Assembly: GCA_002049455.2 (NCBI GenBank)
Contig: KV919005.1
Span: forward strand, 57,453-121,452
From: Porphyra umbilicalis
Lineage: Eukaryota; Rhodophyta; Bangiophyceae; Bangiales; Bangiaceae
Direction: 5' to 3'
DNA: 64,000 bases
Shown: one piece after another, positions 1 to 64,000 of the stretch
Layout of the letters: each line of letters opens with the position of its first letter
Position numbering within the stretch: position 1 is the first letter of the stretch
The notes under the pieces: model-generated
What the model was told of the DNA's origin: nothing
Database searches by the model: none
The model's input: only the letters and a program-made list of their open reading frames with translations
Made by a program: the position numbers and the translations under genes

Positions 1-72
1 GGTAAGGATCGGTTGATGTGCATCGGGCGAAAAAGATCGGCTGTAGATGCAGAAAACACAAAGGAGGACGAT

Positions 73-330
73 GGTGCGTGTCCCAAAAATGAGACATCGC
101 GGTTTTTTCTTTTTTTCTCGGCCCACTGGCCTTCTGCAACGGTCCGATAATGTAATGTGACCCACTCGGTCCCACTGTGCTTCCAGAACAGCCCCTGACA
201 GTGTTAGCAGAGGCGGCGGCACATCCTGACGTGTCATGGGGGAAAGTGTCATTCCTTGTAACTTCGACAGGTGACAATCACGCGGCCCAATCAAATGCAC
301 AGATACTAGAGCAGGCATGTGCTGACAATC
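73..330 (+). repeat. Left copy of a ~255-bp inverted dispersed repeat
   Basis: This stretch recurs in inverted orientation at 4017-4270 with only scattered differences. Its outer edge is GGTGCGTGTCCCAAAAATGA (73-92), and that 20-mer also occurs inverted at 682-701. The conserved outer edge suggests the terminus of a DNA transposon family. The short reading frames shared by the two copies (around 177-365 and 3921-4166) end differently, so I do not treat them as genes. Confidence 0.75.
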
Positions 331-681
331 TGTGCACGAAGAAAAGGGCAGCACCTTACCAATAAAAACGTGAAAAAGACCCCCATGTAGCCCCCTGTGA
401 GGAAAACACGATTTGGGACAGCCCTCATCGAAGCTCCAGTTAGCACATGAGCTTTGGCGTTGCAAACCTTTAACCCCAAGAACCTGAAAAAGACTGGCTC
501 CAAGATCGGGGCTATCTGAGAGGTCCACAGAACAGGGCCCACAGGCGGGTATTAAGGAGTTGTCAGCTAAGCACGCGTCGGGAGAGGCTCTTTCCATGGA
601 GGCCAGTCGAGAATTTTCTCGTACCCCACGCCGCCTGCGCCCGTGCAGTGATGTGTCAGTCCTTCGGAAAACGCGCATGTC

Positions 682-701
682 TCATTTTTGGGACACGCAC
701 C
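682..701 (-). repeat. Third copy of the GGTGCGTGTCCC terminus
   Basis: Exact inverse of bases 73-92; the match extends a few bases to either side (ATGGTGCG outside, GAGACAT inside). With the copy at 71 it could bracket a ~630-bp non-autonomous element. I could not find a convincing target-site duplication. Confidence 0.6.
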
Positions 702-721
702 ATAGGATCTCAACATCTCAA

Positions 722-910
722 ACACGAAGCAAAATTTTGCTTCGGGCGAACGCTGACGAGCTCTGAGAGCGCGTGCTCCGGAGCAGCTGCCCAAGGCCCT
801 GCTGGGGAATGCCTTGGGCTATTGGATTTACTGCTTCGCGAGCACAATACCATTGCCTGGCCTGGGGTGTCGGTGGTGATGACGACATGCATGGATGACA
901 CCCGCTCTGG
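722..910 (+). repeat. Diverged dispersed repeat, copy A
   Basis: Homologous, inverted, to about 9155-9345. Shared blocks in the same order include GCAAAATTTTGC, CTCTGAGAGCGC, GGGAATGCCTTG, ATTTACTG, CAATACCAT and a GGTGTC-GTGGT block. Very GC-rich simple DNA begins at its inner edge in both places, so these could be the ends of one old element or two separate insertions. Confidence 0.6.
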
Positions 911-914
911 GATG

Positions 915-2530
915 CCATGAGGCGGCCCCGCTCCCCCCGCGCCCCCATCCTCCCGCACCCGCTCCTCCCCGCTCCCCCCGCCCCCCCCGCCCTCCTCCTA
1001 TCGCATCCCAGCCTCCTGTGGCATCCAGGTGCTCCCTACGGCCCCCTCCGCCAGGGTGGCGGTCCGTGGGGGCGACAGCGGCAGGCGGCGGCGGCGGCCG
1101 AACGGGCTGCAGCCCGCCGCTGGAGGCACCCCCCCCGCCCCCCTAGCTTCCCACTCCCCCCGCGCCACCCCCCCTCCCTGCCTTTTCCGGCTTCCTGCCG
1201 CTTCCCTTCGGCCCCGTCTGCCATGCTGGCGGTGTGTGCTGACGGTGGCGGCAGCCAGCGGCGGTGGTCGTGCGGGCTGCCGCCCGCCCCTCGGGGCACC
1301 ATTCGCGCCCGCCCCGCCCCGCTGCCCCCCTGCCCCCCTCCCGCCAGCCTCGGCCGGCATCCAGGTGATCCCCTCGGGCCCCCCCACCACGCTAGTGTTC
1401 TGTGGGGGTTGCGGCAGCGGCTAGTGGCGGCGGCCGTGCGGATGGTCGCCCGCCGCTGGGGGCACCCTGCCTGGTTTCCGCCCCCCCCCCGCCCGCTGGC
1501 TAACGAGGGAGGTACATGGCGCAGAATGTGGTGCGGGCGGTCTGCAGCGGGGGCGAGTGGCGGGTAGGGCGACCTGCAGTGGGCGCGGGTGGCAGGGCGG
1601 TCGGCTAGTCGGGCGGGCCGCCGGTAGGGTGGGTGGCGGTCGGCCGGCGGGGCGGGTGTTCGGCGGGACGGCCTGCAGGCGCGCCCCCCGCCACGGTGGT
1701 GCTCCCCCCCCCACCGCGGCCGCGGTTGCCCCCCCCCCATCCCCCCAAAGTCTCCCTCCACTCCTTCCCCCAACTACCCCCCCTGTCGCCCATGAGCACC
1801 TCCTCGGCCGCCCTGCGACCGCCCATGACTGCCCATGCGGCGGCCTCCGCCACCGCGTAGGTCACGACCGCCGCCGGCCGCTCGGCGCCGGCGGTGGTCA
1901 ACGCGGTCCCTCGCCCCGCCTCCCTCTTTCTCGCTTCCCTCCACACGTTCACAGAGGCGGATGCACCCGCCGTAGCCGCCGCCGCCGCGACGGGGCTGGG
2001 GCCCGTCGACGGCACGCTCGCCGTCGGGCGGGCGGCGCGCGAGGCGGTGCGCAGGGGGGAGGGGCCCACAAAGCCGTTGGCTGTGTGCTGTTGATGGGTG
2101 TGGCGAGCGGGGGCGCCGGGGAGTCGGTGTCCCTCGACGGCGCGCGGGCGGCGTTGCGCATCGTCGCGAACATTGGTGATGCCGCCGTTACCGCACCCGC
2201 ACCCGCCGCCACTGCCGCCGATGCCGCCACCGCCGCCGTCGCCGGCCTATGGAGATGTCTGTCGGGGGGGTTTGGCGCTGGCGGCCAGCGGCAGCGGCCG
2301 GCTGCGGGGGCGGCCTGCGGTGTCTGGCGGCTGCGTCTGGCGGCTGCGTCTGGCGGCGGGGCTGGCGGTGGTGGCGGTAGAGATTGAGGCGGTCAGCGCC
2401 GGCGTCTGGTGCCGGCAGCTGGCGGCGACGACTGCCGGGGGTGGCGACAGGCGGGGCGGGCAGTTCACGCCGGTGGCTGGCGTGGGGGTTGTCGGCGGGG
2501 GCTGCCGATGGGGGTCATTGTGTGGTCTTT
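915..2530. other. GC-rich low-complexity DNA without recognisable gene
   Basis: Dense C/G with repeated CCGCC, GCGGC and poly-C runs. Several overlapping frames are open on both strands only because stop codons are rare at this composition. None shows a domain, a conserved motif or a plausible start context. Confidence 0.6.
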
Positions 2531-2974
2531 TGGGCTCTATACAGATCATAGAGTGCAACAAAGCCAGCGCACATACAAAGTTGCCCGGGAGAGAGGTTGG
2601 GAGCAGTAAAGAGGCGGTGGCCTTTCCAGGCTAACCTCCTTGGCGTGGGGACAGGCGCCCACGGGTGCATGCGGTGGCCACCCCCGCTCGTGGGCTGCGC
2701 CGTCTGCCTCCTGGCCGACGAATGACATCTCCCCGTCGCCGTCGGACCCCGTCAAGCGCCAGCGTGGCGCCCGCCGCGCCCGCCCACCACGGCTCCGACG
2801 CTTGCAGCGGCCGACGGAACGGCAGCGGCGAGGACGCCCTCGCGGGCCCGCGCGTCCCCCATGCCGCGGTTGCCCGGCGCGCCGCCGCCGTCGACCAACC
2901 GCAGCCGCTCCAGCTTTTCGGACGCGACAAGCGCGTCGGCCGACCACAGCCAGTTGCCCTCGGTCAGCGCGCTC

Positions 2975-3290
2975 CGCTCGAGGGTGGCGTGGAGCGTCGC
3001 GCCACCGCCACAGGCCGCCGCCGTTGCCGCTGCAGCCGTGCGACGCCGCCCCGCTCGAGCGTGGCGTGGAGCGTCGCGCCACCGCCACAGGCCGCCGCCG
3101 ATGCCGCTGCAGCCGCACGACGCCGCCCCGCTCGATCGTGGCGTGGAGCGTCGCGTCACCGCCACAGGGCGCCGCCGTTGTCGCTGCAGCCGTGCGACGC
3201 CGCCCCGCTCGAGCGTGGCGTGGAGCGTCGCGCCACCGCCACAGGGCACCGCCGTTGCCGCTGCAGCCGTACGACGCCGCCCCCGCTGCC
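2975..3290. repeat. 77-bp tandem repeat, about four copies
   Basis: The landmark CGCTCGA recurs at 2975, 3052, 3129 and 3206, exactly 77 bases apart, followed each time by a GGCGTGGAGCGTCGCG block. Because 77 is not a multiple of three, the repeated unit shifts frame each time. It therefore appears in every overlapping translation and does not support a coding repeat. Confidence 0.85.
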
Positions 3291-4016
3291 GTCCGCCAAA
3301 GCCGCCGCTGCCGCTGCCTTCGTCCGCTGCCGTTCACAGCTGCAGTTGTCCAACCCTGCCGCTGTCCGCCGCTGCAGCTGCCGCCAACGCCTCCACTGCC
3401 GCCGCCGCCGTTGCCGTTGCCCCTGACGGCCGCAGACAGCCGTTCCACATCTAAAACGCAGCTGCGGGACGATCTGTCCCACTGCCACATCCGTGGCTAC
3501 CGTGGCTGTTCCTTTCCCACCCCCCTCGGCAGGGATGAGAGTGACGGCGCCGCGGGTTGCGTCGGACGCGTCGCCGCCAGCGCCAGCGCCCCCGCTTCTC
3601 GTTCTCGCGATGGGGGCACGGCCACGCCCGCCACGAGGACACGTCCCCCCCCCCCCCCCCCCCCCACCACCCATTGATGCACCTCACGCAGAGCCTCGCA
3701 GCGCGTCCGGTGCCACATGCAGCGGGCGCGAGAACACGGTGCACAACCGCGGACGGTGGCTCCGAAGACGAGGAGACAGCTCAAGATGGCTTGATGTTCA
3801 AGGGTAAAAGCCTTGCACAGCTTCCCCTCCAGCCTCGTGCTTCCTTGCACACGCCGATGCACACACGATGAGGTCACACGATCCCTCCAGGAATTTTAGC
3901 GGTCCACGAACGCCGACTGCTCATTGGCTGTCCGTTCCCGCAAATTGCTGACAGCACGTTTGCAACCGTCCCGCATGGGAAACGGAAGGGGGTCCATTTT
4001 TTGTGAAAGTGCCATA

Positions 4017-4270
4017 ATTGTCAGCACATGCCCTCTTTAGTATCTGTGCATTTAATTGGGCCGCGTGATCGTCACCTGTCGAAGTTGCAATGAATGACAC
4101 TTTCGCCCATGACACGTGAGGATGTGGCGCCTCTGCTAACAGTGTCAGGGGCTGTTCTGGAAGCACAGTGGGACCGAGTGGGTCACATTACATTATCGGA
4201 CTGTTGCAGAAGGCCAGTGGGCCGAGAAAAAAAGAAAAAACCGCCATATTTCATTTTTGGGACACGCACC
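4017..4270 (-). repeat. Right copy of the ~255-bp inverted dispersed repeat
   Basis: Inverse of 73-330; the outer 20 bases (4251-4270) are identical to bases 73-92. The pair encloses about 3.7 kb of GC-rich simple DNA and the 77-bp array. Confidence 0.75.
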
Positions 4271-4395
4271 GTACGATGCAGGTCATTGTCTCGCTCGTGC
4301 TTCTCCGTGATGACAGTGTCAGTGCTCTACCTTCTTGCTAGCGTCCTTCAGCAGCCTCGATGGACGGCCACGTTCAGTCAGCATCCGGTCATATG

Positions 4396-4523
4396 GCCGT
4401 TCTCCTAAAAATCCCGCACTCCAACTGTTGCAAAAGAGTTCCAAATCGGCCTCTGCTGGGTCGTAGAGGCCGATTTTAAACTCTTTTGCAACTGCTGGAG
4501 TGCGGGACTTCTGGGAGAACGGC
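4396..4523. repeat. Near-perfect hairpin (foldback element)
   Basis: Two ~59-base arms, 4396-4454 and 4465-4523, are inverse copies with a few differences, separated by a ~10-base loop. The arms share GCCGTTCTCC at the base and GGCCTCT at the tip. Such a palindrome fits a miniature foldback transposon. A transcript would form a long hairpin, so a small-RNA precursor is also possible. Confidence 0.85.
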
Positions 4524-4539
4524 TGTATGCGCTCCAGTT

Positions 4540-4781
4540 ATATGGCGCGTCGCCAAAGAATGATCGGATCTGAGAAACGCTCACAGCAAGTCACAGCAGT
4601 ACACAGCTGCTCACAGCACAGATTTTAAAATTGCTGTGATCGCCCTTGCCTCCCACAGAGCCATCCAGGAGCCCGCAGCATGCAATTTTAATTCAAAGCA
4701 CAGTCACAGCACGGTCACAGCATGCTGTAACTTGCTGTGGAACTTGATCGGATCCGATCATTCTTTGGCGACGCGCCATAT
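4540..4781. mobile_element. MITE with 31-bp perfect terminal inverted repeats
   Basis: Bases 4540-4570 and the inverse of 4751-4781 are identical over 31 positions, starting ATATGGCGCGTCGCC. The ~180-base interior has no coding capacity and is rich in CACAGC words in both orientations. The size and perfect ends fit a miniature inverted-repeat transposable element mobilised in trans. Confidence 0.85.
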
Positions 4782-4790
4782 GTCACGTGC

Positions 4791-4929
4791 TATACAGTGC
4801 GTTGTCGTTATCAGAGAATCGTTTACAAAAGAATATGGGTCACGAGTCTTCCATTCCAGTCCGTGTGGGCCACTTTTTCTTCATATTGAGCCGAATCAGA
4901 TGTCTCTGATAACGAGAACGCACTGTATA
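4791..4929. mobile_element. 139-bp Tc1/mariner-like MITE
   Basis: The ends 4791-4817 and the inverse of 4903-4929 agree at 26 of 27 bases, reading TATACAGTGCGTT inward. Ends of the form TA-CAGTG are common in Tc1/mariner/pogo-type elements that insert at TA; that family link is an inference. The interior is non-coding. Confidence 0.8.
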
Positions 4930-4999
4930 TTTAACTGGGAGCATCGCAATCGACAATTATCACGGGAACGATCGACAGATCTCGCGATCGTCTTCTGGA

Positions 5000-5790
5000 A
5001 TGCAGCCTAGACTGGGGGAATTGGGAAAACGTGACGGATTTGTCGCACACTGCACCCATCGATTTGAACTTACCGTCATCTGTCCTACCACCGATGGCGC
5101 TGACAATCGTCCTGGGCCCCACCGTTGCCAACCCCACCGTCATCGACTCCACCGTCTTCTTCCCCACAGGGATTGTCCAGCCACGTAGGGCCAGACTGGG
5201 TTGGACCAGGGCGAGGGAGGCCATGCCACTGCAGGCGGCGGGAGTGACGCCTCGTACGGCCGGGAGAGCGACGACTCGGACGGCAAAATGGAGAGGCGTG
5301 TCGGACGATGGAGGTTGAAAATGGGCAGGCGGCGGGGACAGTGCCGACTTAACCGCCGAGGGGCTTGACGGCGCGGACGGCGGGGGTCGTAATGGGTCCG
5401 ACGCGGAAGCGAGTGAGCACCCGTCGGACAGCAGCGATGAATGATCTTGATATACCCCTTGTCGTACCCTTCTTATTCTTTTTCTCAGAAAAGAATCTGG
5501 TCATACTCTAGTCCCTTATGAAGTCTGGTGGTTGCCAGCTCGAGGATGCTCAGACTTTGTGTCGGTTCGTGTCGCTGGAGGACGCGCGTGTGGAACTCGA
5601 AGTCATCTCAAATTCGTAACTGTACGCCCCCTCACGCGATCGACCAAAGGAAATGGTCCTTAAATCCTGTGATCATGAGCCCCAGCAGCCCCTTTCTCGG
5701 TCAAAATGGCAGCGATCGGAAGTGAAACGAGAACGCCTCGCCGTGGTGCGCCGCGAGAATGCATTGCTGGCACAGGGGCTACAAAGTGCG
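5000..5790. other. Intergenic, nothing recognised
   Basis: Moderate composition with a few short open frames on both strands that share nothing with known families. No repeat or regulatory signal was found by eye. Confidence 0.4.
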
Positions 5791-5808
5791 GAAGGGTGCC
5801 ATATATTG

Positions 5809-5923
5809 TCGTTGCGCCAAAAAGTGGAGAGTCCAGGCCTAATCAAGAGGCGCTTTTCTGCGTTTGATTGGCCCAGACATCGATCGGCTTGACTGGGGCC
5901 TCTCCAGCTTTTGGCGCAACGAC
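5809..5923. repeat. Small inverted-repeat element (GTCGTTGCGCCAAAA ends)
   Basis: Bases 5809-5833 and the inverse of 5899-5923 match almost completely (GTCGTTGCGCCAAAA, then a G/C-T-GGAGAG block), giving a ~115-bp foldback unit. The edges (CATATATTGT on the left, ACCATAAGCGGAT on the right) resemble the repeat words at 9601-9626 and 16111-16136, suggesting a related family. Confidence 0.75.
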
Positions 5924-6229
5924 CATAAGCGGATAGTGACTGTATCCATCAAGTCGAGGTAGTATTTGAGAATGCCGATCACAATGCAAAAAATCCGCAT
6001 GAGGTGGTGGGGGGGGGGGGAACGCCTGTCGTGCCGCCACGTGGGGGGGTGGGGGAGTGGATTTCGGGGCTTCTGGGGGGGGGGGGGTTCGAGCGAGGAT
6101 GATGCCACGTGAGAGGAATGGTACTTCGGTACACTCCTTGTATCCCTTGTACTCGTGTCTGTGCATGACCGCCTGCCTCGGTATTGCTCCAGCGCGTCCA
6201 ACGCTGTTGCTGTATCCCCCTCCTCAGCT

Positions 6230-7030
6230 GCTGGCAGCCGCCATCGCTGCTGGCCGCAGCCCGCTCCCTGCCGACCGCCTCCCCCCCCTTCCTGGCTGTC
6301 TCCCCCCCCCCCTTGGTAGCCGCAGTTTTTGCGCGCTCGCTTCTGTCGCTAACCACCCCCCCCGAGCTTTTGGCCACGCCACTGGCTGTCGCTCCCACTG
6401 CTGGCGCCGCCCCCGCCGCTAGCCACCGCCCCACAGCCGGGCGGCACCCTTGCTGCCGGCAGCCGACCGCGCGGCCAGCCACCAATCCCGGCTATGGACG
6501 ATCCCCCCGCCCTTTGCGGCCGCCCGCGCTGCCGGCCACCGCCCCAGCCCCTCGTCACCGCCCCCGCACTTGGCGGCCGCCCGCGCTGCCAGCCACCTCC
6601 CCCGCCGCTGGCCGCCGCCCCCGCCCTTGGCCACTGCCCGCGCTGTCCACCGCCGCTGCTGCCCCTGGCCGCCGCCCCCGCCGCTGGCGACCGCCCCCGC
6701 TGGCGGTTGGCGGCGGTGACCCCGACGCGTGGGCGGTCGGCATGAGAGCCGCGGCGGAGAGGGGAATCAGTGGCGATCGGGGGGATCAGCGGCGGTAGGG
6801 GCCTCATCGGCGGTGAGGCGGGCCAGCGGCGGTGAGGGGGACCAGCCACGGTCGGGGGAAAGTAATAAAGATGGGGGGGGGCAGCAGCGGGGGAGGGTGC
6901 AGCAGCGGGGGAGATGCAGCAGCGGGGGGGGAGACAGCAGCGGCGGGGGAGGCAGCAGAGGACGGGGGAGGCAGCAGTGGGCGGGGGAAACAGCGACTGT
7001 AGGGGGAATCGAGCGAAGAAGCATCACTGC
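6230..7030. other. GC-rich simple DNA, no gene recognised
   Basis: C-rich CCGCC/GCTGGC words on the plus strand pass into G-rich GGGGAGGCAGCAG-type near-repeats around 6870-7000. Frames are open by composition on both strands. Tandem GGGG tracts could form G-quadruplexes. Confidence 0.5.
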
Positions 7031-7249
7031 TGGGGAGAAGAGATGGGAGACGGGGGCAGGAGGGAGGTGGAACCTTCTATCAGCACGTCAGAAACAACGC
7101 AACGGAAAGAAAGGCACTGACGACGGCAGTCGTGACCGTCGTGGCAACCAACTGAGGGGGGCCTGGCGGCAGATCAGGCTGGAGATGACTCCACCAAGCA
7201 GTGTGAATGGACCCCCGCTGACAGCATCTCAGATCCAGTGTATTCGGCA

Positions 7250-9150
7250 GATCGACACTTACATTGCCCAATCCAGTTGATCACTTGTTTTTTCTGACAC
7301 TGTTCCATCCAGTGGGTTGTGACCCTGCGCTTCTCTTGCGGCCTACAACAGTTCTGCATATTATTTTGCAAAGAAAACAACGTCTTATGTCTCCTACAGT
7401 ACCATGTCCCCATTTTTTTCAACTTCGGTGGGGATCGGTATGGTCTGGTCACCACCGCGTTCCCCGCTGCCATATGGTCCAAGAAGAAGGAGCATACGGC
7501 ACGTCCGGGCCGAACTCGACCAAAACAACACTTTTTCAGAGAGACTCGTTTCTGATGCTCTGAAGGGTCCTGGAAAGGAAATAGTGAGTCGCTAAGCGCA
7601 CAAACGCTTCCTTCCTTCTCTTTTCGCCCGTCCAAGTTCACAGCGGCGAGGTACTCCGCTACCCCCCCACGACGCCCGGCCCGTCTGCTGGCCAACTTTC
7701 TGTGTGCATTAGCTTTGCTACATGGTTTACTCCTGGTAGAGACTGAAAAGCCACGCCAGTACTGTCATATGATGCCCACTGCGCGTAACGTGCCTTCAGC
7801 CTTCCCAGCCACCCCAATAGCGAGCGTACGAGCCTTCTGCGGAGGTGGTATGCCGCCAACGCACTCTGGGCCCTCCCTAACAGTCCCATGAGAGCCTCAC
7901 GCACACTTATCCGTGGGCCATCACTCGTTGTGGGCGGTTGTATCACCGATGTACTCTGGCACCCACTGGTAACAGGAGGCCACTAACGGCCCACTCAGTT
8001 GTGTACAGTGGTCTGTGGGGACACAGTGGACACACACTGCTATGTGCATGGCCTCACAAGCACCGCAGCCGCCAGCAACAGCCGAAAACAGATGACGCAT
8101 ACCCCCCCCCTGCGTGACCCCCTCTCACCCCTACCTACTCTCCACACCAGCTACCCCTGCCCGCCTATGCTTCGCAGAAGACAAAACAATAGTCATGCTT
8201 CTGATAAACAGCTTGGCCTTTATAAAGCCGCTGCTCGCCGACCGACCCCGCCGCCGGCCGCTACCGCCGCCGGCCGCCCCCACCACCAGCCACCACCACC
8301 AGCCGCCCCATCCACAATCGATGGCCTCTGACCACCCGGGCCAAAACCCGCCACCAAGAGCCGTCACCGACAACCGGTACTCCCGCCGACCGCCCACGCG
8401 TAAGCGCCGCCGCTGGTCAGCCTACTCGCCGGATCCCCCACGCCAACAGCCGAGACCGGGAGCGCCCCCGCTGCCGCACCCCACCCTGCTTGCTGGCACC
8501 CGACGCCGGCGCCTGCGCCTCACCGCCAAGCACCGCCACCGCCAGCACGATCCGCCAGAGACCGCCTGCCACCGGCGAGGGGCGCCCAACCCCGCAGCGA
8601 GGGGAGGCTGGAGGGAACGCGGGGAGCGGCGGGAAGATGAGGTGCGGCAGGCCGCTCCGCCGCACACCGCCCTGTCACCTGCCAGTCCTGTCGCCTTTTC
8701 GCCCCGCCGCCTGCCCGCCCAGCCGTCCACCCGTCGTACCTGCCTAGCTGGCGCAGGGGGGAGGGAAAGCGGGGGCGGCAGTCGGAGCGGCGCGGGTGGC
8801 GCGGCGCGGCGCAGCGGGGAGAGGGGTGGTGGCCGCCCGCACCGCCGGCCCCCGCTGGTCGGAAAGCGCCAGCAGGAGAGAGAAGAGCAGGAAATCGGGA
8901 GCGGGGGAGCAGAGGGAGCAGATGGGGGGGGCGGGCGGGGGGGGGGGCCGGGGGGGGGGGGGGGCGGGTCGGGGGAGGGGGCGGGCGGGGTGGGGGGGCC
9001 GGCGGGCCAGGCGGTGGGTGAAACGGTCGCAGATACGGGCATCACGGCCGATACGCCGGTCGGAAGGCGTGGATCACAGCAGTGTGCAGGGGGGGGGCGT
9101 GGGCCGCTCTGTAGAGGGGGTGCCGCACGGCACTCCACAGGGGGGGGTCG
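7250..9150. other. Intergenic; second half GC-rich simple DNA
   Basis: 7250-8200 has normal composition and no supported gene. 8200-9150 becomes very GC-rich and ends in a G-dominated tract at about 8925-9020 with up to about 18 consecutive G. No domain was seen in any frame. Confidence 0.5.
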
Positions 9151-9154
9151 ACCA

Positions 9155-9345
9155 TGAATGTCGTTATGACCACTGACACCACACGCCAGGACATGGTATT
9201 GCACCAGCCACACAGTAAATGCAATGGTCAAGGCATTCCCGCGTAGCTTCTGGGCCACGTCCTCGACGCGCAGTGCCAGCCACGAGCAGCGAGCGCTCTC
9301 AGAGATCCTCAGGGACCACCCCATGCAAAATTTTGCATTGTGATC
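9155..9345 (-). repeat. Diverged dispersed repeat, copy B
   Basis: Inverted homologue of 722-910, ending in CCATGCAAAATTTTGCATTG. The A/T-rich palindrome GCAAAATTTTGC lies at the outer edge of both copies. Confidence 0.6.
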
Positions 9346-9600
9346 GAAAGCCCCAGATACTACATGATCAAGTCATTGATTTGGCGGTAGAGCGAGCACA
9401 CAACGAACGCCAGCAATGCTGCGTACAGTCAGTATCCGCTCCAGTTAGATGGCATGTCATATAACTGGGGGATTTTGCTTGCCCCAGGGCGCACGAGACG
9501 CCAAAGGGCATCTCATTGGTCAGATCTTGCAGATGTGGCAGCGCAGTCAGCAACAATCCAGCAACTTGGACAGTTGACCAAGTGCGCAAGGGTGTCATAT

Positions 9601-9626
9601 ATTGTGCTTCCCAGAAAAAGTGGATC
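9601..9626 (+). repeat. 26-bp exact dispersed word
   Basis: All 26 bases recur in inverse at 16111-16136. The core GCTTCCCAGAAAAAGTGGATC resembles the 5809 element (GCGCCAAAAAGTGGA). It is probably one end of a transposon family with looser homology further inward. Confidence 0.7.
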
Positions 9627-10389
9627 CCTCTGTGCGAAGCAACTGATCCGCTTCAGAGCAATTGCTTGTCATTGAAGGGCTTCCGACGTCTTCGAACGCA
9701 CATCCGAGAGAGTTGAGGCTGCTGCAAGGGAAAGGGCCGGTGTTCCGCGCCACCCCATTGGGCCACAGGGAACGATACAAAATGAACAGGCCAGTCTTGG
9801 CCGATTTGTGATAAGATCTCAGGACAGACCGGCTGAATGACGACTCACGAGCACAAGTGCGCAAAACCCGCCGGCCCCCACTTCTGCATGCGCCGTATCT
9901 ACACGCCATCACAGGTTGGTGTAGCCCAAACTCGTTCATCCTGTTCTTTCCTGCTGCCCACCGGCCAGGTTCCGAACCCGTGATTGGCTCCCTGCAAGTA
10001 AATCAATGGAAAACCCTCCACCAGCGGCACTGAGCCTTGTCCCAACGCATGCATCAGGTGGACATCTGCGCTCAGTGGGTGTGCCCAAGCGCAATGATCA
10101 GCGACGAGCCGTGGAGCCAACCCCGTCGCAGCTCAGGCCTGTGGACCAGCGCATTTGCTTTGCATCTCCTATTGTGGACACGGTGTCGCTGCGACGATCC
10201 AAAACGGGCGCCGCGCCCGGCGTCCGTCACATTTTCTCGGCCATCCAAAGCTGCCTGTGACGATCTGGCAGACAGCCCCCAAAACTGCAGCTCGCCGTCT
10301 GCCACGCTGCCATGCCGGCAAGAAAGGAGCCCATCCTCGGACCACAGATCACTGGGGTCCACGAGCTCGTGCTTTTTTCGTTCCCGCCC

Positions 10390-10960
10390 CCCCCATGCAG
10401 ATGCGCATTCCATGGCATGTTCCGGCCCGATCGGCGCCCACCCTCGGGGACGCAGCGGGTGGGCGATGCGGCCGTCGCCCAAAATTGATATTGCACCCCT
10501 CAGTTGGAGATTGGAACACCTGCGCAGTGCACTGGATGGTTCAGCCCCCGCCCCCCCTCCCCCCCAGATGCGCAATCCATGGTGCTTTTGGGCTCAGTCG
10601 GCGCCCAGCCTCGGGGCCACAGCCGGTGGGCGATGCGGCCATCGCCCAAATTTGAGATTGTACACCTCAGTTGCAGACTGGAACACGTGCGCAGTGCACT
10701 GGATGGTTCAGCCCCCACCCCCCCCCCCCTAGATGCGCATTCCATGGTGATTTCTGGCTCACTCGACGCCCAGGCTTGGGGCGACTGCGGTTGACCGCGA
10801 CCGTCCCCACCCAAAAATCATTTGGTTCCACTTTGTTGTACATCGGAACTTCCGGACTGGGCACTGGTCCGGATCGTCCCCCACCCCCCCCCCCCCCCCC
10901 GCAGATGCGCGTTCAATGGAGGTTTTGGTCTCGGTCTGCGACAAGGCCCGGGGGGATCAT
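10390..10960. repeat. ~167-bp tandem repeat, four diverged copies
   Basis: The landmark ATGCGC recurs at 10401, 10568, 10733 and 10905 (steps 167, 165 and 172). Each is preceded by a poly-C tract of varying length and followed by a GGCTCA/GGCGCCCA block, a GGGCGATG block and GTGCACTGGATGGTTCAG. Variation in the poly-C tract explains the unequal period. The array ends about 360 bases before the transposase start at 11322. Confidence 0.85.
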
Positions 10961-11321
10961 CGATGGGCGATGCCATCAATGGGGAAAAACGAATAAACAG
11001 GTTGATTTGCGTTCGACGCTGTTTTTTTTTTTTTGCTATCCGATGTGCATATCATTTTCTGTGCGCACGTGCGCGCCCGCGTTCGTCTCAAGGCCTGGAC
11101 CGTCTGTGGGCGCCCCCTCGGGTCTCAGCTCGATCGCACTCCCTCCCGCGCAACGCGACGCGGGTCATGTGCGTCGTCGCGGCGGACCAGGCACAACCTT
11201 CCCCACCCCTGCTACTATTTTTCCCCAAACACGGCAACGCCACAGGTGATGCGGCAGCAGATGCCCCAACCCCCCTGTGAAGACGACAGGGCTACGGCTT
11301 GAGCCATCTTTGCGTGCAAGC

Positions 11322-12410
11322 ATGTTTCCTCTCGCGGTGCGCTGGCAGGTAATTCGCAACCGCCAGCGTGGCCTCAGGTGGGATTCGATCATCGAGCACT
11401 GCGGGTGCAGCAGGGCGGCAGCGATGGGATGGTGGAACAATTTCGTGCGCGGCGGGTCACCGTGGAGCGATCCCGTTCTGGAGAACAGGCACGTTGATGC
11501 GGCGCGTTTCCAAGCCCCCTTCTTACGCGCTTTGGAGAGCCTCGTGCGGTCACATCCCGAGGTTTTTCTTCGCAAGATGAAGTCGATTTTTTCCCGCTTG
11601 ATGACCTTGCCAGACTTTGACGCGTCCTGGCCCCACAGCATCTCTTCCCTCTCCCGAATGCTCAATGCTATTGGGTTCTCTGTCAAAAAAGTCGAGCGAC
11701 TGGCACAGGAGCGGTGCGCCCAGGCGGCCGAGCTCCACAGCCGGCGGTACAGCAATGTTCCAGATCGGTGCATCGTCGTCGCGGACGAGACGCACATTGA
11801 CGGAGGGGCCATGGTGCGTCCTCGAGGTTGGGGTCCAGTGGGCGACAAGGTTGAGATCCTGGCCCCCGACCCCCGCCCGCGAACGCGGTTTTCATCCATT
11901 GTGGCTGTGTCGTACACGCGGGGGGTACTGGATTTGGCCATCCACGAGACCCCCCCTGCACAAGTTGGGGATGACTGGTTGGCTTTTTGTACAAGCCTTG
12001 CAATGCGGATGAACGCGTACGTTCCTGGTGTTCCATGGGACGTCCAACTTGATGATTGTGTTTTACTTTACGATAATGCAGGTGTGCATATCCAGGCGGC
12101 GGACCAACTTCTTGCGATGAACGGCGTCCGGCGGATGCGACTTCCTCCCTACTGCCCACATCTCTCGAGCATCGAACCAACTTTTGCGGACTACAAGGCC
12201 GAAGTTCGGGACCTGGCCTTTGGCCACCCAGATCTGCCCGACCGAATGCTTCACGTGTTGGCATGGGCGTCTGTGCCTCCAGCCGCAATCCGGGGGCATT
12301 ATCACGAGGCGCGTCGGCAATCGTTGCGACACCTGCCCGAACTGACCGGGCCAGGTGGACCGTTGGAGGGTGTCTTCCGTCCCCTTCCTGTCGTGCGCAC
12401 GGCGCCGTAA
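11322..12410 (+). CDS. IS630/Tc1-type DDE transposase
   Basis: A single-exon frame of 362 residues from the ATG at 11322; the frame is open further upstream but only with a GTG. The N-terminal ~60 residues look like a helix-turn-helix region ending in a WWNNFVRGG segment. The DDE core is complete: D155 in VVADETH, D251 in LLYDNAGVH and E285 in SSIEPTF, with 33 residues between the second and third acidic residues. PPYCPHLSSIEP is the usual stretch before the glutamate in the IS630/Tc1/mariner superfamily. The enzyme would cut and paste its element at TA. No frameshift or stop interrupts it, so it may be recent or active. I could not find its terminal repeats; the poly-C tandem array just upstream may belong to the same element. 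Confidence 0.85.
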   Translation: MFPLAVRWQVIRNRQRGLRWDSIIEHCGCSRAAAMGWWNNFVRGGSPWSDPVLENRHVDAARFQAPFLRALESLVRSHPEVFLRKMKSIFSRLMTLPDFDASWPHSISSLSRMLNAIGFSVKKVERLAQERCAQAAELHSRRYSNVPDRCIVVADETHIDGGAMVRPRGWGPVGDKVEILAPDPRPRTRFSSIVAVSYTRGVLDLAIHETPPAQVGDDWLAFCTSLAMRMNAYVPGVPWDVQLDDCVLLYDNAGVHIQAADQLLAMNGVRRMRLPPYCPHLSSIEPTFADYKAEVRDLAFGHPDLPDRMLHVLAWASVPPAAIRGHYHEARRQSLRHLPELTGPGGPLEGVFRPLPVVRTAP

Positions 12411-13900
12411 CTTTTTGCTGTCTTGGACCCTCGACACGTCGACCGTTGGCTTCCAGGTGCGCTTCGTGTGTGGAGTTTTTTTGGGGTTACGTAAGTCGAC
12501 CTTGGCCCGTCGATGCCACACGGTGTGGCATTCTCCAACACGGCCCCCGCGCCACTGGACCCGCGGTTTCGGTCGTGCACTTGTTACCCACCTCCTGTGC
12601 GGGCCCGGCCTTTGGGTACCGAGGACGATTGCGGGTGCTTTGTGAATCGGTATGCGCTTGCTTGGTGTGTCCCTGGTTCTCTTTCGGTATCGTGTGGATG
12701 CCTGGTATTTCAGCCTTTCCCCGCTATGCGCCATCTGCCATCGTCTGCCACATCCCCGCTTCATGTTCTGTTGCCTAACGTGCTTTTAACTCGCCGCCCC
12801 ACTCCAATGTGGGACGTGTGCTGCGCTTCTACAGTTTGGTTTTCTGCGTTTTTTCTGATGGTTGCCGTATCTACGATGAGGGCCGAACCGGCAAGGGCTG
12901 GGTATGATTGTCGCCTCGCTCTCTTTCTCGAGGGGGGTGCAGCGGGAGCTATGCCAAAATATTCTCCGACGCATTGCATTCAATCTTCGACCGGCTCCGT
13001 CTTGTGTCTACACAGTCAGCATTCCCACAGACCGTTGCACCTGTCGCCTCTCCCCTTTTTGTTTGTATCTCTCGCTTGGGGCCGCCCTTGCTCTGACCGC
13101 CACATCTGGTCTTACTCACCTTAGCGCACGCTGACCGCTCCCAACTCACGCGCCGGCCCCGGCTTAGTACACCATTCAGCGTCAGATTCACTGACCATCT
13201 CAGCCAGACAAGACGTCCGGCATTCGCTCCTTCTGCTCGCCGTGCCATATCCATCTCGCTCCTCGCTGAGCACTCCACTTCGTTTCGATTCCCATCTGTG
13301 CGGTGGAAAACTGCTTGCTCGCATCGTAGACTGTTTCTGATGTACTGCTGGCCTGTGCCTCGGCCAACCATCCGTGTTTACCTTTGGGCTCGGCTGTTCC
13401 CAGCGTTTGCAACCTGTGTTTCCCTCTCTCTCTTGGCGCCTTACTTTGGCCGCCACCACTTGTACAGAGCATCTGTCTCATCGCCGCTTGAATGCAAACA
13501 ATAGCAGCTTGCTGGAATCGGTTTTCGCCCTCTCATCGCGTCGTTGCGAATGCGAGGCAACTCACTGGTCTCTGATGGCAAGATGACTGATGGACGCCTA
13601 GGCTTGCAGCACATACCCTCTCGTTGCTAATCATGCCACAGAGGAACGTGGAAAGTCCAGCGCCAATGACAACTGGGTGCGCTTATCGCCTGATGTTCTA
13701 TCGTCCGAGGGGAAGGGTATAGATGCAAAAAGGACGCTCTAGGCTGACAATAAAGGTACCCATCCATCTCCTGTATGGCTCCTCTAGTCACCCCCAGCAC
13801 ATCTGTCCAATGAAACGTACACAACAAGAAGATGAATGCACCCGACTCAAAACGATGCGGCAAAGAGATGCAGGCCGGGTTGCGAGCGGCGACTTGGGCA
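12411..13900. other. Intergenic, nothing recognised
   Basis: Moderate composition, rich in CT on the plus strand (for example 13030-13480). Overlapping short frames only; no motif or repeat recognised. It may include the 3' end of the Tc1-type element. Confidence 0.4.
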
Positions 13901-15766
13901 TCAGCGCTGCGCAGGGCGCAGAGATGCAATCCAGTCCCGGCAGCTCGCTTTGTGGCAGCCAAGCGCCTTGTTGGTGGCTGCAAAGTGAGAAAAAAGATGA
14001 GTCACGAGCTCCTCGACGTCTGCTGACCCCCCCAGCGTGGAACCGCGGATGCCGAACTCAGTTGCAGCTGCCTCAACAAGAGACATAAACTCGGCCCTCT
14101 CAGAGCCAGTCTCGTCTGCAAATACCCACTCGGTCAACGAGCCCGCGACTTGAGACGGGGCCAATCGAGGAGGACCAAAAGGCCCAGTAACACCAGGGGT
14201 GCCGGCATCGTCCAAAAGGACGACCGGTGCGACGTCAGAAATTCGCTGCGACCTGCAGGCATAAGCCAACGGAAACAGACGTAGAAAAAAAGAACACTGG
14301 TGCAAAAGAATGGAGCGAGGTAGTACCAAGTAACGCAATGAAGGCAGAATGGGAAACATCGAGAAAGATGTGAACACAATGTGCGGCATAATGGACCTAA
14401 ACAGAAAGACAACGTACAGGCGACGGGATCCCTGGGGGGCCTCAAGCCCAACAGCTGCATCCCGGAGCCGCTTGGCCGACCGTTCTTCAGCGTCGACGCG
14501 TCGGCCGCTCAGAACGGCTAGCGCCATGCCAGCGGCATCATTCGATGCCACCCCACTTGGTGCGCCCGTCACGTTGGTGACAGCGCCGGCCCAGGCGCTG
14601 GTTACAGCGTCCAGGCCAGCATCAGCACAGCGTGCCTGCTCTTTGCTTGCCGCAACGTTAGCAGCAGACACAGTGGAGGCTGGCGACCCCAGCCCGACGA
14701 GCGTCTCGATAACGTCCGTCCGTGGTCTGGACGCGCTCGCAAGGTTGGCCACAAGCCCATTGCGTCGGCGCTGCTCCATCTCCAGCTTCTCGTCTTCTGC
14801 CTCACACGTGGCACGGCTGCGCTGCGCGGCGCTCTCCAGGATCCACGGCTGGCGCGATTGTGGGCACGCGTAGGAGAGATGCGAAAGTTTGGCACTGGGC
14901 TTCTTTGTGAAGGAAATGCCGCCCTTTGTGATGTTCTTTTTGAACAGCCGCGGGCTCAACGCGATAGTAATGGGCTGGTGTCCCTTCTTGTAGCACTTCG
15001 TGCATCTGTGGTGCGCGATTCAAACCCAGAGATGGCCGAGAAGAGTCAGGGCATCACAGGAAGTTAACAGCACGGTACAAAGCAATGATCTGAACAGCGT
15101 GGCGATGATAGATATAGAGGGCGTGAGATGGGGTACCGCACTGAAGAGCCATCGGAGGAGCAGCAGGTGACCATGTGGGCCCACGGGGAGCCGAAATGGG
15201 ATGACAGATACGAGAAAATACCGTCCGATACCCACTCAGCAGCCGGGACAACGTACAATTTGAGGCAGTCACAGCCATCCTTGGTGCAAGGTACCGGGGA
15301 GTAGTACGCGTCTGTTGGTTCCAATGCCGACGGGCACTGGATGCGGTTCTTGACGATGATGCAGTCTTTGAAGTAGTGTACGCTTCCCGACGCGTATTTC
15401 TTACGGTACCCGCAAGCGCCACAGCTTGCAAACACAGGCGCGTCCGGGGATGTTGGGGATGAACTGGCACCGGCCGGGACGGCCGACTGGACCGGTGCAC
15501 CTCCATGCGGGGAAATGGAGCCTGAAAGAAGGCAAACACGCGTGCAATGGCAGGCAGGAGTAGATCGGTCCGTATCAGCCGGAGGAATAAGCAAAAGGGA
15601 ACAGAACTGGTGTCAGAAAGGTAATTGGATATGCCGTACTCCATGCGGTCCCGCAGCGCGCGGCGGGGTCTTCGTGTAGGTGTGTCGCGCCCGGCCAGCC
15701 GCGTACGCGTACAAGCGTCCTCCCGCCGACGTACTCATGGCTGCTGTAGGGGATATGCAAAGACAA
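13901..15766 (-). CDS. Four-exon Cys-rich protein of unknown function
   Basis: I assemble exons 15766-15640, 15521-15236, 15005-14418 and 14252-13901 with matching phases, giving 450 residues. Introns are 15639-15522 (GTACGG...TTTCAG), 15235-15006 (GTGGGT...CACAG) and 14417-14253 (GTACGTTG...CTGCAG). The last intron is 165 bases without an in-frame stop, so an unspliced frame would read through. The middle of the protein has paired cysteines: CGACGYRKKY, a CTKDGCDC stretch, and CTKCYKKGH formed across the second junction, suggesting zinc binding. A charged segment (EAEDEKLEMEQRRR) follows, then an Ala-rich part. I do not recognise the family. It could be a DNA-binding host factor or a transposon accessory protein. 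The first exon is the least certain part. Confidence 0.55.
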
Positions 15767-15926
15767 GCGCGACTCGCGTCGACGTAGCAGCGACGGGGAC
15801 GGGTGGCGGGACAGTGATGGGCGTGACGTCGTGACGCCGCATGAGCGGTGGATGACGCAGCATCGGTGATGTCACGGCCCGCGGTCCGAACATTCCTCAA
15901 ATACCGACAAAAGTTTTGCACGAAGA

Positions 15927-16024
15927 CTGGAACAAATCTCAAAAGTGGAAAAGACGGATCGGAATATTTGTGAGGCTGGAACAGTTCTTAAAACAGGAGA
16001 GGACGGATCGGAAGATTTGTGACG
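15927..16024. repeat. 49-bp direct repeat, two copies
   Basis: A unit starting CTGGAACA and ending in GACGGATCGGAA-ATTTGTGA occurs at 15927 and again at 15976 with several substitutions. Confidence 0.75.
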
Positions 16025-16110
16025 GGCAAACAATCTTGCGTATCAGATGTAATTGCATGGCATCAATATCTGATCCGTTTCGACAGGCAGAAGAGTCAGA
16101 TGCAGAAGGT

Positions 16111-16228
16111 GATCCACTTTTTCTGGGAAGCACAATAAGCGGATCGTCTGCTTGGGACTCATTCTCCATCAAAGCCTCATCGAGGCTTCGATGCGCCATC
16201 GATCCATCGAAAAATGGGTCGATGACTG
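16111..16228 (-). repeat. Dispersed repeat with TCGATG words
   Basis: 16111-16136 is the exact inverse of 9601-9626. 16145-16228, read in reverse, matches about 42139-42215: both contain TTTCGATGG-TCGATG followed by ATCGAAGCCTCGATG and, further on, a GTCC-A-GACGAT block. Two repeat pieces are thus joined here. TCGA-rich sequence continues to about 16910. Confidence 0.65.
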
Positions 16229-17407
16229 TCATAGAGGTTCTCATCGAGCCCATCGAATCGATGTCACTTCAGTTTGAGAGCACAAGCAGGGAACCATCTG
16301 ATTGGACACCTGAATGATCTTGTGTGTGGATCTCAGGGATACTGTCCGTTCAGAATGCCATTTGTATGTATTTGCCACGCCAGTAATCTCAGCAGACATC
16401 CGTTCCGCCGTCGTCGAGACCATCTTCTTCACGAAGACGGGTGTCGCGAACGCATTTGACTTCGTCTCGGAAAGCATAAAAACCTGCGATGTCGCCGCAC
16501 GCGGGGCACCGCGAAACACAAGCCGGAGGACTGCAAGCGTCCAAAAAAACCATCGTTTGTGCAGTCAAGATGTCGAAAGACCGCCTCTCACGCGAAGTGG
16601 CCGAAGCCCCAGGCATGTACATGACACGCACGCAACGTCACAACGCGGTGCCCGAATCTCGACTAAGCCATGTCGACCTTGCTCGCGTCCAAGGTCGCGA
16701 TGTGATGAGATGTCAGTCAATACCTGCATGCAGATGTGAGTAATCATTGTAAATGTGTCGGCACGGATTCTCAGTCTCATCGGCCGATGACACCACTCTC
16801 ATCGAAATGGTTTTCATCAAAGGTCTCATCCATGTCGATCGAAACCCCCCTCCAGATGACTAGATCCTGTCGGGTCCCGATGTCATCGGAAAAGGGCCTT
16901 CGATGGGAAAAGGTCCCAAGTAGACGATATTGACTGCAACAAGACCAAGCGCGGCAAGAAGTGCGTTGCTGCGTTCCACTCTCCGGACGGCCCAGATGGC
17001 GCCGTCTCTCGAGAACAGCCGCGCCTTGCGCCATGGCCTGCACGGTGATAGAGGCGGCCGACCGCCAAGCCGAGCTCGCATTTAAACAGAAGGTGTCGGT
17101 GCGGTGATCAAAATCGACCGCAAGCACATTGTGGACGGCAAACCACATCATGGACAACGGTGGCGTGGTGCGGCGCCCCAGGCGGCGGCAGCTGCTTCAT
17201 GGGTGGACGATGGCCGTGGCAGCGGTGGCGGCGGTGGCGACGGCAATAGCTGTCGAGCGTCTGCGGGCAGCGGTAGCGCAAGCAACGACTTGCACGCCCG
17301 CATCGACGGGGCCAGAGGAGAACATTACTGCGCCGGTATGGACATAGTGAACGTGGGGATTCGAGTACACCCAGTGCAGTGTGGGGCGGAAAACAACGGA
17401 GAATCAA

Positions 17408-18742
17408 CCCTACGGGAAAACTTTCCTGGATAACCAGGTTTTTTAACCCTAAGATCCGGGAAAACCCCGGATCTTGATGGCTTCGAGTCGATTTCGACGG
17501 GAAACAGTGCCGATTTTGCGCTCTCGGGCGCCTGGGCAGAATGCAAACAGCATTCGCAGCCTCCTGCGTGCAGTAGCAATTGCTGACCGGCAGGCAATCC
17601 AGGATCTTGGGCGGCCGCGCGCTTCTCGAGATACGATCCTCCACCCCATCACCCAGGAAGCGGTCGGTGAGCGGCCGAGATCGTTGGGTCTTGGGAAGCC
17701 CCCTCCCCCTATCAGGAGCCCGGGTGGCGGGGTTGTCACCCAGCGCGCCACCACATAAGCACGCCCGGACAAGATCGGCCGCTCGACAACTCCTGTGGTG
17801 TTGCATGCTGCACGGGAGCTTGCGACCACCCCCCAGCCTACCATCGACCAACCCCTCATCCTTCCCGGCAGCCCCGCCCCCCCTCTCCCCCCCCTCCCCC
17901 CCATCTTTCGATGCACCTGGACGCCTGCTCCTGCGCCACCATTCCCCCTGCAGACGTCGATGTTCTTTGCGCTGGTAAGTGGCTTTTTTTGCTTGCCCAG
18001 TTATGGAGGGATCATCGCCGTGTGCCGCCGCGAGCACGCCTCTCATCATCGCGTTGCCTCCCGCTGTGGCCGCCAACTCTCACCCCGCTGTTTCATCCCG
18101 CTGGTCATGATCACGGCCGCTGACCGGACTGCCAGCTGCCTTCAGTCCTTCCCATGCCGAAGTAGGTGACTGGATCTTTCGTTGGAGGGATGAGTGATTG
18201 ACGAGCACCATTACCGGACAATGAAGACTGTTCATTGACAGCTATGCGCTTTATGTTTGCCTCGTGGTTTTCTGAGCACTGTTACTGTTTTCTGGTCTGG
18301 TCATGCGCTTCATGCTTTGCTTCTTCTAGTGCTTGTGTCTGTCAGTTGTTCAGCTGGAAGGGGGAGAGGGGGAGCTCGCGGATGTCGCGCCGTACCATGC
18401 GTTTGCGTTCATTTTGCCTGCTTGGTGGCACTCGATCGCCCTTCATGTCGCTATTATTAATAGGATGAATAAACGCGATTACGGTAAAGAAGCTGTAAGC
18501 GTGTACATTATGGAGCACGATCGGCCAATCGTAACGGGGCTTACAGTGACGTGAGGAGTGTTGTGAACCAATCAAAGTCCCATCTGATCCAGCTTTTTTC
18601 CTGGATCTTGAGCCATCGATGTGCCCTCACGACCGAAACGCAGCGGACAAACTTGGATGATACAGCCCCAACACATCACCTGTGACTGTCAAACTGAAGC
18701 GTTTTGAGCCGGCTGGATATCCAGGAAATTTTTCCCGTAGGG
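17408..18742. mobile_element. Non-autonomous CACTA-like element (1.3 kb)
   Basis: The left end 17408-17437 and the inverse of the right end 18713-18742 read CCCTACGGGAAAA-TTTCCTGGATA-CCAG, nearly identical over ~28 bases. The element is flanked by CAA at 17405-17407 and CAA at 18743-18745, a 3-bp target duplication as in CACTA (EnSpm) transposons. The ends share CCCTAC and GGGAAA/AAGAAA spacing with the big element at 47473-53854. Subterminal palindromes (CCTGGATAACCAGG; GATCCGGG-AAAA-CCCCGGATC) resemble the binding-site clusters of such elements. No transposase frame is present, so it would depend on an enzyme supplied elsewhere. Confidence 0.85.
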
Positions 18743-18749
18743 CAAACCT

Positions 18750-19200
18750 ATGATGTTTGTGCGAGAGACTGTCCCGGGAACGAGCGATACACCCAAGCTG
18801 CAGAGGTGGTCGACTAACTCGGTCCTTGAATCTTGGCTGCGCGGTGAGCGAGCGCAACTCCACGCCTGACTCCTGACGACTGTTTTTCGCCAACGGCAGG
18901 CGCGCTACGCGGACGCGCTGCGGACGGCGGTGAGCCCGGTGGCCTTTGGCGTTCAACCGCCTGGGACTGTGGTGCATACGCACGATGGGGATCCAGTACG
19001 TCCATAGCGGGAGCGCGACAAGTGGCAGCATGGGGGAGTGTGATTGAAGAAGAGTGAGAGCATGGACTGCCTCGTGTGACTGTGCTTGATGGTCTTAAGT
19101 ACTGACCTTTCCATGCATGGCACACATATGTGTGAGAGAGGACGCTGGCATGAATGTCACTATTGCATGTGTGCCGCTCCCGCCCCCCCCTATCCTCACA
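18750..19200. other. Short intergenic or upstream exon region
   Basis: No gene is supported. The pyrimidine-rich stretch ending CCTATCCTCACAG just before 19202 looks like a splice acceptor, so an upstream exon of the next gene may lie here. Confidence 0.35.
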
Positions 19201-19201
19201 G

Positions 19202-21248
19202 ATGTACCAAGTACAGCTCGACTTGCTGCGGCATCTGCGTATTCAAAGCCACCCGTGCTTTGAGCGCTCGAACAGTACGCCGTGCGGGCTGTCACCTTCG
19301 CACCCCGCCGCGAGCGGCATCACCGTCTATGATTTTCACGATCCTGAGGCAAACCTACAGGGTGTCGCCGTGCAGACTGAGGTTGCAGGCATCTGTCTCG
19401 ACGCGGCGTGCCTCAACCTCACCACCGTCGCTCTGCATCGTGTGCCAGTTGGTGGCGGCGGAGGGTCTGCCGCCGCTTGCAGCTACCAGCTGGTGCGGGG
19501 GGGCAACCTTACCTCAATTGTGGCAGCTTTATCGACGGTTGAGGAGGTTAACATGGACAAGCTGATGCAGCACCCACAGTACATCAAGTACGGCGTTGTA
19601 GTCCGCAACGCGGACCGGCGTTGGAATGCCCGTGGGTACCGGGACGTAAGTTGACAGCCTTGGAAGTCGACGGAGGGGACTCGGGGCCTTGGCCGTTGTG
19701 TTCATCCGCTGAGATGCTGGGCGCGCTGCGAGCGCATTTGAGGTGACGTCTTTCGAAAGAGCCAGGGTGAAACTAACAGAAGTGGCAACGATGGTGCCGG
19801 ACGGGCTGGGATTGCTCGTTATCGATCGCCTGCATTCCCGTTACCCAACTGTCTACCTCTTGGACTGCAGGTGGTGCGGCCGCTCCCGGTCAACACCTCC
19901 CCGGTGTGCTGCAACCTGTCTACGCTTTCTATGGCAGGTCTTGATACGTACGCCGCCGATCTGACGCCGGCGGGCGATCCCGTCCCTGGGAGTTCTTCTC
20001 TCCTGCCCGCCACCACGTCGGGGAGACTACCCCCGGGATGTGGGTCGTGCGACGGCCCGTCGGCCACTGCGCCCCCAAGTGACCCAGCAACGGCCACGGC
20101 GCTGCTCTCAGCACCCGCGGCGGGGTCATTTCCGGCCCCTCCTGCCCGCTTCGTTCACATCGGCGACGTAGGGAACACGGGCGAGCTTGCCACCAAATGT
20201 TCCCGCCACGGGGACACGCTGCGCGTGGCAGCCGCCGCCGCTGCGTCGACTCAAGATGCGGTGGCGACTGGGTTGGAAGGCCGAGCCTTTCTCTCCGACC
20301 CGCCGCCGCTGGTGTCCGAGCCGGAGATTTGGCTGTCAGCGGTGGCGGCGATGCAAGGGCTCGTCGCCCTCTTTTACTTGCTGTTTTTGCCCAGGGACGG
20401 TGGGTGGGTGGCGAAGCTGGTTCGGGCAGAGGGCAATGGGGAAATCTCACCGCGGCAGCGAAGGAATGGCCATAGGGTGCTGGTTGTGCTTGCCGTGATA
20501 CTTGCCATGTGCGTGAAGCTGCAGCATGGGCACTGGGCACGAGGGGCGTCCTGGTGCAACGGGTATTCCGAGCTGTGGGTCATGACGCGCTCTTTTGCAT
20601 GAGACTGCGTGCTGCGTGAGGAAATTTTGCCAATCCATCGTGGTGCTTGGTACTCACCATTGGGGATTTTGTTGTCGGTTGCGGTGCTGACTGTAGCCCT
20701 TTCTGTCCGGTTTATGTTTGATCGCTTGGTGTTTTTGGATTCGGCTATCGGTGCGACGCAGCGCTGAAGTGTTTCCGTTGCTCTGGTCGCTGCGCCAAGA
20801 GCGAGAAGCCGCCAACTGGGTGGGTCTCTTTGCGCACCTGGACCTGGTCGCCGTCATGCCTGGCCCCGCTGTCCTCTCCGACACCCCGCTACCACCCCCA
20901 CCACCGGTCGCCGCTTTCCCCCCTGTGCCGCCAGACGTAGTGGAGGGCCCACTCGAAGCGGCCCCGTGCAGCACCGGCGTGGTGTTCATGCTGCTGCCGG
21001 TGCTCGGACGTGCGAGCTACATCGATACCAATGTCGAGTGGCTGTGGGGAATCATGGGGGGGACTTCTCTCGTGGTGGTGCTGCTGAGCCTATTCGCCAT
21101 AGGGCCTCGCGCACTTCGGCTGGTGGACCAGCGGCGAGCGGGGGTGCCGGCGGATGATGAGGTGGAGGCGAATCCCCCCCCCGCGGAGGCCGTGGTCGCT
21201 GCGGCGGCACAAGAGGCGAATGATGAGGCTGGGGCGGGTAGGCCGTAG
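19202..21248 (+). CDS. Multi-exon membrane protein, family unknown
   Basis: Three exons keep one frame: 19202-19645, 19871-20578 and 20697-21248 (about 567 residues). The first intron is clear (GTAAGTTG at 19646 to CTGCAG at 19870). The second (20579-20696, GTCATG...CTGTAG) is chosen only because it preserves phase and avoids a TGA. The first exon is Cys-containing and would be outside a membrane. Hydrophobic segments follow, including AMQGLVALFYLLFL, VLVVLAVILAMCV, FLSGLCLIAWCFWI and GGTSLVVVLLSLFAIG, so about four membrane spans. The tail is acidic, Ala-rich and probably disordered. The ATG at 19202 sits right after a CTCACAG acceptor and there is no signal peptide, so the true start may be in an upstream exon. 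I do not recognise the family. Confidence 0.5.
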
Positions 21249-21599
21249 GAGGCCAGAACGGGGGCCGCCCGACGGCAGGTGGACCCCAGCGTGGGTGTGC
21301 GTGCTTTGTGCTTGTCGCGTCGCCGAGTTTGATCCTAGAAAGTTGCTGTGCGCAAGAGGCCAAGGAGAAAAGGTCCAGGGTCAATCGAAGGGGCGAGGAG
21401 GAAATCCGAGGTGGGCAGCCAGAATCCAGACCCACCACACGGGTGATCCGCAGCCATCGCGGCCACCCGTGTCTCACCCCCACCTTGAAGAGAGGGCACA
21501 GAGTGCAGTGAGCAGCCTCGGATCGTGTGCTACGCCAGGACACAGCAAAACAAGCCCGGATAAAAAGGGCACCTACAACTATGCTGTTGTCATACCATT

Positions 21600-23130
21600 T
21601 CCGTACCACACCACGAAAAGCTCCTCCCTCTGCCACCGCCCGCCCCCCGCCCCCCCCTGCCGTACCGCACCCGAGTGCACGGGCGCCGCGGGTACGGGGT
21701 GGCAGGCGCGCCGCGGCCACCGCCTGTCACTGGCGTGGCAACGCGGCGGCGCGCCGTGGTGCCTTCACCAGAGGGCCGCCGACAGCGCGGCGGCCCAACG
21801 ACGGGCACGGCGACGGCAGCGTCCGCGGCGGCGGCGGCGGCGGCGGCATGGTGGGGTCGGGATCGACCCGCTGCCCCCCCCCATGCCGCGGCAGCAATGA
21901 ACGGTAGACGCGGCCGTTGCACTGCGCCCGCCGCCGCCACCGCCGCCGCACCCGCCGCCGCCACTTGCCGCCGCTTGCCGCCGCTTGCCGTCGCTTGCCC
22001 CCGCCCGCTGCTGTCGCACCCATCGCCACCGACGGCGGCGGTGACGCGCCCGCCCCCCGTCGGCACGGCGACCCGGGCTGTGGCAGCCGCCACAGGGATG
22101 CTCCCGCCGCCGCTGCCCGTAGCCACGAAGCTCGACGGGGGCGGCGTCCCCCCCACCCTTTCGCCGCGCGTGCGGCCCAACGGGTGCAGCCGTCGTGGCC
22201 GCGACGGTGACAGTGGCGGCCGTGGCATGGCACCGCCATCAGTCGGCCGACGCGCTGGAGGCAGGGTGTAGGGACGGGGAGAGGGGAGCGAGAACGTGGC
22301 CACCGACGGCCGCGCGGCGCCCGGGGCCGCGCAGCCGCCGTGCTTCGCGCCGCACGGCCGCCACGCCGCCGCCGCGAACCGCGGCGGAGCGACGGCCGTG
22401 CGTGTCGAGGCAGCGTCCTTCCCCCCCCCCCGCTCTCCCCAGTGCCGCCATTTTCGCCTCCCCTCCACAAGCACTGAACGCAGCAGCAGCCGCTGCTTCG
22501 TGACGTTGCGACAGCGGCGGCGGCGGCAACGTCGTCGCCCGCCACCGACCGGCCCGCCGCCGGCCGTCGGCCAACCAAAGGGGCACGCGTCGCCCGTGGC
22601 GACCGCCACCGACGGCCTTGCGGTCCCGTCGCGGGCGCGTGGCAGAGGCGTGACTCTGGCCACAGGCGCAAGGCGTTTCCCGGCCGTCACTGACGGCGGC
22701 GCAGCCGCCCACACGCGGGCCCACACGCACACGAGTGGCCCGCCCGTTCCCCCCCCCTCCTCGCCGCCCGCCGCCCGCCGCCAACCGTCATTTCGCCGGC
22801 GGCACCGCCGACGGCGCCCGCTAGCCACGGTACCGCCCCCGGCCAATCTCGGAGGCGGGGGTGGCAGCGGCCGGCGGCCACAGCCCCGGCGCGGCACCCG
22901 CCCACTTGCAGAACGTGCGGCGACCGATGTCGCTACGGCGGCGGCCGCCAGCCCGTGCAGCCGCAGCCGCCGCCACCACATGCACTCGCGCACCGCAGTC
23001 CCCACCCGATCCCCCTCCAGCGTGCCGGCAACCGCTGTGACGTCCGCGGTGGCAGCGACGCTGCCCGCCGCTCGCGTCGCCCACCACTACCAGTGACGCC
23101 GCCGTCGGTCGGCCGCCAACTCGTCAAGGT
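21600..23130. other. GC-rich simple DNA, no supported gene
   Basis: Long open frames exist on both strands (up to 471 codons on minus) but consist of Arg/Ala/Gly/Pro runs from CCG/CGG/GCC words. No motif, conserved core or plausible exon border was found. Confidence 0.5.
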
Positions 23131-23304
23131 TGTTACGACGGAACAGGTGCGCGGGGAAGGAAGCATGTACACGCCAAGAGACGCGGCTGCACGTCATCGC
23201 CCCGCCTCGGCTGGTCTGTCAACACGTAGTCAGCCACCGCGCTGGTCTCGCGCGACGCCCACACGGGCCCGACTGTGGATCTCCCCCGCACCCCCCGCCC
23301 CCCT

Positions 23305-25382
23305 TCACCGTGACGACCAGTAGGCCGCAGCGGCCTCAAACGCGAGCGCTACCGCCTCGGCGCCCGGGTCCCCCCCCCCCCCCCCTTGCTGAGGTCCCCC
23401 ACGTACGCGGCGCGCCCCGCGCGCGCCACCCGCATCCGACCCGTCGCGTCTGCGCCCGCCCGCGCCGCCGCCGCCGCGCCCGCCACCCCGCGGCCGGCGG
23501 CCAGCGCGTCGGCCGCCGGCCGCAACGCGTCGACGGCGGTGCGGTCGCCGCGGCGCGCGCCGCCGGCGGCCTCGACCGCGTCGGCGGCGTCGGCAATGGC
23601 AGACGCCCAGCACCAGCCGCGCGTGTCGGGGGGGGACGACGAAGCGTCTGGGGAGGGGGGGCGGGGGGGCGCCGGGGGGGGCCTGTCCCGACGGGCGGCG
23701 CCACGGCCGGCCGTGACCGCCGGCGGGCGGTTGGCGACACGGCCGCGGCGGCGGCGACGGCCATGGCCGCCACCCCGCGCCGGCGCGAGGGCGGCGACGA
23801 CGGCGGCGGCGCGTCGGCCGGCGCGTCGGCCGCCGCCGCCGCGGCCACCACTGGCCGCGGCGCCGCCCCCGCCGCCGCCTCGAGCGCCAACGACAGGAGC
23901 CCCCCCGAGGTGCCGCCCATGGCCTCTTCCACCACCTCTGCCAGCACCGCGCACGCCCCCCCCGGGTCGGACCAGCACACCCCCCCCCCGTCGAGCGCGG
24001 CGGTCACCGCGTCCACCCCCCGCCCGAGCGTGACCCCCATATCCCCGTCGCCCGCCACCGCGTCGAGGGCGGTCAGCGCCGGCGCAGACGCCGCCCACGC
24101 GCCGAGCACCGCCCGCGCCGCCCCTTCGTCCGCCGCCGCTGCCGCCGACGGGGGTGGGCGGTCGTACCGCGCCGTGTGGCGGTCGAGGGCGGCCGCCGTC
24201 AGCGACGGCCGGGGCGGCACCGCGCCCCGCACGCGGGCGGTGGGGGGGGTGGGTGCGGCGCGTCGCGGCCACGCGGCCGCGCCCGTGGATGCGGCCACGG
24301 CGGAGGAGACGGCCGCCGAGGGGGAGGCGAGGAGGGAGAGGGAAAAGCCGACCGCGTTGACGGCCGTCAGTTGGGTGCCCGCGTACACGGCGTTGAAGGG
24401 CACGCCGCCGAGGACGCTGGTGGGGAGGCGCTCGTGCAGCGCGTCGACGGCCGCAACGGTGATGGCGTCCATGTCGCGCTGCGGCACGCCGCCGAGGTTG
24501 TTGATCAGCGCCGTCACCTCGACGGGCCGCGCGACGCCCCCATTGATGGGCCCGCCGCCGCCGCCGTCACCCCCCCCGGTGCGCCCATTGGCGCCGCCGC
24601 CGCCCGCAAACCGGTCGGCGACCGCCCCCAACAGCCGGTCGACCACCAGACCGACGAGCGCCGGCAGCGGCGGCAGGTCGACCACCTCGGCCCCCCGCTC
24701 CCCGTGGATGCCCATCCCCACCTCCACGCGCCCGTCCTCCACAGGTTTCCTCCCCCCCAGGCCCACCGCCGTTGGAGGCGTCAGCGCCACGCCCAGCGAG
24801 TAGACCCCCCCCGCCGCCGCCGTCGCGGCGGCGGCCACCTCGGCGAGCCCCCCCCCCCCGCCGCCACCGCGGCAGCGACCTTGACGACAAACACGGCGCC
24901 CGCAATCCCTCGGCCCCCCCCCGCCCCCTCCATCCCCGCCAGCGCCACATCATCGGCCACCACCACCGTGGCGGTCCCCCCCGGCAGCAGCCGCCGCCGC
25001 CGCACCGCCGCCGCCGCCCGCCCAAACGACAGCCGGTCGCCCGTGTAGTTGAGGACGAGGTAGAGGGCCGACGTGTAGCCGGCGGACGCGAGCGCGGCGG
25101 TGGCGGCCGTCACCGCCGCCGCGGGGGGGGAGGTGAAGAGGGCGCCGGGGACGGCGGCGGCGAGGCCGCCCGCCCCGAGGTAGCCGCCGGGGAAGGGCTC
25201 GTGGCCGCCCCCGCCGCCCGACACGACGGCGACCGTTTCGCCGGGGGGGCGGGACGATGAGCGGAGGAGGTAGGGGGGGGGGTACCGTCGGCCGTCGCGG
25301 GTTGGACCGCCGCACCGAGCGCGCACGCGGCGGCGGTGCCGCGGTCGGCGCCGGCGGGGGTGATGGAAAAGTGGCGGCTCAT
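23305..25382 (-). CDS. DAK: Dihydroxyacetone kinase (fused DhaK-DhaL), frames broken at homopolymers
   Basis: The gene product would phosphorylate dihydroxyacetone with ATP to dihydroxyacetone phosphate, feeding glycolysis or glycerol turnover. Read from the ATG at 25382, the domains come in order. DhaK has VVSGGGGGHEP, LNYTGDRLSFG, VVADDVAL, GMGIHGERG (its His is the expected covalent substrate site) and INNLGGVPQ. DhaL has AVAGDGDMGVT (Mg-ATP aspartates), GGTSGG and AGRAAYVGD, and ends PGAEAVALAF...AYWSSR. Four changes of frame are needed, at G/C runs 25273-25282, 24848-24859, within 23654-23686, and 23370-23385. Every family motif survives on either side. The simplest reading is an intact gene with homopolymer length errors; recent pseudogenisation is the alternative. 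At ~690 codons it is longer than the usual ~580 because of Ala/Pro-rich insertions. Confidence 0.85.
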
Positions 25383-25945
25383 GGCGGCGCGCGTGGCGGC
25401 AAAAGACGCGCGAGAAAGGGCGGGGGCCGGAGGAGAGGACGAAAAGAGCACAAAGCGACGCCGTCGAAAAGCGAGATGGGATGCAGATGGGCAGTTGACG
25501 CAGTCAAGTCGCCGCGGACCGAGCGTTCTTCGTGTAGTCAGCCAGACCGGGAGCAAGACGCGGGCGTGGGTCGCGCTGCGTAGCCACGGAGCGGATCCGC
25601 GGATCCTGGGCAGGGGGTCTCCCAGAGATCCGTGCTCCCAGATTATTTCTGAATTTGATCTACTCTTTCCGCAACGTGGCACATCTGGCCAAATTTGGGG
25701 GCCAAGCGCCCCGCCTTTGATCCATTGCTAGCAATGCATGCTGGGGCTGCCGCGGTGTCGAGACGGCCTCGCCCAGCCACAGTCGCCACTGCAGGGACGT
25801 GCTCGTCTGCTTCTCCCTGTCCATTCGCCACCACTGGTGCTCCCCGCACGCTTTTTTTTTGCTGGCTGTCATCCTCTCTTCCAGCCCACTCCTCCTTTTT
25901 CCCCTGTTTCCCTTCTCTGCTCGTTTCCCCTCTTCTCGGCTCACG

Positions 25946-27257
25946 ATGCTCGACCAGCTCCCTGTCGACGTGCTCCTCGCGCTCGTCTTGCCGCGCCTCC
26001 ACCCCCCCCGGGCGTTTAGTCCCGCCCTGCTCGCGCTGTCGTCCACCTGCCGCAGCCTCCACACGCTGATCACCGCCACTTACCTCTCGTCTCTGACGAC
26101 CCTGTGCATCTCCCGCCCCCACACCCCGCCCCGCCACGTGCTCCGGTGGGCGCTCCCGGCGGTGGCGCCGGCCGTGCTGGTGGCCGACGGCGTGCCAGCC
26201 GGGGTCCTCGACGGGGTCCTCAAGGACGCTGCGTCGGCGTCGGGCAACCGGGTGGCAGAGTCGGCCAAGCAGGGGGGCGCTTTGCGCCGCCTCTGTGAGG
26301 TCGCTGCCGCCTACTGTGACGACGTGGACGACGCGGCGGTGCAGACACTGCTGCGGTGTTCGGGCGTCGGGCTGGTGCGGCTGTCGTTGCCCTACTGCCG
26401 TGGGATGAGTGACGGCATTGACTGGGGAGGGGGGGGGGGCTGGCGGTGGTGGACCTCTCGTGGTCGGGGCTGGGCGACGGTGCGGTGACGCGGCTGGTGG
26501 GGGTGGCGCGGGGGTACGTTGTGGCTGCGACTGGGGGGGGCTCTGCTGTGCTGCACGGATTGGCTTGCTGGAGAGAGCGCCTCTAGGGGCACCGGTTGGG
26601 TGCTCAAGAGTCATGCACGTGTAGACGGGTTGCTTCTCTGGTGGCCGTGCATGTGTCTACCAGTGCCGTTCTCTGACTGACGACTGGTCGAGGCCAGTGC
26701 TTGCTCGTCTGCCACTTAACGCGTCCTTCCCTGTGGCTGAGTCGCGCATCCGTCACCCTCCTCGCCCTGCCGCCAACCCTCGCATGTGTTTCCCCTCCTT
26801 TCCTTTGTGTCTATCGTGACACCCCTCTAGGCTCGTCTCCCTCTCCCTTCTCGGCAATGAGTCCATCACCTCTACATCTGTCCACGCGCTCGCCGCGTCC
26901 GCGTCGGCGGCAACGCTGACGGACCTCAACGTCGCCTTTTGTGCGGTGGACAATGTGGCACTGGCCGCGTTGGCCGCGGCGGTTTTGCCGCCTGTGGCCA
27001 CCGCTGCAGCTGCCGCCAACAGTGGCAGGAGAGGTGACATCTGCAATGAAGCCGGCCGCAACGGCGGCGGTGGCGGTGGCGGCAGGGAGGGCCGCCATCC
27101 CGCCCGAATTGGAACGCAAGAGCCGCCGCCACGACGGTTATGCTTGACGCTGGCGGGCAAGAGCAACAACCTGTGGGCGACTGGCCCGTACACAGTGGCG
27201 GGGGTGGAGGCGCTGCTGGGGGCATACTCGGGCTTGCGCGTGCGGTACGTCTACTAG
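25946..27257 (+). CDS. F-box/leucine-rich repeat protein
   Basis: From the ATG at 25946 the first ~40 residues form an F-box (LDQLPVDVLLALVLPRLHPP... then LLALSSTCRSLHTLI), which would bind Skp1 in an SCF ubiquitin ligase. Leucine-rich repeats of the Cys-containing type follow: VGLVRLSLPYCRGMSD, LAVVDLSWSGLGDGAVTRL and LTDLNVAFCAVDNVALAAL, the likely substrate-binding part. The frame breaks once, at the 11-G run 26429-26439, and the LRR pattern resumes immediately in the next frame. A 317-base intron runs 26514-26830 (GTACGTTG to CCTCTAG) with matching phase. The last exon has a Gly-rich insertion and ends RVRYVY before TAG at 27257. Its target cannot be deduced. Confidence 0.75.
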
Positions 27258-27623
27258 GCTACCAGAACAGAACATCGCAGTGGGCTTCAACGCCAGGGTC
27301 AACCGCCTGTCTTGACGCGCCGTGCGGCTCCCACTGAACAGACGCACGCAACGTCGTCGATGGGCACTCGGTAGGGTCAGCAGCTGTCGACCGCCTTGGC
27401 ATTGCGCGAACCCCATCCTGGCAGACGGCGCCCCGCAGACAAGCCCTGGTTGCACAAGACGCCCTGGGTTTATGGTGCTGCTCCTCCCCGCGACACCACC
27501 CAACTACAAGACTCAAACAGTCACCCGCGGCCAAGCACGCAGGCATCAATCAATGAGAGCAATCAATCTTTGGCACACCACCTCTGAGAGCAGCGCTGGC
27601 TGCGGCCCCTTCAAGCAACTGCT

Positions 27624-28226
27624 TCAGTTGCGGTGGTTGTCGTTGTTGTCGCGGCTGTCTTTGTTGTCGCGGTTGTTGTCGCCGCGGTTGTTGTCGCCGC
27701 GGTTGTTCTGACGGTTGTTGTTGCGGCGGTTGTTCTGGCAGTTGTTGTTGCGGCGGTTGCCGCGGCGGTTACCACGGCGGTTGCCACGGCGGTTGTTGTT
27801 GCGGCGGCTGCCGCGGTTGTTGTTGCGGCGGTTGCGGCGGTTGGCACGACGGTTGTTGTTGCGGCGGTTGCGGCGGTTGCCACGGCGGTTGTTGTTGCGG
27901 CGGTTGCCGCCACGGTTGTTGCCGCGGCGGTTACGCTGGTGCACCGCCGCTGTCGCGTCGAGATCCGCCTTGTCCTCTTCATCTTCGACCGCATCGGCGC
28001 CGGTGGCATCACTGACCTCGACGGGCACGGCCATCGCGTCCACCAATTCCATTTCCATCTTGTCGGACGCCGCCTCGAGGGCGACGACGGCCGCCGACTG
28101 CGGCGACGCGGCAGTAGCGGCCGTGGTGGTGGCCTTGACCTCGGCCGGCTCGTCGGCCGACACGGTGACGGCCAGCAAGGCGACCACAGCAACGGACAGC
28201 ACGAGCATCTTCTTGAAGGGCGCCAT
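27624..28226 (-). CDS. Secreted protein with Asn/Arg-rich tail
   Basis: The 200-residue product starts at the ATG at 28226 (MAPFKKMLVLSVAV...). The hydrophobic stretch to about residue 24, ending TVSA-DE, is a classical signal peptide. The next ~90 residues are Ala-rich and acidic (AVEDEEDKADLD). From there to the end the chain is almost only N, R and G, with units such as NRRNNNRRGNRR, one cysteine (NNNCQNN) and an acidic-basic end rich in RGDNN and DNK. A secreted, strongly cationic, Asn-rich tail could bind sulphated or acidic wall polysaccharides or nucleic acid; that is inference. I do not know a matching family. A TATA box lies 166 bases upstream of the ATG. The repeated codons make the antisense strand look open too. 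Confidence 0.75.
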   Translation of the reverse strand: MAPFKKMLVLSVAVVALLAVTVSADEPAEVKATTTAATAASPQSAAVVALEAASDKMEMELVDAMAVPVEVSDATGADAVEDEEDKADLDATAAVHQRNRRGNNRGGNRRNNNRRGNRRNRRNNNRRANRRNRRNNNRGSRRNNNRRGNRRGNRRGNRRNNNCQNNRRNNNRQNNRGDNNRGDNNRDNKDSRDNNDNHRN

Positions 28227-28391
28227 TGCGGGCAACGGGGCAGGAGAGGAAAGTCGAGGACGAGCGGCTATCGAGTTGGTGGGCAAGTCGGTCGGTAAGG
28301 CGGTTGGCGGAGTGTGACCTTGTATGGGTGAGTGCGTGCGGTGGATGAGATGGTGGGAGTGGAATGGCAACTGAGGAGCTGGCGGCAGCCC

Positions 28392-28398
28392 CTTTATA
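28392..28398 (-). promoter_or_regulatory. TATA box of the Asn/Arg-rich secreted protein gene
   Basis: TGTATAAAGG on the minus strand, an isolated A/T-rich word in GC-rich surroundings, with TATAAAG at 28398-28392. The ATG follows 166 bases downstream, leaving room for a ~135-base leader. Confidence 0.6.
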
Positions 28399-28449
28399 CA
28401 CTTCTGGCACGCAGTAAGACCGTGTGCAGCAGCTGCGGGCACAAGAAGT

Positions 28450-31400
28450 CAGAGAAAATAGAGGATGGCACTGGTGAAGGTCGTGGGGACGTTGGGTGAA
28501 GAGGCAGTCCGCAAAGCCTCTGTCGCAATCAAGCACAGGTGCGGGCAGCCCTCGTTCTTGCACGCGTGGGAGCCCAGGTGCAACTCGCCGCAACGCCGCG
28601 AAACATGTTGCTCTCCATACGCCTCGCCCAGTTCCGACGGACACACCGCACGCCATCACTTTTACTTTTCACTGCATTCTCCTGTGTCGGCGCTCTTCGC
28701 CATGACAGAGGGCAGTGATAGGAAGGAAACGACACACCACATCTTCATGCAACTCCTGGGTCTACGCGGCGCTGGGCGCATTACATGGTGATGAGTTCGA
28801 GACACTTTCGGACGGCCGCGCCGCGAGTGACCGCGCGGCCTTGTCGCAAACAGCTGTCTGAGCCTGCGCCCCTCCACTTGAAACACGGGGGGATGGCAGA
28901 AACGGAACGATACATCGCGGTGCCATAGCCTGCCACGCGTCTAGAGATGGTCGTATCTGTACATATCTCGTCGCTGAGTGAGTACTCAGAGTGAGAGGGC
29001 TACAGCGCTGTGGCCTCAGAGCGAAAAAGCCAGCCACCATCTATGGCCCCAGCGCTGTGTGGAGCAGAGGGCTCCGAGCGAGGTGTTTTCGAATGCCCGC
29101 GATTTCATTGCCGCTGTTTCGATGGCCGGGGTAGTGTGACAAGTGACGCCTGTCCGCCTGAGGAGGGCGCTCGGTGGTGCGATCACGACGGTCCCGTGCC
29201 ATCGTGGACGTGGGACCGAGATGATCCTCCGCTCCGCATCCGAGCCGCGGGCGACCGAAGCAGCGTCGCCCCATTGGTTACGTGACGTAGGAATGGTCAG
29301 GCGGGGCTCCATAGAGGCGCTGTCTGGCGCTGATGGAAGATCAGCTGCGGCGTGCCGCCTGCTTTCGACGCCTCACCTGCCTCGAGCGGGCCGGCAGTCG
29401 GGGAGACGCCGCGGCACAACGAACAGCACGCCACGGCAGGGCGCTTAGTCGAAAGCCCCCGGTCCCGCCGGGCAGACGTGCGGCGGGTGCTCCTGAACAT
29501 GGGGTACAGCGGGACCGGCTGAGGCGCCGCGTCATGGAATGATGCGACAGAATGCACAGAAACGCGCGGAGAAAAGGGCGGTGTAGAAACACATTGACCA
29601 GACGACGCAGCACCCCACACTTGTCCCCAAACCCAACGACCGACACATGGCACGGGACGGAGGAAGGCACGTCACAGCTGCCCGTTTCTCCCGTTGCCGA
29701 CGCCATCGGTGGCGGACGCTCGCGCCGGCGGCGTGCGCCCATCCAGTCCGACGCAGCACGTGACCATGCCCACGCTCGCCCCGCGCCCGCCGCGACTCTC
29801 TACGGGCGGGCTACCCCCCTGGTGGTGCGCCCTGCGGACTATACCCCCGCCGAATTGGCGCCAGAGAACGCCTCCACTGGCACCGGGCGGTGCCCGCGGT
29901 ACCACCGTGCCAGGGGCATGTAGCACGCAGAACCAACGTGCCACACTGTGCAGGCGGCCGGCCGGGCCTCGACCGCGACCAACAGGCGGGCGCCAACACG
30001 GCGGTGCGTGTGGGGGCAGGTGCCACCAACCCGGGTTGGCTTGGGTGCCAACGGCAGCGTCGAAAGGCGCAAAAAAGAGGCGTCGGCGCGACGCGACCGC
30101 TGTGCGGCCCGACACGGCGGCGGCGGCGAACACCGAGGTTGCCACCGCCAGGGTCGGGAGGCGCCTCCGCGGGTCGGCCATGAGCGGCGGCAATGGCGAC
30201 GGTGGCGACGGTGGCAGCGGCGCCACCGCCGCTGTACCGGGTGTGGCGTTGCCGGCGGCGGCGGCTGCGACGCGTGTCGGCTATATGCATCCGACGGCCG
30301 TGGCGGCACAAGCGGGAGGGGGGGAAGAGGCGAACCGCCCACCACCGCCACTGTCGGTGAGGGACAGGGTGCCCGCGCCGGTCAGGAGGCCGGCCGAGAG
30401 GCTGAGCGGCCGAGGTGTCATGCCAGCAACCGTGGATGTCGAGCAGCGGCCATAGGCAGGTACCGCATCCCGCTTGGGCAGGCGGCACGTAGCGGCGGGT
30501 GGGGGTGGAGTGTTCCTCGCGCGGTGGCCGCGGCAGCAGCAGGGGCGGGGGCCAGCCGCCCCCACCGACGAGTGACGGGAACGTCCCAAACATGGGACAG
30601 AAGGCAAGCACGGGCGGGGGCGGGGGGATGGCCGACAGGAGGTCCGCGCCGACGGGTGCAATATCGCCGCACCATGGCCGTGGCGGGCGCGGTCGCACCA
30701 AGCGCCACCATCTAGAACGGGCGTGCTGCCAGCGTGGCATCGGGGGGAAGAGTCAAGGCGGTGGCTCCCCGCCACGGTTGCCCCAGACGACGCGGCCGCT
30801 TCACCCCACCACGGCCGGCGGCCACCGCTGCCGCCACCACTTTGGCCAGGGGGGGGGGACGCGCACACGACCGCCCCAACCCCCCCCCGTCGCCGTGGCC
30901 GGCTGTCAATCGACGGCGGCTGCGGCGGCGGCCGCCCCCGCGTCGCTCCGCTCGTGCCCCACCGCCCCGTGCCGTCTGCGGCGGAGGGAGGCCACGCCAC
31001 CTGCGGGGCGGGGCAGACACGCACGCCCGGGTGGCGGGCGGGCGGGGGTGCCGCCGCGAAAACGTCGGGCGCGTGACCCGAAGTCGATTGGGGGGGGGGG
31101 GATGACGAGGTTGGGCAGGCCCCAGTGTAGGTGGTGCCCATTGAAGGGGGGGGGGGAATGGGCAGAGGGCGCAGCTTGGACGTTTGCGAGGGAAGGGGCG
31201 GGAAACGGGGGGGGGGGGGGATGGCGGGGGGGGGCACGTGCGGCTGGCGGCGGCCGCCCCCGTCCAGGGCCTGCACGACGCCGGCTGGTCGGAGCGGCCG
31301 CGTCGACACAATAATGGGGCGGGCGGCGGGATTTTAGACAGCGGCCGGAAATCCCACAGCCGAGCAGTCTGCTGCGCGCGCGCCCGCCGCCTCCACGCGC

Positions 31401-32180
31401 GAGGCGCCCCCCCCGCTGCGCGTTGTGCAAGCCCAGCGGTAACCGCGGGCACGCGCGTTTGACACGCGCGCGAGTATCGTCTACATTGAAGTTTTCTCCA
31501 TCTAGGAACCGGTTTCGATGTAACCCCGGACTTGGAGGATCTGGTCGTGGGTTGAGGGTTTCGTTGGACATTGGTGGGCCCTTCGATGTAACTTATATCG
31601 ATGACCACTGTTTCATCGGCCGATGGACTCCGTATCTGGGGAATTTTGACCAGACAATGAATCTAGCAGGGGGGTGTCTGGGGACTGTCCGCACGTGCGT
31701 ATCTAGGGACGAGGATTCGCTGCGCGCGCAGCAGCGTGCGACGGTGTTTCGCTGGTCTGCGGGGGGGGCGGGTGGGGGCGGGTGGGCGCTTTCCGGGCGG
31801 TGTGAGCACGCGCGGTGCGTGGCGATGCGTCGCGCTGCCGCGGTACGGTACCGCCACACGACGGGCGCTGGATCCTGGCTACAAAAGGAACAAAAGAAGG
31901 ACAGCAGCATCCAGAGCAAATGCCCTGTCTACCAGCCAGTGTTGTACCGCCCCAGCCATGAGCACACAAGCAGTCCCTCCACCCTCCGGCTGCTACAACA
32001 AGATGGTCGCCCGTGCTCACGATCATGCACTTCAAATGCCAGACGTGCAGTGAAAGCGAGACAGGCCACCAGACAGACAAACAAGCGATAACAAGGGGTG
32101 CACCGCAGAGCACGAGTCACTCGGTGAGAAGACGAACAAAGCGACAGACGAGGCACCGAGTCGAGCAATGGGATTAGCAC
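28450..32180. other. Gene-poor stretch with GC-rich repeats
   Basis: 28450-29690 has ordinary composition and no supported gene. 29690-31450 is GC-rich simple DNA including a repeat shared with 44990-45560. 31470-31680 is A/T-richer with TTCGATGTAAC words repeated at about 31526 and 31580, perhaps an old TCGATG-type repeat. No conserved protein was seen. Confidence 0.45.
30180..30760. repeat. GC-rich dispersed repeat, copy A
   Basis: Diverged direct homologue of 44990-45560. Shared landmarks in order include GCGGCGCCACCGCCGCTGT, GACGGCCGTGGCG, GGCCGAG-GGCTG, GCGGCGGG-GGGGG and, near the end, GAAC-GCG-GCCAGCGTGG. The landmarks share order and rough spacing, so this is a repeat family and not chance composition. 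Confidence 0.6.
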
Positions 32181-32189
32181 GTATGGTTC

Positions 32190-34838
32190 TCAGACCACGG
32201 CCGGGGCTGCCGCGGCCGCCGCCGCGGCCATCTCCGCCCGCGCCGTGGCGGAGACAGCAATGTCGATAGCCGCAGCCGTGGCACGCTGCGCGGGAACTTC
32301 TCCTGCCGGCATCTCTGCGCCCCCAGACGCAGCGGCGTCCGCTGCCGCAGCGGCGCCCACCGAAGCCGCGCCCTGTGTCACAGACGCAACGGTGCCCGCA
32401 TCTACCGCCGCCTCCGCATCGTCCTCGGACTCGTCGCCCGCAAGAGACTTGGCCAGCTCCACCAGCGTGCGGGCGCCACTGACCGGCACCGGATCCATCG
32501 GGAAGACAAAAAGAGCGGGATCCTCCGCGTCAGAGATGACCATACCGTGCCACTGCGTCTTGCTTTGCGGCACAAACGCCTTGAGCGCAAGAACTTCCCA
32601 GCGCCAGCGGTCGTACCAACCGCTGTCCATACCGGTACGGCGGCGCGTGCCACCCGCCTCAATCTGCTCCAGGGCGGCCCGCACAAAGGCCGCACAAAGG
32701 GCGAGGTGGCCCCAGGCCAGTACGACGTGCGCCGCGTCACCGACGTTAGTCGGCTCACGGATACGGTCCTGGACCCCAAGGTGCTTGAACATGGCCTTGA
32801 CCGCGGCTAGCATCCCCTGAAGTCCCAGCTCGGACGCCTCAAACCGCGGCTTGACCGCCTGCTCTCCACCACCCTCCACCCGGCGGTTGCCCAGCCACTC
32901 CGTCGCCTCCGACGGCAGCATCGACTCGGGGGTGGACTTGATCTCAAAAAACCAAGCTGCAACAGTCCGCTTCTTGATGGCCTCAAGGACATGGGAGATG
33001 GCCTGCGTGATAGGCTGGTAGGCGCGACGCGTCTCCACCTTGGTCTTACCCTTATTTGAGACCTTACGCGCGCTGTTGCGAGGCGTGGGGGGACTGATGT
33101 CCGACAGCAAGAAGCTGTTGGCGTGGCCGTCGTTCAGCGACAACTCCTCTTTGGTTTCGTCCACGATGAGCTTCCAGTCTGCATCCAAGTCGAGCAGCAC
33201 GTCGCGGGTGTACGTCGCGCCGCCGATGTTGCCAAACGTGCGGGACTTGACGCGCCCCCGCACGCGCAGCATCTTGATCGTACCCTCCTGCAGAAACGAC
33301 AGCTTCTTGCCGACAGCAGTCGCCGCCGCCGACGTGGTACTCAGCGCCGCGCTCCCCACGGTGCCGTTTCCGGAAAGGGTGTTCATCTCCTCGTGGTCGT
33401 AGTACTCCTCACCGTCGGTGTCGACCATGCGGCGCTTACAATTGGTCGGGCTCTGTTGGAACCCCTTGACAGACACGGTCAGGTCCTCCATTTTCTTGCC
33501 CTGCGACTGCATCTCGCGGGACATGAGCCGCATGTTGCCCGTCAGGTTGTCAACGGCATCGATGAGCACAGGCGCATGCTTCAAAAAGTCCATCAGCTTC
33601 TGCATGTTGGTGTCGTTGAGCGCTCCGCCGCCCCCCTCCTCCGGCTGCTTCACCTTCTTCGGCTTCGGGCCTGCCGGGACAGACTCAACGTCGTCGCTGC
33701 TGGAATCCGATCGCTTCCGGGCGAGGCGCTTTCCGCCGGGCTTGTGGTGGGAGGCCCGACGGGCAGCAAAGGCGCTCGACCTGGCCGCCGTGTCCGTCTG
33801 CACGCCACCGGACGCACGACCGACACCAGCGTCAGGCGTACACGGCGTCGACGGGGTGGCGGCCGACCCCCCAGTCGGCATGGCTGCTTGCCCAGCGGCA
33901 GGCGCAGCGGTGGCCGTGCCGGATGCCGCCGCCGTGTCGCACGTCGATGAACCAGCGGGCACAGAAGAAATGAGTGGGCGGCGAATCCCCGCTGCTCGAC
34001 GGGCGCCGGCACGCTTGAGAGCAGGAGGGGTCACCGGGCGGTGAACAGGGGCCGATGGCATAGACGACGACGGCCGAGCGACGGCAGCACCAAAATTGGA
34101 GGCATTAACCGTGGGCGGCACCATCTCCGCCTCCGCGGACCACGCGGGAGGACCCTGAAAGTTGTTATTGGCCGCCTGTGGCGCGCTCAGAAGCGGCGAC
34201 ACGTCACCCGTCGCCGTACCCCACACCGAAGAATGCAGCGCAGAGCCCGGGTTTGTGCCGTGCGCAGTGGGGATGAGGCCCTTCGGAGCACCTGCTCCCG
34301 CCGTTGCAAAGTTTTGAGCACCGGTGGAGGGTGGGCTGCAGTTAATCACGCCTCGGACCTGCTGCGCACCAGGGAGGAACGACAGAGGCGGAAGGCGCGT
34401 GGCCCCGGCGAGCGAGCCAGACAGGAACGTCGACGGGTCGAACAACGGGGGCGGCGGAGGAGCTGAAAACTGCACCATGGGCGGGGGCACTTGGTTGCCG
34501 TTGAAGTGAACCGGGGGGCTCCCATGCACCAGAGGCGCCAGCGCCACCTGCGCCGACGGCGCACCCGTCGTGTGATGCATCCCGGCGGGAACGAGCTCCA
34601 CTTCGGGGCCAGCGCTTGTCCCTACCGGAGCTCCGGGCGCGTAGCTTGGCGGCTGACCGACACTTGCGCTCCCGGCGGCAGCCCCTCGGGCAGCGGCCGC
34701 ACGCATCTCGTCCTTGGCCTGGCGGTCGGCTTCTGTTGGAGTACAAGATGCAGCGACGCGTCGAGCCTCCTTGTGAACGTTGCGAGCCCGCGCGGACGCG
34801 ACAGAGGGGAGTGAGCGCTTGCCGCCTCGGCCCACCAT
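32190..34838 (-). CDS. 882-residue protein of unknown function, possible transposon accessory protein
   Basis: I start at the ATG at 34838 (MVGRGGKRSL) because a TATA-like word lies 186 bases upstream; the frame is open 55 codons earlier. The N-terminal half is Pro/Ala/Ser-rich and probably disordered, ending in a basic, nuclear-localisation-like stretch (KRLARKRSDSSSDD and KPKKVKQPEE). A likely coiled coil follows (LMDFLKHAPVLIDAVDNL, MRLMSREMQSQGKKMEDL). The C-terminal ~330 residues look folded, with conserved-looking segments such as TYTRDVLLDLDADWKLIVDE, AISHVLEAIKKRTVAAWFFE and VLAWGHLALCAAFVRAALEQ, then an acidic tail. No family is recognised. It is transcribed away from the transposase at 36751. 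Its plan (disordered basic N-terminus, short folded C-terminus) resembles the second protein of the CACTA element at 51850, hinting at a DNA-binding helper role. Confidence 0.65.
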   Translation of the reverse strand: MVGRGGKRSLPSVASARARNVHKEARRVAASCTPTEADRQAKDEMRAAAARGAAAGSASVGQPPSYAPGAPVGTSAGPEVELVPAGMHHTTGAPSAQVALAPLVHGSPPVHFNGNQVPPPMVQFSAPPPPPLFDPSTFLSGSLAGATRLPPLSFLPGAQQVRGVINCSPPSTGAQNFATAGAGAPKGLIPTAHGTNPGSALHSSVWGTATGDVSPLLSAPQAANNNFQGPPAWSAEAEMVPPTVNASNFGAAVARPSSSMPSAPVHRPVTPPALKRAGARRAAGIRRPLISSVPAGSSTCDTAAASGTATAAPAAGQAAMPTGGSAATPSTPCTPDAGVGRASGGVQTDTAARSSAFAARRASHHKPGGKRLARKRSDSSSDDVESVPAGPKPKKVKQPEEGGGGALNDTNMQKLMDFLKHAPVLIDAVDNLTGNMRLMSREMQSQGKKMEDLTVSVKGFQQSPTNCKRRMVDTDGEEYYDHEEMNTLSGNGTVGSAALSTTSAAATAVGKKLSFLQEGTIKMLRVRGRVKSRTFGNIGGATYTRDVLLDLDADWKLIVDETKEELSLNDGHANSFLLSDISPPTPRNSARKVSNKGKTKVETRRAYQPITQAISHVLEAIKKRTVAAWFFEIKSTPESMLPSEATEWLGNRRVEGGGEQAVKPRFEASELGLQGMLAAVKAMFKHLGVQDRIREPTNVGDAAHVVLAWGHLALCAAFVRAALEQIEAGGTRRRTGMDSGWYDRWRWEVLALKAFVPQSKTQWHGMVISDAEDPALFVFPMDPVPVSGARTLVELAKSLAGDESEDDAEAAVDAGTVASVTQGAASVGAAAAADAAASGGAEMPAGEVPAQRATAAAIDIAVSATARAEMAAAAAAAAPAVV

Positions 34839-35023
34839 GACGGTGGCTGGGCCGCGATCGCCTGACCCAATGAGGGGGAGCGAGAGATAGCGGGTAGGGC
34901 AGACGTGGGGGGGGGGGGTTGCAGCGCTCGAAGGGAGTGGAACGGAGCGCAAGCGGGTTGTGGCCAGCGACGGGTGGGGTGGTGGACTCATCGGGAGCGA
35001 CACGGCACGGCAGCAGCCAGGCC

Positions 35024-35030
35024 TTTAAGC
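35024..35030 (-). promoter_or_regulatory. TATA-like box of the 882-residue protein gene
   Basis: GCTTAAAGGC on the minus strand, 186 bases upstream of the chosen ATG, an A/T island in GC-rich DNA. Similar to the TATAAAGG upstream of the gene at 28226. Confidence 0.45.
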
Positions 35031-35099
35031 AGGCCGACGACGCCGGCACGGGAACGGGGACCGGCGCAATCCACGCTCGTGGCGCGGAGTGGGTAGACG

Positions 35100-36540
35100 G
35101 CCCACGACGCGCCTAGGGGATGCGTGAACGCGTTCGGATGGGGAAGCAGGGGGGGTCACAACCAACGCTCACGGCTGTCGCGCAACGGGGGCAACTCGCA
35201 AAGAAAAAAAAACGGACAGAACAAGCGGGCAGGGCAGCAGTCAGCACCCACTATATCGTGAAGCAGGCTTTGAAAGCGCGCCAGAGAACGAGTGCACCGA
35301 GGAGGAGCGGCGCTGGTCATTGCATAGAATCTATTCCCGCTGCTCGGACGCTTGGCTCAACAGCGGTCAGGTGAGACAATCGTCAGGACCATAAGCGACG
35401 GTCCTCATACCACTGCCCCAATAGCGGCCTGCTGCGACAAGCGTCGCGCCCCGAAAACCATATGTGCACCCTGCCCCCCCACCATAGGACAGCACCATTC
35501 AGTCCAGGAAGCCACACAAGGACACAACTGTATACCGACCATGAGTGCCCTCAGGTGGAGCCGAAAACAAGCCACGGTGCAAGGGCGGGAGCGAGAACCG
35601 TCAGCCTTCGGACGGTTGTTGTCAAGTGTCGACGGCGACACTCCTCGGCAGGAACGCCGATGACCTCAGCCGTCGAGGGGCCCCAGCGCCAGGGGCAGGT
35701 ACACAGAGTGCGGCAGCCGACCAAGAACGCTGGTGACGGAGGCGACGTCAACGCACCTTTTTTGAAAAGAGCGCGCTGTCCTCGACGCGCGCTGACGTCG
35801 CGGAATCTCCCGCGTCACTGTATCCTTTGTCCGATTGATGTCACTTGGCCAATATTTCTTCGCTTACTCGGCAGTATAATTGTAGCACCCAATTCATTCA
35901 TGCTGAAGGAGCGGAAATCAGCAAAAGATCTGATTAACATGGCTCTCAGTTCTTGCCGAGAGCCGCCCATCTCACTCCAACGTGGGGCTACGTTTACTTG
36001 AGACGGTAAGTCTCACAGTGTCCCTGTACACACTGGATGTATTTAGGATAGTCTTGAAAGGTAAATGGACGACGTCGACTCTCAGGTGTCTGCCTCTTGC
36101 CTGCTCGCCTCTGCGCCCGTCTCCGCGATTCCACTTGCCGCCTGCCTAGACAAGTGGACCGTGCCGGTACCGGGCTTCACTGCTTGCGCCCCGGTCGGTT
36201 GGCAACGTTTGCTCCGATGCATGCCCCTGCTTGCCACCCTCGTCACTCGTCTGACGACGCGGGAGGGACCCCACACGTCCTGCTCTGCTCCGTTGACAGT
36301 GGGTTCGTTTTCCGTCACGGCTAGCAGCTGACGGGCGGCATGAGGTCAACGCTGTCGTGAGACTGGCCAAGTGTGGGGGGAGGTGCCCGTGGATCGTCTT
36401 GTGACGTGAATAAATCACCAGATGGCGAGCGCTACGCATGTGGTTCCCGGTCTACCTCTCGTGGCATGAGTGCTGACCTGTGCTTGGCCGTCCCTCGCTC
36501 CCGAGGTACTTGCTTTTGCCCCTCAAGCAGTGCGCCTCCG
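35100..36540. other. Intergenic between divergent genes
   Basis: Ordinary composition; A/T-richer around 35830-36060. Small open frames (for example 36065-36331) have no recognisable motif. If the flanking genes belong to one element, its shared regulatory region would be here. Confidence 0.4.
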
Positions 36541-36553
36541 GTCGCGCAGACCC

Positions 36554-36563
36554 CATAAGAGAG
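36554..36563 (+). promoter_or_regulatory. TATA-like box of the Plavaka/KDZ-type transposase gene
   Basis: CATAAGAGAG about 197 bases upstream of the ATG at 36751. A very similar CATAAGAGGAG precedes the small gene at 43471. Confidence 0.4.
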
Positions 36564-36750
36564 GGGCAGAGAGCTGGGTATTGTCGTGTCGGACCAACGC
36601 ACGGCTTTCGCTCCTTTCCTCAACCCCCCCTCGCTTCCCCACCACATGCTCCGTCCTCCGCCCCCCCTCCCGCGCGTGGATGCTTGAGAACGGGCTGGCG
36701 TCGGCTGGCGTCGTGCGCCGGGGGGCTTCCCGCCGGCGGCACGTGTCGCA

Positions 36751-39700
36751 ATGTCGGACCGTCCCCCCTCGAGAAGGGCGCTCGACAAGGCAACACGGCA
36801 GGCACCAAACTCCACGAGCGCACCACCACGGCGTCGCAACCCGCGAAACCCGCGCGAATGCACCGATTGCAACGCCGCTTTCCCCTCTCGGTCTGCGCTG
36901 GTGTGGCACCGCATCCAAATCCACTTACGTGTTTCCAATGCCGCCGGCGAGATTTCGAGCCGCAGCTCCCCTCTTCGCGGTGCCAATGCCAATAGCGATG
37001 CGACGGGTGGGGACGGGGACACAGGAGTGGGCGTAGACCTGGGCGGCGCGGTGAGCGGGAGCGGGGGAAGCGCGACAGGTGGGGGCGGGGGCGACACACC
37101 GGTTGGGGACGGAGGCAGGCAGGCGTTTGGGGACAGGAGCGTCGCGGCCACCGGAGAGGCGGGCGACGCAGCCGTTAGAGATGGGGCTGGCGTTGTGGGG
37201 GGCTTGGGGGGAAACTCTGCGTGCGGTGCTGCGGGTTGCACGGGCGTCAACGCTGCCGGAATTGCTCCTTGCGATGGGCGCTGTGCGGCTAGCGGCGCTG
37301 CGGGCTGCGCGGGAGCCAACGCGACGGGTGGCCACGGGGGGGACGCTAACGGCACAGTGGAGGGCGGCGCCGCCAAGACAGCGTTTGACCCCGCCAATGA
37401 CCTCAGCGAGGAGTTCAAGCAAGAGCTGCTCGCGTTGATGGAGGCAACACGCGAAGAGGTTGACGAGGAGGAGGCGACCGGGCGTAAGCGGAGGCGTCTG
37501 GCGGCGGGGGCCACGGCTGAGCGCCGCTTCACGTACGCCACCACCTCGACGGCTGTGCGCGCCCTGTACGAAGAGTACGGCGACTGGGAGCGGGCCGAGG
37601 CCGCCGTCAACCGGAGAAAGGGCTTTAGGACGGGCCGCTTCAACTCATTCCGGTTGCGGGCGGTGCAACGCTTTGCACTCAAGAGTGGCGGGGCCGGGTT
37701 ATCGTTGCAGTGGCTGCAAGAGCTCTTCGACCTGTTGGACACGTGGGACGGCACGAAGCCCGGCATGCCGATCGACGACCTGCATGAGCAGCCCATCCGA
37801 GAGGCGTTCAACTCCTGTAACGCGTTCAAAGACGCTGTACGTGATGACGTCGACGACGCGGTGCTCGAGGCTGGGTGGATGAAATGCACTCTGGTGATCG
37901 ACGGCGAGCGCTTCACGGCGCTCTTCCGGCCCGTTCTCCGAGTCGTGTTGGACATGCTGAGAGCGGGAAAGAAGGTGCAGCTGTGGAGCGGTGAGAATGG
38001 GCCCGCATTGCCGACAGACAAACGGGAGACTCCCCTCGACGGGGACGCGTTCCGCCTCAACGAGGCCGCTGTCATGGCCGATAAGAAGGACCCCGCCTGC
38101 TTCGTCCTCGGCTTGCACGTGTACAGCGATGCGAGCCAGCTTTCGTGGTCGGGAGGTACGTTCGTCTGTAGCGTGTGGCGGGCGACCGTGTGAGATGGGT
38201 CTGCATCTGTAACTCGCAGACGCTATGAGCCTTGTGCTAACTCTTTTTTGGTCACCGTCTGCTTCTGTGCGCCAGTGGGGCCAGTCGCATGTCGCTGTGT
38301 CTGCAACGCGCGTAGCTCATAAGCTGTACCCGCTGCGTGTACGCGTTGTCAATGTCGTGACTGGTGACGTTGAGTGGGAACCTATCGCATACATCCCCAT
38401 CGTGAGGAAACAGAAGGAGCCGGCGGCAGAGCGCCGTGCGCGTGCTCGCCGCCACAGCATTCTTCAGAGGGTGCTGTACATGGCATTCCGTACAACCATT
38501 GCTGCCAGCCGGCACGGCGTCAAGCATGAGATGGGAGGCAAGACGTACGTGGCCTTCCCCCGCATCTTACTTTACGTTTGCGATCAGCCCGAGGAGAAGG
38601 CGGTGCTGTGCATCAAGGGCGGTAACTGCAAGTTTCCGTGCTCGTCATGCCTCGTCCCGGCGGATTTGGCGGGAGCCCCGGCCGCCCTGAAGGCGACCGA
38701 GCGAAGTGCAGTGGAGACTCTCAAGCGACAGGTCAACGCAGAGGCCCAAGAGAGGCTCCACCACCAAACGCAGAGCCGTTCCGACTTGGAGGCTCACGAT
38801 AGCGCGCACAGTCGACTGCCCGCTTTAGCTGGCATGTTCGGGCTCTCCACAGATCCTTTCCTTCTCTACAAGACCGTTGGATTCGATTGCTTGCACGTAC
38901 GTGGTAGCCGGTCTGTCTTGTGGGTGGGTGCGTCTCATTCTGCTATTGAGAGTTTTCTGCTGATGTGCAGCTCCGGTCTGACGTCCTGCCTGGTGTTGCT
39001 TTCACGGTTCATTTCGCACATTGGTTGTGTTGTTGCACAGGTCATGGACTTGGGTGTCACCAGGATGCTGGTGCACCGCCTGGTCCGCGTCTTTCCACAC
39101 ATTTGTGACGGGCATTACCCGCTCTGCGAGACGATTGCGGCTACGTTTCGCGTGGCCAACATGCGGCTCGAGTACATGGGGCGTCGTTCTAAGGCCAGCC
39201 ACGTCCCCCCGGGTATGTTATCTGCGGGACACTGACCGCCTCATGCTTCTTCACTTTAGGCTAGATGGTCGAACTAGGGTGACCTGTTGTCTCTCTCGAT
39301 TCTGACCGCGACGAGGATCCTGCAGCACGTTGTGCGCCTTTTCCGCATCCGCCTGCCTGTCATGCTTATCTGTCCGACAGGTACATTGCGTCAGAAAAGG
39401 ACAAACAAGCCACTTTCACCGGGGCTCAGCAGAGGGCGGGTGTCTATGCTCTCCCATTCGCCGTGGACGGCATTTTCGGCTTCGGAAGGCGTCGGCCCAA
39501 GTCGCATGCCAAACCCAAAAAGAACCGCAAGGCTGCGAGCGTCACCCACGCCCAAGACGGTGCCACCGGGGGCGACCTCCTATTTCAACAGGGCGCCTGC
39601 GATGAGGACGACGAGGAGCTCCCCGTCGGATTCTCGTTTGACTGGAAGGCCTACAAAGAGAATTTTGGAGAGACGGCCATTCAAGACGCCGTAACCATTA

Positions 39701-41028
39701 TGTTTGCTGAGTATGCCTCTCTCTACAGCCGTATCGCCGGCTGGACGACGTCCGCCACGCCATCTGCCATGACGCTGGCCGAGGGCGAGTCCATCGCTGA
39801 CCAAGCGGAGAACTTTGTCATCAACATCATGTCGCCCATCCTCGGCGTCGTGCACACGAGCAAGGTGCATAAGCTCTTATGCCATGTCAAGGACGCCATC
39901 CGCTACCACGGCAACCTCCGGGTGGGAAACACTGCCGACAACGAGGCGGCGCACAAGGATGACAAGCCCTTCTACCGCCGGACGAACATGAACTTGGCCA
40001 CGTTCACGCAGCAGCTCGTGCGGCAGTCCCAGGGGGCCCGCGAGGTTCTGCGAAAGAACGCGGTACTCGACGCCGAGGCGTACCGTACCCTCCCGCTGGT
40101 CCCTAACCCTCGCGGAAGTCGTCGCCAGAGCGTAACGGTACCGGGAACGGGCGATGGGGCGGCGGTGGTGGCGGCGGCGGCGGCGGAAGCCGCCGAGACG
40201 GTGCCTAACGCCGCTGGCGAGGCCGCCGGCGGCAGCACGGCACCGTCAGGTGGCCGCGGTGGGGCGATGTGCGAGGCGACGTCGGCGGTGTCGCGGGCGA
40301 CGGATCACGCGCTGTCCACGGCAGGCATCGGTGGAGCGCCGTCCGGGAAGCGGCAGCGTGCCCGATCGGCCAACAACCTGCAGTGGTGCAAGATTGGGGA
40401 CCTTTCCCAACGGCCTGGGCTCGGGGCCGTGGGACAAATTTTCAAGCTCCCCCCTGAAAGCAAGGTGCCAGTCTTGGCCACGGTCGAGTTGGATGCCACG
40501 TTTGATTGCAAGACCAGAACCAAGCAGCTACTGCGTGCCGCGCCGCAGTTCAAGAACGGGAAGCCGTGGTACGATGCCATCCTGTATACCTTGGACGCTG
40601 AGAAACAAACCGAGAACGCGGTTCACGACGACGGGTACGTCGCCCCCAACGTCATCCACGCCGGGGAGGTGCGGGCTATAGTCAGATGCAAGGACGACGA
40701 CTACGCCGTCACATGTGATATGGATGTGGTCGACGCGGAGCCGGGTTGCCCTTTCGGCGCCAGGTTTTGTACGCGCTTCAAGTGGGCGGGGCACGCCTCA
40801 ACCGGGCCGGTCATCCGTGCTGTCCCGCTGCGGAATGTGACCCGGGTTATCCACATGGTGCCCGACTTCAAGGACTTGGCCTCAAGGAAGGGCTTGGGAG
40901 TGGCTCCTGCTCGGTATGACGGCTCGCGCGCAGATCTGCACGCCATGCGGTACTTCCTCAATGAGTTCTATCCGTGGGGGACGCAGCGACTCGGGGGAGA
41001 AGGGGGAACCGCGCCTGCTGTGCAATAG
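36751..41028 (+). CDS. Multi-exon DDE transposase, Plavaka/KDZ-like (CACTA-related)
   Basis: The N-terminus has a single C2H2 zinc finger (C37, C40, H53, H58), then a disordered Gly-rich part. The family core follows: HVYSDASQLSW, EWEPIAYIPIVRK, GGKTYVAFPRILLYVCDQPE, KFPCSSCLVPADL, FDCLH joined to VMDLGVTRML, and a C-terminal KVHKLLCHVKDAIRYHG with NTADNEAAHKD. This order recalls Plavaka/KDZ transposases of fungi and other eukaryotes, which carry out DNA cut-and-paste. Intron 38897-39040 (GTACGTGG...TTGCACAG) is clear and in phase. An earlier intron starts near 38156 (in-phase choice 38156-38219) or ends at the CAG at 38275 behind a TGCTAAC branch point. A third ends at ACAG 39380, with its donor at 39213 or 39217. 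The last exon runs to TAG at 41028. No disabling change is evident, so it may be functional. Confidence 0.7.
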
Positions 41029-41079
41029 AATTCGTTGTTCTCACTTTTCTGAGCATCTGCTTCGACCAGCTCGGGCTTT

Positions 41080-41940
41080 GGAGCCCGAAGCGCTCGGTGG
41101 GGGACGTGTCTCTGGCGCCGCGTGGCAGCAAATGGACTAGACTGCGGCAAAGGCACGGGTTTTCGCACGCGCGCGCAAGCGACGCCTCGGCCGCGGCCAA
41201 GTGGCCGGCACGCTCAGCGGGGAGACTGGCCTCTGGCACCGCGTGGCAGCAAATGAACTCGGCAGCGGCAAAGTCACGGGTGTCGGCACGCGCGCGCAAG
41301 CGACGCCTCGGCCACGGCCAAGTTGCCGACGCGCTCAGCGGGGACACTGGTCCCTGGCACCGGGTGACCGCGACGGGACTTGGCATCAGCAAAGCCACGG
41401 GCGTCGGCACGTGCGGGCAAGCGACGCCTCGACCGCGGCCAAGTTGCCGACGCGCTCAGCGGGGAGACTGGTCCCTCGCACCGGGTGACCGCGACGGGAC
41501 TCGGCAGCAGCAAAGCCACGGGCGTCGGCACGCGCGGGCAAGCGACGCCTCGGCCGCGGCCAAGTTGCCGACGCGCTCAGCGGGGCGACTGGTCCCTCGC
41601 ACCGGGTGACCGCGACGGGACTCGGCAGCAGCAAAGCCACGGGCGTCGGCACGCGCGGGCAAGCGACGCCTCGGCCGCGGCCAAGTTGCCGACGCGCTCA
41701 GCGGTGAGACTGGTCCCTGGCACCGGGTGACCGCGACGGGACTCGGCAGCAGCAAAGTCACCGGTGTCGGCACGCGCGGGCAAGCGACGCCTCGGCCGCG
41801 GCCAAGGGGCCGGCGCGCTCAGCGGGGGGACTGGTCCCTGGCACCGCGTGGTCGCGGAGGGACCCGGCAGCGGCGAAGTCACGGGCGTCCGCACGCAAGG
41901 GCAAGCGACGCCTCGGCCGCGGCCAGGTGGCCGGCGCCAG
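41080..41940. repeat. 121-bp tandem array, about seven copies
   Basis: The word GCGCTCAGCGGGG (or close variants) recurs at 41090, 41210, 41331, 41452, 41573, 41694 and 41815, steps of 120 then 121 throughout. Each unit contains GGCAAGCGACGCCTCGGCCGC and a GGGACTCGGCAGCAGCAAAG-like block. Copies in the middle differ at only a few bases. The array begins right after the transposase stop codon, so it is a candidate subterminal repeat of that element. The period is not a multiple of three, so it is not a protein repeat. Confidence 0.9.
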
Positions 41941-42138
41941 TGCGCACGTGAGTAGCCCCAGTCCATCCAATCGCACGGCTCGATGCCGCCGGCGCACGTG
42001 CGGGTGCGATCTTCTTTACTCACGGGTGGGGCTGCCACAAGCACTGTGGGAAATCTGGGTCGCGTCGTCACCGCTCTGTACAGACTCTAGTCACATCGCT
42101 GCGGTGGGAACGATGGAACTTACGATTTGTCTATCGGG

Positions 42139-42215
42139 GGCATATTTCGATGGTTCGATGCCCTATCGAAGCCTCGATGTGTTGAAGATGGGGATAAAGT
42201 CCAAAGGAGACGATG
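42139..42215 (+). repeat. TCGATG-type dispersed repeat, copy B
   Basis: Homologous to the inverse of 16145-16228; contains ATTTCGATGGTTCGATG and ATCGAAGCCTCGATG. Confidence 0.6.
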
Positions 42216-42229
42216 ATTCAGTACAGGGG

Positions 42230-43200
42230 CAGCAGGAGTGGCGGCAGCGCTCACAGGCCTCGACCGAGAGGCCAGTTCTCGCGCGGCCACCCGCGCTCGG
42301 GTCGCGCGAAAGGGCGCGGCGCAGCGCGCGAGCACCGCGGCGTCAAAGGGCTGTTGCGGGCACAAAAGCCGCCAGCCTCAAGCTCAGCCCTTCATTCCTC
42401 CGAGGTCTCTCGCACTGTAGTTCGAGTTGGGCTTTCGAGCTGGCGCGAGTCGGGCAAGGGAGACGCACGGCCATTCATGGGGGATTGCCGATTGTGTGAG
42501 AGAGCCGTTGGGTTTTCCTGCCACGCCCGCAGTGGGAAGAGTGACGATCGCCACGGGTGGTTGAGCTGGCGTCTGTCGTGGCACTGGTACTTTTAGGCAT
42601 GGCTCAAGCTCTTCCTCGCAAGAGAAGACGCAGGGAAGGAGCACCAGAAATTCGTGCACGTCGCCAAGACCCGTACACAATCGGGTCAAGCATCATAGCG
42701 ATAGAAATGGGCGGCTGGGAGGGGCACGCAGCCGGTCCGTGACGCGATCAACGTCGGGAAAACGCGCGAACGTTGTCCACTGGCACAGCCACCTGGGAAT
42801 GCGCCGGCCAATGATAGAGTCCAATGGTTGATATCCGCAAGCGTGCTGAGGTCGGCACCCGGCTCCAGAGGTGTTGCCACGGGAGCTTTTCGCATGGATG
42901 GCAGGACACACATTGAGGACGTGCCAACATGACGGACGACCTGCACGTAGCCTCCTTGCATGGCCCTTCTGATTGGTACAGAACAAGCACTGCGCGTTGT
43001 CGGGCGCTCACGCCTCGGGCGGGGCCGTAACGGTATTTGGCCACGCACACTGCAGCCGTGCGTGACGCACCTCCTGATTGTCGGCCCGGATCCGCCATCG
43101 TGCCTCAGCTCCCGCTTGCCTCGCCGCCATGGTAGCCATAGGGCAACTTGCCGGCCTGCCGCTTCAGGGCGCCTGTCGCTGCTCATGTTCTTCCGCCCCG
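42230..43200. other. Intergenic, nothing recognised
   Basis: Mixed composition with short overlapping frames on both strands and no motif. A CATAAGAGGAG promoter-like word lies at about 43208-43218 on the plus strand. Confidence 0.4.
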
Positions 43201-43470
43201 CGGTTGGGCATAAGAGGAGTCGCCCGCATCGCCGGAAGCAGAAACCGACCAGCATCAGCATCACTCACCACTCCAACATCACACTGCTCTCTCCGCAACA
43301 CCGCCAATACCCCACCATCCACCTTCTTTCCCGCCTGCCCTCCCCGCTACCCCCTCCTCCAAGCGACCGCCATCCAGTACAACCATTCGTCGCGCCGTGC
43401 CTCTTTGTGCCGCACGCACACGTGGTTTTCCTTCCTTCGCCATCCTCCCTCCACTCCCACTAAGGCGACA

Positions 43471-43761
43471 ATGGGTGCCAACGTCACCTTCTCGCTGCGT
43501 CGCATCACCAACCGCGCCCCCGAGCTCGCAACCCGGCGGAATACGACCTCTGATGCCGACCTGTCGGAGGTTTTCATGATGCGGTCCGCCACGCTCGCCG
43601 CCGCGGTGCTCCCGGCCGGCTATGGCGACTACGATTGCGCCGGGGACTGCCCAGCCCGCGAGGGTGCGGCCGGCAAGCTGCGGCGACTGTTTGGCCTCGT
43701 CCAACGGCCGGCACCGCGTCTGTTCGAGGCGGGTGGTCGCTGGACGACGCTGGACTTGTAG
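43471..43761 (+). CDS. Small orphan protein of 96 residues
   Basis: A clean frame from the ATG at 43471 (MGANVTFSLRR) to TAG at 43761. The start sits at the end of a pyrimidine-rich, ATG-poor leader (about 43280-43470) with GCGACAATGG around the codon. A CATAAGAGG promoter-like word lies ~260 bases upstream. The protein is soluble-looking and mildly basic, with NATTSDADLSE-like polar and YGDYDCAGDCPARE acidic/Cys segments. It has no signal peptide and no domain I recognise. The leader and promoter arrangement, more than the protein itself, make it a credible gene. Function unknown. Confidence 0.55.
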   Translation: MGANVTFSLRRITNRAPELATRRNTTSDADLSEVFMMRSATLAAAVLPAGYGDYDCAGDCPAREGAAGKLRRLFGLVQRPAPRLFEAGGRWTTLDL

Positions 43762-43769
43762 GGTTCCCG

Positions 43770-45800
43770 TGCCTGCGGCCGCCTGTGTGTTGCCGACCGG
43801 ACAAGATGAACGGGTGTACAGAGATCGAGGCCCACAGGGAGCGTCGCCACATCAACAAAAAAATGGAGAAAATTGGTTGTACCACGTTGTCCTCTGTGCC
43901 TCCTGGTCGGCCAACTGACGTGGATTCCGACGGAGGGGCGTGCGCACCATCTCGGCATCGTCCATTGCGCTACACATGGCAGGGCTGGCTACGAGCACGG
44001 AATCAATGTGTCCAACTGTACAGCCGGCCGGCTGGGCCCCAACCCCGATCAGGCGGCGAGCGATGGCGGGTGTGGGGAAAGCGTCAGTCACCCTGGCTTC
44101 GGCATCAGCGGCAGTAACGATGGGCGCTACAATTGGTATCCCACGGCGGGCCTCAATTGACGGACCTACAGGTAGCCGAGAGGACGGGAGACCACAATTG
44201 GCAGTCACATTGGTTGCACTAGCCGGCGCGCGCGCCCCGACGGCTGTCATGGCTCTCTCTCAGGGTGTTTGCATGTGGTTCGGGCCTCCCGCCATGCGGT
44301 AGCCCTGTTGCTCGCAGAAGAGCGACGGTCACACCAATCATCGACGCGCTGGCGGCCGCCGACACCGTCCAGGTGGGATCCGCGGCCGCACCAGCGTCGT
44401 GACCGGTAGCAACCCCCCACTCCCCTCCACCGAACACCACGCCGTCGCCGCAATCGTTGCCGTCGCTCCCGCTGCCGCCGCCGCGTGGCCAGCCGTGCCC
44501 GACGCAGACCATATGGTCTACTCCATGCATGGAGCTCGTCGCCGCCCGGCTTGGATGGACGACCAGCACGCCACCCGCCAGAGCGGCAGTGGCATCGCCG
44601 ACATCGTCGCTTCCAGACGCACGGCCGGCCAAGTGAGGTTGAGCGAAAAAGAAAGCGCGTGGCGCGACCGTCGCCAACAAAGAGGCAGCTTGTGGTGGCC
44701 GCCGCGGCGGTGCCGCCGACCCCCCCCACCGCCCGCCGGCACGCGCGTCACCGCGGCGGCGCGGGCACGCTCCTCAACGTTCCCGCGCCACCGCCGGGGG
44801 CCGCGGCCGCAACGCCGCGTCGACCGCCGCAACCGGCATGCGCCAGCCAGTGCGACCGACCGAGCGCGCGGTCCGTAGAGGCGGCGGCTGCACGCGGTCG
44901 CTGTGCCGTCTGACGCGGCGGCGGCGGCGGCCACCGCAATGGAAACGGCGTCGGTCGGGAGGCGCACCAACGGAACGACGAAAAGGGGACGATATAGCGG
45001 CGCCACCGCCGCTGTGCTCTGGTGGTGGCGTGGCCGGCGGCGGCAGCTGCGCGGCGTGTCGGTAACCACCCGACGGCCGTGGCGATGGTGGCGGGAGGAG
45101 GGGGAGAGGGAGGCAAGACGCTGCTATCGCCGTGGGTGGGGGAAAGGGCGCCCGCGTCATTGCTGTCGGTCAGGCGGCAGGCCGAGCGGCTGGGCGGCGG
45201 AGGTGCCAAAAGAGCGTTGGCGGGTGACGGGAAGCGGGCAGTCGAAGGTGTCACATCCTGTACGTGCAGACGGCATGCAGCGGCGGGCGGGGGAGGCGTG
45301 TGCGCCGCGCGGTGACCGCGGCGGCAGCAGGCGCGGCGGCGAGCCGCAACCGCCAACGGATGAGGGGAAACCCCCAGACCGGGGGCCAATGTCCATCCTG
45401 AGCGGAGTCGGGCGGGTGCCAGACGCGAGGAACCAGCAGGCGGGTGCAACGCCGCCGCTCCGTCGCCGTGACCAGCGCGGTCGCGCCGAGCGCCACGGTC
45501 TGGAACAAGCGCGGTGCCAGCGTGGGGCACAAAGCCGGGCAGGGTCAGGGCGCCTGCACCCTGCCCAGGTTGCTGGGTGCCCACGCAGCAGACCTTGGTT
45601 GGCTGTGAGCAAGAGTGCCCGGCCCATTTCTCGACCTTTTTGGACACGTGTCTGACCAGCGAGACGGTCGCGCCGGAGCACACAAGAGGGAAGCGGTGCC
45701 TCTCTTGCATCCTCCTCCGTCTCCGCTCTGTCGAGCACACAGGGGGACCCATCTACGCCATGCCAAAGCCAACCCCCCCCCTCCCCCCCTCCCCCTCCAG
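43770..45800. other. Intergenic; mostly GC-rich simple DNA
   Basis: No gene supported. Open frames on both strands are compositional. Includes the dispersed GC-rich repeat at 44990-45560. Confidence 0.5.
44990..45560. repeat. GC-rich dispersed repeat, copy B
   Basis: Direct homologue of 30180-30760 (see that entry for the shared landmarks). Confidence 0.6.
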
Positions 45801-45808
45801 CACCGCCA

Positions 45809-47472
45809 CTACGCGCCGCCATGGCGCGACGGCCCCGCCATGTAGTTTGGGTCCCGCTCATTCCCCCGCTCGGGCCCCGCGTAAGACCCCCCAATGGGCG
45901 CGCGGCATTCCGGGCAGGTGCCGACCTGGTTGGTCGCCCCACAGTCGCCCACCAAGTACGCGTCGCCGGCCGGGCAGCGGAACATGTGCCCCGCCACGTC
46001 GGCGGGCGTCATGTGGAGCGCCGCAAAGATGGCCCCCTTCTCCGCGACGCTGAGGACGCCCGGCGCGGCTTCGCCTCGCACGCGCGCGCGGAGGGCGGCG
46101 GCCCGCCGCGCCGCGGTAGCCACAAACGCGGATGCAGAGGCGCTCGGCCACGCCGTGAGGGTGGCCCGAAGGTCCGCTAGGGCAGCCTGGAGGCGGTCGC
46201 AGGACTGCTCCTGGCGGGCCACCGCCGCCTCTTGATCTGCCACTGGCGTGGCCGCCGCGGCGCGCAGGTCCACCTCCACCCACCGCTCGAGGAGCACCAC
46301 CCGCCGTTGGGCCACCTGGACGGCGCGGGCGGGCAGGCGCCCCCGGGTGGCCACGTCGGCCGCCGCCGTCAAGGCCGCGCCGGCGGCGTCGAGGTGGACG
46401 GCTGCTGCCGCCCGGCAGTCTGCCGCCGTCTGCGGACCGTGCGCGTGCCCGCAGCCAGCCCCTGATCGCCGGCTACCGGCACCGCCGCCGCGGCTGGCGC
46501 CCGCCACGCGTGACGCAGCGACGGCCGCGTCGGCGGCGACCATCCACGCGTCGGCGGGCGCGCCGAGGTCGGGTGGCGGCAGCGCAATGGCCGCCCGCCG
46601 CCGCGCGGCGGCGGCTACAGCCCCGGGCGACGGCGGCGGCACCGTGGGCGACGCGGCCGCCGCGGCCGCCTGCTCCTCCCGCGTGACCGTCACGAGCGAC
46701 GCGGCGTGCACGCGGGTCGCCGGGTTAGCCGCCTCTGCGTCGCGCGCCAGCGCCCGCGCCGCACCCGCAAGGGTGGCCAAGGCGGCCGTCGCCGCCGTGA
46801 CGCCACAGTCGGCGCACCCGCCGCGGTCGTCTGCCTCGGTACGGCGGGAGCCGTCGAGGCGCGCCTCGGCTTGGCTGGCCACCTCCACCCCCACGTCCAG
46901 GCGCCGCAGCAGATCATTGACGCGGCCCCGAATCAGCCGAATGTGGCCGTCAACCGCCGCATCCAGGCGTGCCTTGGCCCGCGGACGTCCGTAGCGGCGC
47001 ACCTCGGGCGCCTGCCGCCGGCAGGTGGGGCACCCCCGGAGGGCGGACGTGCCCGGCGGCAGCAGACGCGGCTCCGTCCACGCACCCGTCGTCTCGTCCC
47101 GCGCATAGGCGGAGGACAACTCCATCCACCCATCCAGAGTGGACATGAGGAAAACGTGGCCGCAGCCGAGGACAATGAGCGGGTCGGCGTCGAGGTCGAC
47201 CTCCCCGAGGCGCGTCATCATGACAAGATCGACGACCTCGTCGGCCAGCTCTGCAAAGCGCGACCCGCAGACGGCGCAGAAGGCCGGCGGCGGGCACGCC
47301 TCCCCGCATGGCGACGGGCATCGGTGGCCACAGGCCAGCGGTAGGTCGCAACGGCGGTCACACGGGAGCAAGTCACAGGGCGCGCCACAGGGCATTGCAC
47401 AGCGGCCTGGGCCAGCGGCAGCCTCACCCGCCGCCTCCCCCGCCGCCACAACCACCGATGGGGCATCGGCTG
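45809..47472 (-). pseudogene. ZNFX1: C-terminal part of a ZNFX1-type helicase gene, severed by a transposon
   Basis: This is the missing end of the gene whose front part is at 53855-59181. Reading begins at the transposon edge with an Ala-rich linker, then continues the NFX1-type finger series (CAMPCGAPCDLLPC, CDLPLACGHRC). A RING-like module follows (FCAVCGSRF... LGCGHVFLMSTLDGWM ... CPTCRRQAPEVRRYGR), then a long Ala-rich helical stretch. It ends with an RZ-type zinc finger (GHMFRCP, YLVGDCG, CPECRAPIGG), a module known from ZNFX1 and RNF213. Family proteins carry RING-like and RZ modules in this order at the C-terminus. With the insertion in place this piece has no start codon or promoter of its own in frame. 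Its frame is otherwise intact to TAG at 45809. Confidence 0.85.
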
Positions 47473-47503
47473 CCCTACAAGAAATATATCCGCGATATCG
47501 CGG
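47473..47503 (+). repeat. Left terminal inverted repeat of the CACTA-like element
   Basis: Begins CCCTACAAGAAATATATCCG and continues through GATATCGCGG. Matches the inverse of 53824-53854 with about four differences. Immediately preceded by the GCTG target duplication. Confidence 0.9.
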
Positions 47504-48017
47504 AATATGGGACGAAAATCGCGGGTTTCCCCAACCCTCTCAGCAGCACTCCTCCCGCAGGGGGGTGCCAGGGCAGGTAGCCAAACGGGGTGCCTGAAAA
47601 TCGCGGGTCAGTCAGGCCAGTTTTCCTGGGCTCTCCCTGGACAGGAACACAGGAGACCGCGACGGACATGGACAGTGATCCTTCGACTGCATTCGTCGAA
47701 CCGCTGTAAAGACAACCGCATTCCGCGACTTGATGAGGCGGTTCTTTCGTCTCATTGGACGAAGAGCCGTCGGCATGTCTATTTAGTCGGTGCCCCCGTC
47801 GCCGCAGTGCCGGCATTCTCGGGCTCTCCCATCTTGCTGCCGCGCTCGGTGCTGTCTCATCGTCGTCCCCACCGAAAGCTGCCGCGTCGGCGCCCCCGCC
47901 GGACGCTACCTGCCGTCGCCCCTTGACCCCCCTCTCCCCTCAACCCCCCCCCAGTCCCCTGCTACTCCCCTCTTCCGTCCTCCTCACGTCCTCCCCCGGT
48001 CCGTCTACAGGCACAAA

Positions 48018-51000
48018 ATGCCCACTGACAGCCGGCGCCTGTGCGATTGCGACGCCTGTACGGGTGACGGTGAAGACCCTCCCTGTCTGGTGTCCAAGAG
48101 GACATGGTTCCGCCATCAGGCGAACAAGCGGCGCCGGCTGACAGGAGAAAGTGTCTCTGGTGGTGGCTCTGCGGGCCCCACTGGAAGTAACACGGACACG
48201 GACGGGGACGAGCCTCTGGCCGATCTGGCCACCGGCTCTGGGGGGGGGGAGGGGGGGAGACTGCGGGCGCGGACTGTCCACCAGGACCTGATCACACGGC
48301 TGATGGGGGGGCCGCTGCTTGCAGCGAGGATAGCTCCCTCAGTGCCGATCAAGATGTGGATCAGGATGGTGATGACGGCGAGAGCAGTGCGGTGAGTACA
48401 GGCGGGGAGTCTGTGGACTCTACCGACGTGCCACCCGCCGCTTTTGTCGTGGAGGAGCCTGCCGACGAAGCCGGTCCTGCTGCGGAGCTGATTGGGTTGC
48501 CAGACCCTGTAATCCAGGACTCTGTAAGCTCCAACGAGGTACAGCTTCCCGTGACTCAATTTGCCGAGAACGCCGAAGACTTGGCGCTGTTTACTTACTC
48601 TGTGAACCATGATCTCACCGAGGAGGCGTTTGCAGATCTGCTTAAGCTGCGCGCATGCAAGGCTAAGTATCGAACTCCGTACCTCATGAGAAAGTTCATT
48701 GAGGCAAGCGTCAATGTTGAGCGGCGTCAGGTGGACTGCTGCGTCAATGGCTGCGTCGCCTTCACGCACACCCGGTCAGAAGAGACGGTATGTGATGCCT
48801 GCGGTGCTGCACGGTACGCCGCCAACGGGCAGCCGGTGCGGCAAATGACATACTGGCCGCTGACAGGGTGGCTCGTCAATATGCTCAGTGACCCAACTTT
48901 GGGTCCTGACATTATGGCCGGCATGAACAGCGCGCGCCAGGCGGCCGCCGCCTGTGCGGACGGATTGCAAAAGGAGGGACTCCATGACTGGTACCATGGC
49001 CTTGTCTTCCTCGCGGCGGTTCGTGCTGGCCTTTTTACGAAGGACACCGACATTGCTCTCAGCATTTCCACGGACGGTTTTGAGGCATGGCGCCAAGGAG
49101 GATTTCAGGGCTGGCCCATCATTGTGACTGTTCTTAACCTGCCACCAGGTGCAAGGACGCGCAATGTGTGTCAAATTGTCGTGGCCATTACACCCGGGCC
49201 TCGACAGCCTGTCGATCTGGAGTCGTTTCTGCACCCTCTGGCGGAGGAGTTGAACGAGCTGGCGCGGGGCATTCCTGGTGTTCGCGTCGCTGGTACCTCG
49301 GAACCGATTGTCTTGCGGGCCCATCCGGTCCAATTTACGACGGATATGCCGGCTGGCGATAAGCTGCTGAATACGACCGGGTCTGGTGGCTACTCGCCGA
49401 ACCGGGGTCGTGAATTTCACGGGGTGCACCACGCGGCCAGCAACCACCACTACTTTCCTCCGGTGGACCCTACTTGTCCCCATGGAACGGTGCTGTTTGC
49501 TGTTCGCAATTGTACTGTCCCGCGAAGGACGGCCGAGAGCTTCGCCCGTGATGCTGCAGCGGTGGAGGAGGCTCGGGTGACAGGTCGGTCGCAGGCCCAC
49601 CAGAACCGGCTCTCCAAATTGCCAGGGATCAAAGGACACTCGCTGTTCTTTGCCCGGTCTGAGGCAATGCGACTGGCGTACCCGCACCTGACACGCACAT
49701 GGAGCCTTGGTCCCGCCAGGGCTCCGTATGACGTGATGCATTTGCTGTTGCAAAACGTCGCCCCTCTCCTTTGGAAGCTGTTCGCTGGTAAGGTACCGGT
49801 TGAGGGGACAGCTAATGAGGACTATGTGTTGCCTGCAGCAACCGTAGCGCTCATTGGCCGCGAGATGGTCGGGGCACGGCGCACGGTGCCCCGAGCCCAA
49901 GCTCGATCGCTACGCAACATCGACACTCAATTCCGGTCGTTTAAGGCCGTGGACTGGATGTACTGGTTGGTTTCGACTGCTGAAGTCCTGTTGGCGGGTC
50001 GAATTCCCGACTCGCACTACGCAATGCTGAGGACGCTGTGCAAAGCGTGCCGCATCCTCTTCCGTCCCCGCGGCCTCTCCCCACCGGAAATTGACGACGT
50101 CGAGAGTCGACTGCAGCGGTTTGTGCGCCGGTACTACCGCAACGTGTACCGCGGTACCTATGCGCGCCTCCCGTTGTGCCGGTCAGTTATCGCCGCTGTG
50201 CTGGACATCGTGCCAAACATGCGCGCGTGCGGGCCGGCCTGGGTTTCGTGGCAATTCCCGGCGGAGCGTAAAATCGGGGAGCTCGGGCCACTCGTCCACT
50301 CGCACTCCAGCCCGAGCGCCAACCTCACCGCCAGCCTGATGCGACGGACTGAGGCTGAGCTGGTAACGGCGTTTGGGCAGACGTACGCACCGGTGCAGTG
50401 GAGAGAGGCGACCGGCAAGGCGCCGCGGGGCGAAGGCCCCCCCCGCGGTAGCGTCGTGGTATCTGTGGGCGGGGGCGAGGCTGTAACCCTGCTGCCTCCT
50501 CGCTCTGCTGTGGCCCACCTCGCTGACGCAGAGCTGGCCAGCATGCGGGAGGCGCTCGCTGTCGCTGGCGTTGCGGACGTGCCAGCCGCCATTTTGGCGA
50601 TGAAGTTCTTCCGACTCAAGCTTGTGGACGGAAAATTGGCAGGGTCGCGGCCGGCCGGTTCGGACTGTACCAAACATCGCCGCCGCAATTATCTCCTTCG
50701 AATTAATTCCACGGAGAAGCGGCGGCGGTCTGACGGTCAGGAGGTGGACGTGCCTGTGACCACCTATGCTGCGGCACTTCACTACGCCGTTGTGTTTGTC
50801 GATGGAGAACCAATGGCTTTTGCCTACCTCACGCGGATCAAGTCTGCGCGCGACCGGCAAGGGCGCTACGGCTACCCCGCGCAACGCTTTGGGATTGATT
50901 GTTTTTTTAGCGCGGACGGGGTGCGCTACTACGCGCCAGCCGCGTCGCTGGACGCGGTGGTCGGGAGTCTGGAGCGAGAAGGGGTGCATTTTGTGTTGTA

Positions 51001-51031
51001 TGCGCGAGAGCCGTTCTCGGAGGAGCGATAA
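48018..51031 (+). CDS. Tnp2-type (CACTA) transposase with one frame break
   Basis: The ATG at 48018 opens a Cys-rich start typical of Tnp2 proteins (LCDCDACTGDGEDPPCLVSKRTWFRH across residues 8-33). The frame changes at the G-run 48240-48257 (ten G, A, seven G), after which a Ser/Asp-rich linker and the transposase continue to TAA at 51031, about 1000 residues in all. The core shows CCVNGCVAF with CDACGAARY, then a DDE region of the Tnp2 kind: STDGFEAWRQGGF (~49064), VTVLNLPPGAR, VVAITPGPRQPVDLESFLHP, TTDMPAGDKLLNTTGSGGYS (~49336) and YDVMHLLLQNVAPLLWKLF (~49727). A separate C-terminal domain follows. It would cut the element at both ends. The GTGAGTA at 48391 could be read as an intron donor, but no intron is needed there. 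It may be intact if the G-run length is an assembly error. Confidence 0.85.
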
Positions 51032-51455
51032 TCGTCTCTCTGATCTAGGAGCATGGATGTATTGGGTGTGACCAGACAAGAGGGTGCTCATAAAAAGGGC
51101 GGGGTGACCCAATATTGCGGTGGTCTGTTGCCAGAGTGGCCGGGCGTCCCTTCGGATGATCCAAAGCGTCGTGGAAACGACGGAGGCGGACCCGTTGATG
51201 ACTCCCTCCCCAGAACGGGGGTCGAGGATCATGCATTTGACTGCATCAGCGATGCGTGGCGACTAATGTGCATTCGCGGAGCAATCCCACCGAAACGTCA
51301 GAGCCGAGCTATGCACTCACCTGTCACGGTTGGGCACAGGTTTGCTCCTGGATCGCTGTATTTATCTGGTGTCACAGAAATTGGCTGCAGAAAGCTTAAG
51401 TGCGTACTTCCAGCGAGCGGGCTGGAGGTTTCACTCAGTGGGCCACCGTGATCGC

Positions 51456-51539
51456 ACCAAAGCCACACGCTGTCCTGCCACACGACCACCCGCTGGGACC
51501 AAAGCCACACGCTGTCCTGCCACACGACCACACGCTGGG
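51456..51539. repeat. 42-bp direct duplication
   Basis: ACCAAAGCCACACGCTGTCC and the following bases occur at 51456 and again at 51498, with one C/A difference near the end (CACCCGCTGG versus CACACGCTGG). It lies between the two genes of the transposon. Confidence 0.85.
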
Positions 51540-51849
51540 ACTTGGCACACGCTCCCACCAGCCCGCCCACACCCTCACGTCGCCGCTTTCTGTCGAGATC
51601 CTGTCCGCCCTCGTCACCCCCCCGCCCACCTTCCTACACATTCCACCTCATCCCGATCGCTTCTCCGTCCCCCGTCCCCTGCCCGGATTGATTGTTCCAC
51701 CACGCACCACGCCTGTGTGTTTGCTTCCAGACGTACCTTTGCCATCACTTTCCCTTTGGTTTCCCCGCCCCGTCGGGTCCGCCGCTCGGGACCGTACGGT
51801 CCACGTAAGCTTCTAACAGCACCTTTGTGTCAGGCTGACACAGAATACT

Positions 51850-53567
51850 ATGCCGTCTACTCGCAAACGAACGCGCGAGGTGGCTCAAGATCGTACGTTT
51901 GTGAGCTCTTCTTGTTGTATTGTTTGTACTTTCCTTCTCCTGTACCTGCTGTTGAGTTGTTAGTATAGCCGCGACGACCGCGTAGCGTGTCCGGCCCCCG
52001 GTGTTATTTTTCCGCTAACACTATTGTGCTGCTTTTCTTTTTGGCCGCGTTTTGAGCATGGTTTTCGTTTTCAGACTTGGAAGCCAGTGTCGCTGCAGCG
52101 GCGGCGGCTGCCGCTGCTTTTTCCGTCCTTGCAGCCGATGATGGTGACGCCGAAGACGTTGCCCATCGTCCTATTCGTCGGCGCGCTTCCTCAAGAACGG
52201 CGGCGCAACGCCCATCCTCACCTTCACCCGCTATGTCACCTTCTCGTCGAACGCCCCCATCTCCAGCGAGAGCGGCTTTGCAGGCGCATCGTACCCAGCC
52301 GCCTCGCCGGGCTCCTCCGCGGCCGCCGCCGAAGAGGGCGCCGGTGCCACCCCCCAGAGCGGCGGCCCGCCACGCGAGGCTCCCATTGGGAGGTTTATTG
52401 CCAGTGCAAGGGACTAGGGCTCCGGCGGCGAGACTGGATTCCATTCGGGCGGGCGACTCGGACGGTCATGCCACGGATGAAATTTCGTTGGCGGATTCGC
52501 GCCCGCTTGCGCCAAGTGGGGGACGCGCTACCGCGCGGCGCGGGTCTGGCTCGGGGGCTCTGCCCGGGTCGGGCCCGCCCGTTTCAAGTGGACGTCGACA
52601 GGGTGGAACGCCGGGATCCCCGGCGCGCGGGCCTCGGCCGGAGGCGACAAGCAGGCTGGAGGGCAACGCCACGGGCGGGGCCCTGGCTACGTCAAGCGGC
52701 GGACGGCAGGCACCCCCCGCGCCAGCCCCTCCAGTTTTGCCTGGCCCGCGACGGCGCGCGCATCTGCCGCGACCGTCGCGACTTCCCGCCGCAAGCAGCA
52801 CAGGGGGAGGGGCGACCGAGACCCCCTGCCGCTGCCGACAACCGCGCCGCGGTCGGGCCCACACGAACGGCCGCGGCGGGTTTGACCTGCCCGCCGACCC
52901 GCATGCGGTCGCTCGAACACTGGCGGCACCGCCGCCGCCAGTGAACAAGATGCCCGTATTCGGAAACGACGCCGTCGGTATCCCCCCCGACCGAGTGCTG
53001 TTTGTCCGTTCAATCGTGCGGGCGGCAGTCAAAGAGTACTTCACCAGCTACCTCACGTGGGGCTATCAGCACTCGCAGGACATGGAGCAGGCAATCACCT
53101 ACGTGGAGCTGCACGAGCCGCGTTTGGCGGCCTGTGTGCGTTCCTGGGGGGCGTGTGCCCTGCTTTCCCGCGCGATCAACAACAAGGCGGCGCACGTGCA
53201 CGCACGCTGCTGCTCTGAGGATGCACCCGCTTCGTCGACACCCTCGCTTGCCCTCGGAGGGACGAGCCCCTCTCGGGTCGGTGCGAGCGCCGACACTGTG
53301 CGCCCTGCTCGGGCCGGCACTAGGGCCGACGCGACCAGCACCGGCTCGATGCCAGGTCGTTCGCCAACCGGCGCCGCCGGTGCGGGTCAGGTCATTACAG
53401 GCTTGGCCGTCGGTGCAAGCCCGGACGCGAGGGGAATGGGAGGGGGAGGGGGCGGGGACGGCATCCGCGCCCGCGGTGGTGCGGGTGGCCACGCGGGCGC
53501 AACGCGGCGTGGGGACGCCCCGGCCACCAGGACCGCCGAGAATTTCTTTGCTAGCATTAGTAGATAG
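51850..53567 (+). CDS. Second protein of the CACTA-like element (TnpA-like role suspected)
   Basis: Exon 1 (51850-51892) encodes only MPSTRKRTREVAQD. Intron 51893-52074 (GTACGTTT...TTTTCAG) joins it in phase to exon 2 (52075-53567), giving 511 residues. The N-terminus is basic; the long middle is Arg/Pro/Ala/Gly-rich and probably disordered. A folded segment at about 52945-53220 contains VRAAVKEYFTSYLTWGYQHS and RSWGACALLSRAINNKAAH, and the end is Gly-rich, closing NFFASISR. No family is recognised. By position (downstream of the transposase, same strand, inside the terminal repeats) it corresponds to the second gene of CACTA elements such as TnpA of En/Spm, which binds subterminal repeats. 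The ATCGCGG words at both ends would be its candidate sites. That role is an inference. Confidence 0.7.
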
Positions 53568-53823
53568 CTGTAAACAATCGGATATTCCAATACAAGCTGG
53601 CTGAAAGCTGTGGTTGAGAATGTGCTCTGAGATGCTCTCTGGGCCAATGACGCAGAACACGTGGAGGCCTCTCAGCAAATCAAAGTGCCACCGATCGCGA
53701 CCAGAAAATCGCGGAAAAAACCGCGATTATGGTCAGCCAGAAGTTCCGATATCGCGGGTTCTGGCATGCCTCAGAGAACCCGTGAGGGGGGGTCCTACCA
53801 GCGCTTTTGAGCCCCCACTTCAC

Positions 53824-53854
53824 CCCCGATATCGCGGTTATTTTCCTTGTAGGG
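53824..53854 (-). repeat. Right terminal inverted repeat of the CACTA-like element
   Basis: Read on the minus strand it starts CCCTACAAGGAAAATAACCG and continues GATATCG. Followed by GCTG at 53855-53858, the target duplication. Confidence 0.9.
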
Positions 53855-56800
53855 GCTGGCGGCCGCGCCGCCTGGTGCGGGCACGTCCACGAGCACGGCT
53901 CGACGCACGGCACACACGGCTCGCCACACGCCCGCGCGCAGTTGGCGTGCTCACACCCCCGCCCGCATGGGCGGGCGCACGGCGGGCACGGGGAACCCGC
54001 GTGGCACACGGCGCCACACTCGTGGCCACACACTTGCGGCTGTGCGCACTGGAACTGGCACGTCCCGTGGTCGACACGGACGCCATTGGCCGCCGCCGCC
54101 GCCCCGTCCAGCTGCCGGCACGCCGAACACTTGGCGGCGCAGGCGTGGCCACACGCCAACTCCACCCCGCACCGCGCCGTGCAGTAGGCGGGCGAGGTGG
54201 TGTAGCGCCGCTCCCGCGCGATACCGCACGTCACGGTGGCCGTGTGGCCACACAGGGGCATGACCACCGTCACCCGCACGGTGCACCGCAGCCGCCCCGC
54301 CGTTGCGTCGTTGCACCGCACGCCCGTGCGGGTGTGGCCACACGGCAGGGTTACGGACGGCAAGAGCACGGCACGTGGGCCGCAGGGCTCCCCGCACGGC
54401 CGCGGGCACGGGTGTTGGTGCGGGCACTCGGCGACCGGCCGCAGGCGGAGGCAAGGGGCAGCACACGAGGCGCCGGCCGCTGTGTGGCGGCGGTCGTCGG
54501 GGTGGCACCGCCGCGGGCACACGTGGCCACAGTCCATTTGGTAGGTGCACGCGGCGGCGCAGCCGCCGTCGCCGGCCTTGACGTCCCAGTCGGCGGCGGT
54601 CGTCACGGTGACGGCCGTGCCGTGTGGCTGGCACCGCAGGGGTAGGGCCGTGCCGACGCGCCCGGTCTCGGCCAGCAGTCGGCGGACTTGGGTCCACATG
54701 ACGCCGCCGGGCGTGTCGGAACGGCGGGTGAGTGTGCCGACGGAGCCGACCAGGTAGAGGCCGTGTTTGGCACGCGACAGCAGCACGTTGATGCGGTTAG
54801 GGATGCCGAGGAAGCCGACGGCGCCACTTGCGTTGCACCGCACGAGGGAGGCAATGACCACGTCGCTCTCTTCCCCTTGCTGTCGGAGGCACAGACGAAA
54901 AAAGCAAAAGCCAAGGATAGTCACGTCCATGCAGCCAGAGGAAGGAAAAAAGAAAGACCAAATCACGGAGAGAGGGGTGGGGAGCACACGCAATAGCGAA
55001 AGGGAAACAGCGGCCAAGTTAGTGGAGTCTGTTCGAGTGTCGAGCACGCGACACAAGGCGACGGTGCGGCTGCCCAGTACGGGACGCCAACAACGTTCGG
55101 ACTCACCCCGTGGCTGGCCGCACCACCAACGTACAAAGTTGTCCACCGTGGCCACCCGCACTTCCCCGCCACCTGCACCGCCAATCGCAGCCGGCGCAAC
55201 CACCGTCCCCGACGCGCCCGACGCACCAGCGTCTGCCGCCGCCGGCTCGACGAGCGCCTCGAGCGCCTCCCGGTCGCGGTCGTCAATAGCGACCGCCGTC
55301 AGTGACGAGAGCGCCCGTCGCAGCAGCTGCAGCTGCCCGACGTAGCCCGTCAGGACGACCAAGCGGGCCGGTTGGAAGCCCTGCTGCATCAAGTAGCGTA
55401 CCAGGCCAACGACGAGCGCCACCTCCCGCGTGTTGGCGTGGGACCGCCCACCGCCTGCCACGGCGCCACACCGCTGCGGCGCCCGGTCTTCGCGGGCGGG
55501 GTGGTCCCACCAAAAGAGCGGGGCGCCCATCCCGGCGACCGCCGCGGGGTACTCGTTGACACACGGCGCGTCGACGAGCGACGGGTAGACCGTGTCACGG
55601 ATGAGGCTGGCAATGGCCGGCCGCATCCGCCGCTGCGTCGACAGGGCGTGCACGTTGGCGTAGCCGACTACGTCGGCGAGCCGCTCAAAGAGCGACACAT
55701 CCAAGTTGTACCCGCGGCGCCCGCCGACCGACAGCTCATAGACGGTGGTTTTGGGGCGAAGTTGCTTATGGTCTCCTATGAGCAGCAGCTGCTGCACGCC
55801 CCCGTGGAGCGCCGCAAGCGTGTGCGCTTCGGTGACTTCGCCGGCTTCCTCCACCACGACAATGGCGGGGGCCCAGGTGGCGACCAGCGCCTGCACGTCG
55901 GCGGCCTTGGTCGTCGTCGCCCCGACCACGACGGCGGCGTGGAGGGCCGACACGATCTCCTCATCGTCGATGCGCCGCGCTGCGGCGACGGCCTCGTCCA
56001 CGTCGGCGGCGCACGTCGAGACGGCGTCGCGGGCGTCCGCCTCCATGCGGTCGAGCCACCAGCGGACGAGCCGGCGGCGCGTCGGCGGCGGCAACCGCCA
56101 AGCGTCGGGTGATAGCGACAGCGCCTCGAGAGCGTCGTCGTCATTCGTGGCAGCGCCTTGGTCCGCAGCTGCCGCCAGCGGATCGCCCACAGGCGCACGG
56201 CCGTCGGGTCGCCGCTGCACATCACCACCCCGCTGCCAAAAAGCAAAATGCCACTCCGCCGACCGTTGCTGGCGCACCACCTGCCAGCCGTCGTCGCCGC
56301 CGTCGCCGCCATCCGGGTGCGCCGCTGTGGGCGTCTCGGCCGCGCGGGGCGCCAAAGCCGGCAGCTCAAAGGCCGGCACGGGCAGCGGTGGTCCGGCGAC
56401 CAAACTCCCATGCAGTGCCGGGTACTCTGTGGCGAGCCACGCGCCCCACGGCGCCCACGGCGCGACGCCAGCGTGAAGCTGCCGCCGCGCCTCGTGGACC
56501 GCGCCGAGGCGCTTGAGCTCCCCGTTGAGGCCCGCCTTGAGCTCGTCGAGGCGCCTTCGCGCCACCGCGTAGGCATAGCGGAGGTAGCCCGGCTGGCGCT
56601 CGCCCCGCGTCAGCTGCTGCAAGTTGCGGGCGGCGAGCTTCGGGTGCTCCGACGGGCGCCCGAGGCGCACGACCTTGTCAACGCCCCGCTCGAGGAGGCC
56701 GAGCAGGAATTGGTCGAGCGCGTGGTTGGTGTAGGTGACGACGAGGACGCCGCCGAGCGTAGGGGCACGGCGAGGGTGCTCCCCCCCCTCCCTCCCGCCT

Positions 56801-59181
56801 CCCTCACCCCCACCCGCGGCCGCCGTCGACGCAATTGCGCCCGCACCGGCCGTCACGCCCGCCCGCCGCAGCCGCTCGAGCCGCTGCACCAGCAGCTGCA
56901 CGATGCGGATGGAGACGTAGCTCTTGCCCGTCCCCGGCGGCCCCTGCACCAAACACACCGACGTGGACAGCGCGGCGCGGAGCGCGCCGCCCTGCGACGC
57001 GTCGAGGGACGTGGCCTCCGCCAGCGCGGCGGCCGGCCACGCGCCCTCCCCCCCCGCGAGCACGTCGACGGCCGACAGCGCCGCGTCGTGGCGGTCGGGC
57101 GCATCCACCAACACATTCAAGTCGAGCGCCCGTGCGTCGGGCGGCGCGTCGAGGAGGTAGGCCGGCGGCGACGGGCGCGCACACCCGCCGGGCACGGCCG
57201 CGAGGACCGACGGAAAGGGGAGGTGCGGCTCGAGGCGCGCCAGCGACCGGAGCACGGGCGCCGACGCAAAGTAGGCGGCCGCCGCCGAGTGGAGGAGGAG
57301 CAGCTCGGGCGCGGCGCCGCCGCCGTCGGCCGCCGTGGGGGCGAGCGTCGACAGCCACGCGCCGAGGCCCCGCTCCGAGGGCGCCACGGCAATCGACGGG
57401 CCGTGCCACGGGGACCCCGCGTCGGCCGGCCGCCGCAGGGACGGGTCCACGTCGCGCCCGACAATGACGCCAAACGCCACACGCGGCGTCGCCGTGTGGA
57501 GGCCACGCGCGAGGCACACGAGCGTCCCCACGCCGAGCCGCCGCGTCGCGGCGCCCCAAAAGCGTGCCGCCGCCGCCGCGCGCCCCGCCGCCCCCGCCGG
57601 TTGGCAAAACGACACGGCCACGCGCGCGCCGTCGCGGCGGCCAACGTCGACGGCGCCGACGGCCGCGGCGCGGTAGACGGCCACGTCGAGGGCGGCGGCG
57701 GCGGCGGCCGCCGCCGACCCCGCGGGCGCGTCCAGGGGGCACCCCCCCGCGTCGAGCGCCGCCGCCCGAAACGCTTGCAGCGCGTCGCGCAGGGGCGCGA
57801 TCGTGTCCTCCCGCGTCAGCCGGTACACGCGGTCGATGAGTGCCGCGGGGGTGCCCGCGCCCAAGTCCGTGGCGGCCGCCGGGGGGGGGGGCCCAGACGC
57901 GTCCGCCACCGCCGCCGGGGGAAAGGGCAAGTGCGGCGGCGCGACGCAGAGCATCTCGTCGGCCGTCGGCGCAACGGCGATATCCCGCACCTCGTGCGCG
58001 TCATTGTCGTGGCGGGCGCCGCCGACGCGTCCGCCCGGGCCGAGGTCGCCGCCGTCGCCGCCGCCGACGCCGCCGGCTGCCGCCTGGCTGCCGCCCGCCG
58101 GCACCGCCGGATACATCCGCCGCCGCCGCTCGGCCGCATCGGCGGTCGCCCGTGCGTCCGCCGCCCGCGCACGGCGCCGCCCCTCCACGTCAAGGAGTGC
58201 CGCCAGCGGCGCGACCGCCGCCGCCAGCACCCGCTCTTCCGCCGCCGGCGGTGGCGCCGCGGCGCGGGTCAAGGTCCCCGCTCCCCCCCAATCCGCCGCC
58301 CCCTCCACCAGCAAGTGCCCCCCCGCTGCCGCCGCCGCGACAGCAAACAGCGCCGCTCGCCCCGGCCCCACCGGCGGGGTGCCCGGCAGCCGCTCCAAGA
58401 CGAGGGTGCAAAACGCCGCAACGGCGGCGACAATACCCGTCCAGTGGGCGGCGTGGCACCCGACGCCGTCGGGCGGCGCCTCAACGGCCGCCGCCGCGAG
58501 CGACGGGTCGGCCATGACCGCCCCGACGCCCGCAGCGAGGCGGTCCCAAAAGCCCGGCGCCGCCGCGAGCGCCGCCGCCACCTGGTGCACCGCGTGGCGG
58601 ACTGACGAGGAGGCCGCGGCGTCCGCCACCCAGTCGAGCAGCGGCACGACGGTGCGGCCGAGCGTGCGCGCGCCGTCAAAGGCAGACGTGGCGCCGTCGG
58701 CGGCGACCGGGGCAGCGGCGAGCTCCTGCACCCGCGCCAACCCGTACTTGGACGGGTTGATGAGGTCGAGCAGCGCCGCCGTCGGCGCGGGGTGGCCGCG
58801 CAGGGCGCCGACAAAGCGCCGCATTTGGGTGGGCGTGCGGAAGGGGACGGGGCTGTGGAGGGGGCCCAAGCCCGGGGGCGCCCGCGGCGGGGGCGGCGGT
58901 GGCGCCCGCGTGGGCGGCGGCCGCAGCGGCGCAGCGGTCGCCGCCGCCGCCGTTGCGCCGGCGGCGGGCACGCCAGAGGGGGACCCGCCCGACGCCTCGT
59001 GGGTGTACCAACAGCCGGCCCCGAACCGGCACGTGCCCGTGTCTCGAAACGCAAAGCAGATGCCCCCTGCACGGCTGCCGCCGCCACGGCCGGCAGGGCC
59101 CCCCGCGCCACGGCCGCCACGGCCGCCACGGCCGCCCGGGACGCTGCCGCCGTTCGGAACGCGGCCACGGGGCAACTCCAT
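53855..59181 (-). pseudogene. ZNFX1: N-terminal and helicase part of a ZNFX1-type gene, interrupted by a CACTA element
   Basis: The start is the ATG at 59181 (MELPRGRVPN), with a CCCH zinc finger at residues 42-61. An SF1 RNA-helicase core follows: LVQGPPGTGKS (Walker A, ~residue 745), IVVVEEAGEV (motif II, ~1110), GDHKQLRPK (~1135), ALSTQRRMRP, and RINVLLSRAKHG (motif VI). Intron 55134-54880 (GTACGTTG...CGACAG, 255 bases) sits inside the VDNF-QGEESD motif. Without splicing the frame stays open, but the motif is split by 85 foreign residues. NFX1-type Cys/His fingers fill the end. At 53855 the CACTA element begins; the frame runs 58 codons into it and stops at 53680. Joined to 47468-45809 with one GCTG, the gene is in frame (2243 residues). 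ZNFX1 proteins act in small-RNA pathways and antiviral sensing in animals; the role here is unknown. Confidence 0.9.
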
Positions 59182-59375
59182 GACGCCGACACAGCGAGCA
59201 CAACCACCACTGACCAGCAGGGCGAGCACCACACCAAGGCGCCGGCACCCCCCCAAAGCCCGCCCTCGCTCCGCACGGCAGGCGCGCGGGATCCACGTCT
59301 GCGCCGCGCGCACCGCGAGCGCGAGCACGGGCGTAAAGCCCCCGACGCCACGGGGGCAGCTTGAAGACAAGCGCG

Positions 59376-59382
59376 CCTTAAA
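59376..59382 (-). promoter_or_regulatory. TATA-like box of the ZNFX1-type gene
   Basis: GTGTTTAAGGCGC on the minus strand, 195 bases upstream of the ATG at 59181; position and form resemble the other TATA-like words in this window. Confidence 0.4.
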
Positions 59383-59519
59383 CACGGGCGTCAGCGAGGA
59401 CCGGCGTGGTTCCTTGCCGCGTCGACCGGGTCGGGCTGTACGACCCCGCCGCAACACACGGCGGGCGGTCACGTCGCACGCCGGCGGTGGCCACGGTCCC
59501 CCGCATCACCACCAAAAAA

Positions 59520-61784
59520 GGTCAAGAAAAGTAGTCACGGCCGCGGCGACGGCGCCCCCGCAACCGCCCGTCGGACGAGGGGTCCCCCCCCTGCGGCCGC
59601 CGGGTATACCTCCTGAGCGGCCGCCGCTGCCACGGGGACCCGTGACCGCCGCCCCCCACCGGCGGGCCAACCGGGGGCCCGCTGGGGGGCCCCCGCCGCA
59701 TGCGCGCGCGGCGGCGGCGCCCCAGCGGGCACAGCGACTGCGTGCGCGCGACGGGGCGGCGGCGCAACAAGGACAGCCGGGGCGCCACCGCAATATGTAC
59801 GAATGGGCGGCGCCCGCCCGAGGGGGAGCGCCCGCCCCCGCCGCGGCACGCCGGCAAGCCAGGAGGAGGGCTCAGCCCGAGGGGGCAAACCGACGGATAG
59901 GGGCCCAGCGGGGGGTGTGCGGGCGACCAACCGCCAAGTCGGGTGGGCCGAGGGGCGGAGCGGGGGGGCGCCCTTGAGTCGAGGGGGGGAGGGGGGGGCA
60001 GATCGGGGCCGCGGTGTACACCGCGTCGGACCACATGTGGTCCGACCCGTTTGGCGCCCGCCGCCCGCAGAGGGCCACCGCAGACCACCACGCCCCGCGG
60101 GTGGGCGGCGGGCAGCCGGTACTGCGCCGCCGTCGCCCCCGTCGGGAAGGCCGCCCCTCGGACCGGGGGGCGGCGGCACCAGCGCCGCGCCGGCGGCGGG
60201 CTCCGCGCGCACTCCCCGTGCCGCCCCGTGCGGGGGGGCGGGCGGGGGCCGTCACGGGCCCGCCAGTAGGCGGGGCCCCGCCACCCCCCCGGGGGGGTGC
60301 CACCGACCCGTCGCGGCTCGGGCGCCAGCGCCAGCGACGGCGGGCGCCCCGACCGTGGCCGGCCATGGCCAGGCCAATCGACACGGGCCGTGGGGAGCGC
60401 CCCGTCGGCGAGGGCCATGGTGGCAGTCGCGGACGTGCGCGTCGTGAAGGCGGCCGTGGCCACCGCCCAGTCGGTCACGCCCCCCGCCACACGGTGGGCC
60501 AGCCGCCCGTCGAGGGGGGGTGGCCACCCCCACCGTCGCCGCCGCGGCCGCCGCCGACCCCAACCCGTCGATCCGTGCGTCGACGGCCGGCGCCGACGAC
60601 CCCCCCCTCCGCCATTGCCCCTCATGCAGTCACCGCCGCCGATGCCGTCGCCGCCGCTGCCGCTGCCACGGGGCCAGCCACGCCAGGTCCAGACCGGGGC
60701 GCTCGCCCCCCGCCAGCGAGGATCGACGGCCGGAGACCCACCTCCCGGGGCGGTGATGGCGCCGCCGACCGCATCACGGCCAGACGCACCGGCGACCGGG
60801 TCGGGCCGAGCACAAAAAAAAAAAAAAAAAAAGGGGGCGCCACCACCACCGACGCCCGCGCCAACCAAGCGGCCGTTGTGCGCGGCGCACTCCCCCCCCC
60901 CCCCCCCCCCCCGCCAGCGTCACCCCCCCCCCCCCAACCGCAAGTACGGCACGATGTGGGCCCCCCGGTTGGCCCCCCCCTCAAAGTAGAGCACGTCGCC
61001 CACGACGGCGGCGCCGAGCGCCGCCTCGTCCACCGTCCCAAACGCCTCTTGGCCGGGCGCCAGCAGCGCCGCCGCCGCCGCGTCGGCCGTGTCGAGCACC
61101 GCCACCACCCCCCCGGGGTCGGCCGCCGACGCGCCCGCGCCGCCGCCACCGCCGCCGCCACCACCGCCGCCGACCCCGCCGGCGCCGTCACGGGCACGAC
61201 GTCGCGGCGGGGGCGCCCACCACGCGGGCGGCAGCGGCACGGCGGCGGCGGCGGCGGCCGCCGCCGACGGGCGTGGCGCCACCCACACCGCGTTGCGGGT
61301 GTCCCGCGTGCGCGCCCCCCAGCGCACCGGGGAGCCCGCCTGGCACCACCCGAGGCAGTGGGGAAACGCCACGTCGCACCGCGCCGGGTACTCGGCGGCG
61401 TGGAAGAGCAGCGCGACGGTCGGGGGGGCGGCGGCACCGCCGCCGCCGCCGCCGCCCCCGCCGCCGCCGTCGTTGCCGTCGCCGTCGGCGGGCGGGGCGG
61501 GCGCGCCAACAACCACGTGCGCGTGGTGCAAGCAGTAGCGGCTGAGGGTGGCGGCGGCGGCGGTGGGCGCGCCCCCCCCCCCCACCGGCACGCGCGCGTG
61601 CGCGACGGCGCGGAAGAGGGAGCGCAGGTGCCCCCCGAGGGCCGCCTCGCGCGGCCAAAACACCCCCTCTGGGTGCCCAAAGAGCAGGCACCGGCCGGCG
61701 GGGTAGACGGGGTGCGCGGCGGGCGCGAGGAGGCCCCGCCACGCGGCCGCCGACGCGGGCGGCGGCGCCCCCCCGGCGGCGGGA

Positions 61785-61815
<31 letters not shown>

Positions 61816-62390
61816 CGACCGCCGCCGCCGACTGCGCGGCGAGGCGCGCCCACGCCGCGGCGACGGGGGGGGAGAGCGGCGGCGCCGGCGCGAGCGCCGC
61901 CACGCCGGGGATGGGGTCGCCGCCGCCGCCGGCAGCGGCGGCGGCGGCGACGCGCGCCAGCAGCGCCGCCCCCGCGGCGGCGGTGGGGGAGGCGTGCGCC
62001 GGCGGCGCGGCGGGGGGGGGGGAGGCCCACCGTGGCCGTCGGTGGCGCCGACGGCGTGCGGGGCATGGGGGGGGGGGGTGGGGGGGGCGGGGGGGGCGCC
62101 GCCGCGGCGCCCGCGCAGGGGCGGCGGCGGGGGGGGGGGGGGCGCCCCCGCCGCCGCGTGGCGCCGGGGCGGGCGGAACGCCACGGCGGGCGGGGGGGGC
62201 GCGTGACGCGCGCGGGTCGGGGCGGCGGTGGGGGGGGCGCCCAGCCGACCCCGCCGCCAGTGTAGGCGGGGCGCCCCCGCGCGGGCGGGCGGCCGCGCGG
62301 CATGGGCGTGTGGCCGCGGCGCGGCGTCGCTCGGGGGCAGCCGCCGTGCGCGGGGGCACCGCCGCGGCGAAAAAAAGGCGAGGGGAGCAG
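59520..62390 (-). CDS. Broken or unresolved gene for an Ala/Pro-rich unknown protein
   Basis: The best-looking coding piece is on minus from about 62000 to 60920. It contains non-simple segments such as LLFGHPEGVFWPREAALGGH, LFHAAEYPARCDVAFPHCLG, WGARTRDTRNAVWVAPR, VVAVLDTADAAAAALLAPGQ and GDVLYFEGGANRGAHIVPYL. A second candidate piece lies at about 60530-60350 (RVAGGVTDWAVATAAFTTRT, MALADGALPTARVDWPGHG). Long C runs (60894-60914, 60925-60937) and an 18-A run near 60817-60834 separate them, so frames cannot be joined with confidence. The start could be near 62303 or 62070. I do not recognise the family. The stretches between are Gly/Ala/Pro simple sequence. Confidence 0.35.
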
Positions 62391-62399
62391 AGCAAGTAT

Positions 62400-62480
62400 A
62401 GGAGGGGGGGGGGGAGGAGGGGGGAGGGGAGGAGGGGGGAGGGGAGGAGGGGGGAGGGGAGGAGGGGGGAGGGGAGAGGG
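62400..62480. repeat. 15-bp G-rich tandem repeat
   Basis: The unit GGAGGGGGGAGGGGA is repeated about four times after a run of G. Closely spaced tracts of 4-6 G could fold into G-quadruplexes. It lies just upstream (in minus orientation) of the possible start of the unresolved gene, beside a TATACTT word at about 62396-62402. Confidence 0.8.
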
Positions 62481-62834
62481 GCGGGGAAGCAACGGACGGG
62501 TGGACGGTCGCCGGCGCGGTCGCCGTGGCGGTCGCGGTCGCTCCAGACCCTGGTGCTTGAAGAGACACGCGCGGCTGAGGAGGAGGCACAGCGCAAGCGG
62601 CGTGGCGCAACGCTGCCGACAAGTCTGCTCTTCGAGTTCACTTTCGTGTTAAATGTTCGACACGTGTTGAATCAACTGCCATGAGTGCCCGAGGCGACGC
62701 CGCGTCGCCGCTCTGCAGAGCGGCGAGATCTTGCACCCCCTCCACTCGCGCAGCCGATGGCTGCCCCCACACACCAAAAGAAGAGTTCAAGCAAGCGCCA
62801 GGGGTGTGCCCCCCCCCCTCCCCCGACCCATCCC

Positions 62835-63449
62835 TCACAAGCGGCCGCTCACCCACGGGCTGTCCGTCGCAAAGCTCCCCGCCTTGTACACGGTCGGCGA
62901 GCGCGGCGCGACGCGCTTCAACCAACACTGGTACTGGCGGTCGGCGCGCGGCCCCGCGCCCACAAACCCAAACACCCACACGTTGCAGCCGCCCGTCGAC
63001 CGGCACGCCGCCTCGCACGACACGCACGTCGGCACCATGCGCATGGCGAGCACCGCCCCGTCGACGTCGGCGCGCCACTCGGCGCCCGCCGGACACGCGT
63101 TGCGCGGCGTCGTCGGCACGGTCGCCGACACCCACTGGCCCACGAGGGCGGTGGCCGGGCGGATGGCCAGCGCGCCCCCGTCCGTATGCTTGAGCCAACA
63201 CTCGCCAAAGCGGGCGCTCGCGGGCGTCCCCCACGTGTACGCGTTGCAGCCGGGGAAGGCGCCGCAAATGGCCGCGCACGTGCCGCACGCGTCGACGCGG
63301 GGGCCGTTGTTGAGCAGCGCACCGCCCGTGTCGCCGGCAATGGCGGTCGGGCAGGTTGGGGGGGGGAAGGGGGGGGAGGGCGCCCCGGCAGCCAGCGTCG
63401 CGGCGACGGCGAGGAGGGTGGCGACGGCGGCGGCGCGGAAGGACGCCAT
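62835..63449 (-). CDS. Secreted protein with two PAN/apple-like repeats
   Basis: The 204-residue product starts at the ATG at 63449 (MASFRAAAVATLLAVAATLAAGA), a clear signal peptide. Two homologous halves follow, each with C-x2-C-x3-C-x5-C then CWLK: ACGTCAAICGAFPGCNAYTWG with CWLKH, and TCVSCEAACRSTGGCNVWVFG with CWLKR. This spacing and the CN-(A/V)-(Y/W) step match PAN/apple-type domains, which bind carbohydrate or protein outside the cell. A cell-wall or surface-recognition role is therefore likely but unproven. I prefer this ATG over an upstream one because the signal peptide starts here and a CATAAAG box lies 170 bases upstream. The frame is clean to TGA at 62835, and it is single-exon. 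Confidence 0.8.
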   Translation of the reverse strand: MASFRAAAVATLLAVAATLAAGAPSPPFPPPTCPTAIAGDTGGALLNNGPRVDACGTCAAICGAFPGCNAYTWGTPASARFGECWLKHTDGGALAIRPATALVGQWVSATVPTTPRNACPAGAEWRADVDGAVLAMRMVPTCVSCEAACRSTGGCNVWVFGFVGAGPRADRQYQCWLKRVAPRSPTVYKAGSFATDSPWVSGRL

Positions 63450-63618
63450 CGTGGGCGCCGCGTGTGGGGTTGCTGGCGACTGTTGGGGGGTGAGGGTGGC
63501 GTGGGATACGTGCCCGCGCCGGCTACCAGGTGGGGGGAGGGGGAAGGCGTGGCGCTGGCGACGGTGCAAAGGACGATGGGGCGATGGTGGTGGGGATTGG
63601 CACCGTGGCGGGTGCCGG

Positions 63619-63625
63619 CTTTATG
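63619..63625 (-). promoter_or_regulatory. TATA-like box of the PAN-repeat gene
   Basis: GCCATAAAGCC on the minus strand, 170 bases upstream of the ATG at 63449, nearly the same spacing as the TATAAAG of the gene at 28226. Confidence 0.5.
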
Positions 63626-63639
63626 GCTGCTTTGCCGGT

Positions 63640-64000
63640 ACGTCTAGCGACTGACGGCTTTGGTGCGGCGCTCCGTAGTGCCAGCTAGCGCAGATGCACC
63701 GGCATCCCCGGATGGGAGTCTGCCCAACAGCGGACTCAACAACGAACGCTGCATTGCGCAGCTCAGCGACCCCCTCGCGCTCGATCCGTTTAGTTCCCGC
63801 CGGCCACCCCCTCCCTCGTCCCTGACAGTGTCGGGTCCCCCACCCAGCTCCACCGTCAGGGCCGGCGGCTGCCACCTCCGTGGCGTTTGGGCAGGGCCGT
63901 CCCGACCGCCGCATGCTGCCTGCCGCGCTCGCACCGGGCGACGGGGGCGGTCGACGCCCCGGCTCCCGTCGCCGGACAGGGCCGCCCCACCGCCCCGGCG
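63640..64000. other. Window end, nothing recognised
   Basis: GC-rich; short frames on the minus strand only. No motif seen. Confidence 0.4.

What the first reader, a model, noticed from the sequence alone, without database searches (positions are those of the whole stretch)
45809..59181. A complete CACTA transposon sits inside the coding exon of a ZNFX1-type helicase, and the two gene halves still match in frame
The element at 47473-53854 has matching CCCTACAAG ends and GCTG on both sides. Removing it together with one GCTG joins codon CCA (53859-53857) to a GCC codon made of the shared GC and base 47468. The NFX1-finger series then continues directly in frame into the RING-like and RZ-type modules. 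Both halves lack other disabling changes, so the insertion looks recent. ZNFX1 proteins work in small-RNA and anti-foreign-nucleic-acid pathways in animals; a transposon breaking such a gene is striking, though any link in this organism is speculation.
Basis: partly seen in the sequence, partly recalled or inferred. Interest (0 to 1): 0.93.

Follow-up and report, generated by a model that had tools for sequence, protein, structure and literature searches.

The report
Transposon splitting a ZNFX1-like helicase gene
In an unidentified GC-rich eukaryote, a jumping gene of a known type has landed inside a gene for an RNA helicase related to animal ZNFX1 and split its code; this is an ordinary kind of mutation, and whether it still matters to the organism cannot be told from DNA alone.

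Summary
A 6,382-bp element (47473-53854) has 31-bp inverted ends (27/31 paired; of 57,618 equally spaced pairs no other exceeds 22), GCTG on both sides, a Transposase_21 transposase (E 6e-9), a second predicted gene and subterminal repeats. It interrupts a minus-strand gene whose right part is a ZNFX1-like helicase (solved ZNFX1 E 1.9e-84, UPF1 5.8e-21) and whose left part ends in an RZ finger (E 1.3e-16). Without element and one GCTG the frame is continuous; 17 of 17 left-half windows keep it. The site lies in an Ala-rich linker. Corrections: ends are CCCTAC, not CACTA; the duplication is 4 bp, or 3 bp plus an asymmetric end; the transposase frame changes at a G-run, so 'complete' is unproved; intactness bounds age only loosely. 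No relative was found in the collections searched; organism and empty allele remain unknown. Most likely an ordinary, fairly recent insertion truncating the gene. A link to transposon defence is untested; splicing rescue through the terminal CTTGTAG acceptor is possible.

The parts
47473..53854 (+). Inserted CACTA-related (Transposase_21) DNA transposon, 6,382 bp
   Evidence: Terminal inverted repeats, flanking duplication, transposase gene
47473..47503 (+). Left terminal inverted repeat, CCCTACAAG...
   Evidence: 31 nt, 87% complementary to the right arm; 27 of 31
53824..53854 (-). Right terminal inverted repeat
47469..47472 (.). GCTG, left copy of the target-site duplication
53855..53858 (.). 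GCTG, right copy of the target-site duplication (alternatively CTG at 53856-53858 with one extra terminal G)
48018..51031 (+). Transposase gene (PF02992 Transposase_21); the N-terminal part from 48018 to about 48240 lies in another frame from the main frame 48191-51031
   Evidence: Pfam E 6e-9, 35.9 bits, cut-off 28.6; frame switch
48240..48257 (+). G10-A-G7 run where the coding signal changes frame: slippage mutation, sequencing error or unrecognised splicing
51850..53567 (+). Second predicted element gene, two exons, 511 aa, no known family; possible TnpA-like partner (inferred)
   Evidence: Predicted intron 51893-52074, 182 nt, GTACGT...CAG, frame continuous to stop; exon-2 frame has no Pfam or NCBIfam match
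47490..47608 (.). Left subterminal ATCGCGG/ATATCGCGG repeats
   Evidence: 4 of 4 window copies of ATATCGCGG and 8 of 14 of ATCGCGG lie at the element's two ends
53708..53837 (.). Right subterminal ATCGCGG/ATATCGCGG repeats
53855..59181 (-). Right (5') part of the host gene: CCCH-like finger (by eye), SF1 helicase core, NFX1-type fingers
   Evidence: AAA_11/AAA_12; ZNFX1 9q9z E 1.9e-84; NFX1-like motif 5 found, 0.115 in shuffles
54880..55134 (-). Predicted spliceosomal intron of the host gene at helicase motif V (255 nt, GTACGT...GACAG)
   Evidence: Removing it gives VDNFQGEESDVV
45809..47472 (-). Left (3') part of the host gene: cysteine cluster with one NFX1-type motif, RING-like cysteines (by eye), RZ-type zinc finger, stop
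   Evidence: ZnF_RZ E 1.3e-16; 17 of 17 windows in frame
47474..47493 (-). Possible splice acceptor ATATATTTCTTGTAG|G at the element's end, able to join in frame with several weak donors
   Evidence: Sequence enumeration only; no RNA evidence

Best explanation
A cut-and-paste DNA transposon related to CACTA inserted into an exon of a ZNFX1-like RNA helicase gene, duplicating 3-4 bp, and split the coding sequence. Shown: inverted repeats, flanking duplication, transposase domain, two gene halves sharing one frame. Inferred: mRNA from the right half reads 58 codons into the element and stops at 53682-53680, giving a protein of about 1,748 aa that keeps the helicase core and five NFX1-type motifs but lacks the last finger cluster, the RING-like module and the RZ finger; the left part is then not translated. 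The insertion is probably fairly recent or polymorphic, because the detached part shows no frameshift or stop.
For: Inverted repeats beyond chance; GCTG on both sides; Transposase_21; subterminal repeats; ZNFX1-like helicase, RZ finger and NFX1-like motifs (home-made pattern) on both sides (right tail 5, shuffled mean 0.115, 0 of 2000 shuffles reach it; left first 120 aa 1, shuffled mean 0.006, 12 of 2000 reach it); continuous frame; the codon model trained on the right half picks the annotated frame in 17 of 17 overlapping left-half windows.
Against: No empty allele, second copy or homologue spans the junction: the solved ZNFX1 chain aligns only with the first fingers. The left half alone matches no ZNFX1 chain in the PDB; its best hits are a protein named SAKe6BC (E 0.0075, taken as chance) and RNF213's RZ region (E 0.09). 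NCBIfam gives no match above its cut-offs, and Pfam listed no NF-X1 finger. The ends are not CACTA, the strict TRC motifs I and A are not met, and no H(3-4)H was found in the expected place. The transposase frame is broken or misread. Rescuing splicing cannot be excluded. The right half's 55 of 55 windows are not independent, since the model was trained on it.
Confidence: 0.82

Rival explanations
1. The gene still works: the element is removed from the pre-mRNA as a new intron, using the acceptor at its end (ATATATTTCTTGTAG|G, 47474) and a donor in the exon or just inside the element. The donor at 53818 would leave 14 extra residues in the linker and keep every zinc ligand.
For: The terminal acceptor is in phase 2 and joins in frame with donors at 53908 (GTGCGT), 53818 (GTGGGG) and others. 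The left half is undecayed. Maize En/Spm has splice sites at its termini (Menssen 1990, seen only as a title in the reference lists of PMC8195511 and PMC4219821).
Against: The donors are weak compared with GTACGT in both introns predicted here, and joining from 53908 would lose cysteines. GT and AG are common, one third of pairs are in frame by chance, and no shuffled control was run. No RNA data.
Confidence: 0.1
2. Assembly artefact or collapsed haplotypes: the element belongs elsewhere, or only one of two alleles carries it.
For: No reads, second locus or genome could be examined. The G-run frame change could itself be a base-level error.
Against: A perfect 4-bp flanking duplication and exact inverted-repeat ends are what transposition leaves, not what a misjoin leaves. 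A heterozygous insertion would still be real.
Confidence: 0.05
3. Old insertion in a gene already lost or dispensable; both parts only look intact because stops are rare in such GC-rich DNA.
For: An antisense frame is open for 829 codons, and the left half has only 101 stop-creating single changes in 553 codons.
Against: The codon-frame signal is unbroken in 17 of 17 windows, so no net frameshift, and the RZ finger still scores 60.3 bits against a cut-off of 27.
Confidence: 0.03

Closest known systems
TRC elements (Transposon Related to CACTA; SmTRC1, Tribolium and Aedes elements; PMC1636069, passages seen)
   Same: Transposase_21 domain; TIR beginning CCC (CCCTAGTAG... in Tribolium); motif I if W is allowed for F/Y; the D-X-M-H core of box A; CXXC
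   Different: TRC duplications are 2 bp (7 of 14 SmTRC1 copies), here 3-4 bp; strict motif I and strict box A are not met
Plant CACTA/EnSpm
   Same: tnp2 transposase domain, subterminal repeats, more than one gene function (passages); terminal CTTGTAG resembles the plant CACTACAAG end (recalled)
   Different: Ends CCCTAC rather than CACTA; duplication not clearly 3 bp
Plavaka (fungal CMCT clade; PMC12730594, passages seen)
   Same: Same wider clade, which has 2-5 bp duplications; a separate Plavaka transposase lies at 38213-39232 in this window
   Different: Plavaka ends are TGT..ACA or CATCA..TGATG; ORF1 here matched Transposase_21, and Plavaka was not listed for it at E 0.1
ZNFX1 (animal NFX1-type zinc finger helicase; PMC11959080, passages seen)
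   Same: SF1 helicase core, NFX1-type fingers, C-terminal RZ finger
   Different: N-terminal CCCH-like finger and Ala-rich linkers (by eye), and the insertion; ARM domain not recognised

Membership tests
CACTA / Transposase_21 superfamily | Transposase_21 (tnp2) domain above the curated cut-off | tested here: met
   35.9 bits, cut-off 28.6, E 6e-9
CACTA / Transposase_21 superfamily | CACTA core at the termini | tested here: not met
   CCCTACAAG; the CCC core suggested for animal TRC elements is met. So not filed as a strict CACTA element, but as CACTA-related
CACTA / Transposase_21 superfamily | 3-bp target-site duplication | tested here: inconclusive
   GCTG (4 bp) or CTG plus an asymmetric end; within the 2-5 bp of the CMCT clade
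CACTA / Transposase_21 superfamily | Repeated subterminal motifs | tested here: met
   ATATCGCGG 4 of 4 in the window at the element's ends
[quoted passage not shown]
   D295, D514, CXXC at 617 and E692 placed by pattern; no H(3-4)H between 514 and 692, though three such patterns lie earlier, at 265, 410 and 414. Structure prediction was too poor to help (mean pLDDT 34.4)
CMCT clade | 5'-CA..TG-3' termini in most cases | tested here: not met
   5'-CC..GG-3' here; the source says 'in most cases'
TRC elements | Transposase_21 motif I and box A as written in PMC1636069 | tested here: not met
   Strict patterns 0 matches; motif I met once W is allowed at the F/Y position; only the D-X-M-H core of box A
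ZNFX1 | SF1 helicase core closer to ZNFX1 than to UPF1, SMUBP-2 and others | tested here: met
   9q9z E 1.9e-84; next, UPF1, 5.8e-21
ZNFX1 | NFX1-type zinc fingers | tested here: met
   First fingers align with 9q9z, E 3e-15; 5 + 1 motifs by a home-made pattern. Pfam listed no NF-X1 finger at E 0.1 or better
ZNFX1 | C-terminal RZ zinc finger | tested here: met
   E 1.3e-16
ZNFX1 | ARM-type fold before the helicase | tested here: inconclusive
   No Pfam match N-terminal of the helicase at E 0.1
ZNFX1 | Orthology and role in small-RNA or antiviral pathways | not testable with these tools
   No eukaryote proteomes, tree or function data at hand

The most novel reading that the evidence does not exclude
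The transposon has disabled a guardian: in this lineage the ZNFX1-like protein helps silence transposons, the insertion removes its C-terminal finger and RZ module, and the surrounding transposon-rich DNA reflects a feedback in which elements break their own repressor.
Probability: 0.06. Interest if true: 0.65.

Novelty: new member of a known kind. Interest (0 to 1): 0.3.

Why it matters
Transposon insertions into genes are common mutations; a lettuce CACTA relative, for example, sits in an exon of KN1 (passage). This one is a clean natural example of a CCC-ended CACTA relative with its target site readable. It would matter more if relatives carry the intact gene and the insertion changes transposon silencing, or if the terminal CTTGTAG acceptor serves as a built-in splice site in this lineage as reported for maize En/Spm.

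Tried and rejected
Looking for relatives: IMG/VR with the transposase (2 stretches matched a peptide pattern, none a relative), the helicase half (no match) and the second gene (33 stretches, none a relative) and with a TIR pattern (0); GTDB contigs with the transposase (69 stretches, none a relative); phage records with the helicase half (no match). The transposase matched no PDB sequence. No second copy of the element in the window. Rfam and tRNA scans: 0 hits, so no help in naming the organism. Transposase structure prediction failed (mean pLDDT 34.4, pTM 0.24), and no fold search was run on it. CCCTACAAG at 43763-43755 was rejected as an element end: by eye it lies at the stop codon of a short frame, and no row ends there. 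An intron that would bridge the transposase frame change was sought (donors scoring at least 3 of 4, 50-400 nt): 8 pairs fit the phase, but six start at 48041 or 48058 and would remove most of the N-terminal region, and the other two start beyond the G-run. One search used a wrong frame for the short N-terminal transposase piece, so nothing is drawn from that row. 24 proteins in all were given to Pfam; the window's other open frames were not searched.

Papers: passages of PMC12730594, PMC1636069 (and its section 9), PMC11959080, PMC2613891, PMC8195511 and PMC4219821 were seen; none was read whole. Other searches gave listings only: (0 papers). ZNFX1 with 'transposon insertion' and 'NFX1-type zinc finger' with transposon and protist gave 1 paper each, unrelated by the listing; so I saw no report of such an insertion in this library, which lacks most subscription journals.
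Full report
Check of the observation. The element's ends are at 47473 and 53854. The inverted arms, 47473-47503 and 53824-53854, are 31 nt long and 87% complementary. Of 57,618 pairs of 31-mers at the same spacing in the window only this one reaches 27 matches, the next having 22; of 400,000 random pairs 3-10 kb apart none reaches 25. GCTG flanks both sides. Because the base after the right inverted repeat is G, the duplication can be read as GCTG, or as CTG with one extra G on the right end; both give the same empty site, so the frame argument does not depend on the choice. A weaker criterion (12-base ends with equal short flanks) gives a long list of pairs in this window, so the long inverted repeat carries the weight.

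The element. The main frame 48191-51031 matches Pfam Transposase_21 (tnp2) at E 6e-9, above its cut-off. Pattern search places a D-G motif at residue 295, D-V-M-H at 514, CXXC at 617 and P-A-E-R at 690. [quoted passage not shown] motif definitions). An ATG at 48018 opens an N-terminal region in another frame, and the codon signal passes from that frame to the main one at the G10-A-G7 run 48240-48257. That is a slippage mutation, a sequencing error or unusual splicing; introns that would bridge it look poor. A second predicted gene, 51850-53567, has one 182-nt intron and encodes 511 aa without a known family. ATATCGCGG occurs four times in the window, all in the element's ends. No other copy lies in the window. 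The ends begin CCCTAC; CCC ends are described for animal relatives of CACTA, and the wider CMCT clade makes 2-5 bp duplications. I therefore call it CACTA-related rather than a strict CACTA element.

The gene. On the minus strand, from the ATG at 59181, the right part holds a CCCH-like finger (read by eye), an SF1 helicase core (AAA_11, AAA_12) and NFX1-type fingers. Its best solved relative is ZNFX1 (9q9z, E 1.9e-84), well ahead of UPF1 (5.8e-21). A predicted 255-nt intron, 55134-54880, interrupts helicase motif V; removing it gives VDNFQGEESDVV. The left part begins in an Ala-rich linker, continues with a cysteine cluster and one NFX1-type motif, a RING-like module (by eye), and an RZ zinc finger (E 1.3e-16), and ends at 45809. 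NFX1-like motifs, by a home-made pattern, number 5 in the right tail (shuffled mean 0.115, 0 of 2000 shuffles) and 1 in the first 120 residues of the left part (0.006, 12 of 2000); Pfam listed no NF-X1 finger. Joined, the flanks read continuously and by arithmetic encode about 2,243 aa. The solved ZNFX1 chain aligns only up to the first fingers, so no homologue tests the junction itself; the left part alone finds no ZNFX1 chain, only a protein named SAKe6BC (E 0.0075, taken as chance) and RNF213's RZ region (E 0.09) among its best hits.

Is it intact, and how old? A codon model trained on the right part prefers the annotated frame in 17 of 17 overlapping windows of the left part, so there is no net frameshift. 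Stops are rare in such GC-rich DNA: the window is 67% GC, and an antisense frame is open for 829 codons. The left part has only 101 possible stop-creating single changes. Intactness therefore excludes, at 5%, neutral divergence only above about 9% from stops alone, or about 1.5-2% if indels are 0.1-0.15 of substitutions, an assumed ratio. 'Recent' is plausible but loosely bounded.

Likely effect. Transcription from the right part would read 58 codons into the element and stop at 53682-53680, giving about 1,748 aa by arithmetic: helicase kept, last finger cluster and RZ finger lost. This is inference. A rescue is conceivable. The element's end supplies ATATATTTCTTGTAG|G on the gene's strand, in a phase that joins in frame with several weak donors; one of them, 53818 inside the element, would add 14 residues in the linker and leave the zinc ligands untouched. 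Maize En/Spm has splice sites at its termini (title of Menssen 1990 seen). Without RNA data and a shuffled control this stays a possibility at about 0.1.

Defence link. ZNFX1 acts in innate immunity and, in C. elegans, in inherited small-RNA silencing (passages). Nothing here tests such a role in this organism, which I could not identify: no genome is held, the Rfam and tRNA scans of the window were empty, and no relatives turned up in the collections searched, which are viral, prokaryote and phage collections. Other transposons nearby show that the region is transposon-rich, which makes one more insertion unsurprising.

Verdict. A real and correctly described insertion of a known kind; a new member, not a new kind of system. 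Interest 0.3.

Noticed in passing
17408-18742: A 1,335-bp element with CCCTACGGGAAAA... inverted ends (25 bp, one mismatch) and a CAA duplication. One overlapping open frame (17111-18079) had no Pfam match. Possibly a non-autonomous relative with the same CCCTAC ends.
   Followed up: partly
36688-39232 (+): Plavaka-type transposase (PF18759, E 1.8e-07, in 38213-39232) with an upstream open frame holding a C2H2 finger match below its cut-off.
   Followed up: partly
11250-12407 (+): Tc1/mariner-like DDE_3 transposase frame (E 1.1e-09).
   Followed up: no
41085-41937: About seven tandem copies of a 121-bp unit.
   Followed up: no
30076-30781 and 44877-45573: Direct duplication, 68.8% identical over 725 aligned positions; the second copy lies just beyond the 3' end of the split gene.
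   Followed up: no
73-329 and 4017-4270: Inverted duplication, 93% identical over 257 aligned positions.
   Followed up: no
55134-54880 (-) and 51893-52074 (+): The predicted host-gene intron and the predicted intron of the element's second gene both start GTACGT.
   Followed up: partly
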